Below, in pieces: positions 1 to 64,000 of a DNA stretch of 64,000 bases. The DNA is from Deltaproteobacteria bacterium (GTDB taxonomy: Bacteria > Desulfobacterota > Dissulfuribacteria > Dissulfuribacterales > QOAL01). The stretch lies in assembly GCA_026986785.1 (NCBI GenBank), contig JALSNW010000051.1:186001-250000 (forward strand), given 5' to 3'. The first letter of the stretch is position 1. Every line of letters starts with the position of its first letter. The translations under genes and the position numbers were made by a program. Under the pieces are notes generated by a model. The model ran no database searches, was not told where the DNA came from, and saw nothing but the letters and a program-made list of their open reading frames with translations.

Positions 1-376
1 GGCTATTTACTATGATGCCATTGTATTTATCAAGGGGTAAGACCTTAAGGGGAATAGTTGCATGGACAAGGGTGATTCTTTCCTGGATCTTCCATGCCTT
101 TATGGTCCTTTCAGCATACGTCAACATGGCCTTCGAGCCGTCAATGCCATGTATCTCTACTCTGGGAAAGGCAACAGCAAAGCGGCATGTGATATCCCCA
201 GTGCCACAGCCAAGATCCAGGAATGTACCTGAAACAAGATGGCCTAAGCGTTGTCTGAAGGCCTCTACAAACATATTGTGAGGTTCAGTGAAATCCGCCT
301 CGGCATAGGCCTTTGCCTGCTCTGCCTCCTCCATGAGTTCAGGTTCAGGTATACGGGACAAGAGGTTGTCAGACAT
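1..376 (-). CDS. class I SAM-dependent methyltransferase (partial, runs off the left edge)
   Basis: Reading the minus strand from an ATG at 376 gives an open frame to the window edge, about 125 residues of an incomplete protein. The segment D-L-G-C-G-T-G-D is the glycine-rich motif I that binds S-adenosylmethionine in class I methyltransferases, and an acidic residue in the following I-H-G-I-D-G-S segment fits the ribose-binding motif II position. The layout resembles BioC/UbiE-like methylases. The gene starts 11 bases after the glyS stop, so it is probably the last or a late gene of the thiC-glgC-glyQ-glyS run. The substrate cannot be named because the C-terminal half is outside the window; a BioC-like role is only one possibility. 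Confidence 0.75.
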   Translation of the reverse strand, partial: MSDNLLSRIPEPELMEEAEQAKAYAEADFTEPHNMFVEAFRQRLGHLVSGTFLDLGCGTGDITCRFAVAFPRVEIHGIDGSKAMLTYAERTIKAWKIQERITLVHATIPLKVLPLDKYNGIIVNS

Positions 377-387
377 GACTTCCTTTT

Positions 388-2502
388 TTACCTTTCAGTT
401 ACAATCTGGGATAGATCTCCTATCCTAAGAAAGAGCTTGGCGATCATCCACAAGAGGGCAAGCCTGTTCCTCTTGGTCTTCTCGTCATCCACCATGACCA
501 TGACATGATCGAAAAAGTCATCTATGTAAGGCTTTAGACTGAGCATTAGGAGTAGGGCCTCTTTATATTGAGTGGCAGAAGGGCAACTATTTGGTTTTGG
601 GGCCTTGAGTAGTGGGTTGATTTGCTCTTTAACGCGCAAAAAGGCCTCATAAAGGCCTTTTTCCTGGGGCTCTTCAAAACAGTCTGGTTTGATCTCACCC
701 CCAGGAAAGCCCTTCAAGATGTTCATTACCCTCTTGAATGCTATGCTTAGTGGTTCAAATTCAGCCAGCGCTCTAACATCATTCATGGCCTTTGCCCTTT
801 GATAGCAGTCACTCGGGGAATCGAAGCCTGCCTTGACTGCAGCCTCTACCACGTCATAGTCGAATCCCTGGCCAATGAGGTCGTGGGTGAATCGCCTCTT
901 GATAAAATCCCTCACCTCGTCCCTCAGACCAGGCGGTATTTCAGTCAAGAGTGGAGAAATGGCAGAAATTGCCTCATCTATCAGGGCTTTGAGGGAGACA
1001 TGGATATCTTTTGACAGGAGTATGTGGATAATTCCTAATGCCTGTCTCCTAAGTGCATACGGGTCCTGGGCACCAGTAGGCTTTAGCCCAATGGCAAAAG
1101 TGCTCAAGATGGTGTCAATCTTGTCGGCAATGGAGACAAGGCTGCCAGCCACGGTCTCTGGCAAACGTCCCTCTGATCGTATGGGGAGATAATGTTCCTC
1201 TATTGCCTGGGCAACAGCTGGGGGTTCTCCAGAAAGCAAGGCATATTCCCTACCGATTATGCCTTGCAAGGTGGGGAATTCACCCACCATCTCTGTACAT
1301 AGATCAGCCTTACAGAGATGTGCAGCCCGGCGCACAGTGTTTAGGTCTGCTGGTGATAGCTCAGAGGCCAAGAATGATGCTATCTTTTCTATCCGAAGGG
1401 TCTTGTCCATAAGGGTCCCAAGCCCTTTATGGAAGATCATACCAGAGAGGTCCTGGACGAAATCCTCCAGTCTCCTCTTCGTGTCTTCCTGGAAGAAGAA
1501 TTCGGCATCGGCAAGACGGGCACCAAGAACACGCTGGTGTCCACTCCTTACCAGCTCAATCCTTTTGGAGGGGGTATTGTTTATGGCAACGAAATTGGCC
1601 TTGAGTTTCCCTGCCTCGTCTGTGACAGCAAAATATTTCTGATGTTCTTTCATGCATGTGATCAGTACTGGGGCAGGAAGCGAGAGGTATTTTTCATCAA
1701 AGCTGCCACATATTGCAGAGGGAAATTCTGTAAGAAAGGTATTTTGTTCGATGAGTTCTTCATCCTCTAAAAGCAGGCCATGATATTCGTCAACAGCCCG
1801 CCTTGCGGATTTCAAGAGGCTATACCGTCTTGTCTCTACATCTGCTATACAAAAGGCATCCTCCAGTTGACGTTTATAGTCTTCAAAAGAGGCTGATTCC
1901 AGCCCTATGGGTCCACTGGCCATAAACCTGTGGCCATGAGTCGTCCTGTCGGAACAGATGCCGGCGATCTCAAAGGGAACGACCCTTGTCCCAATGAGGG
2001 CTACGATCCACCTTATGGGGCGAGCAAATCTGAATCTGCCCTTTCCCCATCTCATGGTCTTTGGAAAGGGGATAGTCCTTATGATATCTGGCAGGATGAT
2101 GGCCATTATCTCCAAGGCTGGTTTCCCCTTTTCGGCCTTGTGAATACAGAGATATTCCCCTTTTTCTGTTTCCTCTATAGACAGCTCATCAATGGAGACA
2201 TTGTTGCGTTTGGCAAAGCCTTCTGCTGCCTTTGTTGGTGTACCATCTGGGTTGAAGGCGATTTTTCTTGGTGGTCCCATCACCTTTGTGATCCTATCAG
2301 GCTGCTTGGTCCCCAATCCCACTATGGCAACGGTCAGCCTTCTCGGCGTACCAACCGTTTCTATCTTGTCGTGTTCAAGGAATTGTCTTGCCAATTTTTC
2401 CTTCAGTGCTTTCCCAAGATAGTCGAGGGCATTTGGGATATAGCCTGCCGGTATCTCTTCGGTACCTATCTCGAGTAGAAATGCTGTCTTATTATTGTTC
2501 AT
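388..2502 (-). CDS. glyS: glycyl-tRNA synthetase, beta subunit
   Basis: This 704-residue protein is the beta chain of the bacterial alpha2-beta2 glycyl-tRNA synthetase, which binds tRNA-Gly and supports charging by the alpha chain in the cytoplasm. The N-terminus F-L-L-E-I-G-T-E-E-I-P-A-G-Y is the family signature, the middle carries the R-I-x-L-V-x-S-G and L-G-A-R-L-x-D-A-x-F-F segments, and an HD-like stretch with H-L-C-K-A-D-L-x-T-E-M-V-x-E-F-P-x-L-Q-G follows. The C-terminal part matches the DALR-type anticodon-binding region. Length is normal for the family. The gene starts two bases after the glyQ stop, so the two subunits are co-transcribed and probably translationally coupled. Confidence 0.97.
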   Translation of the reverse strand: MNNNKTAFLLEIGTEEIPAGYIPNALDYLGKALKEKLARQFLEHDKIETVGTPRRLTVAIVGLGTKQPDRITKVMGPPRKIAFNPDGTPTKAAEGFAKRNNVSIDELSIEETEKGEYLCIHKAEKGKPALEIMAIILPDIIRTIPFPKTMRWGKGRFRFARPIRWIVALIGTRVVPFEIAGICSDRTTHGHRFMASGPIGLESASFEDYKRQLEDAFCIADVETRRYSLLKSARRAVDEYHGLLLEDEELIEQNTFLTEFPSAICGSFDEKYLSLPAPVLITCMKEHQKYFAVTDEAGKLKANFVAINNTPSKRIELVRSGHQRVLGARLADAEFFFQEDTKRRLEDFVQDLSGMIFHKGLGTLMDKTLRIEKIASFLASELSPADLNTVRRAAHLCKADLCTEMVGEFPTLQGIIGREYALLSGEPPAVAQAIEEHYLPIRSEGRLPETVAGSLVSIADKIDTILSTFAIGLKPTGAQDPYALRRQALGIIHILLSKDIHVSLKALIDEAISAISPLLTEIPPGLRDEVRDFIKRRFTHDLIGQGFDYDVVEAAVKAGFDSPSDCYQRAKAMNDVRALAEFEPLSIAFKRVMNILKGFPGGEIKPDCFEEPQEKGLYEAFLRVKEQINPLLKAPKPNSCPSATQYKEALLLMLSLKPYIDDFFDHVMVMVDDEKTKRNRLALLWMIAKLFLRIGDLSQIVTER

Positions 2503-2504
2503 GG

Positions 2505-3389
2505 CTATTTTTTCTCAGCGAGAATTTTCTTGTCTGAAGATGGGTCATCTTGTTTTTGTGAAACATAGAGGTGTGCTACAGCCCGTGCAATCCTTCTCAC
2601 CCTGCCAATGTAGGCGGTTCGCTCGGAAACGCTTATTGCTCCCCTTGCCTCGAGAAGATTGAAGGTATGTGAACATTTGAGGCATTGATCATAGGCAGGG
2701 CGTACCAATTTTTGCTCTATCAATTTATGGGCCTCTGATTCATAGAAGTCGAAACACTGTTTGAGGATCTCGACCCCGGCAACATCAAAATTATATTGGG
2801 AAAATTCAACCTCATCCTGGAGGTGGACATCTCCATAGGTGACGCGGGAATTCCATTTGAGCTCATAGACACTGTCTACTTCCTGGAGATACATGGCTAT
2901 TCTTTCAAGGCCATAGGTGATCTCAACGGATACGGGATGGACATCCACACCTCCTACCTGTTGAAAATATGTAAACTGGGTTATCTCCATACCGTCGAGC
3001 CAAACTTCCCAGCCCAGGCCCCATGCACCAAGAGTAGGGCTTTCCCAGTCGTCTTCCACAAATCTGATGTCATGTTCCTGGAGATTTATCCCAAAGGTCT
3101 CAAGACTTTTGAGGTATAGGTCCTGAATATCATCTGGTGATGGTTTTAGTACGACTTGATACTGATAATAGTGCTGGAGCCTGTTGGGATTCTCTCCATA
3201 GCGTCCATCCGTAGGGCGTCTCGATGGTTGGACATAGGCCACTTTCCAGGGATCTGGGCCAAGAGAGCCGAGAAAAGTAGCAGGATGGAACGTACCTGCA
3301 CCCACCTCCATATCATAGGGTTGAAGGAGCAGGCAGCCCAACCCTGTCCAATATTTGTCCAATGCAAGAATCATATCCTGAAAAAGCAT
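2505..3389 (-). CDS. glyQ: glycyl-tRNA synthetase, alpha subunit
   Basis: The product (294 residues) is the catalytic class II alpha chain that activates glycine and partners GlyS. Family hallmarks are L-A-L-x-x-Y-W near the start, G-C-x-x-x-Q-P-Y-D, G-A-G-T-x-x-P-A-T-F-L, W-x-x-A-Y-V-Q-P-x-R-R-P-x-D-G-R-Y-G-x-N-P-N-R and W-E[14 protein letters not shown]. An in-frame codon lies further upstream at 3443, but it would overlap glgC; the ATG at 3389 has AGGAG five bases before it and gives the normal family start M-x-F-Q-D. The gene sits 8 bases after glgC and 2 before glyS. Confidence 0.97.
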
Positions 3390-3397
3390 TTTTTCTC

Positions 3398-4654
3398 CTA
3401 TATCTTTAGGGTTTGTCCGTCTTCGAGGACTGTTGAACTCCACATCTGTTCAGAGGTCTTGGGGAATATTATACAATTTCCACCTACCTGTGCCCCTGCC
3501 GGGACTTGGGCCCACTTGCCCACCAGGGTTATGCCTGACAACAGGTGTTTGGGGTAATCTATATTGATCCTCTTGGTGGAAGGATTACCGACCTTGCAAC
3601 CAGTGCCGAAACGCACCTTCTTGTCTGCGATCACCTTGTCGATCCTGGCTCCCTTTGATACAACAGTATCATGCATGAGGATGGAGCTACTTATATGTGC
3701 TCCACGTTCCACTATTACACCAGGAGACAATACGGAATTTGTTACTGTTCCCCTTACGATGCATCCAGCAGACAGGGCAGAATGAGAAATGTTGGCGGAA
3801 GGCGCAATCTGGGCAGGAGGGCGGTCGCAAGGAAGGGCATCGCTTTCCAGATTGGTGACGATTCCCCATGTTGCAGGGTCGAGGAGAGCATTGGGGTTTA
3901 TTAGGTCCATGTGGGCATCCCAGAAGGCCTGTATCGTCCCTACATCTCTCCAGTAGCCCTTGAAGGTGTAGCCGTAGAGGTGGCCATCTCGCATTGCGTT
4001 TGGAAGGATATGGTGGCCAAAGTCTGTTTCACTGGTACGTTTGAGACAGTCAATGAGATAATCCGTATCAAATACATAAATCCCCATGGAGGCCAGGTTC
4101 GATCTGGCCTTATCAGGTTTTTCCTCCCAGTCCACGATCTTGCCAGAGCCGTCAAGGATGCCGATCCCAAATTGGGAGGTCTGTTCCCAGGGTACGATCA
4201 TCATGGCCACTGTTACCTTGGCCCCGATGGATCGGTGGAATCTGACCATCTCTTTGTAGTCCATGTAATAGACATGATCTCCAGACAGGATTAACACCTG
4301 TTCCGAAGGCCGTGATTCAATGAAATCGAGGTTTTGTCTCACTGCATCGGCCGTGCCTTTGTACCAGTCGGAATCCTCTTCTCCAGTCCGGGGAGGCAGG
4401 ATCTTGACCTCTCTGGTCCTGCCGGATAGATCCCAAGCCGAGCCGTCTCCTATGTGACTCATCAGGGATAGGGGTTTGTACTGGGTAAGGACTGCGACCC
4501 TTGTCATATCCGAATTCATGACGTTGGAAAGGGCAAAATCTATTATTCTGTATATTCCACCAAAGGGGACAGCCGGTTTGGCGCGATGTTTTACAAGTAT
4601 GTTCAGTCTTGAGCCAACCCCACCGGCTAGGATCATGGCGAGTGTATTACGCAT
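3398..4654 (-). CDS. glgC: glucose-1-phosphate adenylyltransferase (ADP-glucose pyrophosphorylase)
   Basis: The 418-residue protein makes ADP-glucose from glucose 1-phosphate and ATP for glycogen synthesis. The N-terminal nucleotidyltransferase domain opens with L-A-G-G-x-G-S-R-L and has the P-A-V-P-F-G-G and R-I-I-D-F-x-L-S-N blocks and the sugar-binding segment W-Y[10 protein letters not shown]. W-E-E-K-P and G-Y-W-R-D-V-G-T follow, and the last third is a left-handed beta-helix with hexapeptide-like repeats ([22 protein letters not shown]). Its length is typical. It lies between thiC and glyQ on the same strand; glycogen synthase and branching enzyme are not in the window, so the link to its neighbours is positional only. 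Confidence 0.95.
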
Positions 4655-4680
4655 TTTTTAACCCCAGGTAGTCTCGAAAG

Positions 4681-5991
4681 TTACAGGTTTTTCTTATCAT
4701 CACTGAGATATTGGTTGAGTGTTACCTCAGCGTTTTTTAGCGCACAAAGCTCACCACACATGGAACAGCCCTTGTTGGAAAGGGAACGCCTCGATTCAAG
4801 AATCTTCCTGGCATCCTCTGGAAAGAGAAGGTTCTTCAAAAGATCACTCCACTTGAAATCTCTTCTGTCCATGCTGATCTGTTTGTCCGCCTGATCTGCC
4901 TTGCCTTTCAGCTTTACTACGTCTCCTATGTGGGCTGCAAGGCGTGCCACCTTCACACCTATCTCAACGTCTTCTTCATTGGGTAGGGCCAGATGTTCTG
5001 CAGGCGTGATATAGCAGATGAGATCAGCCCCATACATGGAAGATTGGGCCGCACCTATAGCTGCAGTGACATGATCCCAGCCTGCACCAATATCTGTCGG
5101 AAGAGGGCCGAGCATGTAATAGGGGGCCGAACCCGACATCTTTTTTTGTAGGATGATATTTGCCTCTATCTCGTCGAGTGGTACGTGCCCTGGGCCTTCT
5201 ACCATGGCCTGACAGCCTTGTTCCTTGGCGATTTCACATAATTCACAATTGAGGATCAGCTCAGCCATCTGGGCCCTGTCCAAAGAGTCATGGATTGCCC
5301 CAGCCCTTATACCATTGCCCAGGCTGAGGACCGTATCATATTTTTTTAATATGTCACATACCCGGTCGAAATGTTCAAATAGGGGGTTCTCTTTTTTGTT
5401 TTTCATCATCCATTGGATCATCAGGGTTCCCCCTTTTGAGCACAGACCTCCATAGCGGTATCCCTGTCTCTTCATGCGTTCAATGGTAAAGAGATTGATG
5501 CCGCAGTGGATGGCCATAAAGGCTATGCCGTCTTGGCACTGTTTTTCGATTAGATCGAAAAGAAATTCTGGATCCATCTTGGACGGATCCTTGTGTTTTT
5601 TGATGGTTTCACAAAAGGCCTGATACAAGGGGACATTTCCAACAGGCAGGGAGACTGCTTGAAGGACCTGGCGCCTTATTTCATCCAGGTCTCCGGCTGC
5701 AGACAGCTCCATCAAGGTATCCGCACCGTATCTCTCTGCTATTATTGCCTTGTTGACTTCATGGTCGATATCGCAGACGTCTGTGGACGTGCCTATGGAT
5801 GCATTGATCTTAGTCCTCAGGCCCATGCCAATACCAACTGTGTTTTTCTCCTTGTAGCGACCCTTGAGGATGACGATCTGGCCTGCTTTAATTCTATTTA
5901 TGAGTATCTCAGGATCTATATCCTCCTGTTCACAGACCTGCATCATCTCGTTGGTAACAATGCCTTTACCCGCCTGTTCTAATTGGTTCAC
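4681..5991 (-). CDS. thiC: ThiC-family radical SAM enzyme: phosphomethylpyrimidine synthase or 5-hydroxybenzimidazole synthase (BzaF)
   Basis: The product (436 residues) is a ThiC-family enzyme that rearranges aminoimidazole ribotide, either to HMP-phosphate for thiamine (ThiC) or to 5-hydroxybenzimidazole for a cobalamin lower ligand (BzaF). Supporting motifs are K-I-N-A-S-I-G-T-S, A-D-T-L-M-E-L-S, P-V-G-N-V-P-L-Y-Q-A, A-I-H-C-G-I-N, V-E-G-P-G-H-V-P and L-P-T-D-I-G-A-G-x-D-H. The cluster-binding cysteines near the C-terminus are Cys409, Cys412 and Cys416, spaced Cx2Cx3C, one residue tighter than the Cx2Cx4C of enterobacterial ThiC. The GTG start at 5991 follows AGGAG by 10 bases; a TTG at 6012 is in frame but overlaps that site. 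Divergent thiD favours thiamine synthesis. ThiC and BzaF cannot be separated by eye. Confidence 0.85.
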   Translation of the reverse strand: MNQLEQAGKGIVTNEMMQVCEQEDIDPEILINRIKAGQIVILKGRYKEKNTVGIGMGLRTKINASIGTSTDVCDIDHEVNKAIIAERYGADTLMELSAAGDLDEIRRQVLQAVSLPVGNVPLYQAFCETIKKHKDPSKMDPEFLFDLIEKQCQDGIAFMAIHCGINLFTIERMKRQGYRYGGLCSKGGTLMIQWMMKNKKENPLFEHFDRVCDILKKYDTVLSLGNGIRAGAIHDSLDRAQMAELILNCELCEIAKEQGCQAMVEGPGHVPLDEIEANIILQKKMSGSAPYYMLGPLPTDIGAGWDHVTAAIGAAQSSMYGADLICYITPAEHLALPNEEDVEIGVKVARLAAHIGDVVKLKGKADQADKQISMDRRDFKWSDLLKNLLFPEDARKILESRRSLSNKGCSMCGELCALKNAEVTLNQYLSDDKKNL

Positions 5992-6073
5992 AAACCACTT
6001 TCTCCTTTCCAAAACAATTGATCAGCAGATCTCCATCGAGGGTTGCTGTCCTATCTTTTTGAAACCACACCTA

Positions 6074-6093
6074 CCCTTCACTACTATGAAGGG
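6074..6093. repeat. perfect 7-bp inverted repeat in the thiC-thiD divergent region
   Basis: CCCTTCA and TGAAGGG are separated by six bases, giving a perfect hairpin or dyad 80 bases before the thiC start and 137 before thiD. It is not followed by a T-run on either strand, so a terminator is unlikely. It could be an operator or a leader hairpin. No TPP-aptamer consensus (CTGAGA, or the ACCCTTTGAACCTGATC-like block) is seen here, so thiamine control by the usual riboswitch is not supported. Confidence 0.4.
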
Positions 6094-6229
6094 GCAGAAG
6101 GATTTGGTATTCTAACTATTAAAATTGAACTTGAAAAGTAAATAACCGTAAAGTGTCTCCAGGGCCTGGATTTTCTGAGGCTTGAGGTGGCCGAGATTTC
6201 AAACATCAGGATTTCTCCAGGGCTATGCC

Positions 6230-7051
6230 ATGAAAAAAAGGGAGGTCGTTCTTTCTATAGCTGGTTCAGATCCATCTGGTGGCGCAGGTATACAGCAAGA
6301 TCTCAAGGTGCTCACGGTACTCCAGGTATATGGATGTGCTGCAATAACCGCCCTCACAGTCCAGAATACCATGGGTGTACAGGCTGTTTATCCTGTGCCT
6401 GGCGAGGTATTGAGGGGACAGGTACAGGCTGTCTTGGAAGATATACGTCCACAGGCAGTGAAGATCGGCATGCTTTCCACTGCTGAGAATGTGGAGGTAG
6501 TTGCTGGTATCCTGTCAGGGTATAAGGATGTCTTTGTGGTAGCCGATCCTGTAATCCTTTCAAAAAATGGCAAGAAACTCTTGGATGACGAGGCCGTTTC
6601 CATATATATGGAAAGGCTACTGCCAGTGGTTGACCTCCTTACGCCCAATATACCAGAATGTGTTAGGCTAACTGGTATCTCTACTGAGGAATCGGAATTT
6701 CCCCAAAGGGCCGTGAGGAGACTTTTTTCCATGATGGAGAAGAATCGTTTGTCCAATAAGGGGCCTACTGTGCTATTGAAAGGAGGGCATGGTGGATCCA
6801 AGACCTCATGTGCGGATGTACTTTTTAGTCAAGGAGAGTTTCATGTGTTTGAGTCCACGCGCCTGGCCAATCCCCATACACATGGTACGGGGTGCAGTCT
6901 GTCCTCTGCCATTGCGGCTTTTATTGCAAAGGGTGATCCAGTGATAAAGGCTGTTGAAAAGGCCAGGCATTTTGTGTTAGGGGCTATCGAGGCTGGTTTT
7001 CCCCTTGGAAAGGGTATTGGGCCAGTTGATCCAATGGTTTTTTTAAAATAA
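6230..7051 (+). CDS. thiD: hydroxymethylpyrimidine/phosphomethylpyrimidine kinase
   Basis: The 273-residue product is a ribokinase-fold kinase that phosphorylates HMP and HMP-phosphate to HMP-pyrophosphate in thiamine synthesis. The N-terminal S-I-A-G-S-D-P-S-G-G-A-G-I-Q-Q-D block is the ThiD substrate signature, A-A-I-T-A-L-T-V-Q-N-T follows, and the C-terminal H-G-T-G-C-S-L-S-S-A-I-A segment holds the anion-hole and catalytic cysteine region of this kinase family. P-T-V-L-L-K-G-G-H is also typical. The ATG at 6230 begins M-K-K-R-E; an upstream in-frame TTG at 6182 would add 16 residues without family support. It is divergent from the thiC-like gene, which it complements. Confidence 0.94.
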   Translation: MKKREVVLSIAGSDPSGGAGIQQDLKVLTVLQVYGCAAITALTVQNTMGVQAVYPVPGEVLRGQVQAVLEDIRPQAVKIGMLSTAENVEVVAGILSGYKDVFVVADPVILSKNGKKLLDDEAVSIYMERLLPVVDLLTPNIPECVRLTGISTEESEFPQRAVRRLFSMMEKNRLSNKGPTVLLKGGHGGSKTSCADVLFSQGEFHVFESTRLANPHTHGTGCSLSSAIAAFIAKGDPVIKAVEKARHFVLGAIEAGFPLGKGIGPVDPMVFLK

Positions 7052-7056
7052 TCTTT

Positions 7057-7074
7057 ACTGAATTTGAATTCAGT
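7057..7074. repeat. 18-bp AT-rich perfect palindromic hairpin downstream of thiD
   Basis: ACTGAATT-TG-AATTCAGT starts five bases after the thiD stop. The stem is low in G+C and the plus strand lacks a following T-run, so it is at best a weak terminator or 3'-end stabilising hairpin. It lies about 140 bases before ppaC, in a 162-base gap that holds nothing else recognisable. Confidence 0.35.
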
Positions 7075-7213
7075 ATTAAAAGATGTATTATTTAGTGCCC
7101 TGAAGCCAAAGACTGGATATAGATATTTTCGTTTTTCCAGAACGCTTTTATTATTTATTTCCTTCTGGTGGAAATAAGATTTTACTTTACCTAATATCAA
7201 GGAGGTTAGAACA

Positions 7214-8140
7214 ATGGCAGTTTATGTACTAGGTCACAAGAGCCCGGATACCGATTCAGTTACAGCAGCTATTGCGTTTGCCGAGCTTCAAAAGATGCTT
7301 GGCGTTGATGCAGTGCCCTGTATGCAGGGAGAGATGAATCCTGAAACAGAGGTGGTGCTCAAAAAGTTTGGCTATGATGCACCACAGATCAAGACAGATG
7401 TCTCAGGAGAGCAGTACATGTTGGTGGATCACAGCGACATCAAGCAGGCACCAGACAACTGGGACAAGGGCGAACTCCTGGCCGTTGTGGATCATCACAA
7501 GATTGGAGACATAACAACCCCTAATCCGATCTTCTTTTGTGCAATGCCAGTGGGTTGTACAGGGACAGTTCTCTATTGCCTCTACAAGGATGTCTACAAA
7601 AAGGACATCCCTGCAAACGTGGCTGGACTGATGATGTCTGCCATCCTCAGTGATACAGTGCTTTTCAAGTCAGCGACCTGTACACCAGAAGACAAAGAGG
7701 CTGCGGAGGCCCTGGCAAAGATAGCCGGTGTGGATGATATCATGGACTGGGGCATGGAGATGGCAAAGGCCAAGAGTGCTGTGGAAGGTGTAGCTCCCAG
7801 AGATCTTGTATTCCGTGATTACAAAGATTTCGATATGAGTGGCAAGGCCATTGGCATAGGACAGCTTGAGCTCGTCTCTCTGGACCTGGTGGACAAGATC
7901 AGGGATGACCTCTATGCAGAGCTGGAAAAGATCAAGCAGGAAAAGAATGCCCATAGCATCTTTCTCATGCTTACCGATATAATGAAAGAGGGTACCGACC
8001 TCATGGCCGTGACCGATGATCCCTCTATCATAGAGAAGGCCTTTGGGGTAAAATTGGAAGGCAAGACTGTTTGGCTGCCCGGTGTCATGAGCCGTAAGAA
8101 ACAGATGGTACCCAACTTGGAAAAGGCATGCGCATCGTAA
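7214..8140 (+). CDS. ppaC: manganese-dependent (class II) inorganic pyrophosphatase
   Basis: The 308-residue product hydrolyses pyrophosphate to phosphate in the cytoplasm, pulling biosynthetic reactions forward. It belongs to the DHH phosphoesterase superfamily. The first metal motif is H8-K-S-P-D12-T-D14, the second acidic block is L-V-D-H-S-D, and the DHH motif is D93-H94-H95. The C-terminal DHHA2-type domain ends with the substrate-binding segment S-R-K-K-Q-M-V-P, in which the S-R-K-K residues bind phosphate. The length matches the family. AAGGAGG lies upstream of the ATG. The gene stands alone between thiD and a clear terminator. Confidence 0.95.
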   Translation: MAVYVLGHKSPDTDSVTAAIAFAELQKMLGVDAVPCMQGEMNPETEVVLKKFGYDAPQIKTDVSGEQYMLVDHSDIKQAPDNWDKGELLAVVDHHKIGDITTPNPIFFCAMPVGCTGTVLYCLYKDVYKKDIPANVAGLMMSAILSDTVLFKSATCTPEDKEAAEALAKIAGVDDIMDWGMEMAKAKSAVEGVAPRDLVFRDYKDFDMSGKAIGIGQLELVSLDLVDKIRDDLYAELEKIKQEKNAHSIFLMLTDIMKEGTDLMAVTDDPSIIEKAFGVKLEGKTVWLPGVMSRKKQMVPNLEKACAS

Positions 8141-8172
8141 TCAACCATATATAATTTTCGAGAACACGAATG

Positions 8173-8199
8173 GGCCGGTGAAATAAGCCGGCCTTTTTT
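8173..8199 (+). terminator. rho-independent terminator after ppaC
   Basis: GGCCGG and CCGGCC form a perfect 6-bp G+C stem around a nine-base loop and are followed directly by six T residues. It lies 33 bases after the ppaC stop, so it should end that transcript before the TPR gene. Confidence 0.88.
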
Positions 8200-8295
8200 G
8201 ATTGTCCAAATTGAATTATAATGATGTTCCTTATCGAGGAGCCAAACCCCTCGAAATATATTTAATTCTCATATTAGAACAAGGGAGGTGATTTC

Positions 8296-8751
8296 ATGAC
8301 CCCTGAAGTTGATGCCCTTTTTACAGATGGTCAGTTCAAGTTCATGGACGAGGAGTATGAGGAATCCATAGACATCTTCACTAGAGTAATAGAGATGGCG
8401 CCTGGGTTCGCCAAGGCCTTCCAGGCCAGAGCCATTGCCTATCTCAGGACAGGAGAGAATGACAAGGCATTGATGGATATAGAAGAGGCCATCAGGATAG
8501 AGCCGGAAAATCATAGATTTCACTATCACAAGGGGGCAATTCACCTCAAGAACGAGGAATTAGACGAGGCGGTTGAGGCCCTTTCAAGGGCCATCGACAT
8601 TGCGCCAGAGTATGCCCCAGCGTATTTTCTCAGAAGTGAGGCCTTTGACAAATTGGGGGAGGAAGATGCGGCCATCGCCGATTTCAATAAGGCAGACGTA
8701 CTGAGAAAGGAACAGGCTGCCATAAATAAGGTGGTGGATTTCTGGAGATAG
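8296..8751 (+). CDS. tetratricopeptide-repeat protein
   Basis: This 151-residue acidic protein is built almost entirely of TPR helical hairpins. About three and a half repeats can be seen: residues 9-42 (G-Q-F-K-F-M-D-E-E-Y-E-E-S-I-D-I-F), 43-76 (A-R-A-I-A-Y-L-R-T-G-E), 77-110 (K-G-A-I-H-L-K-N-E-E-L-D-E-A-V) and 111-140 (R-S-E-A-F-D-K-L-G-E-E-D-A-A). There is no signal peptide, so it is probably a cytoplasmic scaffold for protein contacts. GGGAGGTG sits at a good distance before the ATG. It faces the TonB receptor operon and its partner is unknown. Confidence 0.85.
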   Translation: MTPEVDALFTDGQFKFMDEEYEESIDIFTRVIEMAPGFAKAFQARAIAYLRTGENDKALMDIEEAIRIEPENHRFHYHKGAIHLKNEELDEAVEALSRAIDIAPEYAPAYFLRSEAFDKLGEEDAAIADFNKADVLRKEQAAINKVVDFWR

Positions 8752-8875
8752 ATCTTCTTTCTGATCCTCGCAGTAAGGCTTAGGCCCTTGCAGCAGTGCA
8801 AAAGTAGGTATCCATGTCTCCTTCTCACATTTTTGGTAAAATTGTGAGCTACATAATTTGGGTTCAATGCATTGT

Positions 8876-10918
8876 TCAATAATGCCATTGCAGAGTGAAA
8901 TAGACAGTAAAGGGAGAGGTTTCTATCTGACTGAATTTACCTGGGACATGGTATTTTTGGTCAAAGAGATTCTTTATGGAGATTTGGGCATCCAGTCCCT
9001 GGATCAGTATGTTGTCGTAGGTACCTGTAACGTCCATGATCCACTTTGGTGAACTGGAATAACGTATTGTCCCCTTGTCATAATAGTTTGTTGTGGAACT
9101 AGAGTATTTGAGCTTGGCTGCCAGGCTACAGTGGTCCCCGACCTTGAAATCTGCTCCTAGATTGAAGAGCTCTTTTGGTCCTGTGTCAAAAGGGGTTTTC
9201 CACTTTGAGTAGAAAGGCTTGAGGGTCCCATCTGGCGCTATGATGATGTAATCGAGGGTCTTGTATTTTTCCTTGTCTCCATAGTCATTGAAAAATGTAC
9301 CGTTGCCCCAAAGGGTAAGCCATGGATAAGGACTCCAGCGTGCATTGAGCTCGACTCCATAGAGATTGTGGGAGCTAGGCTTTGAAAGCCCTCCGTGGGG
9401 GTCCTCGTTTACATGGTGGCGTATCTTATTCCAGAATGCCGTAGAATTGAGACGAAGGCCCTTTATTGGGCTCCAAGACACGTCCAGACTCAGATTCTTG
9501 ATCTCTTCCGGTTTTAGATCGTCTCTTTGCACGAGCTGCCTGTTGTAGGGTGTCCTGTAGGCAGAGCCAAGTATCAGCTTCATGAGCCACTGGGACGATG
9601 GTTTCCACCTTGCACCTGTGTTGAAGGAAAAGGTGTCGTCGTATTGATTGTGGCTATCGAACCTCAAGCCTGCCCAGACCTCAAAGGCCCTGCAGTGTCT
9701 ACGGAGCTGGCCGTAAAATGACAAGAGATGGGTATTGAAGTCTTGTTGATTGATGATTGGTGCGAATATGTCATTTCCAGGCTGGAGATAATCAGGCAGG
9801 AAGCTTTTTGACATAACGGCACCAGTGATCTTGTTGTATCTATAAGAAGTTCCCAGGGTTAATAGTCCCTGTGAATCCCAGAGTTCTCTGTCAAAGAATA
9901 GTTCGCCATGATAGATATGGCTTTTTGAATGCCATGACACATCTACCAACTGTTCATCATAGGGGATCTCTGAATAATAGGTGTTGAAGCGCACCTTGTT
10001 CAGGCCAAATGCCTTTTTTGCCTCGAGCCTTATGAACCTGAAGGGGGTCTTTTTCTTGGCGGCCCAGAGTTTGTCAGAGTTCATCTCTCCTACCACGTAT
10101 CTGTCCGTCATCTCTGACCAGCGTCCTGACAGTCTCAACCATTGCTTCCAAGAAAAATTGAAGACGGTCTCGAAGTACTTGGAGTCATCGACATCTCCAT
10201 CGCCACGTGTATAAAACCTGGGACATTGTTGGTCCTGGCTGCACTTCAGTACGTTGTAACCAGTGGAGTATTTACGATTTTGAGTGGCGCTGACTGCAAG
10301 GAAGCCCTCCCATAGCCCGTAATTCTTACCAAGGCTTACAGTGAAGTGTCCTGAATGGTTTGGCGTACCCCCGCGTAATTTTACATCAACTCCATCTATA
10401 TCCCTTCCTTCGAGAGGTACAATGTTGACAACACCTGCATATGCGTCAGGTCCCCAGAGGACAGAGGCAGGTCCTTTGATAATCTCGATCCTCTTGGTGA
10501 AATCCAGGCTCATCTCTTCACTGAGAGGGAATATGGATTTAGTATTGTCCGAGGTCATTGGGACAGAATCGTAGAGAAATAGAAAACTATCAGGGATCCC
10601 CCTGAAATACGGCTGTTTGCCCCATTCCCTCTGGGCCATATAGAAGCCCGGCACCATGGTCAAGGCCTCCCCGAGATTTCTCAGGCCGTATTTTTTTATT
10701 TCTTGCGTATTGATGATGGAGACAACTGCAGGGGCTTCATCTGGAGATTCAGGGTGTTTTGATGCACTTGTAACAACCGATATATCCTCTCCCACGAATA
10801 GAATTCTGGTAGGTACGGCCCAAGCAGATCCAATTGTAGTGATTGCTGAAGCCAGGAGAGCAAAAAGGAAAAATAGCCCTATTGGCCTGTTATAGTTGTC
10901 CACAGGAGATTGTTTCAA
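8876..10918 (-). CDS. TonB-dependent outer-membrane receptor
   Basis: The 680-residue protein is a ligand-gated outer-membrane porin for energised uptake. It has a signal peptide (hydrophobic core about residues 13-32, ending A-W-A), a TonB-box-like segment E-D-I-S-V-V-T-S-A, then a plug domain with L-G-E-A-L-T-M-V-P-G and I-E-I-I-K-G-P-A-S-V-L-W-G. The rest is a beta-barrel that ends in an aromatic F-T-L-Q-W-H-Y strand. The TTG start at 10918 overlaps the stop of the response-regulator gene, with GGAGG just upstream; an alternative GTG lies five codons in. It is the last gene of a signalling operon, which suggests its expression is tied to that two-component pair. The ligand is not evident; iron-siderophore, cobalamin or another metal complex are options. 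Confidence 0.92.
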   Translation of the reverse strand: MKQSPVDNYNRPIGLFFLFALLASAITTIGSAWAVPTRILFVGEDISVVTSASKHPESPDEAPAVVSIINTQEIKKYGLRNLGEALTMVPGFYMAQREWGKQPYFRGIPDSFLFLYDSVPMTSDNTKSIFPLSEEMSLDFTKRIEIIKGPASVLWGPDAYAGVVNIVPLEGRDIDGVDVKLRGGTPNHSGHFTVSLGKNYGLWEGFLAVSATQNRKYSTGYNVLKCSQDQQCPRFYTRGDGDVDDSKYFETVFNFSWKQWLRLSGRWSEMTDRYVVGEMNSDKLWAAKKKTPFRFIRLEAKKAFGLNKVRFNTYYSEIPYDEQLVDVSWHSKSHIYHGELFFDRELWDSQGLLTLGTSYRYNKITGAVMSKSFLPDYLQPGNDIFAPIINQQDFNTHLLSFYGQLRRHCRAFEVWAGLRFDSHNQYDDTFSFNTGARWKPSSQWLMKLILGSAYRTPYNRQLVQRDDLKPEEIKNLSLDVSWSPIKGLRLNSTAFWNKIRHHVNEDPHGGLSKPSSHNLYGVELNARWSPYPWLTLWGNGTFFNDYGDKEKYKTLDYIIIAPDGTLKPFYSKWKTPFDTGPKELFNLGADFKVGDHCSLAAKLKYSSSTTNYYDKGTIRYSSSPKWIMDVTGTYDNILIQGLDAQISIKNLFDQKYHVPGKFSQIETSPFTVYFTLQWHY

Positions 10919-12279
10919 CTGCCCTCCTCCAGTTGTTTTACCCTTGTCCTGAATTTCGACCTCGTAAGTCCCAAGAGCCTTGCCGCAGCGCTCTGATTGT
11001 TATTGGTCAGTTGGAGTGCCTGTTTTATCAGGTCTTTTTCTAATTCCTCAAGATTTATTCCATTCTCATCCAGACTGAATCTTGTATCGGGATGATCTGA
11101 TGTCTGGCTGCTTCTAAGAAATTCCAGGTGTTCAGCTGTAACAGGTGGGAGACCTGCAAGTATTATGGCGCGTTCCATCGTATTTGCAAGTTCTCTGATA
11201 TTTCCTGGCCATGAATAATTCATGAGTATCTTTTTGGCCCCTTGTGTTAGTAGCTGCATCTGTCCGTTTGATTCAGGATCCAGAAACTTCTTGATAAAAT
11301 ATTCTGCCAGGGGCAATATGGCCTCTTTTCTCTGACGAAGTGGGGGGATGTGGATAGGAAAGACGTTTATCCTATAATAGAGGTCTTGTCTAAAGGCCCC
11401 TTCTTTTACAAGTTGTTCCAGGTCTTGATTGGTGGCACATATGACCCTTACATCTACTTTTATCGCTTCGTTTCCTCCCACCCGCTGTATGGTCTTTTCC
11501 TGAAGGGCCCTCAAGAGTTTTGCCTGGGCCTCAATGGGAAGATCTCCTATCTCGTCAAGCAGCAGGGTACCACCAGAGGCATATTCGAAGACCCCTTGTT
11601 TGGATTTTTCTGCACCTGTAAACGCACCTTTTTCATGGCCGAAAAGGGTACTTTGTACAAGGGTATCAGTTATGGCAGCACAGTTTACTGCCACGAATCT
11701 GCCCTTTGCCCTTGGACTGTGATTATGGATGAATCGTGCCACTACTTCCTTGCCTGTACCTGATTCCCCGGTGATAAGTACAGTCGTATCTGGTTTTTGG
11801 GCAACCCTGGAGGCCACCTCCATGACCTTCTGCATTGGTTTCGAAACACAGATGATTTCGCCTTTTTGGGTTAATCTTTTCAGTTCCCTCTTCAGCTTGA
11901 CATTTTCCTTGAGTATCCTGGAAACACCTACTGCCTTTTCTACAGCAAGGATGATCCGTTCTTCATCAAAGGGTTTCGTAATATAGTCTACCGCTCCCTC
12001 TTTCATTGCATTGACGGCAGATTCAATGGTGCCAAAGGCAGTGATCACTATAACTGGTACCGGAATCTCCATCTTCTTGATATGTCTCAGAAGCTCCAGG
12101 CCATCCATCTCAGGCATACGGATATCGCTTATCACCACGTCAAACGCCTCTGTTTCCATGAGGGCCAAGGCCTCTTTGCCACTACCAGCCTCTGAGATCT
12201 TGTGTCCCTTACACCCAAGCATGATGCCCAGGATATGTCTAATTTTTTTTTCGTCGTCAACTATGAGGATATTTGCCAT
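10915..12279 (-). CDS. sigma-54-dependent response regulator (NtrC/AtoC family)
   Basis: This 454-residue activator has the three usual parts. Residues 1-120 are a receiver with the acidic pair D8-D9, phospho-acceptor D52 and a K-P-F near 104. Residues about 145-370 are the AAA+ domain, with Walker A G-E-S-G-T-G-K-E, the sigma-54 contact loop G-A-F-T-G-A, Walker B L-L-L-D-E-I-G-D and the W-P-G-N-I-R-E-L block. The C-terminus has a Fis-type helix-turn-helix (Q-S-A-A-A-R-L-L-G-L-T-R). It should activate RpoN promoters when phosphorylated by the kinase encoded just upstream, 18 bases away, and it overlaps the TonB receptor start by four bases. Confidence 0.96.
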   Translation of the reverse strand: MANILIVDDEKKIRHILGIMLGCKGHKISEAGSGKEALALMETEAFDVVISDIRMPEMDGLELLRHIKKMEIPVPVIVITAFGTIESAVNAMKEGAVDYITKPFDEERIILAVEKAVGVSRILKENVKLKRELKRLTQKGEIICVSKPMQKVMEVASRVAQKPDTTVLITGESGTGKEVVARFIHNHSPRAKGRFVAVNCAAITDTLVQSTLFGHEKGAFTGAEKSKQGVFEYASGGTLLLDEIGDLPIEAQAKLLRALQEKTIQRVGGNEAIKVDVRVICATNQDLEQLVKEGAFRQDLYYRINVFPIHIPPLRQRKEAILPLAEYFIKKFLDPESNGQMQLLTQGAKKILMNYSWPGNIRELANTMERAIILAGLPPVTAEHLEFLRSSQTSDHPDTRFSLDENGINLEELEKDLIKQALQLTNNNQSAAARLLGLTRSKFRTRVKQLEEGS

Positions 12280-12297
12280 TTTTTCTCTATATTTTCA

Positions 12298-13692
12298 CTA
12301 AATAATAATTTCAAATATTGTTCCATTCCCCTGGTTACTATGGAGGACAAGTTGACCCATGTGGGCCTCTATTATCCTTTTGGCAAAAGCAAGGCCAAGC
12401 CCTGTGCCCTTGGCCTTGGTGGTGAAGAATGGTTCGAGGATCTTGCCCCTGTCCTCAGGTCTGATTCCTTCACCTTGATCCCTTATTATGATAGAGAATT
12501 CTCTGCCTTTTTGGGAAAGCTCTACTTGGACCTGTTGACCTTTATTTGATGCCTCGCATCCATTTTTTATGATATTGGAGATAGCACGCGAGAGGAGATC
12601 TGCGTCTGCATCAATCACAAAATTCTCTCCAGGGTCTTGGATGCTACACTTGATCTCTATGCCCCTTTTTTTCCACTCGAGATTCATTCGTTCAACGATC
12701 TCTGTTATAAGCTCGTCGAGACGCACTTTGCTGAAAGATAATGGTTTGGGCCTGGAAAACTCCAAGAAATCCTGAATAAGATCATTGAGTCTCATCACCT
12801 CGTCTTCGACATAGTTGATCATGGTGCCCCGGGTTTCTTGGTCGATATCCGACTTTTTCAGGATATCCAGGGCACCTTTTATTATGCCCAATGGATTTTT
12901 CACCTCATGGGCGATAGTTACGGCGAAGTGGCCGATCTCTGCCAATGCCTTTTGTTGTATGAGTTGTTGATAGGTATGCTCGAGGTTCCTCCTACTCTCC
13001 TTTAGGGCCTGGGTCATGGTATTGAAGGCACGGGCTAGTTTTCGGGTCTCAGGTAAGGATCCTTCGGACAATTTTACCTCGAGGTTCCCCTGGGCTATGT
13101 CTTGGGCAGCCTCTATGAGGCGCTCTAAAGGGGCAGTGAGGGATTTGCTAAAGACCAGGAAGGCAATTATCCCTCCACTTGCGATCAATAGGGTTACCAC
13201 TGCATATCTCAAGTGCAATTCACTGGATAGTTGTTCTATGCCAGTGGTATTGTAGTATATCTTGACTGTCCCCAGGATCTTTTGCCCGGAAGTACCTGTG
13301 CCAAATGCCAGATTTTCGGACTGGGTAGTGAGAAAGACCGGTGTTTGTACCGTATTGTGGCCTGCTTCACCAGGGATTTGGGATCTCGCCAAGATCTTTC
13401 CCGAGCTTGCCTTTATCACGACCCGTACTACATCTTTTTCTTTTAGCAGGTTGGAAGCCAGCCTTTGAAGCATGTCCCTGTCATCCAACAGGATGCCGAG
13501 TTCACAGTTGGCAGCAAGATATTTGGCCAAAAAATCCATCCTGTCCCTAAAGCGAATCAGAAGGAAGTTTTCAGACAAACGGCTACCGATGAATCCCAGG
13601 GTTATGGTGGTAAGTATGGTCAATACAACGATTCCAAGGGCCAGCCTCTGTTGGAAATTCAGATTTTTCATGGTGGCGAATCTAATTCCCAC
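12298..13692 (-). CDS. membrane sensor histidine kinase
   Basis: The 464-residue kinase has a first membrane helix (about residues 15-37), a periplasmic sensor region of about 130 residues, a second helix (about 165-187), a HAMP linker, a HisKA dimerisation helix with the phospho-accepting histidine in A-H-E-V-K-N-P-L, and an HATPase domain with N-I-I-K-N-G, D-Q-G-E-G-I and G-T-G-L-G-L-A. The GTG at 13692 is chosen because GGAGG lies eight bases before it; ATG codons at 13698 and 13671 are alternatives, the first too close to that site and the second lacking one. It overlaps the end of the solute-binding gene and precedes its cognate regulator by 18 bases. Confidence 0.94.
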   Translation of the reverse strand: MGIRFATMKNLNFQQRLALGIVVLTILTTITLGFIGSRLSENFLLIRFRDRMDFLAKYLAANCELGILLDDRDMLQRLASNLLKEKDVVRVVIKASSGKILARSQIPGEAGHNTVQTPVFLTTQSENLAFGTGTSGQKILGTVKIYYNTTGIEQLSSELHLRYAVVTLLIASGGIIAFLVFSKSLTAPLERLIEAAQDIAQGNLEVKLSEGSLPETRKLARAFNTMTQALKESRRNLEHTYQQLIQQKALAEIGHFAVTIAHEVKNPLGIIKGALDILKKSDIDQETRGTMINYVEDEVMRLNDLIQDFLEFSRPKPLSFSKVRLDELITEIVERMNLEWKKRGIEIKCSIQDPGENFVIDADADLLSRAISNIIKNGCEASNKGQQVQVELSQKGREFSIIIRDQGEGIRPEDRGKILEPFFTTKAKGTGLGLAFAKRIIEAHMGQLVLHSNQGNGTIFEIII

Positions 13693-14596
13693 GGCCATGT
13701 CCTCCTGGAATGTTGTTCCATCTTTCTGGATGTTTTTCCCTGAGAAACTGGAAAACCTTTGTGTTCCATTCCACTTTTACTGGCGGGGGCAGGAGACGGC
13801 ATTTTTCTCCCTGAAGAAACTTGGCAAGAAGCTTGGCCCCCTCTATCCCAACGTTTTTATAGTCGATTGTAAAGGCCATCACTGCACCGGTTTCAAAGAA
13901 GAAATGGTTGTAGCCTACTACTGCTATCCCTTTGATGAGAGCAGCCTTTGTAAGGTGCCTGACTATCTTTTCTGAGATTACTGTTGAGTCTGGTATGAAT
14001 AGCAAGATATCAATCTGGTCTATCTCAGGTCTGAGTTTTCTCATGATTTCATCCGAACCCGATACAGGAAGGGGTGTGAACCTCAGCCCCACCTGGTTAC
14101 AGGCATCTTGTGCCTGGTGGATGATATCTGAGTTCTCTTTGGGGTTGTACAGAATGGCCAGGGTTTTCCCTTGGCCAAGTCTTTGGGCTATTTGATAAAC
14201 CTGAAACGAGATGGGTACCCTGAGGTCTATGCCGCAAGGGTCATTCCCAGGAAGAAGCTTTTTTAGATCAAGGGTCATGATGGCCATTTTTATTGGTACT
14301 TGGAATTTAGGGGAATAGATGAGTTTTGCAGCCTCCGGGCCAATGGCAACCGCCGCTTCAATCTCACCCTTTTTCAGGTAGTGTTTGGCAAGCTCCAGGT
14401 TCTCGTCAAGATAGACAACGATCAACTCCACGTTGGCGGTTGTTTTGAGGCCGTCTAATGCCTCTATATATGGACGGATCCTCGATGAGACAAAAACACC
14501 AGTAACAACTGGATCTCCAAAGGCGAAACCAGTATGAGATACCAGGAGCAGTAAAATACCGAAAAAGACCTTTATATAAGGCCTATTCCCTGGCAT
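13682..14596 (-). CDS. periplasmic ABC-type solute-binding protein (ABC_sub_bind family), orphan
   Basis: The 304-residue protein has a signal peptide (hydrophobic core about residues 9-25) and a two-lobed periplasmic-binding fold of the ABC_sub_bind family. Recognisable features are A-A-V-A-I-G-P-E-A in the first lobe, the hinge-like L-A-I-L-Y-N-P-K-E-N-S segment, I-L-L-F-I-P-D-S-T-V and V-V-G-Y-N-H-F-F in the second. No permease or ATPase gene is near. It overlaps the methylase gene before it by 14 bases and the kinase gene after it by 11 bases, so a role as a ligand-sensing partner of the kinase, or as a carrier beyond the TonB receptor, is more likely than classical ABC import. This is inference from context. 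Confidence 0.82.
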   Translation of the reverse strand: MPGNRPYIKVFFGILLLLVSHTGFAFGDPVVTGVFVSSRIRPYIEALDGLKTTANVELIVVYLDENLELAKHYLKKGEIEAAVAIGPEAAKLIYSPKFQVPIKMAIMTLDLKKLLPGNDPCGIDLRVPISFQVYQIAQRLGQGKTLAILYNPKENSDIIHQAQDACNQVGLRFTPLPVSGSDEIMRKLRPEIDQIDILLFIPDSTVISEKIVRHLTKAALIKGIAVVGYNHFFFETGAVMAFTIDYKNVGIEGAKLLAKFLQGEKCRLLPPPVKVEWNTKVFQFLREKHPERWNNIPGGHGRGN

Positions 14597-15314
14597 TTTT
14601 TAGCGCCCACGTGACTTGTCTCAAGAAACCCCTGACCATTTTCACATCTTTTGCAGTAAGCCCCTTTCCATTGAAGAGTCGCCTGGCATTGAGCATCCAA
14701 TAGGAGGGCGTCTGTTTCTCAAAAAGTCCCACCTTCTCAAAGGTGTCGTAGAGATGATGGAACATACCCTCTTTTTCCCTGAAGGTGGCAAGACGCGGCC
14801 TCTTGATGATCGGACTATTGAGTTTTGCTGTAAATATTTCATAACATAAAATCATTACACTTTGTGCAAGGTTTATGGAAGAAAAATTACTGGTGGGTAT
14901 TGTCACTACACTACTGCACAGGCTCAGATCATGGTTTTTGAGACCCCATTTTTCCGATCCAAATAGCAGACCTATCCTTGTCTCCTTGTCGAGGCTGGCC
15001 ACAAAGGTCGCAAGTTCCCGAGGAGAATGGCTGGGCCTTCGTCTTCGCCCTGTTCTGGCAGTAGTTCCTGCAAGGTAATGCAGGTCGTCGATTGCGGCCT
15101 TCAAGTCATCGTGGATTGTCATGGATTCCACTACATCGAGTGCTTCATGAGTAGCCATTTTTTGTATTTTGTCCATGTCGATACGTTCTGGTTTGACCAG
15201 GCGCAAGGTCGATATCCCCATATTTTTGCAGCATCTTGCAGCTGCTCCTATGTTTTCAGGGTATCTTGGGGCATTCAATATTATTGTAATATTAGAAAGG
15301 TCAAGGTTGTTCAT
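14583..15314 (-). CDS. trmJ: SPOUT-family RNA methyltransferase, TrmJ-like (tRNA Cm32/Um32)
   Basis: The 243-residue protein belongs to the knotted SpoU/TrmH methyltransferases that methylate ribose 2'-OH in RNA. Motif 1 is P-E-N-I-G-A-A-A-R, motif 2 is L-L-F-G-S-E-K-W-G-L, and motif 3 is I-P-T-S-N-F-S-S-I-N-L-A-Q-S-V. The order of motifs and the Y-E after motif 3 resemble TrmJ, which acts on position 32 of tRNAs. In place of the usual G-x-E-x-x-G-L arginine the sequence has G-S-E-K-W-G-L. There is a C-terminal helical extension as in TrmJ. It is the first gene of the operon leading to the TonB receptor. The exact RNA target is not certain. Confidence 0.85.
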   Translation of the reverse strand: MNNLDLSNITIILNAPRYPENIGAAARCCKNMGISTLRLVKPERIDMDKIQKMATHEALDVVESMTIHDDLKAAIDDLHYLAGTTARTGRRRRPSHSPRELATFVASLDKETRIGLLFGSEKWGLKNHDLSLCSSVVTIPTSNFSSINLAQSVMILCYEIFTAKLNSPIIKRPRLATFREKEGMFHHLYDTFEKVGLFEKQTPSYWMLNARRLFNGKGLTAKDVKMVRGFLRQVTWALKNARE

Positions 15315-15442
15315 GGGAGAATTTTCATGTTTTTTTATCTCTACATGATGTTCTATATCTTAATAGCCAGTACGATAATTCATAATAAGGTATAAGGCCC
15401 TGGAAATCATCCATATATAAAAAGGACGAGGAAGCAACCGAG

Positions 15443-16297
15443 GTGCTAAAGGCATATAAGAGATATTTATCATTCCTTATGATCTTGGCTGGTTTCCTAT
15501 ATTATGGCGTCTTTGTCGAACCAAATCAAATCATAGTAAAGACTGTCAGCATTAGGGATGATACCCTTTTTAGGGCATGGAAAGATATCCGGATAGTACA
15601 GCTTTCTGATCTTCACATATCGAGGCTTGGGCCACGAGAGAAAAAGGTGGTAAGTGAGGTGTCGAGGATCAGGCCAGACCTGATATGCATCACAGGGGAT
15701 CTTGCCCAGTGGGATGCTTCAAATAACGATGTGATGGAGTTTCTGGATTCTCTGCATGCCACCTATGGCGTGTTCATTGTGCTTGGTGATGCAGATATGA
15801 GTATAGGAAGGGGCAGGTGTTCTTATTGTCATGTCAATGGGAACATCTACGAATTCAGAAAAAAACCTGTTTTTCTAAGAAATCGTCTATTCAGACTGAA
15901 GCTGAATATGGATGGGAGCCTTTATGTACTTGGTTTATCACCAAATTTGGATGCAGAGACCTTTGGTGATCTATGGAAAAATATCAGAAAAGATATCCCA
16001 GTCCAGTCCCCCGTTTTGGTCCTGAGTCATTTTTCTTCCCTTTGGGATATGGTTCTGCCCAACGATCATGTCCTTTGGTTGAGTGGGGATACCCACGGAG
16101 GTCAAGTGGCGCTTCCGAGCCTTGTCTGGCCCTTATTTTTTGGGGGCAAGGATTTTAGACATCTAAGGGGGCTTTATGGTTCAGGCAGTGGGAAATGGCT
16201 GTATGTTAATCAGGGTATCGGGACCACCCTGAAATTCCCAATCAGGATAGGAGTCCTGCCGGAAATAACACTGTTTTCCTTTGCACCTGCCAAATAA
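15443..16297 (+). CDS. membrane-anchored metallophosphoesterase (YkuE/YaeI-like) with altered metal motif
   Basis: The 284-residue protein starts at a GTG and has one N-terminal membrane helix (about residues 8-25). It carries the calcineurin-like phosphoesterase blocks L-S-D-L-H, T-G-D-L and S-G-D-T-H-G-G-Q-V in order. The third block, usually G-N-H-D or G-N-H-E, here reads G115-D-A-D118, so the metal-binding asparagine and the catalytic histidine are replaced, while the S-H-F-S block keeps its histidine. A C-x-x-C pair follows at about residue 126. The enzyme may have weak, altered or no phosphatase activity. It is divergent from trmJ and converges on the aspartic-protease-like gene. Confidence 0.8.
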   Translation: MLKAYKRYLSFLMILAGFLYYGVFVEPNQIIVKTVSIRDDTLFRAWKDIRIVQLSDLHISRLGPREKKVVSEVSRIRPDLICITGDLAQWDASNNDVMEFLDSLHATYGVFIVLGDADMSIGRGRCSYCHVNGNIYEFRKKPVFLRNRLFRLKLNMDGSLYVLGLSPNLDAETFGDLWKNIRKDIPVQSPVLVLSHFSSLWDMVLPNDHVLWLSGDTHGGQVALPSLVWPLFFGGKDFRHLRGLYGSGSGKWLYVNQGIGTTLKFPIRIGVLPEITLFSFAPAK

Positions 16298-16302
16298 AGA
16301 GA

Positions 16303-16326
16303 CCCCGGGTCTTGTAGACGCCGGGG
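16303..16326. terminator. shared hairpin terminator between convergent genes
   Basis: CCCCGGGTCT, a three-base loop and AGAC(g)CCGGGG form a strong stem of ten pairs with one bulge. On the minus strand it is followed by TCTCTTTATTT, so it suits the end of the secreted-protein transcript; on the plus strand the following sequence is less T-rich. It lies five bases after the phosphoesterase stop and 25 bases past the end of the opposing gene. Confidence 0.7.
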
Positions 16327-16351
16327 CCCTCGTATTTTCTCGAAGACAGAG

Positions 16352-18415
16352 TTACTTGGAGATGATCATTGTTCCATCAGAGGCACTGGTGGTGACGTGG
16401 AAGTTTTTGAGAAATGTCATCCCCAAAAGAGGAGTAATAGAGGCATCGGGATCTTTGGGAAGAAATGCGATCACCTTTTTGGCCTGCAAAGACCCTTCTA
16501 TTTCTATATCTACAGGGCAATAATAGCCTTCTACATCTCCCCCAACTCCGGTGGCGGTTCCATTGGCACAGAGTTCCAGGGAGACCGTCCCATTGTCATC
16601 GGTCAGGCCATATGCCTGGGCACTACCGCTGCTGAGATATACCATTGCAGCCCCTGTATCCACGATGAACGGAGTAGCTATACCGTTTACCTTGCCATTT
16701 ACCCTATAACAGTTACAGCTTGGATCAAGTGGTATGACTACGTCCTGGGTGACAGCTGTGAACTTTTCGGGAATCGACCACTCTCCACCCTGGGGCTTGT
16801 ATTTCCAGATTCCCTTGATCTTGCTGCCAGTCTGTACGTCGAATTCATCGATCCGGTAATAGTATTCAAATAGGCCCCATAGTGTTGGCTCAGTGAAATA
16901 TATCTCATAAGCACCAGGTTTGATACAATTGTCGATCAACACCCGATGGTTCTGGATAGAGAATGTATTACATATCTGGGCCCCATTGTTCGCATAACTG
17001 ACAGCCAGGACGGTTTGGCCTTTTGGTGTCAGCCATACACCACTGAGCTTGCCCCTTTCCTCTGTCAGATTTAGGGGATATATGGTACCTGTTTCATCAT
17101 CTATATATGTGAAAGAATCACCTCCCATGTCTTCTGTGACAAGCCATCTTCCTGTGATGGGACGGATGTGGAGTACATAATATAGTAATTCTCTCCAGGA
17201 GTTATAATTGTTGATATCCCTTGGATCTCCTACGAGTGCCCTTATTATCCAGTCCCCTTCCATGCCGATGAGCCTGATACCTCCACCAAATGGTACAGGG
17301 ACAAACGCCCTGATGTCTGTCATGTTGGCGGACATGCCCACATTCTGCGCCCTGTAAGGGATGACTGAAGAGGCATCTGTATCGCTACTGAATGGGAGTG
17401 CGATAGGGGTATTTTGTATGTCTGCAGCATAATAGAGTTTTTCCGCACCTGGAACAGGGTGCCCCCACTCGCTGAACAGGTCAAAGCGAGGCTTTCCGTC
17501 TATCCAGCGGTAGGCAAATACCTGGCCTGGGGCTAGAGATGGATGTTCTGCCAGGATGAATAGTGCCCCCTTTGTGTTGTCCATCACTGGTACATTGAGC
17601 GTCAGGTCCATCCAGTCTGTGGTAGAGACCTTTTCTTCTGCGGCATACCTCAAGGAATTGATATAGACCGTAACTGGTATCCACCATGTCGACATCTGTT
17701 GGTTTATTGGGATGGGTGGTCCATATTCGGGATTGGGTTTATAGGGCATCCAGTCCGATAGTGTGGCTGTTATCTTGTCCTTTATTGTCTGATCAATATA
17801 TTGTCTTCCATATGTTGGATATGTCTCGTTGTCGCCTGGTACACTTGGATCATGAATGGTGGTGGTTACCTGTATCCAGCCCTGTTTGACTGTGGGCTGG
17901 CCATTAACGTCTCCATCAACCAGTTTGTGTACATCAATGGTGACTGTAAACGTCTGATTGCCATCGGGATCCTGTACGATTACGCCGGCATCTTGACCGT
18001 TCATCTTGATCCATTGTTCAGTCGGAGCAGCCATCCAACAAAAATCAAGTGTTTCTGGCCAGATAACGTTATGGGCACTGGGGACATCGGTCCTTGGTAT
18101 AGTGCCATTTATTGTGCCGTTTGCATCATATGTGAATTCATTCAGATCTTCTTTGGTACAGTTTGCATCTGTGCAATTGGGGAGGGCAAAGCCGTTTAGT
18201 TCTACACGTATAGGCTGGGGATTTTCCAATTGTTCCTGGTTGATGTAGAACTGAAGGCTGGTTGGCGAAATGACCAATCTGCCCGTCTTGGTTGCACTGC
18301 AGGCCTTATTGTATGGGCTCAGATCACTGTCTTCGGCAAGACAGCTTGAGACAGAGACAAGGCTGAGCAGAACACCCAATACAATAAAATATGCGAAGCA
18401 CGTTTTACTTTTCAT
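16352..18415 (-). CDS. secreted protein with C-terminal retropepsin-like aspartic protease domain, rich in N-glycosylation sequons
   Basis: The 687-residue exported protein has a signal peptide (about residues 1-27) with a possible lipobox V-S-S-C. The ATG at 18415 has AGGAGG five bases before it; a frame-extending codon at 18442 would overlap the upstream gene. The N-terminal 550 residues look like beta-rich extracellular domains with no family I can name. The last 120 residues resemble retropepsin-like aspartic proteases: V-N-G-x-x-x-x-F-I-V-D586-T-G-A, a glycine-rich flap-like section and a final L-L-G-M-T-F-L block. There are ten N-x-T sites and no N-x-S site, four of them of the D-x-N-x-T type. 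It follows the lipoprotein gene by 23 bases. Confidence 0.78.
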   Translation of the reverse strand: MKSKTCFAYFIVLGVLLSLVSVSSCLAEDSDLSPYNKACSATKTGRLVISPTSLQFYINQEQLENPQPIRVELNGFALPNCTDANCTKEDLNEFTYDANGTINGTIPRTDVPSAHNVIWPETLDFCWMAAPTEQWIKMNGQDAGVIVQDPDGNQTFTVTIDVHKLVDGDVNGQPTVKQGWIQVTTTIHDPSVPGDNETYPTYGRQYIDQTIKDKITATLSDWMPYKPNPEYGPPIPINQQMSTWWIPVTVYINSLRYAAEEKVSTTDWMDLTLNVPVMDNTKGALFILAEHPSLAPGQVFAYRWIDGKPRFDLFSEWGHPVPGAEKLYYAADIQNTPIALPFSSDTDASSVIPYRAQNVGMSANMTDIRAFVPVPFGGGIRLIGMEGDWIIRALVGDPRDINNYNSWRELLYYVLHIRPITGRWLVTEDMGGDSFTYIDDETGTIYPLNLTEERGKLSGVWLTPKGQTVLAVSYANNGAQICNTFSIQNHRVLIDNCIKPGAYEIYFTEPTLWGLFEYYYRIDEFDVQTGSKIKGIWKYKPQGGEWSIPEKFTAVTQDVVIPLDPSCNCYRVNGKVNGIATPFIVDTGAAMVYLSSGSAQAYGLTDDNGTVSLELCANGTATGVGGDVEGYYCPVDIEIEGSLQAKKVIAFLPKDPDASITPLLGMTFLKNFHVTTSASDGTMIISK

Positions 18416-18438
18416 GTAATCCTCCTTGCTGACCATCT

Positions 18439-19701
18439 TCAAGAACCCTGATTTTCAGGCTGTTTTTCCAATATCATCACATCACCAAGGGTATCAGGAG
18501 GTTCTACCTTGATTGTCTCTTCCTGAATGGTTTGGCCAGCTAAGTCCTCCTGTCCCTGTCGACATTCCAGGGATGCGGTCTGAACAGGCTGCCCGCACTT
18601 GTTACACATTGCCAGCGTCTTGGTCAGGTCTCCAGCCAAGGTCTTGGCAGCCTCCTCTATGGCCCTGTCCATCTGTGTCCGCTCCGAAGGATCGGCCCAC
18701 ATGGTCACAGGCTCAACCTGTTTCTCCACCCTGTTTGCCCAGACAACCTTACCGGTCTTGGTATCCTGAAGTGCAAGACTTATTTGCACTACCGCCTGGG
18801 GTATATGGCCTCCCTTTGCTGCCAGATAGGCAGCTGCCATCCCGGCTGCGCCCCATACCCCTGCGTTGAATGCAGCCGAATGTTCATATCCGCCAGAGGT
18901 GGTGGTGACAGTATGTGCAAATCTTGGATGGGTACCCACTGTCTTGGTTTTTGTTGTAGGTGCATTGAACGGTGTATCTGCCATTGAGCCAAGACCTGCG
19001 CCCATGGCGCCTCCAAGTGCCAAATCTTGCCAAAGATCATACTGGTCAGATTGGGCTACACCAAATATGGTTGCAGATGTCCAGTCGAAAAAGAATGGCA
19101 ATATGCCTTGCTGAAGGGGATTGAGGATCCGCCCCTGTCTGACTTCGTATTCCACGATCCTTCCTCTTAGTACAAAATCCGCCCCAAAATATTGCCCAAT
19201 CTGTTTTACAGTGTCTTTGTTAAGGCCTATATGATTGAGCTTGAGCCTTTCTTCTGGGACATTGGCCATCTCGTTTTGGAGCATGACCCTTTGAATCTGT
19301 TCCTTCATGGAATCAGACCAGCCAGTGCCCATTTCCCTATAGAGTGTATTTCTGGTTCGTTTTGATTCTATGGCAGGTGTTTCTATCAACTGTATGATCC
19401 CGAGATCGACGAGATATTGCACCACATCCTCTTCCACGGGCATATAAAATCCATCATGTGCCAGCCTCTGGCTAATGGCAGATTGGATCTTGATCTGCCG
19501 CCTGAGGGAATCGTCTGGGGCATGGCCTGCCGTATAGTCTGCAAAGGGAAGCATTACTATCTGGGCGCACGGAGTCGGATTTTTTATGGCAGTGGTATCC
19601 ACTGGTTTGACCGAGTCCCTGACCTTTTGGCCGCAGCCACAGGTTATGAGCATGCAGCAAAAGGTCGTTAATATGATTTTTGTCCACCGGAAATATGACA
19701 T
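18439..19701 (-). CDS. putative outer-membrane lipoprotein, CsgG/TolB-N-like, function unknown
   Basis: The 420-residue protein starts at an ATG with GGAGGG upstream and has a short hydrophobic signal ending in L-I-T-C-G-C, a probable lipoprotein signal. Residues about 45-200 contain I-V-M-L-P-F-A-D-Y and G-A-D-F-V-L-R-G-R-I-V-E-Y, the style of CsgG and related secretion-pore or penicillin-binding-protein activator lipoproteins. Two glycine-zipper stretches follow (G-G-A-M-G-A-G-L-G-S and A-G-V-W-G-A-A-G-M-A), then A-V-V-Q-I-S-L-A-L-Q-D-T-K-T-G-K-V-V-W, which again is CsgG-like. A C-terminal tail holds C-N-K-C and a lone cysteine. It is first in a two-gene operon with the aspartic-protease-like protein, possibly as an outer-membrane partner. 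The family call is tentative. Confidence 0.6.
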   Translation of the reverse strand: MSYFRWTKIILTTFCCMLITCGCGQKVRDSVKPVDTTAIKNPTPCAQIVMLPFADYTAGHAPDDSLRRQIKIQSAISQRLAHDGFYMPVEEDVVQYLVDLGIIQLIETPAIESKRTRNTLYREMGTGWSDSMKEQIQRVMLQNEMANVPEERLKLNHIGLNKDTVKQIGQYFGADFVLRGRIVEYEVRQGRILNPLQQGILPFFFDWTSATIFGVAQSDQYDLWQDLALGGAMGAGLGSMADTPFNAPTTKTKTVGTHPRFAHTVTTTSGGYEHSAAFNAGVWGAAGMAAAYLAAKGGHIPQAVVQISLALQDTKTGKVVWANRVEKQVEPVTMWADPSERTQMDRAIEEAAKTLAGDLTKTLAMCNKCGQPVQTASLECRQGQEDLAGQTIQEETIKVEPPDTLGDVMILEKQPENQGS

Positions 19702-19844
19702 GATTACCCTCCGACTGTATAATTTTTTTCCACTGATTCTGTTTTTAATCTCATCGGAAAAGAAATAAGAATTTATAAAAATATTTTTTGTTTTTTGGAT
19801 ATTGATTGGACATTTCTGGATCAAAGCACTCGATTATGTACAAA

Positions 19845-19862
19845 TTGCAAGTTGTCTGCCAA
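19845..19862 (-). promoter_or_regulatory. sigma-54 (RpoN) promoter match upstream of the envelope operon
   Basis: On the minus strand TTGGCAGACAACTTGCAA has the -24 GG and -12 GC separated by exactly ten bases and matches TTGGCA and TTGCA blocks of the RpoN consensus well. It lies about 144 bases before the lipoprotein start, leaving a leader of roughly 130 bases. A sigma-54 activator is encoded about 7.6 kb away in the same window. Confidence 0.6.
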
Positions 19863-19879
19863 AAGGGCTTGCCCCTTTT
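19861..19879 (-). terminator. possible terminator hairpin after epmA
   Basis: AAAAGGG and CCCTTTT flank a five-base loop. On the minus strand the second arm ends in four T residues. It falls between the epmA stop and the sigma-54 promoter match, where a terminator for the fusA-efp-epmA transcripts would be expected, but the T-run is short. Confidence 0.4.
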
Positions 19880-19965
19880 AGGAATAGGCTTGGAGAGGAT
19901 AAATGGGCAGTTTAGGCCAGAGTGTTGGTCCTTAGAGGCTGTAGCAGGATATCTTTAAGGGGGAA

Positions 19966-20883
19966 TTAGAGGCTGACCTGGCGGATGTGGGTGGAGTTGG
20001 TAAGGAGCATAACGAGTCGATCGACTCCAAGGGCCATGCCTGCCGATGGTGGACAGCCTTTCAAGGAGGAAAGAAATGCAGAGGGGATGGTCAATGTTGT
20101 TAGTCCCAGGTGCCTGCGTTTTTTGTTTTCATAGTGAAATCTTTTTTCCTGTTCCTCTGGGTCCATCAACTCGCTAAAGCCATTTGCCAACTCGATACCT
20201 CCAATGAATAGTTCCACACGTTCACTCACTTGGCAATTTTTTTCCTGCAACCTGGAAAGGGAGGCAGCCCAAGCTGGGAAATCCAGCAGGAATACAGGTC
20301 TGTGTCTGGGCAGGGAGGGCTCTATCTTAAATACGAGATCTTTATCGAATCGTTCTTCGTCTCTCACACTTATCGGATCCCAGCCGGCATATCGGGTGAA
20401 GGCATCATGGATAGTGATGGCCTCGAATGGGGGAGAAAGGTCTATGATATGATTGTCATACCTGAGCGAGGGATCATTTGATTGGCTAACCACTTTCCAG
20501 GCGGAAAGGATCAGCCCCTGACAGTCTTCCATGAGCTTAGTGTAGTCTGCATGGGCACGGTACCATTCAAGCATGGTAAATTGAGGCAGGTGTAGCCGCC
20601 CTTTTTCCTTTTTCCTAAATGCAGGGCCAATTGAAAAAAATTTTTTTAGCCCCTGACACAGCAATGGTTTCAAATAGAGCTCTGGCGATGGAAGGAGATA
20701 TGTACGGGGCTGTTCGTCCTTTATCTCAAATAGATCTATGGACGCCTCAGGAATGGGCGTATCAGACGAGACCGGTGTCTGTATCTCTATGAACCCCCTG
20801 TCATAAAACCATTGCCTTAGGGTCTTGAGTATCAGGTGGCGTTTTATAAGGATTTCTTTCAGACACGATGGACAAGTCCCCAC
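19966..20883 (-). CDS. epmA: elongation factor P beta-lysylation ligase
   Basis: The 305-residue protein is a class II lysyl-tRNA-synthetase paralogue without the anticodon-binding domain; it attaches (R)-beta-lysine to EF-P. Diagnostic segments are F-I-E-I-Q-T-P near the start, L-P-S-P-E-L-Y-L-K (motif around the amino-acid site), F-S-I-G-P-A-F-R-K-x-E-x-G-R-x-H-x-P-x-F-T-M-L-E-W-Y-R, E-L-A-N-G-F-S-E-L and A-L-G-V-D-R-L-V-M-L. It starts at a GTG two bases after the efp stop, which confirms the functional pair. The aminomutase EpmB is not in the window. It is slightly shorter than the E. coli enzyme. Confidence 0.94.
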   Translation of the reverse strand: MGTCPSCLKEILIKRHLILKTLRQWFYDRGFIEIQTPVSSDTPIPEASIDLFEIKDEQPRTYLLPSPELYLKPLLCQGLKKFFSIGPAFRKKEKGRLHLPQFTMLEWYRAHADYTKLMEDCQGLILSAWKVVSQSNDPSLRYDNHIIDLSPPFEAITIHDAFTRYAGWDPISVRDEERFDKDLVFKIEPSLPRHRPVFLLDFPAWAASLSRLQEKNCQVSERVELFIGGIELANGFSELMDPEEQEKRFHYENKKRRHLGLTTLTIPSAFLSSLKGCPPSAGMALGVDRLVMLLTNSTHIRQVSL

Positions 20884-20885
20884 GA

Positions 20886-21455
20886 TCAGCCTTTAGTTTT
20901 TACCCTTTCCACATATTCACCCGTGCGGGTGTCTATCCTGAGTATATTCCCTTCCTCTATAAAGAGGGGGACCTGAAGCGTGTATCCAGTTTCCAGAGTT
21001 GCAGGTTTGGTGGCACCAGTGGCAGTATCGCCTTTTATACCAGGATCGGATTTGACGACCTCGAGTTCAACAAAGGTGGGCAAGGAAATGCTGATGGGTG
21101 TCTCATTGAAAAATAGAACGTTCACCTCCATGTTGTCTTTTAGATAGTTTTTTGCATCTCCTACCTGTTCGGGGGTGAGGGTAACCTGATCATAGGTGCT
21201 CGTATCCATGAAATGAAATCCAGTTGCATCATTGTATAAGAATTGCATCTTGGCCTCATGGAGATTGGCAGGTTCGAACTTGTCACCGGACCTATACGTC
21301 CTGTCCATGGTATAGCCTGTTATCATGTTTTTCAGCTTACATCTGTAGAGTGCTTGCCCCTTGCCCGGCTTTGAAAATTGGAAATCGGTTATTATGTATG
21401 GTGCACCATCGATTATGATTTTGAGACCTTTTCGTAAATCAGATGATTCGTACAC
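20886..21455 (-). CDS. efp: translation elongation factor P
   Basis: The 189-residue protein rescues ribosomes stalled on polyproline. It has the three beta-barrel domains of EF-P; the modified lysine is K32 in S-K-P-G-K-G-Q-A, equivalent to E. coli K34. The C-terminus shows G-D-T-A-T-G-A-T-K-P-A-x-L-E-T-G and I-R-I-D-T-R-T-G-E-Y, the family signature. The start is set at the GTG at 21455 (V-Y-E-S-S-D-L-R-K-G) with AGGAG ten bases upstream; codons further 5' would add a 37-residue hydrophobic extension foreign to the family. The gene is immediately followed by epmA. Confidence 0.95.
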   Translation of the reverse strand: MYESSDLRKGLKIIIDGAPYIITDFQFSKPGKGQALYRCKLKNMITGYTMDRTYRSGDKFEPANLHEAKMQFLYNDATGFHFMDTSTYDQVTLTPEQVGDAKNYLKDNMEVNVLFFNETPISISLPTFVELEVVKSDPGIKGDTATGATKPATLETGYTLQVPLFIEEGNILRIDTRTGEYVERVKTKG

Positions 21456-21592
21456 GTTTATCAGACTCCTTTGGCGATTTTTTTGATGTAGATAGAATAT
21501 AGTCGTAAAAAGCGCAATTAGAAATAGCTCATCAATTTCTATTGGCCTTTTGACCAATAATGGCATTGCAGTCGAAAATATGTCTTTTCTGT

Positions 21593-23629
21593 CTATTTGA
21601 CAGGATCATAATGGGAAAACACCATGGTAAAATTGGCTCTACCCTGGGTTATGGAGCGCAGGGCAGTAGAATAACCAAACATTTGAGACAATGGGACAAT
21701 TGCCCTTATGACCTGGATCGAGCCCCTGGCTTCTATCTGCTCCACCTTTCCTCCCCTTGCGTTGAGGTCGCCTATAATCTCGCCCATAAAATTTTCCGGT
21801 GTCATTATTTCTACTTGCATCATGGGCTCTAACAGTACGGGCTCTGCCAATTCGCTTGCCTTTCGCAAGGCCATGGATGCAGCAGCCTTGAGGGCTATTT
21901 CCGTTGTCAGGCCCTCGTCGAATTTGACGTCCTTTAGAGTCACTTTTGTGTCAACCATTGGATAGCCCTGGACAACACCACTTTCAAGTCCCTGGCTTAG
22001 GGTCTGTAATATCTCTTCTTCATATCCCTCTGGGAGTATTCCTTCGGGAAGCTCACCGACTACGAGATTGCCCTCTCCCCTTTGTCTCGGCTCTACCGTG
22101 AGTGTGACCTCGGCAGTCTGTCTGCTACCACCAATTTCCCTGTCGAATCGTTCTGTTACCTCGACCTGTTTCTGTATGGTTTCCCTATAGACAACCTGTG
22201 GTTTGCCCACCCTGACTGGTACCTTGAACTCCCTTAGGAGTCTGTGGGTTAGTACCTCCAAGTGCAGTTCCCCCATTCCAGATATGATGGTCTGGCCAGT
22301 TTCTTCATCGACCTTCACCTTGAAGGTGGGGTCCTCCTCAGCAAGTTTCGCCAGGGCGAGCTCTATCTTTTCTTGATCAGCCGTGGATTTGGGCTCGATA
22401 GCCACGGATATAACAGGGAGATAGGTCTCGATGGATTCCAAGAGAATCGGGTGTTCTGGATCACAAAGGGTGTCACCGGTTTGGGCGAGCTTTAGCCCCA
22501 TGACTGCAACAATCTGTCCGGCCCCTGCCTCTTTTATCCTTTCCCTCTTTATCGCATGCATCCTCAAGAGCCTGGCTATCTTCTCTTTTTTCTCCTTGGT
22601 TGCATTCCACACCTCTGCCCCTGAAAACAGGATACCAGAATACACCCTGACATAGGTCATCTTCCTGCCCTGATCCATCTGAACCTTGAAGGCAAGGGCA
22701 GAAAGGGGGCTTTTGATACTGGCTTTTCGTTCCTCTTCTTCTCCTGTCTTGGGATTGATCCCCTTTACTGGAGGGATGTCAAGGGGGCTTGGAAGATATC
22801 GGCCTATTCCATCAAGGACCGGCTGAACCCCCTTGTTCTTGAGTGCTGATCCACAGAAAATGGGCACCCCTGCCAAGGTGAGACAGGCTTTTCTAACCAC
22901 CTTGTGGATTTCGGCCTCGGATATATCTTCATCAGCAAGGAATTTTTCCATCAAGTCGTCGTCGCTCTCGGCGAGGGCCTCCAACAGTTGTTCCCTGGCA
23001 GTAGCCACATACTCTATGTGTTCCTCAGGGATGTCCAATTCCTCAAATTTCCTCCCTTCCGTGGATTCATCCCAGACGATGAGTTTTTGTTTGATAACGT
23101 CAAAGACCCCTTGGAAGTTGTCTTCCGAACCAAGGGGGATGGTGAGTATCAATGGATTTACGCCAAGACGTTCCTTGAGATCGTCTACCACGCGCCAGAA
23201 ATCAGCCCCCAGCCTGTCCATTTTGTTGATAAAGGCCATCTTTGGCACTTTGTATTTGTCAGCCTGATGCCAAACGGTTTCTGATTGGGGTTCCACACCT
23301 CCAACGGCACAGAATACACCAAGTGCTCCGTCCAGAACCCTCAGAGACCTTTCGACTTCAATGGTAAAGTCCACGTGTCCTGGTGTATCAATGATATGGA
23401 TCTCTTTACCCTTCCAAAAACAGGTTGTGACGGCAGAGGTGATGGTAATACCTCGTTCTTGTTCCTCAGGCATCCAGTCCATTGTTGCCTGGCCGTCGTG
23501 GACCTCGCCTATCTTGTGGGTTTTGCCCGTATAAAAGAGGATCCTTTCCGTCAAGGTTGTCTTTCCTGCATCAATGTGGGCAATGATCCCAATATTTCGT
23601 ATACTTTTTATCTGTTTGTCGCTATCCAT
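21593..23629 (-). CDS. fusA: elongation factor G paralogue (EF-G)
   Basis: The 678-residue translational GTPase moves tRNAs and mRNA through the ribosome or recycles it. G1 is [10 protein letters not shown]2 R-G-I-T-I, G3 D-T-P-G-H-V-D-F, and G4 N-K-M-D-R. Domains II-V follow, with G-M-G-E-L-H-L-E in domain III and E-P-x-M-x-V-E-I in domain V. It is a little shorter than canonical EF-G and is not linked to rpsL, rpsG or tuf, so it is probably the second EF-G type seen in many Deltaproteobacteria. It lies 137 bases before efp on the same strand. Confidence 0.93.
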
Positions 23630-24036
23630 TGTTGCCCTTTTTTCGAGGTTTCAGTCCAGGCAGCTATTATAAGGTTTTTTCAAGGGGTTCACAACTTTTA
23701 CTGTTGTCAGGAGATAGTGACGGTTACATGTTGGTGGCAAAGTGACGGGAAAAATGTTAACCATACATGAAATCATGAAATAGTAAGACCTTGAAAAGAA
23801 TTGCCAAGTCCCAGGGGATACATAGGGCACTTGGCGAAGTTTGACAAGAATAAAAATCGGTCAATTCCATTTTCATCGGGATAGAGGGCGAGTGTAACCA
23901 GTCTGTGGTCAATAGGAACAGGTCTTGCAGCAGATACTGAAGGGGCCTCTTTTGTCCGCCTGGACGAGTCGTCAGTGAGTAAACGACCAATATCCATCTT
24001 GTCTCATTGGCAATAGTATTTGGAGTAAGTTGAAAC
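23630..24036. other. 407-bp divergent intergenic region before the glycan cluster
   Basis: This gap separates fusA (minus) from the oligosaccharyltransferase gene (plus), so promoters for both should lie here. The base composition is ordinary and stop codons interrupt most frames. Two overlapping minus-strand frames of 74 and 100 codons exist between 23757 and 24059, but neither has a ribosome-binding site or recognisable motifs and one overlaps the next gene. No tRNA, riboswitch or convincing sigma-54 site was seen. GGAGT upstream of 24037 serves the first cluster gene. Confidence 0.5.
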
Positions 24037-26115
24037 ATGTTAAATAGGTTTTTCGACAACTCTCAAAAAGGCTTGGTGCTGGCAGTATTGCTGGCAGTCT
24101 TTTTTTCCGTGGCCTTAAGATTGTTTCCATTTCATCATATCTTGATGCAGAAAGATTCATTTTTTTACAATGGCAAGCCTATATTGACCACTTACGATGG
24201 CTATTATTATTTGCATCTTTCAAAACACTACTGGGAGGATGAGTACCATTCCAGTGCCTTGGGTACGGTTGGTACCCGTATCAGAACCAGGCCACTTTTG
24301 GTCACACTGACTGCAATAATCAACAAGCTCTCCGGCGTGCCCCTTGAATGGATTGCCTACTTTTTGCCGGTTTTTCTATCAGCCTCTCTCATTATCGTAT
24401 TTTTTTTCTGGAGCAAAGTGTATGAAAATGTCTCCATATTTTTTATGAGCTCCATTGTTGGGGCAGGAAATCTGGCCTGGTACGTGAGGTCTTGTCTTGG
24501 CCGGTATGATACAGATAGTCTCATCCCCTTTTTCATGTTCGTTATCCCTTTTTGTTCCTACAAATTCAGTCTGTCCTATGATAGAAGACAAAAGATTAAA
24601 CTGGGCATTCTCACTCTATTAATGGCAATAGTCTTCTATAAGTGGTGGCACCGTGCCCTTTTTTTTATCCCCTTTTTGATTGCTGTGCCCTATGTGTTGA
24701 GTATGTTTTTTGTCAAGACTTCCTGGCTCGGTAAAATTATTAGATTGGGCATGGTGACCGTGTTCATAGCCGCATCGGTTTCAGTGTTCCAAGGACTTGA
24801 CGTTAGCTGGCTTGGGGATTTGGGTAGACAGTTTACGGTTGTTGCAACCTCCATAAAACGTATGACCCTTAATAAAATAGGCCTATATCCATCTGTTTTT
24901 AAGGGTGTTGGTGAGCTCACTGGTGTTTCTTTCATGGAAGCTGTGGAGAAGGTCTCTGGTCATTGGGCCGTATTTGTTTTTTCTCTGTTCGGCCTGTGGC
25001 AGGCAATCAGGATAAAGAAAGAGGCCATTCTTTTCCTGGTTGTTCCTATTGGCCTGGGGATAATGGGGTTTTGGATAAGGAAATGCCTGATCTTTACTGC
25101 ACCTGTTGTTGCCTTTGGGTTCGGCTTTTTTGTATATGAGACATACAAGTATGCCACCAGGTCTTTAAAGAGATATTCCTCTCCCGTCTGTGGGCTTGTA
25201 GCGCTACTTCTCATGGTCTTGGCAATCTATCCATCCTGGAACACGGTCTTAGCGCCTTCTTTTTCTCCTGGAGAGATGGCTGTTGCAGAGACATTGAAGC
25301 AGTACCCCGATGATGGGCCAGTCTGGTGTTGGTGGGATTATGGCTATCTCATTGAATACTTGGCTGACAAGAAGGTCTTTGTAAATGGCGCCACCCAGAG
25401 ACCAAGAAGGGTTTTTCTGAGCGCAGTACCCTTTGCCTCCAAGGATCCACGGCTTTCTGCCAACTGGATAAGATTTTTTTCTCTTAGAGGTATCGCCGGC
25501 CTCCAAAAGATCTCCAAGGAGCTTGGTTCTGAGACAGAAGCTATCTCATTCCTGAAGCAAGCCTTGGCATCTCCTGGATTGTTGTCGGTACTTGTTGAAA
25601 AATATGGTCTTCCCCAGGATAGGGATTGGCAGCATTTTTTATACCCTGAAGGCAAGGCATATCTCTATATACCTTATAGAATGCTTGACTTGGCTGATTT
25701 GTGGTATTACTTCGGCACGTATGTATTTGACGGAGATACACAGGATAAGGCATACTACCGTATTATTGATGGCGTGGTTATGCTCAATAGAAAAAGAGGA
25801 AGCTTGAGGATGGGGGGGCGAGACATCTTTCTCAAGAAAATATATATGTTTAAACTCGATCCAAAACCACATATGGAATCTTGGGGAGAATACAATAACG
25901 CTTCTGATCTTTCACTTATTTTTAATGTGCCATTTCATAAAGCACTCATTGTAGATGCTAAGCTTAATAGGACAGCATTCATCCAGCTGTTGTTTGAGCC
26001 CGATAGGACCAAGTGTTTTGAATCCATTTCCTTCATACCATTTCAGGCAGGTGCGTGGGCTGTAAAGAGATGTGGAGATACCTCGGCAACCACTGAAGCA
26101 ATGGAAGCGAAATGA
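24037..26115 (+). CDS. pglB: bacterial oligosaccharyltransferase, STT3/PglB family
   Basis: The 692-residue protein has about a dozen membrane helices in the first 415 residues and a soluble periplasmic C-terminal domain, the STT3/PglB plan. The enzyme moves a lipid-linked glycan onto asparagine of exported proteins. Catalytic features are present: D54 in T-T-Y-D-G-Y-Y-Y (external loop 1), the D158-T-D160 motif in G-R-Y-D-T-D-S, E293 in a segment aligning by eye with the T-I-x-E loop of Campylobacter PglB, and the acceptor-recognition motif W432-W-D-Y-G436. The next gene overlaps it by four bases (ATGA). Among glycan clusters with Wzx and Wzy, an STT3-type enzyme is uncommon. Specificity is not known. 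Confidence 0.9.
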   Translation: MLNRFFDNSQKGLVLAVLLAVFFSVALRLFPFHHILMQKDSFFYNGKPILTTYDGYYYLHLSKHYWEDEYHSSALGTVGTRIRTRPLLVTLTAIINKLSGVPLEWIAYFLPVFLSASLIIVFFFWSKVYENVSIFFMSSIVGAGNLAWYVRSCLGRYDTDSLIPFFMFVIPFCSYKFSLSYDRRQKIKLGILTLLMAIVFYKWWHRALFFIPFLIAVPYVLSMFFVKTSWLGKIIRLGMVTVFIAASVSVFQGLDVSWLGDLGRQFTVVATSIKRMTLNKIGLYPSVFKGVGELTGVSFMEAVEKVSGHWAVFVFSLFGLWQAIRIKKEAILFLVVPIGLGIMGFWIRKCLIFTAPVVAFGFGFFVYETYKYATRSLKRYSSPVCGLVALLLMVLAIYPSWNTVLAPSFSPGEMAVAETLKQYPDDGPVWCWWDYGYLIEYLADKKVFVNGATQRPRRVFLSAVPFASKDPRLSANWIRFFSLRGIAGLQKISKELGSETEAISFLKQALASPGLLSVLVEKYGLPQDRDWQHFLYPEGKAYLYIPYRMLDLADLWYYFGTYVFDGDTQDKAYYRIIDGVVMLNRKRGSLRMGGRDIFLKKIYMFKLDPKPHMESWGEYNNASDLSLIFNVPFHKALIVDAKLNRTAFIQLLFEPDRTKCFESISFIPFQAGAWAVKRCGDTSATTEAMEAK

Positions 26116-28004
26116 GACAACTTTTCAGGGAATTTTTGGCCAAATATCCCCTGCGCAGCCTATGTGGTATATTTTGTGATCTTTTTTGTATTGTTCTCGC
26201 TTGGTATGGGGCATGGTGGTTGCGTCTCAATCTGAATCCATCTCCATATCGTATTGCTATATGTAACAAAGCACTACCTTTAGTTTTTGTCGTACAATCG
26301 ATAACTTATTTTTTACTTGGACAACACAAAGGATACTGGAGAACAGCATCCATAAGGGACTTGGCCAACATAATCATGGTAGCCGTGACAGGCTCCCTGT
26401 CTATTACCCTCTTTCTTTTTTTGTATAACAGGTTACTTACCGAGGTCCCCAGAAGTATTCCGATCATCTATTTCTTGCTGTATGTGTGTTTCCTGGGTGG
26501 TACGAGGTTTCTATACCGTTTTTTTTCAGAGCAATCCCTTAAAAATGGTGGAGACAGGGAAAAGGTTTTGGTTGTAGGGACTGATTCTTCTACTGAATTT
26601 CTCATAAGGGAACTCACCCAGAAGTGCTCAGCTCAGTACGCCCTCTTGGGTCTTTTGGACAAAGATGGCAGGAAGAAGGGGAGAAAGATCTTGGGCGTGG
26701 ATGTTATTGGAAGTATTGAAAATCTTGATACATATCTTGAAAAGTTCGGGATTGATAAGGTTTTTATTGCATCATCGAGTATAAAAGGGCGTGATATCAG
26801 GCGTATTGTTGAGAGTTGTCATAAAAAGGGGATCCCTTGCAGGATAATGCCTCTTTTAAGGGATATGATCTCTGGTGCAGGAGGAAAATCTATAAACCTT
26901 CTAAGGGAGGTACGGCCTGAGGACCTTCTTGGACGAGAGCCAATAAGTCTTGATAGAGACCTGATAGGGGATTTTCTGAACAACAAGGTTATACTCGTTA
27001 CTGGTGCAGCAGGTTCCATTGGTTCAGAATTATGCCGTCAAATAATAAGATATAGGCCTAAGAGACTTGTAGCCTTGGATGCCAGAGAAGAGGCCATGTT
27101 TTTTATGGAGCGTTCTTTCAGGGAGTCTTTTCAGGACATGGATTTCATTTGTTGCCTGGCAAATGTCTGTAACAGGTCAATAATGGAAGATGTGTTTAAT
27201 AAATGGAAACCCCACGTGGTTTTTCATGCTGCAGCTTATAAACATGTGCCAATGGTGGAGATGAACCCTGTTATGGGAATGAAAAACAACTTGCTTGGAA
27301 CTATTAATGTAGCTGAAATGGCTAATTCGACAGGCGTTGAGAAATTTATCTTCATTTCCACGGACAAGGCAGTGAATCCTACTAATATAATGGGATTGAG
27401 CAAACGATTAGGGGAGCTTTTTTGCCTTTCCCTGAATTGTAGGAGCGAAACAGCCTTTGTTGTTACAAGGTTTGGGAATGTTTTGGGTTCAAGCGGGTCT
27501 GTCATTCCAATATTTCAGCAGCAACTGGAGAGTGGAGGCCCTCTTACCGTAACCCATCCAGAGATTACAAGATTTTTCATGTGCATCTCTGAGGCATGTG
27601 AATTGGTTTTACAGGCCTCGGCAATGGGTAGAGGTGGTGAGATATTTGTCCTGGAGATGGGAGAGCCAGTAAAGATCGTGGAGCTTGCCAAGAGCATGAT
27701 CCGATTGGCTGGCTTTATTCCTGGGAAGGATATAGATATTATTTTTACTGGACTCAGGCCTGGAGAAAAACTATATGAAGAGCTTTTTTATGAACAGGAG
27801 AAATTGGTGTCAACTAAACACAAAAAGATCCTTCTGGCCAAAAGCGAGCTTTCTGTGGCAGAATTAGACGAAACCTTGGATAAGGTCATACTGCTTTTGC
27901 AAGAGAATAAATGGCATGAAGCGAAGGAGTTGGCCTTTTCCCTGGTTAAATTGGAAGGTGGCGCTCAGATAATTTCCTCGCCTCGTATTGGAAGGTTGGG
28001 TTAG
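26112..28004 (+). CDS. membrane UDP-GlcNAc 4,6-dehydratase-like protein (PglF/WbpM/CapD family)
   Basis: The 630-residue protein has four N-terminal membrane helices (about residues 8-125), a CoA-binding-like Rossmann segment (about 150-260), and a C-terminal SDR domain with G298-A-A-G-S-I-G-S for NAD(P). The catalytic block reads S-T-D-K-A-V-N-P-T-N-I-M-G-L-S-K, so methionine replaces the usual tyrosine of YxxxK, as in WbpM (S-M-K triad). Such enzymes make UDP-4-keto-6-deoxy sugars, the first step towards bacillosamine or FucNAc/QuiNAc types. In Campylobacter pglF also sits with the oligosaccharyltransferase. Here it overlaps it by four bases. Confidence 0.92.
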   Translation: MRQLFREFLAKYPLRSLCGIFCDLFCIVLAWYGAWWLRLNLNPSPYRIAICNKALPLVFVVQSITYFLLGQHKGYWRTASIRDLANIIMVAVTGSLSITLFLFLYNRLLTEVPRSIPIIYFLLYVCFLGGTRFLYRFFSEQSLKNGGDREKVLVVGTDSSTEFLIRELTQKCSAQYALLGLLDKDGRKKGRKILGVDVIGSIENLDTYLEKFGIDKVFIASSSIKGRDIRRIVESCHKKGIPCRIMPLLRDMISGAGGKSINLLREVRPEDLLGREPISLDRDLIGDFLNNKVILVTGAAGSIGSELCRQIIRYRPKRLVALDAREEAMFFMERSFRESFQDMDFICCLANVCNRSIMEDVFNKWKPHVVFHAAAYKHVPMVEMNPVMGMKNNLLGTINVAEMANSTGVEKFIFISTDKAVNPTNIMGLSKRLGELFCLSLNCRSETAFVVTRFGNVLGSSGSVIPIFQQQLESGGPLTVTHPEITRFFMCISEACELVLQASAMGRGGEIFVLEMGEPVKIVELAKSMIRLAGFIPGKDIDIIFTGLRPGEKLYEELFYEQEKLVSTKHKKILLAKSELSVAELDETLDKVILLLQENKWHEAKELAFSLVKLEGGAQIISSPRIGRLG

Positions 28005-28040
28005 GCTGCTTTAGGAACCTATGAATATTGAAAGGGTATA

Positions 28041-29201
28041 GTGATTTTGGAAGCAGAAAGAGTCGAAAGAGAGCACTTGGCAGATAATTCTGCCAAATAT
28101 CGTTGTAATGATGATGAAATAGATCTTGTCCAGATATTTCGTATGTTGTCTGGTCAGAAAACCACAATTTTGGTTACAATGGCTATCTGTTTGGTTTCGG
28201 CTTTTTTATTCCTCCTTTTCACTACACCTCTATATGACATAAAGATCCAGATCAAATCAGGCCTCAAGGGCTGGCCCAAGGAAGATATCACTTCATGGTT
28301 GAAGGAGAGACAATATGTCAATCTATTCCCTCATCCAGACAAGGATACGTCTAAAAAGATAGGCGCCATCCGCTTCAAACACGATCGTAAGGGAGATATC
28401 ATAACTATCCATATGTATTGGCCTGATCCAGATCAGGGACGGGCCTTTTTGGAAGAATTGATAAGACGCTGGATGGATTACTATCTAAGGAAATTTCCAG
28501 ACGATAGTATCATCTTGGCCAGACGGGAGATTGAGCAAAAGATCGACGAGTTGGAACAGCAACTGAATACCTTGAACAAGATAGATGTGGCCCAGCTCGA
28601 AAATCGTATCTCAGAAAAGACAAAGCTCATAGGTCTCAAAAAGAGAGATATAGAAACACTCAAAAAGGAGATAGAAAGTAAAAAGGCCCTTCTGAAGTAT
28701 TTTGAGGAAATAATTGAGAAGCTGATGGTTAATACAGATGCCCTCATGAAGGCCAGGGACGCCCTGCTTGTTAAGGGTAAACAACAGGACCTATCCATGC
28801 TTTTTCTTTTGAATTCCATACAGCAGAACATCTCTTATGCTGATCAGGTCAAGAGGCGCATGGTCGATGTCCAATCCAATATATATCAGGACTCAAATCA
28901 GATAATTTCCTTGCAAAATGAAATAGAGGAGATCCAGAACTCTATATCAGAGATGAAACTCCAAAAAACAGTGGAACTTCAGGGCAAGAGATCGTTTTTG
29001 GAAAAAAAGATCGGGGATCTAAGATACCAGTTGGAGCATATAGCACCCATCAAGGTGCTTGGGCCAGCTACGAACACTCTCAATCCAGTGAAGCCAAGGA
29101 AAACCCTTATCTGGTTCATGGCAGTGATAGGGGGGCTTTTTCTTGGGATATTCCTGGCGTTTTTCAAGGTCATGCTACAGAGTGATCTTGGAAGAAAGTG
29201 A
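28041..29201 (+). CDS. Wzz-like chain-length determinant / polysaccharide co-polymerase
   Basis: The 386-residue inner-membrane protein has a helix near residues 45-65 and a second near 355-377, with a long periplasmic coiled-coil region between them (about 150-345, rich in E-I-x-x-L-x-x-E heptads). That is the two-helix architecture of Wzz proteins, which set O-antigen length with Wzy. The P-x-x-P-x-x-P-R-K-x-L-I proline motif before the second helix (here N-P-V-K-P-R-K-T-L-I) is characteristic. There is no C-terminal tyrosine-kinase domain. The start is a GTG with AAAGGG just upstream; a nearby TTG two codons later is an alternative. Confidence 0.85.
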   Translation: MILEAERVEREHLADNSAKYRCNDDEIDLVQIFRMLSGQKTTILVTMAICLVSAFLFLLFTTPLYDIKIQIKSGLKGWPKEDITSWLKERQYVNLFPHPDKDTSKKIGAIRFKHDRKGDIITIHMYWPDPDQGRAFLEELIRRWMDYYLRKFPDDSIILARREIEQKIDELEQQLNTLNKIDVAQLENRISEKTKLIGLKKRDIETLKKEIESKKALLKYFEEIIEKLMVNTDALMKARDALLVKGKQQDLSMLFLLNSIQQNISYADQVKRRMVDVQSNIYQDSNQIISLQNEIEEIQNSISEMKLQKTVELQGKRSFLEKKIGDLRYQLEHIAPIKVLGPATNTLNPVKPRKTLIWFMAVIGGLFLGIFLAFFKVMLQSDLGRK

Positions 29202-29251
29202 CTGTAACCGTAATTTCTCGATATTTGCACCAAGCCATACAGGAGGGCTCG

Positions 29252-29317
29252 ATGGGGATTGGGCTCGCCATTTCAACAGCAGAGGGAAAAAGTGGAGAAC
29301 AATTTTTTAAATGGTAA
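29252..29317 (+). CDS. possible 21-residue leader peptide overlapping the next gene
   Basis: An ATG at 29252 follows AGGAGG by five bases, the best ribosome-binding site in this neighbourhood, yet its frame stops after 21 codons at 29317. It overlaps the start of the dehydratase gene in another frame. It could be a real short coding sequence that couples translation to the next gene, or the relic of a frameshift at the beginning of that gene. The peptide has no recognisable motif, so I hold it as tentative. Confidence 0.25.
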   Translation: MGIGLAISTAEGKSGEQFFKW

Positions 29318-30386
29318 ACGAGTAGCTGTCACAGGTGCCTGTGGCACTGTTGGTACTGAATTGGTTCGACAGCTTCTTGAGGGCAGGCAGAGACCAGCCG
29401 AGGTCGTGGCCCTTGATAACAATGAGAGCGCACTTTTTTTCTTGGAACAGCGTTTCCTGGCCCACGACAATGTCCATTTTTTTTTAGCAGATATTAGGGA
29501 CAGGGATAAACTATGTCGCAAGTTCAAAAATATAGATATAGTGTTTCATGTTGCTGCATATAAGCATGTGATCCTGTGTGAGCGTTCACCATTCGAGGCA
29601 GTGCAGACCAATATAAATGGTGTGCAGAACGTGATATACGCTGCATGTGAAAACAAGGTGGAAAAGGTGATTTTTACCAGCTCGGACAAGGCGGTCAATC
29701 CCACCAGTGTCATGGGGACATCGAAGCTTATGGGTGAAAGGCTGATGACTGCAGCAAATAGTAATGTTCAGGGTGGAGGGCCTATTTTCGCATCTACCCG
29801 TTTTGGAAACGTCTTGGGATCTCGTGGTTCTGTTATCCCGATATTTCATGAACAGATAAAAAAGGGCGGGCCAGTCACGCTTACAGATCCAGAGATGACA
29901 AGATTTATCATGAGCATACAGGAAGCTGTACGACTGGTGATCGATTCTGCCATGATTGCCCGTGGTGGAGAGGTGTTTGTCACCAAGATGCCTGTCATTC
30001 GTATTGAGGATTTGGCTGAGGTGATGATAGAAGAGCTTGCCCCACGCTATGGGCATGATCCTACTGCCATAGAGATTGTAATGATTGGGGCAAAGCCAGG
30101 GGAGAAGATGTATGAGGAGCTGATGAGTGTCGAAGAGACACGGAGGGCTGTGGAACTACCCAGATATTTTGCAGTTCTTCCAGCTTTTCGGGGGATTTAT
30201 AGGCGAATAAGATACGATTATCCCGATGTTGTTTCTGAGACAGTAGAAAATCCTTATGTCTCCTCCAATGAGCCCCCTTTGAACCGTGAAGAGCTTGGTC
30301 GTTTTTTAAAGGCAAATAAACTCTTGGGCTCCTTGGAGTCAGGGCAGGAGCATCCAGATAGGCGTTTCTGGCCGGGTGAAAGATAG
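29292..30386 (+). CDS. soluble UDP-sugar 4,6-dehydratase / epimerase (polysaccharide biosynthesis SDR)
   Basis: The 364-residue protein is a Polysacc_synt_2-type SDR. It has T-G-A-C-G-T-V-G-T-E for NAD(P), H-V-A-A-Y-K-H-V, T-S-S-D-K-A-V-N-P-T-S-V-M-G-T-S-K with the S-M-K catalytic triad, and S-T-R-F-G-N-V-L-G-S-R-G-S-V. It lacks membrane helices, unlike the PglF-like gene, and has a C-terminal extension of about 60 residues. It probably makes another keto-deoxy or epimerised UDP-HexNAc. The GTG at 29292 follows GAGGG by five bases; an in-frame TTG at 29259 is less likely. Confidence 0.88.
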   Translation: MENNFLNGKRVAVTGACGTVGTELVRQLLEGRQRPAEVVALDNNESALFFLEQRFLAHDNVHFFLADIRDRDKLCRKFKNIDIVFHVAAYKHVILCERSPFEAVQTNINGVQNVIYAACENKVEKVIFTSSDKAVNPTSVMGTSKLMGERLMTAANSNVQGGGPIFASTRFGNVLGSRGSVIPIFHEQIKKGGPVTLTDPEMTRFIMSIQEAVRLVIDSAMIARGGEVFVTKMPVIRIEDLAEVMIEELAPRYGHDPTAIEIVMIGAKPGEKMYEELMSVEETRRAVELPRYFAVLPAFRGIYRRIRYDYPDVVSETVENPYVSSNEPPLNREELGRFLKANKLLGSLESGQEHPDRRFWPGER

Positions 30387-30409
30387 ATCATTAGTAAGAG
30401 GTTTTTTAC

Positions 30410-31555
30410 ATGCGGGTCTTGATATTGGGTGGAGATGGTTATCTCGGCTGGCCTACTGCAATGGCTTTTTCCTACAAAGGACATCAGGTCTTTGTGGTAG
30501 ACAATTATTTGAGACGCAGTCTATGCCGAGATCTTGATGTGGAGCCCCTCTTTTCTACTCCAAATCTCTTGAGCAGGATTAGGATATGGAAGGAGATAAC
30601 AGGAAAAGAGATGCAGGTCGAGATAGGCGACTGTTGTGAGTATAGATTTTTGATTGATATTTTCAGGAAGTTCCAGCCAGAGGTTGTTGTCCATTATGCT
30701 GAGCAGCCCTCAGCCCCTTATTCCATGCTAAACTATGAAGCCGCCAGGCTCACCCTGTCAAACAATCTGCTCAGCACTTTAAATATCATCTGGGCTGTCA
30801 GGGAAATAGTGCCAGAGTGTCATATAATAAAGCTTGGCACCATGGGTGAATACGGTACACCAGATATAGATATTGAGGAGGGATGGATTGAGATCGAACA
30901 CAAGGGCAGAAGGGATCGATTTCTGTTCCCAAGACAGGCCAGTTCCCTTTATCATACCACCAAGATCCAGGATACGGATCTCTTATGGTTTTATGTAAGG
31001 ACATGGAATCTCAGGGTGACGGACTTGATGCAGGGCCCTGTCTATGGCCTGTCTACACCAGAGACTGAATTGGATGAAAGGCTTTCGACCTTTTTCAATT
31101 ATGATGAGCTTTTTGGTACTGTTGTAAATCGCTTCATCGTGCAAGCAGTGGCTGGTTATCCCCTTACCGTATATGGTAAAGGTGGCCAAACCAGGGGATA
31201 TCTAAATATTCGCGATACCATTGCCTGTGTGGAACTTGCCATGTTAAATCCCGCAGAGTTTGGGGAGTTGAGGATATTTAATCAAATAACCGAGACATTT
31301 TCCGTAAATGAACTTGCTGGGAGGGTTAGGCGAGTCGGGCTCGACAGAGGACACGAGGTGGAGATAAGAAGTGTAGAAAATCCCAGGATAGAATTGGAAG
31401 AACATTATTATAATCCCGCTTATACTGGGCTCAAAGAACTTGGCCTGAAGCCGCATCTAATGACAGATGAAGTGCTTCACGGCATGTTTGAAAAGGTCGA
31501 ACGGCATGCAGCAGGCATCCATAAACATAAAATTTTTCGTAGGGTGAAATGGTAA
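30410..31555 (+). CDS. UDP-sulfoquinovose synthase homologue (SQD1/Agl3 type)
   Basis: The 381-residue SDR closely follows plant SQD1 and archaeal Agl3, which build UDP-sulfoquinovose from UDP-glucose and sulfite. Distinctive blocks are G-G-D-G-Y-L-G-W-P-T-A, H-Y-A-E-Q-P-S-A-P-Y-S-M, L-G-T144-M-G-E-Y-G-T-P, Q-A-S-S-L-Y181-H-T-T-K185, M-Q-G-P-V-Y-G and V-Y-G-K-G-G-Q-T-R-G-Y-L-N-I-R-D-T. T144, Y181 and K185 match the SQD1 catalytic T145, Y182 and K186 in spacing. Placement in a glycan cluster next to an oligosaccharyltransferase suggests that sulfoquinovose enters a glycan, as in the Sulfolobus N-glycan, rather than a lipid. No sulfolipid synthase (SqdX-like) is identifiable nearby. Confidence 0.88.
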   Translation: MRVLILGGDGYLGWPTAMAFSYKGHQVFVVDNYLRRSLCRDLDVEPLFSTPNLLSRIRIWKEITGKEMQVEIGDCCEYRFLIDIFRKFQPEVVVHYAEQPSAPYSMLNYEAARLTLSNNLLSTLNIIWAVREIVPECHIIKLGTMGEYGTPDIDIEEGWIEIEHKGRRDRFLFPRQASSLYHTTKIQDTDLLWFYVRTWNLRVTDLMQGPVYGLSTPETELDERLSTFFNYDELFGTVVNRFIVQAVAGYPLTVYGKGGQTRGYLNIRDTIACVELAMLNPAEFGELRIFNQITETFSVNELAGRVRRVGLDRGHEVEIRSVENPRIELEEHYYNPAYTGLKELGLKPHLMTDEVLHGMFEKVERHAAGIHKHKIFRRVKW

Positions 31556-32583
31556 AAGATATCAGGTGGTTGATAACAGGAGGATGTGGCTTTATTGGTA
31601 CTTCGCTTATAAGGTATCTATTGGGGAAAGGACTGGCAAGCAGGATACGTATCCTGGACAATCTTTCCGTAGGCACGCGTGAAGACTTGGCATCTGTTTG
31701 TAATTTCAAGGAGATTCACCCCTTGTCTCTAAGTAATGGTCAGGGGTATATGCATTCTCGATCTGGATCTGTCTCGTCGGCGATTCAAAACAAGATTGTG
31801 GAACTTGTTCCAGGTGACATACGTGATGCCGATCTGACCCAGGCATGCTGTCGAGATATGGATATTGTAGTCCACCTGGCTGCCAATACAGGTGTGCCAA
31901 AGTCAGTGGAAAATCCAAGGCTGGACATGGAATCCAATGTGATAGGTACCTTTAATATGTTGGAAGCAGCCAGGATGACAGGAATAAAACGTTTCGTTTT
32001 TGCCTCAAGTGGTGCTCCTGCTGGAGAGGTGGAGCCACCTATTCACGAGGAATTACCCCCTCATCCAGTCTCTCCATATGGTGCCAGTAAATTGGCTGGA
32101 GAGGGTTATTGTTCTGCCTATTTCAGGACATTCGGCCTTGAAACTGTCGCCTTGAGATTCAGTAATGTCTATGGTCCTGGCTCTACACATAAGACCAGCG
32201 TCGTGGCAAAGTTTATAAAACAGGCACTAAACGGTGAGACCTTGGAAATCTATGGTGATGGTAGCCAGACCAGGGACTTCATCTTTATAGACGATTTGAT
32301 AAATGCATTGGTACTCGCGGCAACAAGGGAGGGCATTGGTGGAGAAATTTTTCAAATAGCGACCAATCGAGAGACCACACTTGATGAAATGACCGAACTG
32401 CTCATTAGTGCCTTGGAAAGGCATGGCATCTCAAGACCTGAAGTTATCAAAACAGAGCCCCGGATAGGTGATGTAAGAAGGAATTTTTCCGATACAACAA
32501 AGGCTCGACAGATGTTGGGATGGAAGTGCCAATGGGATCTGGCACAAGGTCTCGATTCCACCATCGAATGGTTTACTGGTTAG
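31549..32583 (+). CDS. NAD-dependent nucleotide-sugar epimerase (GalE/WbpP-like SDR)
   Basis: The 344-residue extended SDR has T-G-G-C-G-F-I-G-T-S for NAD, H-L-A-A-N-T-G-V-P-K-S-V-E-N-P, a catalytic S-S-G-A-P-A-G-E and Y-G-A-S-K (YxxxK), and R-F-S-N-V-Y-G-P-G-S. It most resembles UDP-hexose or UDP-HexNAc 4-epimerases found in surface-polysaccharide clusters. It overlaps the SQD1 homologue by seven bases (TGGTAA against ATGG), so the pair is translationally coupled, and it may supply or adjust the UDP-sugar used by that enzyme. The exact substrate cannot be read from the sequence. Confidence 0.88.
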   Translation: MVKDIRWLITGGCGFIGTSLIRYLLGKGLASRIRILDNLSVGTREDLASVCNFKEIHPLSLSNGQGYMHSRSGSVSSAIQNKIVELVPGDIRDADLTQACCRDMDIVVHLAANTGVPKSVENPRLDMESNVIGTFNMLEAARMTGIKRFVFASSGAPAGEVEPPIHEELPPHPVSPYGASKLAGEGYCSAYFRTFGLETVALRFSNVYGPGSTHKTSVVAKFIKQALNGETLEIYGDGSQTRDFIFIDDLINALVLAATREGIGGEIFQIATNRETTLDEMTELLISALERHGISRPEVIKTEPRIGDVRRNFSDTTKARQMLGWKCQWDLAQGLDSTIEWFTG

Positions 32584-32602
32584 TGAGATCCTGACTACCA
32601 CC

Positions 32603-33349
32603 ATGATAAGGGAAACCAATCCGTCCTCCTTTGGCATATTTAGTAAAGGAGTTGATGTCAGTAATGATGAATTGGCCTTTCTGATCGAGTGTGAAAAGGC
32701 CAAAGCTGCACATAAGATCCTGCGGCAACACAAGTACTTCTATTCTCCTTTGCTCAAAGGATATGATGAGACCAAAGGTATCCTTGTCTTTGAAAAGATA
32801 GAGGCCATGGAGCCTCTTTCTTGTCACATGGATGCTGTGTGGTTCCACAGGGCTGGCGAACTCCTTGCCTTGATACACACTCGATTGCATCTGCCAGAAG
32901 AAATTTCGATTGTCAGATATGAGGATAAAGGCAGGAAAGGCAATGTATATGTCCATGGAGATTTCATGCCCAACAATCTCTGTATCTCCAAGGGACGGTT
33001 GGTGGTTTTCGATTGGGGAGTGCGTCCCTGGATATCACAGGTCTATACCATGGCTTCACCTGTTGTGGATTTGGCTGCCTTCATGGCCCCATGGTGGGTG
33101 CCGCTATGGTGGGATTTCCAGTTTCCCTTGGACAAATTGAATCTATTTTTCCAGGCATATGTAAAAAGGGCAGGGGTTGATGATAAGACAGTCAATGCCC
33201 TAAAAAACGAATTGGGACGGGAACTTATTATGCACAAGATATATCATCAGAAGGAAATCAAAAAAAGGCCATTTTGGAAACGTCCATTACATCAGATGAA
33301 GCTGGTCGTGAATTACCTTAGAACAAGGCATGGAATCATCAATGGTTGA
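32603..33349 (+). CDS. aminoglycoside/choline-kinase-like phosphotransferase
   Basis: The 248-residue protein has the APH/ChoK kinase catalytic core: V-H-G-D-F-M-P-N-N-L (H-G-D-x4-N, with the catalytic aspartate and metal-binding asparagine), followed by V-V-F-D-W-G (the DxG-equivalent metal aspartate). The N-terminal lobe is short and the glycine-rich nucleotide loop is not obvious. Proteins of this type in polysaccharide clusters can add phosphate to a sugar or small precursor, or modify a lipid-linked glycan. It lies 19 bases after the epimerase and overlaps the methyltransferase by 20. Confidence 0.78.
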   Translation: MIRETNPSSFGIFSKGVDVSNDELAFLIECEKAKAAHKILRQHKYFYSPLLKGYDETKGILVFEKIEAMEPLSCHMDAVWFHRAGELLALIHTRLHLPEEISIVRYEDKGRKGNVYVHGDFMPNNLCISKGRLVVFDWGVRPWISQVYTMASPVVDLAAFMAPWWVPLWWDFQFPLDKLNLFFQAYVKRAGVDDKTVNALKNELGRELIMHKIYHQKEIKKRPFWKRPLHQMKLVVNYLRTRHGIING

Positions 33350-34085
33350 CATATCCTTTCAAGACTATCGGGACAGTCACAAAGGACCTTCAAAGGTCAA
33401 GGAATATGATCCACAATTCTGGATATCAGGCACCACAAATCACCTCTTTTGGGAGATCGAGCGCATACTGCTAAAGGAAATAATAGATAAAATGGACCCC
33501 TATCCCAAAAGAGCGCTTGATTTCGCCTGTGGTACAGGCAGGGTCTTATCTTTTCTGGAGAAACATATCGAGGAAACCCACGGTGTTGACATCTCCAGTG
33601 ATATGTTGAGGGTGGCACGCAGTCGATGTAAAAGTTCATCCTTGCTCGAAGGAGATCTCACCACCAATCCAGCGCTTCTGGACAAACGATTTGATCTGGT
33701 TACTGCCTTTCGATTTTTTCTGAATGCCCAGCCTACATTGAGAAAAAGCGCCTTGGAGGCCATTGCCTTGAGATTGAAGAAAGATGGATTGCTGGTGGCC
33801 AACTTTCATCTGAATCCTCTTAGCTTGACAGGAGGCTATTTAAGATTCAGGTACTTGTTGAAGGGTACCAAACGTCGTGCCATGTTGACACTGAACGAGG
33901 CCAAGGCGATTCTCGAAGATTCTGGATTCGAGCCAGTTGAAGTGAGAGGTTATGGCTACTTGTTTCACAGACGTAAATACGTGCGTTTTATCCGCTTACG
34001 TGCCCCTCTTGAGAAGGTATTGTCAAGAACTAACCCTTTGCCGTCTCTTGCAATGAATTTTCTTATTGCTGCAAAACCCAAGTGA
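33330..34085 (+). CDS. class I SAM-dependent methyltransferase
   Basis: The 251-residue protein has motif I L-D-F-A-C-G-T-G-R-V, motif II G-V-D-I-S-S-D-M, an acidic loop L-E-G-D-L and L-R-L-K-K-D-G-L-L-V-A-N-F. It lacks a membrane anchor. It may methylate a sugar hydroxyl or carboxyl during assembly of the glycan. Two ATG codons, at 33330 and 33342, are possible starts; the first overlaps the kinase-like gene by 20 bases. The C-terminal 80 residues have basic and hydrophobic clusters of unknown role. Confidence 0.8.
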   Translation: MESSMVDISFQDYRDSHKGPSKVKEYDPQFWISGTTNHLFWEIERILLKEIIDKMDPYPKRALDFACGTGRVLSFLEKHIEETHGVDISSDMLRVARSRCKSSSLLEGDLTTNPALLDKRFDLVTAFRFFLNAQPTLRKSALEAIALRLKKDGLLVANFHLNPLSLTGGYLRFRYLLKGTKRRAMLTLNEAKAILEDSGFEPVEVRGYGYLFHRRKYVRFIRLRAPLEKVLSRTNPLPSLAMNFLIAAKPK

Positions 34086-34151
34086 TTTACCCACACTGCC
34101 ATCTACTGTCGTTAATTTGGGTTACTTATTGGGTCTAATTTATATAACATC

Positions 34152-35471
34152 ATGGCCTCAGGGATAAACGATTTTACCAATACTTTTATCGCTCGTGTTT
34201 TTAATGTTGGATTGACGATTGCAATTCAGGGCTGCCTTGCTTGGTTTCTTCTTCCTGCTGGTCGTGGTTCTTATGCTGTCTGTTTGATTTTCACTAGTTT
34301 GCTTATTTATGTATTTTCATTGGGCAGTGATATTGCATTTAGTTATTTTGTGTCTTCAAAAAGATTATCCCTTTCCGAATCAATTACCATAAGTTTTGTT
34401 CTGATCTCGCTGATTTCATTTTGTGCTATTTTTTGTGGTTATATAGTTTTGCAGCTTCCATTTGCTTTTATATCCAAGGCATCATATAGTGCTTTTTTGT
34501 TGTCTTTATTTTATGTTCCTTGTTTATTATATGCGAATATTTATCTTCAACTTTTTACTGCAATTGGTAGTTTTCAGCTTTATGGTTTTTTGCTGGTTCT
34601 TCGTGAGTTGAATAGACTTATCTTGGTGTTGTTTTTTGTGCTCTGGTTGTCTTATGGCGTCGAAGGTGCTCTTCTTGCAAATATATGTTCAGATTTAATA
34701 ATTATTTTCTTGTCTTTGTTTTTTTATTTTTTTAGATTTCATGTAAAATTAGTTAGAATACACTGGTTATCTTTAAAGAACATCTTATCATATGGTGTTC
34801 GTTATTATCTTGGTAGATTAAGTAATATTTTAAATTTCCATATTGCTACAATTATATTGGCTTTTTTTGCTACTAAAGAAGAAATAGGCTTGTTTTCTGT
34901 CGCAATTGCTTTGACAGTGAGGATTGAGATGATCCCAGATGTTTTTTTCGCAGTCATCTTTCCCAGGGTCGCAGCCAGTACGACAGGACGACAGGAACTG
35001 GTGGCCCAATGCGCCCGTATAAGTGGTCTAATTTGCGGTATTATCTTGATACTGCTTGGTATATTTGCTCAACCCATTATTAAGATGCTCTTTTCTCCAG
35101 CATTTCTGGCTTCTGTCTCATTGGTGCGCATTTTGATAATTGGAACAATTGTAAGATGTGGGGCAAAGATATTTGTATCGTATCTGCTTGGGACAGACCA
35201 TCCAGGTATTGCTTCCATAAGTGTAGCAATAGGTGTCTTGATAAATATCATCCTTATTTATACATTGTTCCCAATTTTTCAACTAAATGGTGCTGCAGTC
35301 AGTGTGACAATAAATTACTTGTTCAGTTCATTGATCTTAATTGTAAGTTTTAGATATCTTACTGGTCTCACTTTTCGTGAAATACTTGTGCCCAGTAGAT
35401 CGGATCTTGCATTTTTACAATCTGCTATTCGTAGCAGATTTTTTCGATCTACCAGTAAAAATATTGCTTAG
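34152..35471 (+). CDS. wzx: Wzx-type lipid-linked oligosaccharide flippase
   Basis: The 439-residue protein has about twelve to fourteen hydrophobic helices across its length with short loops, a polysaccharide-synthesis MATE/MVF-type exporter that flips undecaprenyl-linked repeat units across the inner membrane. Pairs such as S-Y-G-V-R-Y-Y-L-G-R-L-S-N-I and R-I-E-M-I-P-D-V-F in the middle are typical of Wzx. The gene is clearly richer in A+T than its neighbours, as wzx and wzy often are. It is followed two bases later by the AsnB-type gene. Confidence 0.85.
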   Translation: MASGINDFTNTFIARVFNVGLTIAIQGCLAWFLLPAGRGSYAVCLIFTSLLIYVFSLGSDIAFSYFVSSKRLSLSESITISFVLISLISFCAIFCGYIVLQLPFAFISKASYSAFLLSLFYVPCLLYANIYLQLFTAIGSFQLYGFLLVLRELNRLILVLFFVLWLSYGVEGALLANICSDLIIIFLSLFFYFFRFHVKLVRIHWLSLKNILSYGVRYYLGRLSNILNFHIATIILAFFATKEEIGLFSVAIALTVRIEMIPDVFFAVIFPRVAASTTGRQELVAQCARISGLICGIILILLGIFAQPIIKMLFSPAFLASVSLVRILIIGTIVRCGAKIFVSYLLGTDHPGIASISVAIGVLINIILIYTLFPIFQLNGAAVSVTINYLFSSLILIVSFRYLTGLTFREILVPSRSDLAFLQSAIRSRFFRSTSKNIA

Positions 35472-35473
35472 TT

Positions 35474-37444
35474 ATGTGTGGAATATGCGGAATAATCAAT
35501 ATAGATGGGACCCCAGTCAATCCTGATGTAATCATTAGTATGCGGGATGTTATGTCCAATAGAGGGCCAGATGACAAGGGTGCTGTCCTGCTAAGGGGTG
35601 CTTCCCAAGGGAGAGGGGAGAGATGTTTGAGATTTCAAGAGTTACAAGAGATAGAGGCCCAGCATCTGAACTCTGGTTATAATATCGGTTTGGCCCATAG
35701 GCGTCTTTCCATAATAGATTTATCTCATGATGGCCGTCAGCCAATGTCTAACGAAACCGAGACCGTATGGATAACCTTTAATGGTGAAATCTACAATTTT
35801 TTAGAACTTAGGCAGGAGCTTGAAGTTAGAGGCCATAGGTTCAGGACGAGAACGGATACCGAAGTTATTGTGCAGGCGTATGAGGAATGGGGTACAGACT
35901 TTGTCTGTCATTTGAGAGGTATGTTTGCCATAGCTATTTGGGATGTTGAAAGATCCCTGTGTGTCTTGACTCGTGACCGCTTTGGAATCAAACCGCTTTT
36001 TTATTATTGGGATGGCAAGCACCTGATCTTCTCCTCAGACATCAACAGCTTGATGTTAAGTGGCCTGATAGAACCAGAAATTTCTCCAGAATCGGTTCTC
36101 CAATATTTCAAATATCATTATATCCCGGCCCCTAATACGATTTATAAGGAAGTGTATGCGGTCCTGCCTGGCGAAGAATTAGTGGTATTCAATGGATATA
36201 TGGACAAACGGGAATTTTGGCAACCCTGTTTGGCCCAGACCATTTCGGATGAGAAAGAGGCTATTGAACTTGTGGAGTCCAAGTTGAAAGAGGCGGTCGA
36301 TATTCATCTCGTAGCAGACGTGCCAATAGGCTCTTTCCTGAGTGGAGGAGTGGATTCAAGTCTGGTCACCCTATTCGCAAAGGAAATTACTGGTGATATA
36401 AATGCCTTTTGTATAGGCTTTAGGGAGCCCGAATTTGATGAGTCCAGTTACGCGCGAATGGTTGCAGATCGTTTGGGGGTTTCCCTAAAGGTTGACATGA
36501 TGGAACAGGTACCGCCTTTCGAGGAGATAATAAAGATAGTGGATTGCTGTGATCAACCCTTTGCAGACTCTTCTTTGATTGCCACCTATCAGGTCTGTAG
36601 GAATGCTCGGCACTATTTTCCTGTGGCCTTGTCTGGAGATGGTGGAGATGAGGTTTTTGCCGGTTATGGCTTTAGGCTGCAGAATATTTCTTCGTATTCA
36701 GACAGGCATCCAATGATTAATGGTGTGATGAATGCCATATTGTCAGCAGGGAAGATGTTAGGGACTTTTAACCGCTTTGCTATCGCATTTGAAAGATTGA
36801 AAAATTTTAAGGGGCGCTCTCTTGCCCAGAGATATATTTTTTATCATATCAAATCGCAACAAGCTGATGAGATAGTGCATCCGGACGTGTCCAAGGCCGG
36901 AGAGCCCCATCCTGATTTTATTAAGTCCCAAGTGGACAGGCATGGACTACCCAATAATCTTGAAGGCATGCTCGCCCTTTGTATCAAAAATAACCTGCCA
37001 AACGACATGCTGGTAAAGGTGGATCGTGCCAGCATGGCCAATTCCCTAGAAGTGCGTGTTCCTTTTTTGGATCATAGATTGGTCGAAACAGCGTTCATGC
37101 TGGCATCTTCTCTGAAACAGCCAGGTATAATAAGGACAAGGCCCAAATATATATTGAAAAAGATAGCAGAGAGGAATTTGCCCCATGAGTCGATTTATAG
37201 GAAAAAGAAGGGGTTCAGTGTACCAATGGGTAAATGGGCGGATACTAAAATCAACAGTTATTTGACAGAGGTCTTCAATTCGATTCCACGATCAGTTTAC
37301 GACTATCTGAATCCAGATATTGCAAGAAGAATCGACAATCCCCAAGAAATGACCTTGACATATACAGATCAATGGGCACTTTTTTGTTTTTTCATCTGGC
37401 ATGACAGACATCAGAAATCTAAGCATATCTGTAAAAGAATTTAG
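35474..37444 (+). CDS. AsnB-type glutamine amidotransferase (asparagine synthase family)
   Basis: The 656-residue protein begins M-C-G-I-C-G-I so Cys2 becomes the N-terminal nucleophile of the glutaminase domain after removal of the initiator methionine. The synthase domain has the pyrophosphatase loop S-G-G-V-D-S-S, and the blocks N-A-F-C-I-G-F, L-S-G-D-G-G-D-E-V-F-A-G-Y and V-D-R-A-S-M-A-N-S-L-E-V-R-V-P-F-L-D are present. In surface-polysaccharide clusters such enzymes often amidate a sugar carboxylate rather than make asparagine. That role is inference; no UDP-glucose dehydrogenase that would supply a uronic acid is seen in the cluster. It overlaps the next gene by 44 bases. Confidence 0.9.
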   Translation: MCGICGIINIDGTPVNPDVIISMRDVMSNRGPDDKGAVLLRGASQGRGERCLRFQELQEIEAQHLNSGYNIGLAHRRLSIIDLSHDGRQPMSNETETVWITFNGEIYNFLELRQELEVRGHRFRTRTDTEVIVQAYEEWGTDFVCHLRGMFAIAIWDVERSLCVLTRDRFGIKPLFYYWDGKHLIFSSDINSLMLSGLIEPEISPESVLQYFKYHYIPAPNTIYKEVYAVLPGEELVVFNGYMDKREFWQPCLAQTISDEKEAIELVESKLKEAVDIHLVADVPIGSFLSGGVDSSLVTLFAKEITGDINAFCIGFREPEFDESSYARMVADRLGVSLKVDMMEQVPPFEEIIKIVDCCDQPFADSSLIATYQVCRNARHYFPVALSGDGGDEVFAGYGFRLQNISSYSDRHPMINGVMNAILSAGKMLGTFNRFAIAFERLKNFKGRSLAQRYIFYHIKSQQADEIVHPDVSKAGEPHPDFIKSQVDRHGLPNNLEGMLALCIKNNLPNDMLVKVDRASMANSLEVRVPFLDHRLVETAFMLASSLKQPGIIRTRPKYILKKIAERNLPHESIYRKKKGFSVPMGKWADTKINSYLTEVFNSIPRSVYDYLNPDIARRIDNPQEMTLTYTDQWALFCFFIWHDRHQKSKHICKRI

Positions 37445-38696
37445 AGATAGGTTCTCTTTTATATTATTGTGTGTCTATGTCTTTGTTGCGCCTTTGGGCA
37501 CATTGTTTAGATTTTCATCCAAGGAGACTGCCTTGGGTGTGTCATCTGTTATACTCTTAAGTTTAATTGGATTATACTTTATTGATAGTCTATATGTTTT
37601 TCTTCGTAGAAAGATCTTTGTAATTTTATTATTATTGATTTTATGGCTTCTATTGTCATCTTTTTTTATTCTTGATGATACAACTCGTGCCTATACAAAT
37701 CTTATATTTTTGACAGGATATATTCTTTTTTGTATAGCTATTACATTAATTCATATTTCGTTATTTCGCTTGAGATTACTTTTTTTCTTTCTGTTTCTGG
37801 GGATATTTTTGTCTGCTGGCCTGACACTCATAGATTTTTTAGGAATAATCGATATTCCATATGTAAACATGTTGAAAATCTCAACAAAAGTCAATGGAGA
37901 AGAAATTTATCAAGCAAGTGGCTTTTTTATGAGGCGCTCAGCAATGGCTGCATATTTTTCTCTTGTCTTGCCAGCAAGTTTTATAATTTTTCTCAACCTC
38001 AGGCATAATTTTTTAAGAATCATATTAATCTCGACCTATTTCATGGGATTACTCGTTCTTATCTTGACTCATAATCTTGCTGGCATCACTGCTATATTGA
38101 TTTCTTGTATAATATATTTTCTATTTGGCTATAATGGCAATTTTCTATTGAAGTTGAGAAATATTTTGATATTATCTGGACTAATATTGTCTTTTGCTTT
38201 TGTTCTTGTTTTTAGGTTTCCGCAAGTAATTGATGTCTATATGTTTCGTATTCAAGTGCATTATTCTAATGCTCCAGTAAATGACGTATTTTTAGCAAAG
38301 CAGAAAGAATCTGATAATGAAAGATTGTATTTTTTAAAGCATGCAATTATGAATGTAGTAAAATGTCCTTTAGGACATGGATTGTCATATATCTCTACTT
38401 ATGAATATGGACTTACAGATCCACATAATATTATTACACAACTTATTTGGGGTTTAGGAATATTTTCGTTTTTTTGGTTCGCTTTATTTGTTGCTGTATT
38501 GATTAATATATTGAAGACAAGTAAAAACTTGAAAGATACTTATCGGTTTTATTTCGATTCCATAAAATATGGTTTATTTTCCTGGTTGATATGCGCTATG
38601 GCACATAATATAATTTTTACAGGTCTTGCATGGCTTTTCTTTGGTTTGATGATTAATTTTCACTATAGATATTTATGGTGTAATACTGATTTTTAG
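37401..38696 (+). CDS. Wzy-type polymerase / O-antigen ligase-like membrane protein
   Basis: The 431-residue protein has about eleven hydrophobic helices and a long, poorly hydrophobic periplasmic section (about residues 275-335), the plan of the Wzy and WaaL family. A G-H-G-L segment followed by a histidine-rich loop (D-P-H-N) after it is typical of the large catalytic loop. Family members either polymerise repeat units or ligate glycan to lipid A, and the two cannot be told apart by sequence. The coding sequence is strikingly A+T-rich, unlike AsnB upstream. It starts inside the 3' end of that gene, in another frame. Confidence 0.78.
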   Translation: MTDIRNLSISVKEFRDRFSFILLCVYVFVAPLGTLFRFSSKETALGVSSVILLSLIGLYFIDSLYVFLRRKIFVILLLLILWLLLSSFFILDDTTRAYTNLIFLTGYILFCIAITLIHISLFRLRLLFFFLFLGIFLSAGLTLIDFLGIIDIPYVNMLKISTKVNGEEIYQASGFFMRRSAMAAYFSLVLPASFIIFLNLRHNFLRIILISTYFMGLLVLILTHNLAGITAILISCIIYFLFGYNGNFLLKLRNILILSGLILSFAFVLVFRFPQVIDVYMFRIQVHYSNAPVNDVFLAKQKESDNERLYFLKHAIMNVVKCPLGHGLSYISTYEYGLTDPHNIITQLIWGLGIFSFFWFALFVAVLINILKTSKNLKDTYRFYFDSIKYGLFSWLICAMAHNIIFTGLAWLFFGLMINFHYRYLWCNTDF

Positions 38697-38716
38697 TATG
38701 TTAATTTTAGCTTAAA

Positions 38717-39883
38717 ATGGCAAGAGTATCTGACGAAAAAAAGTTGGTTTTTGTCCCTAATGGTGCCATTGGTTGGTATAATGGAAGATATTATTTGCAT
38801 AGGAGTTATAGGCCTTTCCTTGGTGAACTCCTGGAATATTTTGATTTCGTTATATTATCTCAACTGGCCGTTGATGTTTCAGAAAATAGCTTTGTCGATT
38901 GGCATCTTGACAATCGTTCAAATCTAAGAATAGTCACTCTCAATCTCTCGGTGAAACATTCCAATATAGTTTTAAAGATATTCAATTACATTACGGCCTT
39001 TTTAAGAGCCGCCCCTGTAGTAAAAAAAGAATCGTTCTTCTATTTATGTGTGCCTGGTCATATACCCATGATATACGCCATTTTGTGTAGAGTCTTAGGT
39101 AGAAAATATGCCCTCTATGTCAGGGGAGATTGGTCGAAAGGCATGATGAGATTTGGGGAGAAGGTCTATGCACATCTGTTCAGGCACGCCAGTTTTGTTT
39201 TGGTTACTGGACATGATTATCTTTCAAAGATCACGCCATTGAATATCCGCACCGAGCTTGTTGTTCCAATGATCGAGCTTTGCAGTAATGACCTTTATAT
39301 CCATAGAGATTTTGGCCTTGGGCATACGATAAACTTACTGTTTCTGAGCCGTATCGAACGGGCCAAGGGGATATTGGATCTACTGGATGCCTTTGAATCA
39401 CTGCGGAAAAAAGATGACAGACTACATTTGGTAATTGCCGGAGATGGCCCTGACTTCTCCCAGGTGCAAGAAAGGTGTAAGGCAAGAGGACTTGCCGAGT
39501 CCGTAACATTGACTGGTCTCGTCGATGACAGGGAAAAGATCAGGGAATTATACATGAGGAGCGATATCTTTATCTTGCCTTCTCATCATGAGGGCTTCCC
39601 CCGGGTTTTATACGAGGCAATGTGTTTTGGTCTTCCCATCATTACCACTTTTGTGGGATCCATTGGTTCAGTGATGAAACATGGTCGAAACTGTTTGAAG
39701 ATCCAGGCAGGTGATAAACTCGATATTGAACTGAAGGTATTAAATTTGATCAAAGATGAGAAGCTCAGGCAGAGGATTGGCAGGGGGGCAATAGAAACCA
39801 TGGCGACATTGTTTAAGGGATTTGATAAATCAAGCCATGCGAAACAAGTGATAGAGTGGACAAGGCATGCCGAGATCTATTAA
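38717..39883 (+). CDS. GT4-family glycosyltransferase
   Basis: The 388-residue GT-B-fold protein has a C-terminal nucleotide-sugar domain with L-F-L-S-R-I-E-R-A-K-G, L-V-I-A-G-D-G-P-D and the E-x7-E block H-E-G-F-P-R-V-L-Y-E-A-M-C-F-G-L-P-I-I, which is characteristic of GT4 retaining enzymes. The N-terminal half has a Y-N-G-R-Y acceptor-like segment and a basic, hydrophobic surface for membrane contact. It should add one sugar to the undecaprenyl-linked intermediate on the cytoplasmic face. It follows the wzy-like gene by 20 bases. Confidence 0.9.
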   Translation: MARVSDEKKLVFVPNGAIGWYNGRYYLHRSYRPFLGELLEYFDFVILSQLAVDVSENSFVDWHLDNRSNLRIVTLNLSVKHSNIVLKIFNYITAFLRAAPVVKKESFFYLCVPGHIPMIYAILCRVLGRKYALYVRGDWSKGMMRFGEKVYAHLFRHASFVLVTGHDYLSKITPLNIRTELVVPMIELCSNDLYIHRDFGLGHTINLLFLSRIERAKGILDLLDAFESLRKKDDRLHLVIAGDGPDFSQVQERCKARGLAESVTLTGLVDDREKIRELYMRSDIFILPSHHEGFPRVLYEAMCFGLPIITTFVGSIGSVMKHGRNCLKIQAGDKLDIELKVLNLIKDEKLRQRIGRGAIETMATLFKGFDKSSHAKQVIEWTRHAEIY

Positions 39884-39911
39884 CTACGATCACTGCCCAT
39901 AGTAGAGAGAT

Positions 39912-41123
39912 ATGAATTCCTCACTTAGAGCAAAGCGTCCACGTATTGCCAATATCATTGAAGAAGGTAAGCTCGGTGGTCCCCAGATCAGGATAGCCAA
40001 TGTTGCAAAGGCATTGATGCCAGACATAGATACCACTGTTGTTTTACCATTTGCAAATTCAGATAGATTTCGAGATCTGCTGGACCAATATTTCATCCCT
40101 TATCGCACCTTTCACATGAGTAAGATCACCAAAGATCCCAAGGTAGCCGTTCGTTACCTTTTTTTTTCGTGGTATGAGATAGTGCAACTTGCGCGTTATT
40201 TTCGTAAAGAAAATTTTGATCTTGTTCATGTCAGTGGCGGCTCTTGGCAGTACAAGGGGATAGTTGCAGGGAAATTAGCGGGGATAAAGGTTGTTTGGCA
40301 TCTGAATGATACATATGTGCCATGGATGATCTGTCAGTTATTTCGTTTTATTAATCCCTTGGCTGACGCATTTTTCTTTGCATCAAATAGGTCCAGGGAT
40401 TTTTATAAACCCTTTCTAAAAGGCCACAAACCAGAATTTATTATCCCTGCCCCAGTTGATTCAAGAGTGTTTGACCCAGAGATATCGTTAGCCAATATTG
40501 CGGATGGCTATAGACAAAAAGATAGGATGATCATTGGTACTGTTGCCAATGTCAATCCTGTAAAAGACCTGGAGACATTCATTAAGGCAGCTTCTATCTT
40601 GAATAGAAGATTTGACAATCTTTTTTTTGTTGTGATTGGATCTATTTTCGAAAGACAGAGGCCTTATCATGCAAAACTTCAGCTTCTTTGCAAGGAGCTT
40701 TCTGTGACGAATCTCGATTTTCTCGGACCCAAGAAGGATGTCCGTCCTTTTTTGAAGACCTTTGACGTATACTTATGTTCTTCCAGGGCGGAATCGTCTC
40801 CGCTTTCTGTCTGGGAGGCCATGAGCATGGCAAAACCTATTGTCTCAACAGATGTGGGTGATGTCTCGCTCTATGTCCAGAATCATGAAAATGGCTTTAT
40901 AGTGGGTGTTGGAGATGCTGTTGCCATGGCTGACAGGGTGGGCTATCTCATTAGAAATAGGGAAAAGAGGGTGGAATTCGGGCAAAAATCCAGGGCCATA
41001 GCCGTTGAAAAGTTAGATATGAGTTCTTGTATTAAGTTATACCTTAAGGCATACACTCAAATTTTAAGTAATGGGGGGAAGAGGCCATCAATCAAAATCC
41101 CCATAGAAAGGAATTCCCAATGA
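39912..41123 (+). CDS. GT4-family glycosyltransferase
   Basis: The 403-residue protein shows the GT4 pattern: G-G-P-Q-I-R near the start, a donor-binding region with I-G-T-V-A-N-V-N-P-V-K-D-L-E-T-F, V-I-G-S, L-D-F-L-G-P-K-K-D-V and S-S-R-A-E-S-S-P-L-S-V-W-E-A-M-S-M-A-K-P-I-V-S-T-D-V-G-D. Its family neighbours include many N-acetylglucosaminyl- or hexosyl-transferases, but donor and acceptor cannot be read. The C-terminal end overlaps the carbamoyltransferase start by four bases. Confidence 0.9.
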   Translation: MNSSLRAKRPRIANIIEEGKLGGPQIRIANVAKALMPDIDTTVVLPFANSDRFRDLLDQYFIPYRTFHMSKITKDPKVAVRYLFFSWYEIVQLARYFRKENFDLVHVSGGSWQYKGIVAGKLAGIKVVWHLNDTYVPWMICQLFRFINPLADAFFFASNRSRDFYKPFLKGHKPEFIIPAPVDSRVFDPEISLANIADGYRQKDRMIIGTVANVNPVKDLETFIKAASILNRRFDNLFFVVIGSIFERQRPYHAKLQLLCKELSVTNLDFLGPKKDVRPFLKTFDVYLCSSRAESSPLSVWEAMSMAKPIVSTDVGDVSLYVQNHENGFIVGVGDAVAMADRVGYLIRNREKRVEFGQKSRAIAVEKLDMSSCIKLYLKAYTQILSNGGKRPSIKIPIERNSQ

Positions 41124-42910
41124 ACATCCTAGGGCTCAATGCATATCATGGTGATTCTTCTGCCTGCTTGGTTAAGGATGGTAAGTTAGTGGCAGCCGTT
41201 GAAGAGGAGCGTTTCCTGCGTGTGAAACACTGGGCAGGAATGCCAGTAAGGTCTGTGCAATACTGTCTTGAAGAAGGTGGCATCAGCATTTTCGATGTGG
41301 ATTATATCGGTATCAATCGTGATCCCAAGGCAAATTTTATGAAAAAGGCACTATTTGCTTTTTCCAAGAGGCCTTCTCTAAAATTGGTTACTGACCGATT
41401 GAGAAATGCCTCCAGGGTAAAAGATGTAAAATCACTTCTTGCAGGCGCCTTGGGGCTTAGTACTGGTGAAATTAAGGCAAAAGTTATCAATGTAGAGCAT
41501 CACTTGGCCCATCTGGCCAGTTCGTTTTTTGTCTCTCCTTTCGACCGTTCTGCCCTAGTTTCAGTGGATGGTTTTGGTGATTTTGTGGGTTCTATGTCTG
41601 CTGAAGGCTACAAGGGGGAAATAGATGTGCTCGAAAGGATATTTTTCCCCCATTCACTTGGGCTTTTTTATCTGGCATTTACTCAATACTTGGGCTTCAT
41701 GAAGTATGGAGACGAGTACAAGGTCATGGGTATGGCCGCATATGGTAAACCTATATACCTTAAGGAAATGCGTCAGGTCATCCAATCCGATGGAAGTGGC
41801 AGATTTGTCTTGAATCTCGATTATTTTGTCCATCATTCTGAAGGCATCACCATGACCTGGGAGGATGGAGAACCGAAAATGGGCAGGGTTTTTTCTGAGA
41901 ATATGGAAGTGTTATTTGGACGTGCTCGAATGTCTCATGAGGAATTAAATCAGCGCCATATGGATATTGCTGCCTCGCTCCAGGCTCGTTATGAAGAGGT
42001 CTTTTTTGAGATCCTAAATGCCGTTTATGAAAGGACCAAGAGCGACTGCCTTTCTCTGGCAGGCGGCTGTGCCATGAACAGTCTTGCAAATGGGAAGATA
42101 TTTGCCAATACACCGTTTAAGGAGGTCTATATCCAGCCTGCTGCAGGGGATGCAGGTGGAGCTATTGGGGCTGCCTTTTATGTATGGCATCACTGCCTTG
42201 AAAGATCCAGAGGTTTTGTGTTGAAATCGCCTTTCTGGGGACCACAGTTTAGTGATGAAGACTATAGTAGTGTCCTGGGACTTGTTGAAGACCACGAGGA
42301 AAAAAGTGATACTGTTTATCAGAAGCGTCTTGGTGATAGTGATGAAGAATTTTTGATCCAACGGGTGGCAGATGAAGGGATATTGTGTAAAAAGGTAGCC
42401 AAGGCTATATCAGACGGGCTTGTGGTTGGATGGTTTCAGGGGCGCATGGAGTGGGGGCCAAGGGCCCTTGGAAATAGGAGTATTGTCTGTGATCCCAGGC
42501 GGCCTGACATGAAGGATATCTTGAATCTTAAGATAAAGCGTCGAGAATCATTCAGGCCTTTTGCGCCTTCTATTCTCGAAGAGGAAACGGGTAATTTTTT
42601 TGAGATAGATTATCCCGATCCATTTATGCTCAAGGTCTATAGGATAAGGGCAGAAAAACGCAAACTCATCCCTGCGGTCACTCACGTGGATGGCACTGGG
42701 CGTCTTCAAACCGTCAGTAGGGATATCAATCCCAGGTATTGGCGTCTTATAGAAGAATTTCGCAAGATTTCGGGTGTACCTGTGGTGCTAAATACCTCTT
42801 TTAATGAAAATGAACCTATTGTTTGCCGACCAGAAGAGGCCCTACACTGTTTTATCAGGACCAAGATGGATATCTTGGTACTGGGCGACTGGATGGTGTC
42901 AAGACAATAG
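41120..42910 (+). CDS. NodU/CmcH-type carbamoyltransferase
   Basis: The 596-residue protein carries the ASKHA-like N-terminal domain with G-L-N-A-Y-H-G-D-S-S-A-C, E-E-E-R-F, E-H-H-L-A-H and S-V-D-G-F-G-D, and a C-terminal YrdC-like domain with Q-G-R-M-E-W-G-P-R-A-L-G-N-R-S-I, F-R-P-F-A-P and V-V-L-N-T-S-F-N. Such enzymes make carbamoyl-AMP from carbamoyl phosphate and ATP and pass the carbamoyl group to a hydroxyl, for example on Nod factors, antibiotics or O-antigens. Here the most likely substrate is a sugar in the cluster's glycan. It overlaps the GT4 gene by four bases. Confidence 0.92.
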   Translation: MNILGLNAYHGDSSACLVKDGKLVAAVEEERFLRVKHWAGMPVRSVQYCLEEGGISIFDVDYIGINRDPKANFMKKALFAFSKRPSLKLVTDRLRNASRVKDVKSLLAGALGLSTGEIKAKVINVEHHLAHLASSFFVSPFDRSALVSVDGFGDFVGSMSAEGYKGEIDVLERIFFPHSLGLFYLAFTQYLGFMKYGDEYKVMGMAAYGKPIYLKEMRQVIQSDGSGRFVLNLDYFVHHSEGITMTWEDGEPKMGRVFSENMEVLFGRARMSHEELNQRHMDIAASLQARYEEVFFEILNAVYERTKSDCLSLAGGCAMNSLANGKIFANTPFKEVYIQPAAGDAGGAIGAAFYVWHHCLERSRGFVLKSPFWGPQFSDEDYSSVLGLVEDHEEKSDTVYQKRLGDSDEEFLIQRVADEGILCKKVAKAISDGLVVGWFQGRMEWGPRALGNRSIVCDPRRPDMKDILNLKIKRRESFRPFAPSILEEETGNFFEIDYPDPFMLKVYRIRAEKRKLIPAVTHVDGTGRLQTVSRDINPRYWRLIEEFRKISGVPVVLNTSFNENEPIVCRPEEALHCFIRTKMDILVLGDWMVSRQ

Positions 42911-42926
42911 AAATACATACTCGTTC

Positions 42927-43694
42927 ATGAAAGTTTCAATAATCACTGTATGCCTAAATTCTGTCTCCACGATAGAGGACAGCATCAATTCAGTAATGTC
43001 CCAAACCTATCCAGATATAGAATATATCGTTGTAGATGGGGCCTCTTCCGATGGCACACTTGATGTGATCCACCGCTATAGACATCATATCCATCACTTT
43101 GTTACAGAACCGGATCGGGGCATTTACGATGCAATGAATAAGGGGATAGGGTTGGCCTCAGGGGATGTTATAGGGATCCTCAATTCAGACGATGTCTATG
43201 AGGATGAGTTTGTCATACAAAAGGTAGTGGAAAAATTTATAGAAAGCAGATCCGATATAGTGCTTGGAGATGTCGTATGGGTAGACAGGGATGATCTTCG
43301 CAAAATAAGACGTTATTACTCCAGTAAATATTTTCAGCCTTGGAAGTTGAGAATCGGATGGATGCCGCCACATCCTGCGACATTCATCAAGTCGGCCACT
43401 TATAAACACGCAGGCCTCTATTCCTTGGATTACAGGATAGCTGCTGATTATGAGATGTTTGTTAGAATGTTTCTCGTTCATGGTTTTTCTTTTGCAAGGA
43501 TCCCTGCCATCTTGGTAAGAATGAGGATGGGAGGTATCAGTACAAGCGGATTCAAATCTTTTTGGATATTGAACAGCGAAGTAGTCAAGGCTTGTCGGCA
43601 AAATAAGGTGTATACAAATATTCTTTTGATCTTGACCAAGTTCCCTTTCAAGATATTTCAATTACTTAAAAAGCCGAAGAAATTAGATCATTGA
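42927..43694 (+). CDS. GT2-family glycosyltransferase
   Basis: The 255-residue GT-A enzyme begins V-S-I-I-T-V-C-L-N-S and has Q-T-Y-P-D-I-E-Y-I-V-V-D-G-A-S-S-D-G-T, D-R-G-I-Y-D-A-M-N-K-G and the D-x-D-like L-N-S-D-D block. P-H-P-A-T-F-I appears near the acceptor side. These are the signatures of WcaA/RfbC-like GT2 transferases. The ATG at 42927 is chosen; a longer reading from 42804 lies inside the preceding gene and adds unrelated residues. The stop overlaps the TTG start of the next gene. Confidence 0.91.
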   Translation: MKVSIITVCLNSVSTIEDSINSVMSQTYPDIEYIVVDGASSDGTLDVIHRYRHHIHHFVTEPDRGIYDAMNKGIGLASGDVIGILNSDDVYEDEFVIQKVVEKFIESRSDIVLGDVVWVDRDDLRKIRRYYSSKYFQPWKLRIGWMPPHPATFIKSATYKHAGLYSLDYRIAADYEMFVRMFLVHGFSFARIPAILVRMRMGGISTSGFKSFWILNSEVVKACRQNKVYTNILLILTKFPFKIFQLLKKPKKLDH

Positions 43695-44695
43695 AACAAA
43701 ACACGACCAGGAAGAAAAGAGAAGGGTACCGGGATAGAGTCCTGGTAACAGGAGCCAGTGGCTTTATTGGTACCAATCTATTGAATGCATTGGCCAGGGA
43801 AAAAATAGCTCTTCGTGCCTTGTCCCGCACATATCTTACAGATTCTTTAGAAGGCCTTGTGGATTGCATGGTCATAGGTGATATGGCTACTGCGGACTGC
43901 AGGCGAGCTCTTGAAGGCGTTGGCGCCGTAGTACATCTTGCTGCAAGGGTTCATGTGATGAATGATAAGAGCCAGTCACCTCTGGAAGAGTATCGGATGG
44001 TGAATGTGGCAGGTACGTTGAATTTGGCAAGGCAGGCTGCAGAATGTGGTGTGCGGAGGTTTATTTTCCTGAGCACGGTAAAGGTAAATGGGGAAGAGAC
44101 CAGGAAGGGCAAACCATTTACTGAGACAGATCTCCCCAATCCTTCTGATCCATATGCAATATCCAAATTGGAAGCAGAAAAAGGTCTGCTGGCACTTTCC
44201 AAGCAAACGGGCATGGAGGTGGTCATAATCCGTCCCCCCCTTGTTTATGGTCCAGGAGTCAAAGCCAATTTCTTTAGGATGATCGAGTGGATTTATAAAG
44301 GGCGCCCTTTACCTCTTGGCTCTGTCCACAACAGGCGTAGCCTTGTGGCCATTGATAACCTCATAGACCTGATAATTTGTTGTATAGAGCACCCAGCAGC
44401 AAAAAATCAGGTCTTTTTTGTGTCTGATGGCGAGGATCTTTCCACTACCGATTTATTGAGGCGCCTTGCCAATGCATTGGGCACGTCTGCAATGCTTTTA
44501 CCAATACCACAGCACCTTCTAAAAATGGGATTCAAGATGGCAGGGAGGAATGACCTTGCCAAGAGACTTTTGGGTTCCCTTCAGGTTGATATCAGCAAGG
44601 TGAAAAGACTTCTGGGCTGGCAGCCAGTGATCAGCAAGGATGAAGGTTTTAGGCAGATTGCAGAATGGTTTCTGGGTTTAGAGGACCATAGGTAA
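43691..44695 (+). CDS. NAD-dependent epimerase/dehydratase paired with the initiating transferase
   Basis: The 334-residue SDR has T-G-A-S-G-F-I-G-T-N, V-H-L-A-A-R-V-H-V-M, L-S-T-V-K-V-N-G-E and Y-A-I-S-K (YxxxK), then R-P-P-L-V-Y-G-P. This subtype is nearly always placed directly before a WecA/WbpL-type transferase, as in the FucNAc/QuiNAc systems, and probably reduces or epimerises the 4-keto sugar that becomes the first residue on the lipid. It starts at a TTG (TTGA overlap with the GT2 gene) and its stop shares a base with the next ATG. Confidence 0.86.
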   Translation: MKQNTTRKKREGYRDRVLVTGASGFIGTNLLNALAREKIALRALSRTYLTDSLEGLVDCMVIGDMATADCRRALEGVGAVVHLAARVHVMNDKSQSPLEEYRMVNVAGTLNLARQAAECGVRRFIFLSTVKVNGEETRKGKPFTETDLPNPSDPYAISKLEAEKGLLALSKQTGMEVVIIRPPLVYGPGVKANFFRMIEWIYKGRPLPLGSVHNRRSLVAIDNLIDLIICCIEHPAAKNQVFFVSDGEDLSTTDLLRRLANALGTSAMLLPIPQHLLKMGFKMAGRNDLAKRLLGSLQVDISKVKRLLGWQPVISKDEGFRQIAEWFLGLEDHR

Positions 44696-45750
44696 TGGCC
44701 TTTTTTACTGTCCCCTTACTTGAAAATCTGCCTTTTCTCTTATTGGAATTTTTTTTGGGGGCTGTGGGGGCTTGGCTGATAAGTCGCCTGGGCTTTCGAA
44801 TGGGATTTGTCGATATGCCCACTCACCGGAGTTCCCACTGTATCCCAACCCCCAAGGGCGGTGGTGTAGGAATCTTGCTCGCTTTTATTGCTGGATGTTG
44901 CTTTTACCATGTCTCTGTCTATTTTTTTTTATCAGCAACTATTGTTTCTGTCATGAGTCTCATGGGAGATAGGATGAACATATCTCCTATTGTTAGGCTT
45001 GTCATACAGTTTGGGGCAGCCTTTCTACTGCTTTTGAATCCGCCACATATGACATCTTCTTCTCTATCCTTGTTCAGATTCGATTCAGCTCCCTTTGTTT
45101 TTATTGTCTTATATCTTTGGGGGGCCTCGGTTTTTATTGTTGGTACAGCCAACTTTTTCAATTTTATGGATGGTATAAATGGTATTGCTGCCATTACCGG
45201 GATCGTCGGATTCGGACTGTTGACATGTTATGGGCTGACTTGTCACAAGGCACAAGGACTTGCGATGATATGCCTTGGATTGGCCTTGGCCTGTGCTGGC
45301 TTCCTGCCTTTTAATCTACCAAAGGCAAGGGTGTTCATGGGAGACGTGGGCAGCATCCTTCTCGGTTTTGTATTTGGAGCAGTCGTTATTGTGTATTCTT
45401 CCAATCTAACTGAATCTTTTTTGCTGGCCTGCTTTCTCTTTCCATTCTATGCAGATGAACTCATCACAATGGCTGAACGCATAAAGGACGGTCAAAATCT
45501 GACAGCTCCCCATAGAAGGCATCTATACCAGGTGCTGGCAAATGAGGCAGGCATTGCCCACTGGAAGATATCGTGTGCATATGGACTATTGCAATTATCT
45601 CTATCCTTGCTGTTCTGGAAAATTTCAAGTAAAGGCCTTGGGTGGTTGATCGTAGCTGTTGTCGTCGCCTTTTTCCTTTTCCTCTCGGTCAATAACGTTG
45701 TCAAGGCAAGATTTTTAAAAAGCAACAACTATGCGCGCGCGGCAAGGTAG
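44695..45750 (+). CDS. undecaprenyl-phosphate sugar-1-phosphate transferase (WbpL/WecA/MraY family)
   Basis: The 351-residue protein has about ten or eleven membrane helices and the polyprenyl-phosphate transferase motifs: D-M-P-T-H-R-S-S-H and P-T-P-K-G-G-G near the N-terminus, N-F-F-N-F-M-D-G-I-N-G-I with the metal-binding aspartate, F-M-G-D-V-G-S-I-L-L-G, and the HxxH-like A-P-H-R-R-H-L-Y-Q. It starts glycan assembly by moving a HexNAc-1-phosphate onto undecaprenyl phosphate. It shares its first base with the stop of the SDR gene, and it is the last gene of the plus-strand cluster. Confidence 0.93.
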   Translation: MAFFTVPLLENLPFLLLEFFLGAVGAWLISRLGFRMGFVDMPTHRSSHCIPTPKGGGVGILLAFIAGCCFYHVSVYFFLSATIVSVMSLMGDRMNISPIVRLVIQFGAAFLLLLNPPHMTSSSLSLFRFDSAPFVFIVLYLWGASVFIVGTANFFNFMDGINGIAAITGIVGFGLLTCYGLTCHKAQGLAMICLGLALACAGFLPFNLPKARVFMGDVGSILLGFVFGAVVIVYSSNLTESFLLACFLFPFYADELITMAERIKDGQNLTAPHRRHLYQVLANEAGIAHWKISCAYGLLQLSLSLLFWKISSKGLGWLIVAVVVAFFLFLSVNNVVKARFLKSNNYARAAR

Positions 45751-45949
45751 ATTCGTAATCGGATTTAGTCCTTCTCTTCTGCACAATTGTGTCAAATCTA
45801 TATGTGTTTGTCCCAGATTATGTATTTCATCATCTACTTGTAATGAGTTGGATTCACTATGAGCTAACAATACAATGGGATAAGATGTACTAACTCATCA
45901 TCCAGGTGCTTGAGGTGTACGATTGTGGGTTTATATGGCAATTCAGGCA

Positions 45950-46582
45950 TCAAAATACCGATTCCTCAACCTTTCGTAGGCATTCCTGAAATATCTTGTA
46001 TCTGGCCTTTTTTTCATCCATCAGGGCAGGGAGCATTTCATGGAGATTGCTGAGATCCATGGGATTTAGCGTTATATCTACCCCCTTTGAGAATGCCTCC
46101 AGGAAATTGTATTTGTTGCCTCCCAAGTAGATATATAATACTACGATCGCCCTTCTTATCTCTGGGGAGAGATTGTTGAAATAATCGAGTACATCCAATA
46201 GGTTTTTTTCTGGATCAGGGCCTTTTTGGTAGATCAATACCACATCAAATATATTGTATCGGAAGTAATGGCGGGCCTCATTTTCATTGTTCATTATCCG
46301 TACCTCGAAAGCCATCTTGTTAAGATTCTTTTCCATCTCGAGGCGGGCCTGGACATCTTCACAATAGATGAGGGCTGTCTTGGTACCTGGTTCAAAATAT
46401 TCAATTGGTTTAGAGGGTTTGAACTGGTTGTCCTGGACAGGTTCGTCTCTTTTGTGTGCGGTAGGATCGATCTCGATCTTTTGCAGGCAACCAGCACATT
46501 TTATATAGACCTTCTCTTTTGGGGGTAGCTTGGATTCGTCTATCTTGTAGCGTTTATTACAGTTTTTGCAGACAATTTCCAT
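45950..46582 (-). CDS. zinc-ribbon protein with degenerate receiver domain
   Basis: The 210-residue cytoplasmic protein begins with an MJ0042-type zinc ribbon (C-K-N-C, then K-C-A-G-C). Residues about 70-190 fold like a response-regulator receiver (T-A-L-I-Y-C-E-D, F-D-V-V-L-I-Y, I-T-L-N-P-M-D) but the phospho-acceptor aspartate is replaced in I-Y-Q-K and the K-P of the last motif is N-P. It therefore probably cannot be phosphorylated. It follows the pilU-like gene by 17 bases in the pilT operon, so it may regulate pilus motor output or another surface process. Confidence 0.8.
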   Translation of the reverse strand: MEIVCKNCNKRYKIDESKLPPKEKVYIKCAGCLQKIEIDPTAHKRDEPVQDNQFKPSKPIEYFEPGTKTALIYCEDVQARLEMEKNLNKMAFEVRIMNNENEARHYFRYNIFDVVLIYQKGPDPEKNLLDVLDYFNNLSPEIRRAIVVLYIYLGGNKYNFLEAFSKGVDITLNPMDLSNLHEMLPALMDEKKARYKIFQECLRKVEESVF

Positions 46583-46599
46583 GATGTTCCTCTGCTGGA

Positions 46600-47769
46600 T
46601 TAGTATTGACGGGCAAAGTATTCATCTTCGATTTCCAGGTTTTCTATGTCGGTAGTGGCCTCACCACGGCTGGCCTTTATCCTGTCAATACCCTGACGGA
46701 GCTTTGCCCTGTTGCTTGCATAGGCCAGGGCTGTTTCTTCATCGATAAGGCCTTTGGCAAATATCTCGACAATATGCTGATCGAAGGTCTTCATGTCGTA
46801 AGCATGGCCGTTTTCAATGATCTCGTAAAAGGTCTTCCCTTCCCTTTCCCCGTTGATAATGCTGTCCTTTACCCTTACATTGTTCTGCATGATCTCAAAC
46901 ACGGCAATTCTTCCACCCTCTTTTTTAGGCAGGAGCCTCTGGCCCACCACCCATCTAAGGGAATCTGCAAGGCGGAAACGGACCTGTCGTTCCTCTTCTG
47001 TTGAGAACATCCCAAGTATCCTATTTATGGTATGGCCTGCACTTACTGTATGCACCGTACTGAAGACAAGGTGACCAGTCTCTGCAGCGTTCAGGGCGAT
47101 CTCAACAGTTTCCCTATCCCTGATTTCACCAACGAGTATGACATGTGGGGCCTGGCGCAGTGCAGCCCTCAGGCCATTTGCAAAGGTGTCAAAATCCTGT
47201 CCGAGTTCCCGTTGATTGAAAGTGGCCTTCTGTGGGATATGAACGTATTCCACAGGGTCTTCCAGGGTGATTACGTGTAGTTGTTCATTTCTGTTGATTT
47301 GATCCAAGATGGCCGCCAAGGACGTGGTTTTACCCGTACCAGTTGCACCAGTGAATAGTATCACCCCATTTTTTTCACGGGCCATCTGTTTGAAACATTC
47401 GGGCAGGTCCAGTTCGTCTATGGTTGGTACCCTGCTCTCGAGTTTTCTCATGACGATACTGTATGTCCCTTTCTGGGAAAAGACGTTCACGCGGAATCTT
47501 GGACCACTGTCCAGTTTATATGAGAAGTCACAAGAGCCGTGGAGGAAGAGGTCTGCAAGGAGTCTTCTATTGTCATCAATAAGGCTCAGGGCCAACTGTT
47601 CCGTCTGGTAAGGCACCAATTTTTCAGTGGCAAGTGCAGGAGGGGCGATATGGAGTTTCCCATCTGCAGCCACCTGACAAGGTCTGCCCACGGTAAAGTT
47701 GAGATCCGAGATTCTGGGGTGAGCAGCGAGCATTTCCTCGAGTATCTGATTTAATTCAGCCCTTCTCAT
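46600..47769 (-). CDS. pilU: PilU-like pilus retraction ATPase
   Basis: The 389-residue protein is a PilT/PilU-type hexameric ATPase of the GspE superfamily. It has Walker A G-A-T-G-T-G-K-T-T-S, the Asp-box L-E-D-P-V-E-Y, Walker B V-I-L-V-G-E-I-R-D, and H-T-V-S-A-G-H-T. The C-terminal A-I-R-N-L-I-R-E motif typical of PilT is replaced by a V-R-V-K-D-S-I-I-N segment and there is an acidic tail, closer to PilU or to a second PilT copy. It probably helps type IV pilus retraction. It starts two bases after the pilT stop. Confidence 0.87.
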   Translation of the reverse strand: MRRAELNQILEEMLAAHPRISDLNFTVGRPCQVAADGKLHIAPPALATEKLVPYQTEQLALSLIDDNRRLLADLFLHGSCDFSYKLDSGPRFRVNVFSQKGTYSIVMRKLESRVPTIDELDLPECFKQMAREKNGVILFTGATGTGKTTSLAAILDQINRNEQLHVITLEDPVEYVHIPQKATFNQRELGQDFDTFANGLRAALRQAPHVILVGEIRDRETVEIALNAAETGHLVFSTVHTVSAGHTINRILGMFSTEEERQVRFRLADSLRWVVGQRLLPKKEGGRIAVFEIMQNNVRVKDSIINGEREGKTFYEIIENGHAYDMKTFDQHIVEIFAKGLIDEETALAYASNRAKLRQGIDRIKASRGEATTDIENLEIEDEYFARQY

Positions 47770-47771
47770 GG

Positions 47772-48857
47772 TTAACCTACCTCTGTGAAATCTGCTGGAG
47801 CGCTCCTGGCGTAGGGTTTGAATTTTGCCTTGTCAACACACTTGGCATAGGCTTCATCAGGGTCGATCCAACCACGTTGCAGTAGATCCATGATGGCGTC
47901 ATCCAGGGTCTGCATGCCATATTTCTTCCCAGTCTGCATTGAGGAGGGAATCTGATAGGTCTTGCCTTCCCTGATGAGATTCCTGACAGCAGGGGTGGCT
48001 ATTAGGATCTCAAAGGCCACACATCTACCAGGGATGTCCACTCTTTTGAACATTGTCTGGGATATTACGGCTCTGAGGGCATCTGCTAGAGTGGCCCTTA
48101 CTTGGGGTTGCTGGTGGGTTGGAAATATCTCGATGACCCTGTCAACGGTCTTGGCAGCACTTATGGTGTGAAGTGTGCCCATGACCAGGTGACCAGTCAT
48201 GGCTGCCTCGATAGCAAGGGCGATGGTTTCGAGATCCCTCATTTCGCCAACGAGTATGATATCTGGATCCTCACGTAGGGCACCTCTCAATGCAGCGCTG
48301 AAGGACTTGGTATGGGTGCCGACTTCCCTGTGGTTTACCAGGCAGCCCTGATGTTCATGTACGAATTCTATCGGGTCTTCGACAGTTATGATGTGGTCTT
48401 TTCTGTTCCTGTTGGCATGGTCCAGAATGGCCGCAAGGGTTGTTGACTTACCACTACCCGTAGGGCCGGTAACCAGGACTAGTCCCCTGGGGAGCATGGC
48501 CAGCTTGGTCATAACGTCGGGCAGCCCAAGCTGTTCGGCCGTGAGTATCTTGCTCGGGATCTCCCTGAATACTGCACCCACACCATTTTTCTGCATGAAG
48601 AAATTGGCTCTGTATCTGGCAAGGCCAGGTATTTCATAGCCAAAATCCACATCACCTGTCTCTTCAAAGTGTTTGATCTTGTCCTCGGGGGCAATTTCGT
48701 AAAGCATGGATTTGAGTTCATCGTTGTCCAGGCTTTTGAACTTGACTCGTTGCATGTCTCCACGTATGCGTATGACCGGGGGAGAACCGGCCACCATATG
48801 AAGGTCAGAGCCTCCCTGGTCGTGAAGCAATTTGAAGAATGCATCGATCTTGGCCAT
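47772..48857 (-). CDS. pilT: type IV pilus retraction ATPase PilT
   Basis: The 361-residue protein drives pilus retraction for twitching, uptake or attachment. It has the N-terminal S-D-L-H-x-x-x-G-S-P-P block, Walker A G-P-T-G-S-G-K-S-T-T, V-E-D-P-I-E-F, Walker B I-I-L-V-G-E-M-R-D, H-T-I-S-A-A-K-T and the characteristic C-terminal A-V-R-N-L-I-R-E-G-K with Q-I-P-S-S-M-Q-T-G. It is the first gene of a three-gene minus-strand operon. AGGAGG lies 11 bases before its ATG. No pilin genes are in the window. Confidence 0.94.
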   Translation of the reverse strand: MAKIDAFFKLLHDQGGSDLHMVAGSPPVIRIRGDMQRVKFKSLDNDELKSMLYEIAPEDKIKHFEETGDVDFGYEIPGLARYRANFFMQKNGVGAVFREIPSKILTAEQLGLPDVMTKLAMLPRGLVLVTGPTGSGKSTTLAAILDHANRNRKDHIITVEDPIEFVHEHQGCLVNHREVGTHTKSFSAALRGALREDPDIILVGEMRDLETIALAIEAAMTGHLVMGTLHTISAAKTVDRVIEIFPTHQQPQVRATLADALRAVISQTMFKRVDIPGRCVAFEILIATPAVRNLIREGKTYQIPSSMQTGKKYGMQTLDDAIMDLLQRGWIDPDEAYAKCVDKAKFKPYARSAPADFTEVG

Positions 48858-49025
48858 ATTCTAAAGACCTCCTAAAAAAAATGGCTTCCATCTTGCTTGT
48901 TGTGGAAAATGTGTATAGATCCTGGCACGATCGAAACAAGTAAATGAATGTTTAATGTGTTCATTAGGATCATTAGTCCTTATCGGCATGGACGAAAAAA
49001 ATAATGAAACAAGGGCCTAAACCCA

Positions 49026-49703
49026 ATGATTTCCATTGATCATCCAATAATAGAACTCAAAGGCGTGGGTAAGAAATACCATCCGGATATCCTGGCACTG
49101 GAAAAAATCGATCTCCAGATCTCAAAAGGGGAGTTCGTTTTTTTGACAGGTCCCAGTGGTTCGGGCAAGAGTACACTTCTCAGGATGCTCTATTGTGCCG
49201 AATCCCCCACCTCTGGGACAATCACTGTGGATGGCATGGACCTGTCTAGTCTATACAGGTCCCAGATCCCTCAACTTCGTCGAAAAGTCGGGGTGATATT
49301 CCAGGATTTCAAGCTCCTCTACAATAAGACTGTATTTGAGAATGTCGCCCTTTCCTTGGAAGTCATGGGGCTTAAAAAAAGTCAGCTGGAAAAGAGGGTT
49401 AAGCAGGTGATAGAAGGCGTAGGGCTGGGGGACAAGATATTTCGAAAGGCAGTTCAACTCTCTGGTGGAGAACAGCAAAGGGTGGCTATTGCCAGGGCAG
49501 TGGTAAATAGGCCCCCTATTATCTTGGCAGATGAACCAACAGGCAACCTTGACAGGCAGAGAACGAAAGAAGTTGTTACCTTGATGAATGAACTCAATGC
49601 CAGGGGGGCTACCATAATATTTGCTACCCATGACGAAACCCTTTTTCAGGATAGCCATAGAAGGCTACTCATGTTGGAAAAGGGTAGATTGAAAAGGTCC
49701 TGA
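49026..49703 (+). CDS. ftsE: cell-division ABC transporter ATPase FtsE
   Basis: The 225-residue ATPase has Walker [10 protein letters not shown]-loop F-Q-D-F-K-L-L, signature [14 protein letters not shown], Walker [13 protein letters not shown] and switch histidine F-A-T-H-D. With FtsX it works as a mechanical switch that activates peptidoglycan hydrolases at the septum rather than as a transporter. It precedes ftsX by two bases. The intergenic region of 168 bases to pilT is divergent and holds the promoters. Confidence 0.95.
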
Positions 49704-49705
49704 AT

Positions 49706-50590
49706 ATGGCTTTTGGGGTTATATTAAAGAGAGCGGTAAGGGATTTCAGACAGAATTTTGTCACCCATCTCATGACAACCTTGGTGGTGGCTCTAACCTG
49801 TTTGATTTTTGTTTTTTTTAGCCTATTTTCCTTCAACCTTCAACATGTTGTAGAGAGGTTTGGCAGGCAACTGGCCATTATCGTCTATTTGAAGAAGGAT
49901 GTCTCTCAAGAGCGCATACCTACTATCTATCAGAAGATAGCAGGGCTTGCCGGCATAGAAAGTGTGAGATTTGTCTCGTCCGAAGAGGCCTTCAAGCGGC
50001 TGGAGCAATCCTTCAAGGATGAGAAAGAGGTGCTTCAGGGCGTGGATCCCCTTTTCCTTCCTCCGTCCTTTGAAGTCCAGATAAACAGGGCGGTCTATCA
50101 TTTGGATAGGATCAAAGAGATAGCAGCCCAACTTTCCCAATGGCCTGAGGTTGATAAGGTCCAGTATGGGAGAGAATGGGTGGACAGGCTCGAGGCATTT
50201 TCTCGAATAGTTAGAGGTGCCGTGGTTGCAAGTGGAATAATATTGCTTATTACAGCCGCCTTTGTGGTATCAAACACCATCAAGTTGACAGTATTTGCCC
50301 GCCAGGAAGAGATCGAGATAATGAGATTGGTTGGAGGGACGAGTGGGTTCATCCAGGGGCCATTTTTGCTTGCAGCATTTTTTCAGGGCACTGTTGGCTC
50401 TAGTGCTGCCATACTCGTCAGTTTCTTTGCCTACCGATATGTCTTAGGGATGCTTGACTATACAGGTTTGGTAAGGAGTCTCAATCTCGATTTTCTCCCG
50501 CTGGAATATATAGCTCTTTTTATCCTGGCAAGTGGTCTTTTCTGTGTGGTTGGGACTGCTGTCGCATTGAGGAGGTTTTTGCGCCTGTGA
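49706..50590 (+). CDS. ftsX: cell-division membrane protein FtsX
   Basis: The 294-residue protein has four membrane helices: one near residues 22-46 and three in the last 130 residues, with a large periplasmic domain of about 120 residues between the first and second. This is the FtsX topology; the periplasmic domain recruits an EnvC-like activator. F-V-V-S-N-T-I-K-L-T-V-F-A-R-x-E-E-I-E-I-M-R-L-V-G is the conserved family block in the cytoplasmic loop. Its stop overlaps the GTG start of the next gene by four bases, which argues that the EnvC-like protein is the FtsX partner. Confidence 0.94.
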   Translation: MAFGVILKRAVRDFRQNFVTHLMTTLVVALTCLIFVFFSLFSFNLQHVVERFGRQLAIIVYLKKDVSQERIPTIYQKIAGLAGIESVRFVSSEEAFKRLEQSFKDEKEVLQGVDPLFLPPSFEVQINRAVYHLDRIKEIAAQLSQWPEVDKVQYGREWVDRLEAFSRIVRGAVVASGIILLITAAFVVSNTIKLTVFARQEEIEIMRLVGGTSGFIQGPFLLAAFFQGTVGSSAAILVSFFAYRYVLGMLDYTGLVRSLNLDFLPLEYIALFILASGLFCVVGTAVALRRFLRL

Positions 50591-51780
50591 AAGAGAGCGT
50601 TTTTTTACCGGGCATCCTCGTGGTTTTTATGGCATGGTCTTTTTTACCAATAAGATCCTATGCCCAAAACGAGATCATCAATCAGGAGCTATCTTCCCAG
50701 CAAAAGAGGCTTCACTCCATAGAAAAGTCCATAAGGAGAAAGAGCTCCAAGAAGAGGCAGATAGAAAAGGCCCAGCAGGATATATTGGCAGAGATTGAAA
50801 GGCTTGATTCCAGGATAGCCAGTCAGTGGGAGAGCCTACAACAGGCCAAAAAGGATTGGACCGAGGCAGAACTGGAGCTTGAGAGGACATCCAATGCCCT
50901 GAGGGCCAAGAGCAGAGAGATAGAAGAGCTGAAAAGACATGCCGAGTTGAGATTTAATGCCTTTAGACAGATGGGTGAGGTGGGGCTGCTGAACGTATTC
51001 TTTGCGGCAGACTCTCTCCCAGATCTACTTGCAAGGCAGGAATATCTCAAGATGATCCTGGATGAGGATCGCGCCAAGAGGAGGCAATATCTCCAGGCCA
51101 TAGAGGAGCTTTCAAAGAAAGAGGCAGAGCTCAAGAAGAAGCAGGCCCTTTTAAAGGTCATGTCGGCGCGCCTTGAAAAGGAGACCCTCCTTCTCGAGGA
51201 GAGAAAGCAGGACAAGGAGACCTACCTGAAAGAACTGAAAGAACAAAGTGGCCGCTATTCAGCAATGATATCCCAGCTCCAGCGGGCAAGGCGCAAGCTC
51301 AAGGAGGTTGTTGATGAATTGTCCTTGCGCGTGCGCTCGGCGGAAAAGGCCTTGGAACCCGTTTCACAGGAAAACCAATTTGATTTCAGGGCCCAGAAGG
51401 GCAGGCTCAATCTACCTGCACCAGGAAAGATCATCTTTTTCAAGGCTAGGAAAAGGGTGCCGGGGATAGCTATCTCATGTCCATGGGGTACACAGATAAG
51501 GGCGATTTTTGATGGCAAGGTCATCTTCAATGATTCCCTCCCAGGTTACGGCAGGGTATTGATCATAGATCATGGTCATGGGTACATGAGCCTGATTGCC
51601 CAAGGGCAAAGCTTCTATAAGGATGTGGGGGCAGATGTGGCAGAGGGTGAGGTTGTGGGGATATCAGGCGGTGGGCCTTGGATATCTGAAGGGATATACG
51701 TGGAGATTCGACACAATGGCAAGCAACTGAGACCGCTTTCCTGGTTTGATTTAAGGGGTATTGAAATAGAGAAGAGATAG
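50587..51780 (+). CDS. envC: EnvC-like murein hydrolase activator with degenerate LytM domain
   Basis: The 397-residue exported protein has a signal peptide (about 1-26), a long coiled coil (about 28-265, with many K/E-rich heptads), and a C-terminal LytM/M23 domain (about 275-392). In active M23 peptidases the zinc ligands are H-x3-D and H-x-H; here the first block reads G-I-A-I-S-C-P-W-G and the last reads E-G-I-Y-V-E-I-R, so the ligands are missing, as in EnvC. It should activate amidases when moved by FtsEX. It starts at a GTG overlapping the ftsX stop. Confidence 0.88.
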   Translation: MKESVFLPGILVVFMAWSFLPIRSYAQNEIINQELSSQQKRLHSIEKSIRRKSSKKRQIEKAQQDILAEIERLDSRIASQWESLQQAKKDWTEAELELERTSNALRAKSREIEELKRHAELRFNAFRQMGEVGLLNVFFAADSLPDLLARQEYLKMILDEDRAKRRQYLQAIEELSKKEAELKKKQALLKVMSARLEKETLLLEERKQDKETYLKELKEQSGRYSAMISQLQRARRKLKEVVDELSLRVRSAEKALEPVSQENQFDFRAQKGRLNLPAPGKIIFFKARKRVPGIAISCPWGTQIRAIFDGKVIFNDSLPGYGRVLIIDHGHGYMSLIAQGQSFYKDVGADVAEGEVVGISGGGPWISEGIYVEIRHNGKQLRPLSWFDLRGIEIEKR

Positions 51781-51930
51781 GGTATTGTGCTGGCAGCATA
51801 AGGGGTGGCCCTTGAAGCGATCCCTGTATTTTGATTTCTCACAGGCTTAGTTGTAAAATGTGCTTATCCTTTTTCTGATCTATCATTATTCCAATCTGGA
51901 TTAAAAGCCAGCAGGGTATGAGGTTATTAA

Positions 51931-53295
51931 ATGAGCAAGAAGTCATCAAGGGTATCTAAAGGTTATTACGTAATCCTGTTTCTTTTTTTTATGGTTTCGG
52001 TGGTGGGTTTTTACCTGGTGAAAAACCAGATAGCCGATGCGAAGGAAGACAATACCTATCATCAGCTCAAGATGTTCACTCAGGTGTTGGATCTTGTCGA
52101 GCGGGATTATGTGGAGCCAGTCGATCCCAAGAAGTTGATCTATGGAGCTATCCAGGGGATGTTGAGTTCCTTGGATCCTCATTCTTCCTTTATGAAACCA
52201 GAGGACTTCAAAGAGCTTCAGGTGGAGACAAAGGGTAAGTTTACAGGGATAGGCATTGAGATAACCTTGAAAGATGGAGTGCTGACCGTGGTCTCCCCCA
52301 TTGAGGGAACCCCTGCATTCAAGGCCGGAATCCAGGCAAATGACAAGATACTCAAGATCAATGGCAAGAGTACGAAAAACATGACATTGATCCAGGCTGT
52401 GAAGTTGTTGAGGGGCCCAAAGGGGACAGAGGTAACCGTCTCCATCTATAGGGAAGGCTGGTCTCAGCTTAAGGACATCAAATTGATCAGAGATGTCATA
52501 CCCATAAAGAGTGTGAAGTACGGCATGTTGGAGAACGGGTATGGTTATGTGCGCATAACGAATTTTCAGGCCAAGACAGCCAGTGAACTGGACAAGGCAT
52601 TGAAGGCCCTGGAAGGGAAACAGGGTCTTAAGGGGCTTGTATTAGATCTCAGAAACAACCCGGGTGGCCTCTTGGATCAGGCTGTGAAGGTAAGTGATGA
52701 ATTTCTCGAATCAGGTCTGATAGTATATACAGATGGTAGGATACAGGATCAAAAGATGCGTTTCATGGCAAAGCCCAACAGGGTCCATCACGATTATCCG
52801 TTGGTGGTTCTGGTGAATGGAGGAAGCGCCAGTGCCTCTGAGATCGTGGCTGGTGCCCTCCAGGATAACAAGAGGGCGATCGTGGTTGGTACCCAGACCT
52901 TTGGCAAAGGCTCTGTCCAGACCATCATCCCCCTTGAGGGCGGCGCTGCGGTGAGGCTTACTACTGCCAGGTACTACACACCAAGTGGCCATTCCATCCA
53001 GGCCAAGGGTATCACGCCAGATATCATTGTCCCATTCGAGTTGCCAGGCAAGAAGAAAGAGGCAAAGAATGTATTCCACTTCTTAAAGGAAAAAGATCTC
53101 GAAGGCCATCTGAAAGGTGAGGCTGACGACAAGAGCACCAAGAAGAAGAAAAAAGGGGCGAGGGTAAGATCTGAGTACAAGGACATGGAAAAACAGTTGG
53201 CCAAGGACAACCAACTTCGGGAGGCCCTGCGCATCCTAAAGGCCTGGGGCATCTTTACACGGATGAGACCAGAGTGTGTAAAGCAAGGTTCCTGA
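51931..53295 (+). CDS. ctpA: S41-family carboxy-terminal processing protease (CtpA/Prc-like)
   Basis: The 454-residue periplasmic serine protease has an N-terminal signal anchor (about 8-30), a PDZ domain (about 95-175), and the S41 peptidase domain. Catalytic Ser301 lies in G-G-S-A-S-A-S-E-I and Lys326 in T-F-G-K-G-S-V-Q, the Ser-Lys dyad of CtpA. G-x-T-G-G-L-type block is present as N-N-P-G-G-L. The C-terminal tail is lysine-rich. Placement after envC suggests it trims or degrades cell-wall hydrolases or their activators, as Prc does. There are 150 non-coding bases before it. Confidence 0.92.
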   Translation: MSKKSSRVSKGYYVILFLFFMVSVVGFYLVKNQIADAKEDNTYHQLKMFTQVLDLVERDYVEPVDPKKLIYGAIQGMLSSLDPHSSFMKPEDFKELQVETKGKFTGIGIEITLKDGVLTVVSPIEGTPAFKAGIQANDKILKINGKSTKNMTLIQAVKLLRGPKGTEVTVSIYREGWSQLKDIKLIRDVIPIKSVKYGMLENGYGYVRITNFQAKTASELDKALKALEGKQGLKGLVLDLRNNPGGLLDQAVKVSDEFLESGLIVYTDGRIQDQKMRFMAKPNRVHHDYPLVVLVNGGSASASEIVAGALQDNKRAIVVGTQTFGKGSVQTIIPLEGGAAVRLTTARYYTPSGHSIQAKGITPDIIVPFELPGKKKEAKNVFHFLKEKDLEGHLKGEADDKSTKKKKKGARVRSEYKDMEKQLAKDNQLREALRILKAWGIFTRMRPECVKQGS

Positions 53296-53359
53296 GTTGT
53301 TGATCAGCCCATGCATTTTCCCGTTTTTCGTGCATAGGGCTGGCCTCGTTCAGATGTAA

Positions 53360-54268
53360 GTGCCGCGCAAAAAAAAGACATTCCAGCCGAGACGCAAGGC
53401 CTCTTCCAGGCAAAGGGATAGATTTCCTGGGTTGATAAGAAATATACTTTATCTTGCCATCTTGGCCTTGCCTCTGGCCTTACTCTATCTTTTACCAATT
53501 TCAGGGGAAAAGGCTCCTACCAGCCGACCTCCATTTGAGAATTTCACACCTGCTCCCAAGGCCCCTGTGCAAAAGGGCCTCAAGCCCAAGAAGGGGCATG
53601 CCAGATTCAATGCCCCAATGTTGGCTATCTTGATCGATGACATGGGGTATGATTCAAGGCTTGACAGACAATTTATTGACATGGATTCCTCCCTTTCTTT
53701 TGCATTTTTGCCCCATGCCCCCAATACGGTGAAACTGGCAAATTATACCAGGAGGGCAGGCAAAGACGTTCTCGTTCATATCCCCATGGAGCCTGACAAC
53801 AAGGGGCTTAATCCAGGGCCTGGGGTGTTGACCCTCGACCTCGGTTTCGACAGGCTTCTTCACATACTCAAGGAAGATATATCTGCTGTCCCAGGGGCAA
53901 TAGGAGCAAACAATCACATGGGTTCGAGATTCACCACCAATAGAAAGGCCATGGAGATTGTGCTCGCCTATTTGAAGGCAAGGGGCCTTTTTTTCATAGA
54001 CAGCCGCACTACAAAAGATACAGTGGCCTTTGATGTGGCAAGGCAACTGGGACTGCCATGTGCTCATCGTTCCGTTTTCCTGGATCATTCGTTGTCTCCC
54101 GAGGCGATCCGCCATGAAATCAGGCGATCTGTCAAGATCGCAAAGGAACAGGGGGCAGCTATAGCCATTGGCCATCCCACCAGGATCACCTATGAGGTAC
54201 TCTATAATGAGATCCCCCTGATAAAGAAAGAGGTGAGGATAGTACCTGTACACAGACTTGTGCACTGA
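53360..54268 (+). CDS. divergent polysaccharide deacetylase-like protein (YibQ family)
   Basis: The 302-residue protein begins at a GTG and has a basic N-terminus and a membrane helix (about 26-45), then a proline-rich linker and a divergent polysaccharide-deacetylase (DUF610/YibQ) domain. Typical blocks are A-I-L-I-D-D-M-G-Y, S-F-A-F-L-P-H-A, V-L-V-H-I-P-M-E-P, G-A-N-N-H-M-G-S and F-I-D-S-R-T. In E. coli yibQ sits next to envC, so the location supports a role in cell-envelope processing. Catalysis has not been shown for the family. The gene converges on the unknown minus-strand gene. Confidence 0.87.
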   Translation: MPRKKKTFQPRRKASSRQRDRFPGLIRNILYLAILALPLALLYLLPISGEKAPTSRPPFENFTPAPKAPVQKGLKPKKGHARFNAPMLAILIDDMGYDSRLDRQFIDMDSSLSFAFLPHAPNTVKLANYTRRAGKDVLVHIPMEPDNKGLNPGPGVLTLDLGFDRLLHILKEDISAVPGAIGANNHMGSRFTTNRKAMEIVLAYLKARGLFFIDSRTTKDTVAFDVARQLGLPCAHRSVFLDHSLSPEAIRHEIRRSVKIAKEQGAAIAIGHPTRITYEVLYNEIPLIKKEVRIVPVHRLVH

Positions 54269-54294
54269 GGATTCTTGGCTGTATGGATATAGAT

Positions 54295-55497
54295 CTATAC
54301 TGGAGGGGAAAATACTTCTGGGAAGATTTTACTTGGGAGAAGAGGCGGATCAGAGAGCCCTTTCAGCAAGGTGGCCAACTGCTTACAGTGTGATGCCAGC
54401 TTCTCTTGGAGGAAAGCCTCATCACTCCTGTTCCAGCTGCCATAAAAGTCCATCAGGCCTTGATAGAGATCCATGAGATCTCTACTGTTAAGGCTGCCTA
54501 TCAGGGATAGGAACCCCCATATGGGATCAGATCCGATGTATTTTTCTTCTCTTAGTGCTCTGAGTCCCTTAAAAAAGCCCTTGATAACCGGCTTGAGTAT
54601 TTCAGGTCCTGCAAAAAAATATCCCTTTGTTCCATCAATCCTGTCCAGTCGAATGTTCAGTGTCAGGTCCAAGAGCAGATAGAGAAGGGAGAAGACAAGC
54701 CTTTCCTCTTGGGCAAGGGGATCTGGTGCAGGTATACAGCTATATTTCCTTATGGTTGTCAGCTTGGCGGAAAAGATGCCTTTTTCATCCCATCCGACGA
54801 CAAAGTCACCGGCGGCATTGCTCCAGAGACATATCTGTCTTAGATCAAATGGATCGAAACAATATGCAATAATCTCTGCGATATTTTCAAAGACCTTGTT
54901 TTCATCATCCTTTTCTTTAAGAGGCACAATCCCTGTTCCAGGTTGCCATATTACTATTCCGAATAGATTGTCGTCTCCGAGCTGAGAAAAATGCCATTCG
55001 AAAAAACCGTTCAACCATTCCATGATGGAGATTGTCACCGGATATGTATTTGAAGACGAACATATCTCGACATCTGAAATGGAGATAGGTCTTGGTACCA
55101 CCTTTCGATGCCTGGTTTGCCAGAGATGAGACAGAAACCTATAATCCCTTTTCAGGATGTTGCGGGATTTATGGTCGAATGCAGTGATTAATGCAAGATC
55201 CTGTTTCTCTGCCCTGTTCGTTACCATGCCGATACGGGAGACTTGATAATGAGTGCCGCATTTTTCCATTACAATGGATAGCTCCTTTATCTCGCGGCTA
55301 TTCATTATGGATCTATCATCAGTGGGTAATTCATCCTGGTGCTGAAGAATAATATCTTCTATGCTGTGGAAATAGTCGGATAATGTGAAATGTTCGATTG
55401 TAGTGCGAATGTTTGCCTTGAGGCCTTTTCTTAGGAGGTTCTCTGGGGCTTGAAGTTCACCCCTTGGTGTTGAAAAGAGGTATTTGACCTTTGTCAT
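54295..55497 (-). CDS. conserved hypothetical protein, function unknown
   Basis: I do not recognise this 400-residue soluble protein. There is no signal peptide or membrane helix. Central blocks include V-V-P-R-P-I-S-I, M-E-W-L-N-G-F-F-E-W-H, I-V-I-W-Q-P-G-T-G and A-A-G-D-F-V-V-G-W-D; the C-terminal 130 residues are helical. The order of a W-H after an acidic F-E and the A-A-G-D-F-V segment looks like a defined fold, perhaps remotely kinase-like, but I would not assign one. The ATG at 55497 is chosen; a TTG 22 codons earlier is in frame. It converges with the YibQ-like gene and is divergent from queF. Confidence 0.7.
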   Translation of the reverse strand: MTKVKYLFSTPRGELQAPENLLRKGLKANIRTTIEHFTLSDYFHSIEDIILQHQDELPTDDRSIMNSREIKELSIVMEKCGTHYQVSRIGMVTNRAEKQDLALITAFDHKSRNILKRDYRFLSHLWQTRHRKVVPRPISISDVEICSSSNTYPVTISIMEWLNGFFEWHFSQLGDDNLFGIVIWQPGTGIVPLKEKDDENKVFENIAEIIAYCFDPFDLRQICLWSNAAGDFVVGWDEKGIFSAKLTTIRKYSCIPAPDPLAQEERLVFSLLYLLLDLTLNIRLDRIDGTKGYFFAGPEILKPVIKGFFKGLRALREEKYIGSDPIWGFLSLIGSLNSRDLMDLYQGLMDFYGSWNRSDEAFLQEKLASHCKQLATLLKGLSDPPLLPSKIFPEVFSPPV

Positions 55498-55809
55498 TGC
55501 CTTGTAATTGTTTTTGAATTGATATATGTACTCCTTTTGTGCTATGGGAAAAACAAGGGGCAATAATCTTGAGGAGTGACGACTATGGCCACTGTTGTTT
55601 AAACTTTATCACTGAATTTTTATGCTTACAATAATTAAACCAGATTATGTGGATAACAAGTTCGCCAAGTATGTGAGGCAAAGACATGCAGACTTTGGTA
55701 CTTCAACCCGGATTATGCACTTCAATTGCCCGGTAACAATTAAGTGATGAAGAGCCTTGCAATAGGTCATATCTTTCTATTATTGATTGGTTGAATGGGA
55801 CAGGAAGAG
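55498..55809. other. 312-bp divergent region between an unknown gene and queF
   Basis: The stretch is A+T-rich and should hold the two divergent promoters. No preQ1 aptamer core (a short hairpin followed by an A-rich tail with CTAA) could be found upstream of queF. No repeat, tRNA or terminator stands out. If the TTG start at 55563 of the unknown gene is real, the gap shrinks by 66 bases. Confidence 0.45.
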
Positions 55810-56193
55810 ATGAAATATGGACAAAAAGCAATCATGGAAGCCAAGCTCGAACCATGGCCAAATCCCAGCCCCGAAAGGGATTATCTCGTGGAGATAAGCT
55901 TTCCAGAGTTTACCTGTCTATGCCCGAGATCAGGCTATCCGGATTTTGCCACCATTTTGATAGAGTATGTCCCTGATGAATATATTGTGGAATTGAAATC
56001 TCTGAAGTTATATCTGAACAGTTTCAGGGACTGCCCTATCTCCCATGAAGAGGCAACCAATCGTATATTCGACGACCTATATAGGGCCATCAGGCCAAAG
56101 TCGTTGAAAGTCATAGGGGATTTTCATCCCAGGGGTAACGTCCATACTGTGATAACAGTGAAGGAGGATAGTATCTCTACGACCCAAGGATAG
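55810..56193 (+). CDS. queF: NADPH-dependent 7-cyano-7-deazaguanine reductase
   Basis: The 127-residue unimodular QueF reduces preQ0 to preQ1 in queuosine synthesis. The catalytic cysteine is Cys38 in [15 protein letters not shown]; this is followed by [15 protein letters not shown], the cofactor-side S-H-E-E-A-T-N-R-I and F-H-P-R-G. These match the QueF signature. The ATG at 55810 has AGGA four bases before it; an ATG at 55795 in frame lacks such a site. Its last 17 bases overlap the receiver gene on the other strand. Other queuosine genes are not in the window. Confidence 0.94.
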
Positions 56194-56536
56194 CTGCAAC
56201 CTTCTCTTCGAGCTCTTGTTTGTCGATGGGTTTAACACAGTACTCTTCTGCCCCGAGAGACATGGCTTGGCGAGCTGTATCTATGGTAGGATAACCAGTA
56301 AGCATCATTGTCTTGATATCAGGATCGATCCTTTTTATTTCTTCCAATACCTCAACACCTGTCATCTTCTTGAGTTTTATGTCCAGGATGGCCAGATCTA
56401 CAGGATAGTCCTTTATAAATTCTATGGCTTCTTCTTCTTCACAGAAAGGGAACACCTCGTGCCCCTTTTTCTCAAGGATTTTCTTGATCAGTATCCCAGC
56501 ATCCATCACGTCATCAAGTACAACAATCTTCGCCAT
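56177..56536 (-). CDS. single-domain response regulator (receiver only)
   Basis: The 119-residue protein is a stand-alone receiver like CheY or Spo0F. The acidic pocket is D8-D9, the phospho-acceptor D52 in A-I-L-D-I, then M-L-T-G-Y-P and V-K-P-I-D. There is no output domain, so it must act through a partner protein. The ATG at 56536 has GGAGG 11 bases upstream; an in-frame ATG at 56554 includes that site. It converges with queF, overlapping by 17 bases, and follows the CDF exporter gene by about 50. Confidence 0.9.
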
Positions 56537-56588
56537 TATTAATGCACCCTCCATTTCTTCATCAAGACGTTAGGCTCTCTTTATTTCA

Positions 56589-57524
56589 TCAAGAAGGCTT
56601 AATGTCAACATGTTTCAAGTAAGTTATTTTTTTCATTAGCGTTTCCTCCATTTCGTCAATCTTGGCCCCAACTGTCCTGGTCACCCTGTTGGCAAATGCA
56701 GCACAAAACTGTAAAAAGTCGCCAAATGTGTTTATTTCTTCGAAATCCTCTCTCAGGCTCTCTTCCATTTCTTTGACCAACAGATAGCCATTAAGCTCTA
56801 CCTCTGCCCGAATGCTATGGGCCTCTGGGGTGATCACAATCATTCTTATATCCTTGATCTCTTCCACCAGAGGGAAACTCTCTATGACCTTTCTTACCTC
56901 TTCTTGCAATTCTTTGGGAGATGCCTTTTCGATAAGATACTCTAGATTTTCCCTGATGAGAAATACCGCTATTATTGCCAAGATAATGCCTACGATGATG
57001 GAGCCTACCGAGTCCCAATAGTGATGGCCTGTAAGTTCGGACAATATTATGGCAATGGCTGCCAGGATCAGACTGAATACAGCAGCCCCGTCTTCCAAAA
57101 GGACTGCCAAATTCGCTGTATCGCCCTCCTTTTTCTGCCTGTATGCCACTAAAAAGGAATAGCCTTCGGCCACGAAAGACACGCCAAGGACAATGAATGT
57201 CCATTTGTTGATCATCAGGTCATGGGGTTGGAAAAGGCTAACGATACCATGATACATGGTCACCCCTGCTCCCACAAAAAATATGCCACATGCTGATATG
57301 AGGCCCCAGACGAAGCGTTCTTGGCCTCTGCCAAATGGAAATTGTCTCGAGGGGCCTACCATGCTTCTTTTGAGACCTATAAGCAATAGGGCCTGATTGG
57401 CCGTGTCTGCCAGAGAGTGAATGGCCTCAGCCAGCATGGATGCACTACCTCCCACAAAGGCAACGACAAATTTCATGCAGCAGACTAACATGTTTGCAGT
57501 AATGGCAACCTTGACAGATTTCAT
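56589..57524 (-). CDS. cation diffusion facilitator (CDF) metal exporter
   Basis: The 311-residue protein has six membrane helices in the first 210 residues and a C-terminal cytoplasmic ferredoxin-like metal-sensing domain. The metal site in helix II reads A-E-A-I-H-S-L-A-D-T-A-N-Q, with the H-x3-D pair of CDF proteins, and helix V shows D-S-V-G-S-I-I-V-G. Members export Zn, Mn, Fe or Co in exchange for protons. The metal cannot be decided. It is on the minus strand, downstream of the M1-ChaN fusion gene by 129 bases. Confidence 0.92.
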   Translation of the reverse strand: MKSVKVAITANMLVCCMKFVVAFVGGSASMLAEAIHSLADTANQALLLIGLKRSMVGPSRQFPFGRGQERFVWGLISACGIFFVGAGVTMYHGIVSLFQPHDLMINKWTFIVLGVSFVAEGYSFLVAYRQKKEGDTANLAVLLEDGAAVFSLILAAIAIILSELTGHHYWDSVGSIIVGIILAIIAVFLIRENLEYLIEKASPKELQEEVRKVIESFPLVEEIKDIRMIVITPEAHSIRAEVELNGYLLVKEMEESLREDFEEINTFGDFLQFCAAFANRVTRTVGAKIDEMEETLMKKITYLKHVDIKPS

Positions 57525-57653
57525 CTATACTATTGCTCCTTTGAATAGCGTTTATCCCAAATTATACAGCCATGTCCCTTTAGGTTTCGATACCGATTAC
57601 GGCGCATCCACGAGTCACAGAATTGTCCTGCATCGGAAGTGAGTAATTTGGGT

Positions 57654-60600
57654 TTATCCCTTTCCGTGAAAGCGGGGCTTGCCTCCTCCCCAGTCGAAGG
57701 GGACCAAGGGACCAGTGGTGACATCCTTGGTGACTTGGGCACCGTTTCTCCCTGTTCTAACCACAGTTATGCGTGTAGGGTGGCCCTTTTGTTTGAAGAA
57801 GAGTTCAAGTTTCAGATCATATATGTCCTTTACCGGTTGTCCATCTATGGCCTTTATGACATCTCCTTTTTTCATGCCCCCCTTGGCTGCTGGGCTGTCT
57901 GGGATCACACCCTCCACCTTGAGGTTGTTGTCTCCAGAAAGCAGCACACCGAGTTTTGCCACAAAGGGCTCTTTTCTTTCTGGTACAAAGAGGAAATAGG
58001 TTGCCTCCAGGGGATCAATCTTTTCTCCCTGGGGGAATATCACAATGTCTTGTCTGACATCACCCAATCTCCTTTTCACACGATCAGGGATGCCGTAGCC
58101 ATAGACCACATGGCCAGCCCCGACTATTACTATAACTTTTCGTCTTGGCTCTGATTTTAAGAAATCAGCTATGCTGTTTGCCATGGTCTCATCCCATGCG
58201 ATCTGGGCCTGAAAGAAGTGATGGAAATCTTGGAGGGTGTTGTTCTCATGCCCTTGATAGATATCCCATAGCATCTGTCTGTAGAGCTTGTTGCTGAAAT
58301 CGAGTCTTATCGGAAGGGCGCTTCTTTCCTTTTTACTTAGGGAGCCTATACCAGAACGGGCTATTTTTTTGGAGATCTCGGCAGCAAGATTCATGGCGAT
58401 TATTGGTACATGATGCTTCCTACAATATTCGACTATTGGCCTGTAGAAGTGATAATTAAACCCCCATCTCTTGAAGTATTCGGTCTTCTTTAGAAATTCT
58501 TTTTCAGAGATCTCTCTCTTTAGATAGGCATTTATGACCTTTTGAAATGGGCGTTGAAACATCTCCATGGCCACTGCTATAGGGGCCTTTTGACCAAGGG
58601 AGGCGATAATCTTTAGCTGTGCGTCATGGATGCCCTGCTGATCGTGGCGTTCTCCCAGATAGATGACCTTGGAGCGAGAAAGACCTTTGATTATCTCTGG
58701 CCCACCTTCTATTGCCGAGGACTTTATGCCGGTCAGGGCCATCTGTACGTCGGTACGAAGACCGCATTGGTAAGCTGCTTCTTTCTTTTCCACTATCTTG
58801 CCATTTTCAAACTTCAAAAATGCATATCTGCCATAGTGGGGCAGTTTGAATGCTGCCTTACTGCATTGTTCAGCAGATGAGGCCTTTATGGCACAGGTTA
58901 CGAGATTGGGATCGAAGGGGTTGGCCTTGACCTTTACTATTAGGCCCTTTTGAAGAGATGGGATCGAAGGGACAAAGACAGAAAGTTTTCCCTTGGCCTC
59001 CCCCAACAACACGAAGGAGCCAGTTTTTAGAATAGCATGCTTGAGATCCTTTCTCCTAATTGGTTCAAAACCCTTCCTCTCAAAGAACTCTATAAGGGGC
59101 AGGTATTTTTCACGGTTGTCTTCGGTAGGGAGTATGAGAAATCTCTTTTCCGCCCCAAACAACCTGGCCAGCGATGGTGGGAATTCATTCGGTGCAAGGT
59201 CTCTCATGATATCGAAGTTCTCGTCGATGATTGCCATTAGTGGTCTCTTGGCAAGATTTATGGTGATCTTTTCCTGCTTTTTCCCTAATGATATCTCTTT
59301 GTGGACCTGCCCCGAACTGGTCAATAATGTCAGAGGGACCTGGAGCCTGTAAGGCTGTTTGGTCTCCTGAATCACATGGGCTGTGAATGCAAATTGCCCA
59401 TCTGGCTGTTGCTCCGCTTGGGCCCCTGTCAGTTTTATTACAGGAATGTCCTTTCTCTGTAGCCACTGGGAGAAAAACATACTGAGATCCCTCCCGCTAT
59501 GCCTTGAAAATATTCTTTCGATATCCCTCCAAGATGCCTTCTTGAACCTGTATCTCAAGCTGAAATCAGAGATGGCGGAATAAAAGGCCTTTTCACCACA
59601 AAGCCTTTTCAGCATGTGAAAGATCAGCGCAACCTTGCCATAACCTATAGCCTTGGATGCCCGGTCATATCTGGTCTTGAAAGCAGATACCGGGAATGCG
59701 TTTTTGTCATGGACATAGCTTTTATAGTCACACAGGATCTGGTGTCTGTATTCAGCACCTTTTCCTTTTTGTTCACTGAAATAGTTGTCGGCCAGATAGG
59801 TCGTCAGGCCTTCGCACCAGTTGCCTCCAGAATAATCCACATATACAGAATTCCCAAACCAGGAGTGGAGGATTTCATGTCCCAGGGATACCTCTATCAC
59901 AAAGGGCTTGCGCAAGATCTGTTGTCCGATGAGGGTAAAGGTGGGAAAGCTGAGACCAGAAGGGGCAGGACTTTCCACAATTGCAAATCTCTTGAAAGGA
60001 TAGGGAGATATCCTCTTGCCAAAATCATTTATAAGACTGCCAGCCTTCTGAAGAAACCGGTTGGACAGATCTCGATCCCCATTTAGAAAATAGGTGGCAA
60101 TGGTCAAACCGTCTTCATGGCGTTGGACAACGTGAAATCTTCCAGCAACCAGGTTTATCTCCTCTCTCGGATAGGGAAAAAGGAATTTGAAGTGTTCGTA
60201 TCCATTATCAGTGTCGTGTTGGATATCATCTGCTTCTGATACGACAGCGATTCCCTCTTTCACCGTTACATTCAGATCATAAACAGCAGGGGCGGAAAAA
60301 AGGGGGCACCATCTCGACATGAGCAATAAAAAATCGTCGGTGACGAGACTGCCTCCGAGAAACTCGTGCCTTTTCGAAGGGCTTGTCGAACCAAGGGATT
60401 TTTCAAAGGAAATACTCAGGGTGGATTGACCCAGGTAGATAGGATCCCTGGGAACTATTCTTCCATCCTTGATGGTGAAAGGTATCCATTTCCCATCCTT
60501 TTTTATGCCGATTACCTTGATGCCATCAACCATGATTTCATTATCCTTTAGTGTTGCTGGGTTCACCAAGGCCGATCCCGTAAGGAACCTCGCACCAAGA

Positions 60601-60719
60601 TCTATTTTGATGTCAAGTGTCATTTTGGGTAGTTGTTTCATGAAGATGGGCTTTGCGGCCTGGGCGTTTGCCGTGAGAGAGCAGAACAATATAAATATGG
60701 ATAAAATACTGTTCTTCAT
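57654..60719 (-). CDS. exported M1 peptidase-like / ChaN-like / PDZ fusion protein
   Basis: The 1,021-residue protein has a signal peptide (about residues 1-22). Residues about 25-500 are an M1-type metallopeptidase region with H281-E-I-L-H285 and E303 in N-W-C-E-G-L, the zinc site. A mixed alpha/beta region follows (about 510-665). Residues about 680-900 are a ChaN/DUF399 domain with G689-E-R-H-D and A-M-E-M-F-Q-R-P, a family that binds haem or cleaves uncharacterised substrates. A PDZ domain lies at about 920-1000 (V-I-P-D-S-P-A-A-K-G-G-M-K-K-G-D). The ATG at 60719 is chosen because AAGGAG is near; a start at 60764 would add 15 residues before the signal. The combination is unusual; function is unknown. 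Confidence 0.85.
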   Translation of the reverse strand: MKNSILSIFILFCSLTANAQAAKPIFMKQLPKMTLDIKIDLGARFLTGSALVNPATLKDNEIMVDGIKVIGIKKDGKWIPFTIKDGRIVPRDPIYLGQSTLSISFEKSLGSTSPSKRHEFLGGSLVTDDFLLLMSRWCPLFSAPAVYDLNVTVKEGIAVVSEADDIQHDTDNGYEHFKFLFPYPREEINLVAGRFHVVQRHEDGLTIATYFLNGDRDLSNRFLQKAGSLINDFGKRISPYPFKRFAIVESPAPSGLSFPTFTLIGQQILRKPFVIEVSLGHEILHSWFGNSVYVDYSGGNWCEGLTTYLADNYFSEQKGKGAEYRHQILCDYKSYVHDKNAFPVSAFKTRYDRASKAIGYGKVALIFHMLKRLCGEKAFYSAISDFSLRYRFKKASWRDIERIFSRHSGRDLSMFFSQWLQRKDIPVIKLTGAQAEQQPDGQFAFTAHVIQETKQPYRLQVPLTLLTSSGQVHKEISLGKKQEKITINLAKRPLMAIIDENFDIMRDLAPNEFPPSLARLFGAEKRFLILPTEDNREKYLPLIEFFERKGFEPIRRKDLKHAILKTGSFVLLGEAKGKLSVFVPSIPSLQKGLIVKVKANPFDPNLVTCAIKASSAEQCSKAAFKLPHYGRYAFLKFENGKIVEKKEAAYQCGLRTDVQMALTGIKSSAIEGGPEIIKGLSRSKVIYLGERHDQQGIHDAQLKIIASLGQKAPIAVAMEMFQRPFQKVINAYLKREISEKEFLKKTEYFKRWGFNYHFYRPIVEYCRKHHVPIIAMNLAAEISKKIARSGIGSLSKKERSALPIRLDFSNKLYRQMLWDIYQGHENNTLQDFHHFFQAQIAWDETMANSIADFLKSEPRRKVIVIVGAGHVVYGYGIPDRVKRRLGDVRQDIVIFPQGEKIDPLEATYFLFVPERKEPFVAKLGVLLSGDNNLKVEGVIPDSPAAKGGMKKGDVIKAIDGQPVKDIYDLKLELFFKQKGHPTRITVVRTGRNGAQVTKDVTTGPLVPFDWGGGKPRFHGKG

Positions 60720-60791
60720 AGGGGTAGTTTCTCCTTTGTCAGGTCTTGTAAGGATTTCTTTCATTAGGTCGATCCAAGCTCTCCATTGATC

Positions 60792-61841
60792 TTAAAACAG
60801 AAACCAGTAGACGATTCCAGCCAACGCCACACTTGAGACCCTCAGTAGTTGTCCAATGATTATTAGTGCGATTCCGGTAGAGGGTCTATAGATACCCAGA
60901 TATCGCGGTAATTGGTGCCGGAGGGCTCGAATGGGGGTGGCTATTATGTTCCCGAGCAACAAGGCTGCCACGGTCTGCTTTACGCTCAGGACCCCTTCTT
61001 GCAGCATTGCACCTGCTGCAGCAGCTCCAGCGGCGAACTCGGCTACGATGCTGAAGGCTACTACCGAGATACCTTGGACCGGAATTATATTGGTGGTCAC
61101 CAGGTGTGAAGTGGCCTCCTGCAACATGTCAAAAAGGCCCCAGAGCCGGGAAAGGACTACCAGGATATAGATCGGTACAGTATAGAGTACTATATATGAC
61201 AATCTTTGGCTCAGATATTTCTTGAATAGATCCCATACGTTTTTTTCGTCAGCAGTCGGTCCCTCTTCCTGTATGAGGCTTGGTTGATGCCTTTTGGGGG
61301 AAAGTAGAATACGTCCGGCTATAATGATTACTACAGTGCGTATTAGTGCAGCAACAAAGGTGATTGCCAGATATATGGTGCCAGCAGACCCGGCCAGGGG
61401 AACAATAATGGCAAAGGTGATGGGAAGGTGCAAAAAGTAGGATGGAAGCCCCACATTCAACAGGGCGGAGATGAACATTTCTCTTTTTGTTATCCTTCCA
61501 TCTTGATATGCATTCCATAGCATGGTGCTCGCTGCGATACCTGAAAGGAATGCCGTGGTAAATGCTGTGCCACTCCAATCACTCAGGTTACCAAGCCTCA
61601 TGAGAGGTCTTGATAGAGTAGAGACGAATCTTGACCAGCCCTTTGCCTCGATAAGTGCCGATATGAAAAGGGCACCTGCCATAATTGCTATCAATCTGGA
61701 AACAGGCCATATTACCCTCTTGAGAATGTAGGCAATATCGAAATGAGAGGCCTCAAGTAGCAGATAAAAAGAGGCGATAGTAATGAGAAGCCAGACAATG
61801 GTGGTCTTTCTCTTGAAAGGGGTGTTTTTTTTCTGACTCAT
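60792..61841 (-). CDS. nucleoside recognition (Gate) domain membrane protein
   Basis: The 349-residue integral membrane protein has about eight or nine helices and carries the Gate/nucleoside-recognition pattern seen in SpmA/SpmB and NupC-like proteins. Visible blocks are G-I-A-A-S-T-M-L-W-N-A-Y-Q-D-G, N-V-G-L-P-S-Y-F-L-H-L-P and E-F-A-A-G-A-A-A-A-G. In other bacteria the family is linked to spore maturation or to uncharacterised transport; neither can be deduced here. It lies upstream of the M1-ChaN fusion and is divergent from the radical SAM gene. Confidence 0.8.
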   Translation of the reverse strand: MSQKKNTPFKRKTTIVWLLITIASFYLLLEASHFDIAYILKRVIWPVSRLIAIMAGALFISALIEAKGWSRFVSTLSRPLMRLGNLSDWSGTAFTTAFLSGIAASTMLWNAYQDGRITKREMFISALLNVGLPSYFLHLPITFAIIVPLAGSAGTIYLAITFVAALIRTVVIIIAGRILLSPKRHQPSLIQEEGPTADEKNVWDLFKKYLSQRLSYIVLYTVPIYILVVLSRLWGLFDMLQEATSHLVTTNIIPVQGISVVAFSIVAEFAAGAAAAGAMLQEGVLSVKQTVAALLLGNIIATPIRALRHQLPRYLGIYRPSTGIALIIIGQLLRVSSVALAGIVYWFLF

Positions 61842-61929
61842 GAGATTATGCTTTGTTGGTTTCTGTTGACAGCCCCGATTCTCGTAATCATTTTATAACA
61901 AAAGCTCAAAATGCAGTTGTTCAGGGACT

Positions 61930-63249
61930 ATGTTGATTCACATTATTCAGCCTACACACTTTGAAAAGGCCTTTAGCAAAAAATTATTCAAATCCAAGGC
62001 GAGGGCCCTTGTTCCCCTTACTCTTCCCTACCTGGGCGCCTTGATCCCACCCGGGCACAAAATAAGGTTGACAGATGAGCAGATACAAGATCTGGATTTT
62101 AATGAACCATGCGATTGTGTTCTCATAACTTCTACCATATTAACCTCTTTCAGGGCATATGAAATAGCGGATCGCTTCAGGGCAAAGGGAGTCCCTGTGA
62201 TCATAGGCGGGCCGCATTGTACATTCTATGCAGAAGAGGTCCTGCAACATGCGGATGCAGTGGTACAGGGAGAGGGTGAGACCCAAGTGCCACTTGTCAT
62301 AAAAGACTTGGAGGCAGGGCGCCTGAAGAGGTTTTACAAGGCAGATAAACTACACGATCTCAAGGGGTTGCCGTTTCCCAGGTATGACTTGCTGCATCCG
62401 GCTGTATTTTCGAGGTTCCCTACATATTCTGTACAGACTACTCGTGGGTGTCCCTATAGATGTGAGTTTTGTGCTGAGCGCTTTCATCTTGGTGAACGTT
62501 ACAGGATGAGGCCTGTGGAAGAAGTGGTTGAGGAAATAAAGCAGACAGGTTGCAAGCAGATATTTTTTGCAGACAGTACCTTTGCAGGCAACCGCTCAAG
62601 GACCATGGAGCTCATGGAGCGACTTATACCCCTGAGGATTCGCTGGTCCACACTTTGGAATACCAACAGGTGCCTTGACGAGGAATTTATGCAACTGGCA
62701 AAACGAAGTGGCCTCCTCCATATAAATATGGGTGTTGAAAGTATAAATAAACACACCTTGGAGAACATGAACAAGAAGACCACGCCGGCGGACAGGCTCA
62801 GCGAGGTAACCAGGATACTCAGGAGGTTAGGGATAAGTTTTTCCTTCAATCTGATATTTGGTTGGGATACAGACCACTTGGAAGATTTCGATGCCACACT
62901 GGATTTTCTCATTGAGAACAAGGTTCATGTAGCATTTTTCAATGTATTTTCCCCTCACAAGGGTACGAAGATTTATGATAGGTATCTGGAAGAAGGGCGG
63001 TTGAGAGATCCATATAACATGGGTCGCTGGCCAGGAGTGATAGCGGAGATATATCCAAAAAATTATAGCCCAGAGGAACTGGAACAAAATGTATTGAGAC
63101 TATATCGTCAGTTTTATTCATGGCCATCCATGTTGAAAAGGCTTCCCCTGCCAGTCACCAAGGCCAATATCGCCTCCTGGTTCATGAACTTGCAGGAGAG
63201 AAAACTGTATAAGGGGAACACCCACAGGGCGAATTTCGATGGGATATGA
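61930..63249 (+). CDS. radical SAM protein with B12-binding-type N-terminal domain
   Basis: The 439-residue protein has a Rossmann-like N-terminal domain of about 150 residues (V-L-I-T-S-T-I-L-T-S-F-R-A, I-I-G-G-P-H-C-T-F, Q-G-E-G-E), then the radical SAM cluster motif C-P-Y-R-C-E-F-C (CxxxCxxC) at about residues 177-184. It matches the BchE/P-methylase-like class of B12-binding radical SAM enzymes, although the D-x-H-x-x-G cobalamin motif is not visible. The C-terminal part has N-M-G-V-E-S-I and G-W-D-T-D. Substrate unknown. It is divergent from the Gate-domain gene. Confidence 0.85.
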   Translation: MLIHIIQPTHFEKAFSKKLFKSKARALVPLTLPYLGALIPPGHKIRLTDEQIQDLDFNEPCDCVLITSTILTSFRAYEIADRFRAKGVPVIIGGPHCTFYAEEVLQHADAVVQGEGETQVPLVIKDLEAGRLKRFYKADKLHDLKGLPFPRYDLLHPAVFSRFPTYSVQTTRGCPYRCEFCAERFHLGERYRMRPVEEVVEEIKQTGCKQIFFADSTFAGNRSRTMELMERLIPLRIRWSTLWNTNRCLDEEFMQLAKRSGLLHINMGVESINKHTLENMNKKTTPADRLSEVTRILRRLGISFSFNLIFGWDTDHLEDFDATLDFLIENKVHVAFFNVFSPHKGTKIYDRYLEEGRLRDPYNMGRWPGVIAEIYPKNYSPEELEQNVLRLYRQFYSWPSMLKRLPLPVTKANIASWFMNLQERKLYKGNTHRANFDGI

Positions 63250-63432
63250 TGAATCAGATAGATTCAGGGGCTATGGAGCCTTTTGTCCTGACGCATGGTG
63301 CCTGAGGGATACCTTTCCCCTGCATTTTGTTCTTGGCCAGCTTTTATAGAATAGTACAATGAACCAGATCCATTCTCCCTTGCTTTAGCATTATAACCTG
63401 TTGTAAGATGAAAAAAACTACTGGAGAAGAAC

Positions 63433-63729
63433 ATGGGAAAGCTCCTGAAATTTGACAAAGGAGTCAGACAGCATAGGCGCAGACGCCGCGATCTCGAAAA
63501 GATAAAGGAAGAATTGTTATTGCATCATGGAATAGACCTGGACCGCCTTATTGCTGCTGAGACGGCCAGTACTTTGACCATTGAGGAATTTGAAACCCTG
63601 ACCGACCGTATCTTGGAAACCATTGACACCTTTTGCGAGGAACATACTTCTGCCACTGTACACGATATTCTCTATACCATAGAAAATGTAAAAGATATAA
63701 TAAAAGATACAGTGGAGACAGATGAATAG
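63433..63729 (+). CDS. small conserved-looking hypothetical protein
   Basis: The 98-residue protein has no recognised domain. It starts with a basic section (R-Q-H-R-R-R-R-R-D-L-E-K) followed by an acidic, helical half with T-I-E-E-F-E-T-L-T-D-R-I-L-E-T and no cysteine cluster. The plausible reading frame, codon usage like that of its neighbours and a GAGAAG-like site near the start support it as a gene. It is 183 bases after the radical SAM gene and is convergent with feoA. It could be a nucleic-acid-binding or adaptor protein, but that is speculation. Confidence 0.55.
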   Translation: MGKLLKFDKGVRQHRRRRRDLEKIKEELLLHHGIDLDRLIAAETASTLTIEEFETLTDRILETIDTFCEEHTSATVHDILYTIENVKDIIKDTVETDE

Positions 63730-63744
63730 GATCGATCAGTTAAT

Positions 63745-63783
63745 GGCCTGTTTCCACCCATTGAAAATAGGCCAAAATTTTGG
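63745..63783. terminator. possible hairpin/palindrome between convergent genes
   Basis: GGCCT and AGGCC pair around a 19-base loop that itself has TTT/AAA pairing, and the 12-base palindrome CCAAAATTTTGG partly overlaps the second arm. The site lies between the stop of the small hypothetical gene and the stop of feoA, where bidirectional termination would be expected. The loop is large and the T-run short, so the call is weak. Confidence 0.3.
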
Positions 63784-63820
63784 TGCGTGTCGCATTGTAC
63801 ATACCTATCCTCGAATTTGC

Positions 63821-64000
63821 CTAAGATAAAGGTGTCACCTCGATTTGTTCAGCCTCTTCATGTCTTAGACTTACATGGTAGCCCTTTACCAGATATTCTA
63901 CAGGGTCTTTCAGGGGGGCATATTTGATCACTTCCACTTCGGCTCCAGTTATAAATCCCATCTCGAGCAACCTTTTTTTGAATGGACCATGGGCGTTGAG
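63821..64000 (-). CDS. feoA: FeoA-domain ferrous-iron transport protein (partial, 5' end outside the window)
   Basis: The minus strand is open from the right edge to a TAG at 63821-63823, giving 59 residues of the C-terminal side of a FeoA/SH3-like domain. Typical blocks are K-R-L-L-E-M-G-F, T-G-A-E-V-E-V, A-P-L-K-D-P-V, Y-L-V-K-G-Y-H-V-S-L-R and E-A-E-Q-I-E-V. FeoA supports the FeoB ferrous-iron permease. The usual partner feoB, if present, lies outside, and it would have to be upstream on the minus strand or not adjacent, since nothing resembling it follows the stop within the window. Confidence 0.88.
   Translation of the reverse strand, partial: LNAHGPFKKRLLEMGFITGAEVEVIKYAPLKDPVEYLVKGYHVSLRHEEAEQIEVTPLS

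Follow-up and report, generated by a model that had tools for sequence, protein, structure and literature searches.

In laboratory bioconjugation, the oligosaccharyltransferase PglB has been made to transfer O-antigens to proteins. The WbpM/WbpV/WbpL clusters of Pseudomonas are not known to include PglB. The pgl locus of Campylobacter comprises PglK, PglC, PglD and PglE; the enzyme described below lies outside any such locus. Divergent delta-proteobacterial single-subunit enzymes with a relaxed or non-acidic preference at position -2 are DgPglB, DvPglB and DdPglB of Desulfovibrio; in two of these three, R331 of C. lari PglB (ClPglB) is replaced by Tyr or Ser, while DgPglB keeps the Arg and is still relaxed, so that this Arg alone is not decisive (PMC4894442). 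The passages of that source considered here mention no linkage to a Wzx/Wzy cluster, and the likeness drawn here is one of description rather than of sequence. Two unlinked, weakly similar PglBs per genome are described for Helicobacter pullorum (PglB1/PglB2) and for C. concisus and C. gracilis (PMC6025236 and PMC4894442). H. pullorum belongs to another phylum and has its glycan genes distributed among five loci (PMC6025236); in the present case, a complete polysaccharide cluster is headed by the second PglB. For PglB2 of H. pullorum, the assays performed gave no activity (PMC6025236, PMC11164674). In Pseudomonas aeruginosa, O-antigen initiation involves WbpL and WbpM (PMC6804347). The locus described below likewise combines a WbpM-type dehydratase, an SDR (here a candidate reductase) and a WecA/WbpL-type transferase in a single Wzx/Wzz cluster.

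The window, that is, the whole stretch of 64,000 nucleotides under analysis, comes from a relative of sulfur-metabolising Deltaproteobacteria. It contains a run of 17 same-strand open reading frames, from 24037 to 45750, separated by gaps of less than 70 bases or overlapping (Table 1). No match to a terminator, an RNA leader or a forward-strand promoter was found at the ends of this run. The two overlapping frames at its head, reported in the preliminary description as an oligosaccharyltransferase and a WbpM/PglF-type dehydratase within a glycan cluster, are real, and they are co-directional with the genes for a Wzx flippase and a Wzz regulator. The WbpV-like and Wzy-like proteins are candidates designated on the basis of position and motifs, without family matches; indeed, the putative polymerase has no match in Pfam or NCBIfam.

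Table 1. Genes of the co-directional run, with coordinates in the window.
Predicted product	Coordinates	Strand	Remarks
PglB/STT3-type oligosaccharyltransferase, type B paralogue (PglB-B)	24037..26115	+	692 aa; families, structure matches, residues
WbpM/PglF-type membrane UDP-HexNAc 4,6-dehydratase	26112..28004	+	630 aa; TDK...Mx3K; 4-base overlap with pglB
Wzz-like chain-length regulator	28041..29201	+	PF02706 and GNVR (PF13807)
Soluble CapD/PseB/FnlA-like dehydratase (sdr29)	29259..30386	+	SDK...Mx3K; adjoins SqdB-like gene in module-sharing relatives
SqdB-like SDR, UDP-sulfoquinovose synthase family	30410..31555	+	Pro replaces Arg101
GalE/WbpP-like sugar-nucleotide epimerase or dehydratase (sdr31)	31549..32583	+	third gene of the module
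APH-like kinase-fold protein	32603..33349	+	weak match
SAM methyltransferase	33330..34085	+	
Wzx-type (MOP) flippase	34152..35471	+	PF01943
AsnB-like glutamine amidotransferase, candidate hexuronamide-forming enzyme	35474..37444	+	
Candidate Wzy polymerase	37401..38696	+	12 TM, 'DPHNI' motif
GT4 glycosyltransferase	38717..39883	+	
GT4 glycosyltransferase	39912..41123	+	
NodU-type carbamoyltransferase	41120..42910	+	
GT2 glycosyltransferase (gt42)	42804..43694	+	true start probably further downstream
SDR (sdr43), WbpV-like candidate 4-reductase	43691..44695	+	conserved partner of WecA/WbpL gene
WecA/WbpL-type polyprenyl-phosphate HexNAc-1-phosphate transferase	44695..45750	+	PF00953; last in run

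By sequence and predicted structure, the first gene product is an STT3/PglB-type oligosaccharyltransferase with an intact catalytic set, as had been claimed, and the match is far beyond chance. Its sequence matches the STT3/PglB core family PF21436 above the cut-off (E 9e-12), the NCBIfam PglB model (E 2e-29, 102 bits, for an equivalog cut-off of 1300) and the structures of C. lari PglB (E about 1e-18). A first AlphaFold model built from a shallow alignment of 4 sequences was poor (pLDDT 58) and was discarded; the AlphaFold2 model obtained from a 44-sequence alignment (pLDDT 90.4, pTM 0.89) displays the STT3 fold, with a GT-C transmembrane domain and a C-terminal periplasmic domain. The top Foldseek matches of this model are the Campylobacter lari/jejuni PglB structures 6gxc, 5ogl and 3rce (E 8e-29 to 2e-26, TM 0.72-0.75), which share the full-length fold at about 18% identity over the structural alignment. 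The family and fold comparison suggested in the preliminary description is thus confirmed for the fold, C. lari PglB being the best match, but not for PF02516, whose score of 20 bits lies under the 24.5 cut-off.

The catalytic residues are not lost when the protein is aligned with PglB-like proteins. The metal-binding D56, D154 and D156 and the catalytic-loop E319 of ClPglB correspond to D54, D158, D160 and E293, Campylobacter R147 also has an equivalent, and the acceptor-binding WWDYG motif is found at W432-W-D-Y-G436. In the alignment of 44 PglB-like proteins, D54, D158-T-D160, E293 and W432-W433-D434-(Y435)-G436 occupy invariant or nearly invariant columns, as does R151; Y435 stands in a column with Y or H in most rows and K349 in one with Arg in all the others. 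The position of the MI motif is occupied by M549-L-D-L. This conservation bears on the idea that the enzyme is an STT3-fold polymer ligase of the Wzy pathway acting on a non-Asn acceptor such as lipid or cell wall. Such a role would suit a gene in a Wzx/Wzz cluster with no known acceptor protein beside it and with a variable peptide-selectivity residue, but the protein retains the peptide-binding WWDYG motif together with E293 and every acidic metal-binding residue, and the genome has other ligase-family proteins, which makes such a role extremely improbable.

The acceptor sequon is a different matter. Both R331 and R375 of ClPglB are replaced by Lys, and the R331 column holds K305 in PglB-B and K, E or D in its close relatives. 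In 146 predicted exported proteins, drawn from stretches that make up 45% of a genome that also encodes another PglB (PglB-A), the odds ratio for the acidic sequon is 1.01 (p=1), and that for D alone at -2 is 1.44 (p=0.13). An enrichment of D at -2 suggested by first-pass statistics turned out not to be significant once the data were extended and a 2x2 control was applied. The D/E-x-N-x-S/T rule put forward earlier therefore cannot be assumed for PglB-B, whose sequon is probably not restricted to an acidic -2 residue.

The assignment of the second gene holds: its product matches PF13727 and PF02719 (E 6e-115) and the structures of C. jejuni WlaL (PglF) (E 6e-86), bears the WbpM/PglF signature S-T-D-K-A-V-N-P-T-N-I-M-G-L-S-K (TDKxnMx3K) and has 3 predicted transmembrane segments in its N-terminal membrane region. 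Its direct overlap with pglB is what recommends the initial proposal, a canonical N-glycosylation of the Campylobacter type in which PglF serves bacillosamine synthesis and the sequon is D/E-x-N-x-S/T. However, the cluster holds no candidate for PglD, PglE or PglC, and PglD_N has no match anywhere in the 99%-complete genome, in which no clear PglE or PglC was found either. The two full-length DegT aminotransferases of the genome are ArnB-like or adjoin an RmlA-like gene, and its sole PF02397 (PglC/WbaP-type) transferase sits in a different cluster. Since, in addition, a WecA/WbpL-type transferase and an SDR close the cluster, bacillosamine is an unlikely product; with the selectivity Arg not kept and acidic -2 residues not enriched, the canonical scheme as a whole appears very improbable. 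More probably, the dehydratase feeds a WbpM-WbpV-WbpL-like route by which a Wzx/Wzy/Wzz polysaccharide starts with a sugar of the QuiNAc/FucNAc type.

The SqdB-like protein is about 51% identical to Arabidopsis SQD1 and scores 441 bits against NCBIfam, for a cut-off of 575. In the alignment it keeps the equivalents of H95, M145, Y182 and K186, while Arg101, whose mutation to Ala inactivates Sulfolobus Agl3, is replaced by Pro, as it is in 8 of the 9 further relatives in the alignment. This substitution means that UDP-sulfoquinovose may not be its product. An N-glycan that carries sulfoquinovose, like that of Sulfolobus, is given less weight, as Arg101 is missing and the module also occurs without PglB-B.

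A point missed in the preliminary description is that the genome encodes a second PglB elsewhere, of the type (A) carried by most of the order, 28% identical to the window copy and outside any glycan locus. Type B was found only in the genus of the window, in one remote genome of the same order and in another family of the phylum. Type-B copies of same-genus relatives are just 53% and 43% identical, although their catalytic residues are retained, which indicates that the gene is under constraint. Taken together, the best explanation, which we consider fairly probable, is that the window gene is a second, divergent PglB-type N-oligosaccharyltransferase that has been recruited to a Wzx/Wzy/Wzz-type locus and acts on its glycan, as outlined below.

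Whether this enzyme uses the glycan of its own cluster can be weighed from the relatives. In G003, of the same genus, pglB and pglF occur in the same overlapping order. In G001 of that genus, pglF and wzz are inverted and followed by the same sdr29-sqdB-sdr31 genes, with fusA alongside as here, and nodU-gt42-sdr43-wecA lies on a different contig. The contig of a further member of the genus, G002, stops just beyond fusA. The locus had been called uncommon; this stands for the adjacency of pglB and pglF, seen only in this genus and in variable gene order, but not for the location of pglB beside a Wzx- or ABC-type polysaccharide cluster, which several further genomes of the phylum share. G007, of the same family, has both the sdr29-sqdB-sdr31 module and, near a pglF-like gene, the wecA-sdr43 pair, but no type-B PglB; in G022, G035, G004 and G051 the module is present whole or as its first two genes. 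Such glycans can therefore do without PglB-B, and the oligosaccharyltransferase looks like a genus-level addition to the cluster. Co-location might accordingly carry no function: PglB-B would draw on the general lipid-linked glycan pool of PglB-A with a different acceptor range, next to an ordinary O-antigen or EPS cluster whose product it does not link to protein. Besides these relatives, the variable orientation of pglF and wzz relative to pglB agrees with this possibility, as do two Wzy_C/ligase-family proteins encoded elsewhere in the genome, which could serve LPS or EPS and which weaken the notion of PglB-B as sole ligase of this polymer. Against it, each of the three type-B loci known in the genus has pglB adjoining pglF or one gene away from it, and at the edge of the cluster; in the window, pglB opens a single co-directional run. 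This uncoupled arrangement is possible, if unlikely.

A functional link can be outlined from what the tools returned directly, namely the families, the fold, the catalytic residues, the co-directional run, the separate type-A PglB and the absence of PglD. The WbpM/PglF-type dehydratase and the SDR of gene sdr43 would produce a UDP-6-deoxy-HexNAc, presumably QuiNAc- or FucNAc-like, which the WecA/WbpL-type enzyme would load onto undecaprenyl phosphate. The two GT4 enzymes and the GT2 would lengthen the unit, which would be decorated by amidation, carbamoylation and methylation and flipped by Wzx; the Wzy/Wzz pair may polymerise it. With the cluster glycan as putative donor, PglB-B would attach it to Asn residues of exported proteins, either unit by unit or as the polymer. 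The gene content suggests such an attachment of the cluster polysaccharide and makes it likely, and a dedicated glycan is open to type B because the standard type-A PglB lies outside glycan loci. Against this functional link stand the module carriers without PglB-B, the lack of sequon enrichment in exported proteins, the designation of the WbpV-like and Wzy-like proteins by position and motifs, and PglB2 of H. pullorum, which gave no activity in its assays. That the second PglB natively links a Wzy-polymerised O-antigen-like polysaccharide to exported proteins, rather than a short oligosaccharide with bacillosamine, and does so separately from the housekeeping PglB, is a tentative proposal with a rather low probability.

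A natural locus in which PglB is paired with a complete Wzx/Wzz polysaccharide operon would be a native counterpart of laboratory bioconjugation, and would supply oligosaccharyltransferases whose donor and acceptor preferences differ. The genome also shows that bacteria outside Campylobacterota keep two PglBs: a standard enzyme, and an accessory one that has glycan genes of its own.

The pglB gene and the dehydratase gene that follows it lie where the preliminary description had placed them, overlapping by 4 bases, and they open a run of seventeen ORFs that all point in the same direction (table). The G+C content falls to 37-46% in the interior of this cluster, most of the flanks being at 46-49%, and a search of both ends of the run returned no terminator, no forward promoter match and no Rfam element.

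Coordinates and predicted products of the features discussed (window positions unless a contig is named)
Feature	Predicted product	Coordinates (strand)
Gene run	ORFs 1-17	24037-45750
ORF 1	PglB-B	24037-26115 (+)
ORF 2	WbpM/PglF-type dehydratase	
ORF 3	Wzz	
ORFs 4-6 (module)	soluble dehydratase; SqdB-like SDR; further SDR	29259-32583
ORF 7	APH-like	
ORF 8	methyltransferase	
ORF 9	Wzx	
ORF 10	AsnB-like amidotransferase	
ORF 11	12-TM protein, candidate Wzy	
ORFs 12, 13	two GT4	
ORF 14	NodU-type carbamoyltransferase	
ORF 15	GT2	
ORF 16	SDR	43691-44695 (+)
ORF 17	WecA/WbpL-type transferase	44695-45750 (+)
Exported protein	aspartyl-protease-like domain at C-terminus	16352-18442 (-)
1036-aa protein	peptidase M1-like region, ChaN/Tiki haem-binding domain, PDZ domain (unusual combination)	57654-60764 (-)
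L112	second polysaccharide cluster of the genome	contig C40:30001-50000

The 692-aa PglB-B (type B) matches the STT3/PglB core domain in a profile search and the C. lari PglB structures by phmmer (E about 1e-18). When 44 PglB-like sequences of the phylum are aligned, the catalytic residues initially claimed are kept, the columns of D54, D158, T159, D160, E293, W432, W433, D434 and G436, and also that of R151, being invariant or nearly invariant. The AlphaFold2 model built on this alignment (pLDDT 90.4) bears out the proposed relationship, its top solved match being C. lari PglB (E 8e-29, TM 0.75); eukaryotic STT3 and archaeal AglB come next. By its predicted fold and active site, PglB-B is a PglB/STT3-type OST. 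It nevertheless scores far below the NCBIfam PglB equivalog (102 of 1300 bits), and on this sequence criterion "PglB-like" or "type B" is the proper name for it, rather than Campylobacter PglB orthologue.

The genome comprises 2.59 Mb in 52 contigs and is 99% complete. On contig C11 it carries another PglB, type A, 28% identical to PglB-B, whose gene adjoins glnE close to thrS, outside any glycan locus. Most sampled genomes of the order have a match to the PglB-B query, and nearly all such matches are type A. Type B is present in two of the three same-genus relatives (53% and 43% identity), in the remote G028 and in another family of the phylum, f47. In a maximum-likelihood tree, the type-B proteins of the window, G001, G028 and f47 form a fully supported group separate from type A, the exact placement of G028 on its long branch being unsure; the type-A proteins of the window genome, G001 and G002 cluster together. 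Pairs of distant PglBs within one genome are likewise described for Helicobacter and Campylobacter species (PMC6025236, PMC4894442).

In the same-genus G001, pglB is bordered by the same fusA gene; beyond pglB come wzz and pglF, both inverted, and then the dehydratase-SqdB-SDR trio, with nodU-GT2-SDR-wecA on another contig; G003 maintains the overlapping pglB-pglF order as far as the contig end. As the genes beside fusA in two other family members (G009, G014) are unrelated, the cluster looks genus-specific at this site. The locus had been called uncommon. This holds for the arrangement in which a type-B pglB heads a full cluster and overlaps a WbpM/PglF-type gene, which is genus-level, but not for the linkage of pglB to Wzx- or ABC-type polysaccharide clusters, which recurs in the phylum: with Wzx (G027), Wzx and AsnB (G413), Wzm/Wzt and rml-like genes (G026), or AsnB, NeuB and GTs (G335). 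A common and recurrent setting elsewhere has four genes, GT4-GT2-DUF2304-pglB: the phylum PglBs often adjoin a GT2 and a DUF2304 membrane protein of 115 aa (PF10066), together with a GT4 (L036, L148, L149, L152, L157).

The TDK...Mx3K signature of the window dehydratase is common to WbpM and PglF and cannot separate the two pathways; partner genes can. They disfavor the bacillosamine glycan suggested earlier: PglD_N has no match in the 99% complete genome, of the DegT aminotransferases, one resembles ArnB and the second adjoins an RmlA-like gene, and the sole PF02397 (PglC/WbaP-type) transferase sits in a different cluster. The terminal SDR and WecA/WbpL-type transferase are kept together in G007 (same family) and G001. 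In P. aeruginosa, WbpL starts O-antigen synthesis (PMC6804347); by analogy, this cluster end makes a 6-deoxy-HexNAc more likely than bacillosamine as first sugar, the SDR being a putative reductase.

Cluster L112 encodes a WbaP-type transferase, a NodU-like protein, a Wzy_C protein and a flippase-like protein. Seven genomes have polysaccharide clusters in which a soluble CapD/FnlA-like dehydratase gene adjoins (or, in one case, lies close to) an SqdB-like gene, mostly together with a third SDR (the window module, L038, L079, L080, L081, L082, L083, L084). In these dehydratase-linked SqdB-like proteins, the window's included, Pro replaces the Arg101 needed by Agl3, which is retained in one aligned relative lacking the dehydratase neighbour (L085). 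Such genes may belong to a sugar-nucleotide pathway that has not been described and is wrongly annotated as UDP-sulfoquinovose synthase.

The proposed D/E-x-N-x-S/T acceptor rule finds no support here. PglB-B has Lys at the position of C. lari PglB R331 (K, E or D in relatives). Those Desulfovibrio enzymes that have Tyr or Ser there show no preference for acidic -2 sites, although DgPglB retains Arg and yet has relaxed specificity (PMC4894442). The sequon is not enriched in predicted exported proteins (45% of the genome; odds ratio 1.01), a weak test since the signal peptides come from a simple prediction rule and the genome also has PglB-A. The predicted exported protein close to pglB is a candidate acceptor; its four D-x-N-x-T sequons are a count that is equalled but not exceeded in the sample of 146 exported proteins.

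In the best-supported model, which we hold with moderate confidence, the glycan would be built on undecaprenyl phosphate, flipped by Wzx, possibly polymerised by Wzy/Wzz, and transferred to Asn by PglB-B. Several relatives with the module, and G007 with the wecA-SDR pair as well, are devoid of PglB-B; this counts against the model, as PglB-B is not required for the glycan itself. This second PglB is real and well preserved, and it probably has its own, probably non-bacillosamine, polysaccharide operon, a modest departure from known PglB systems.
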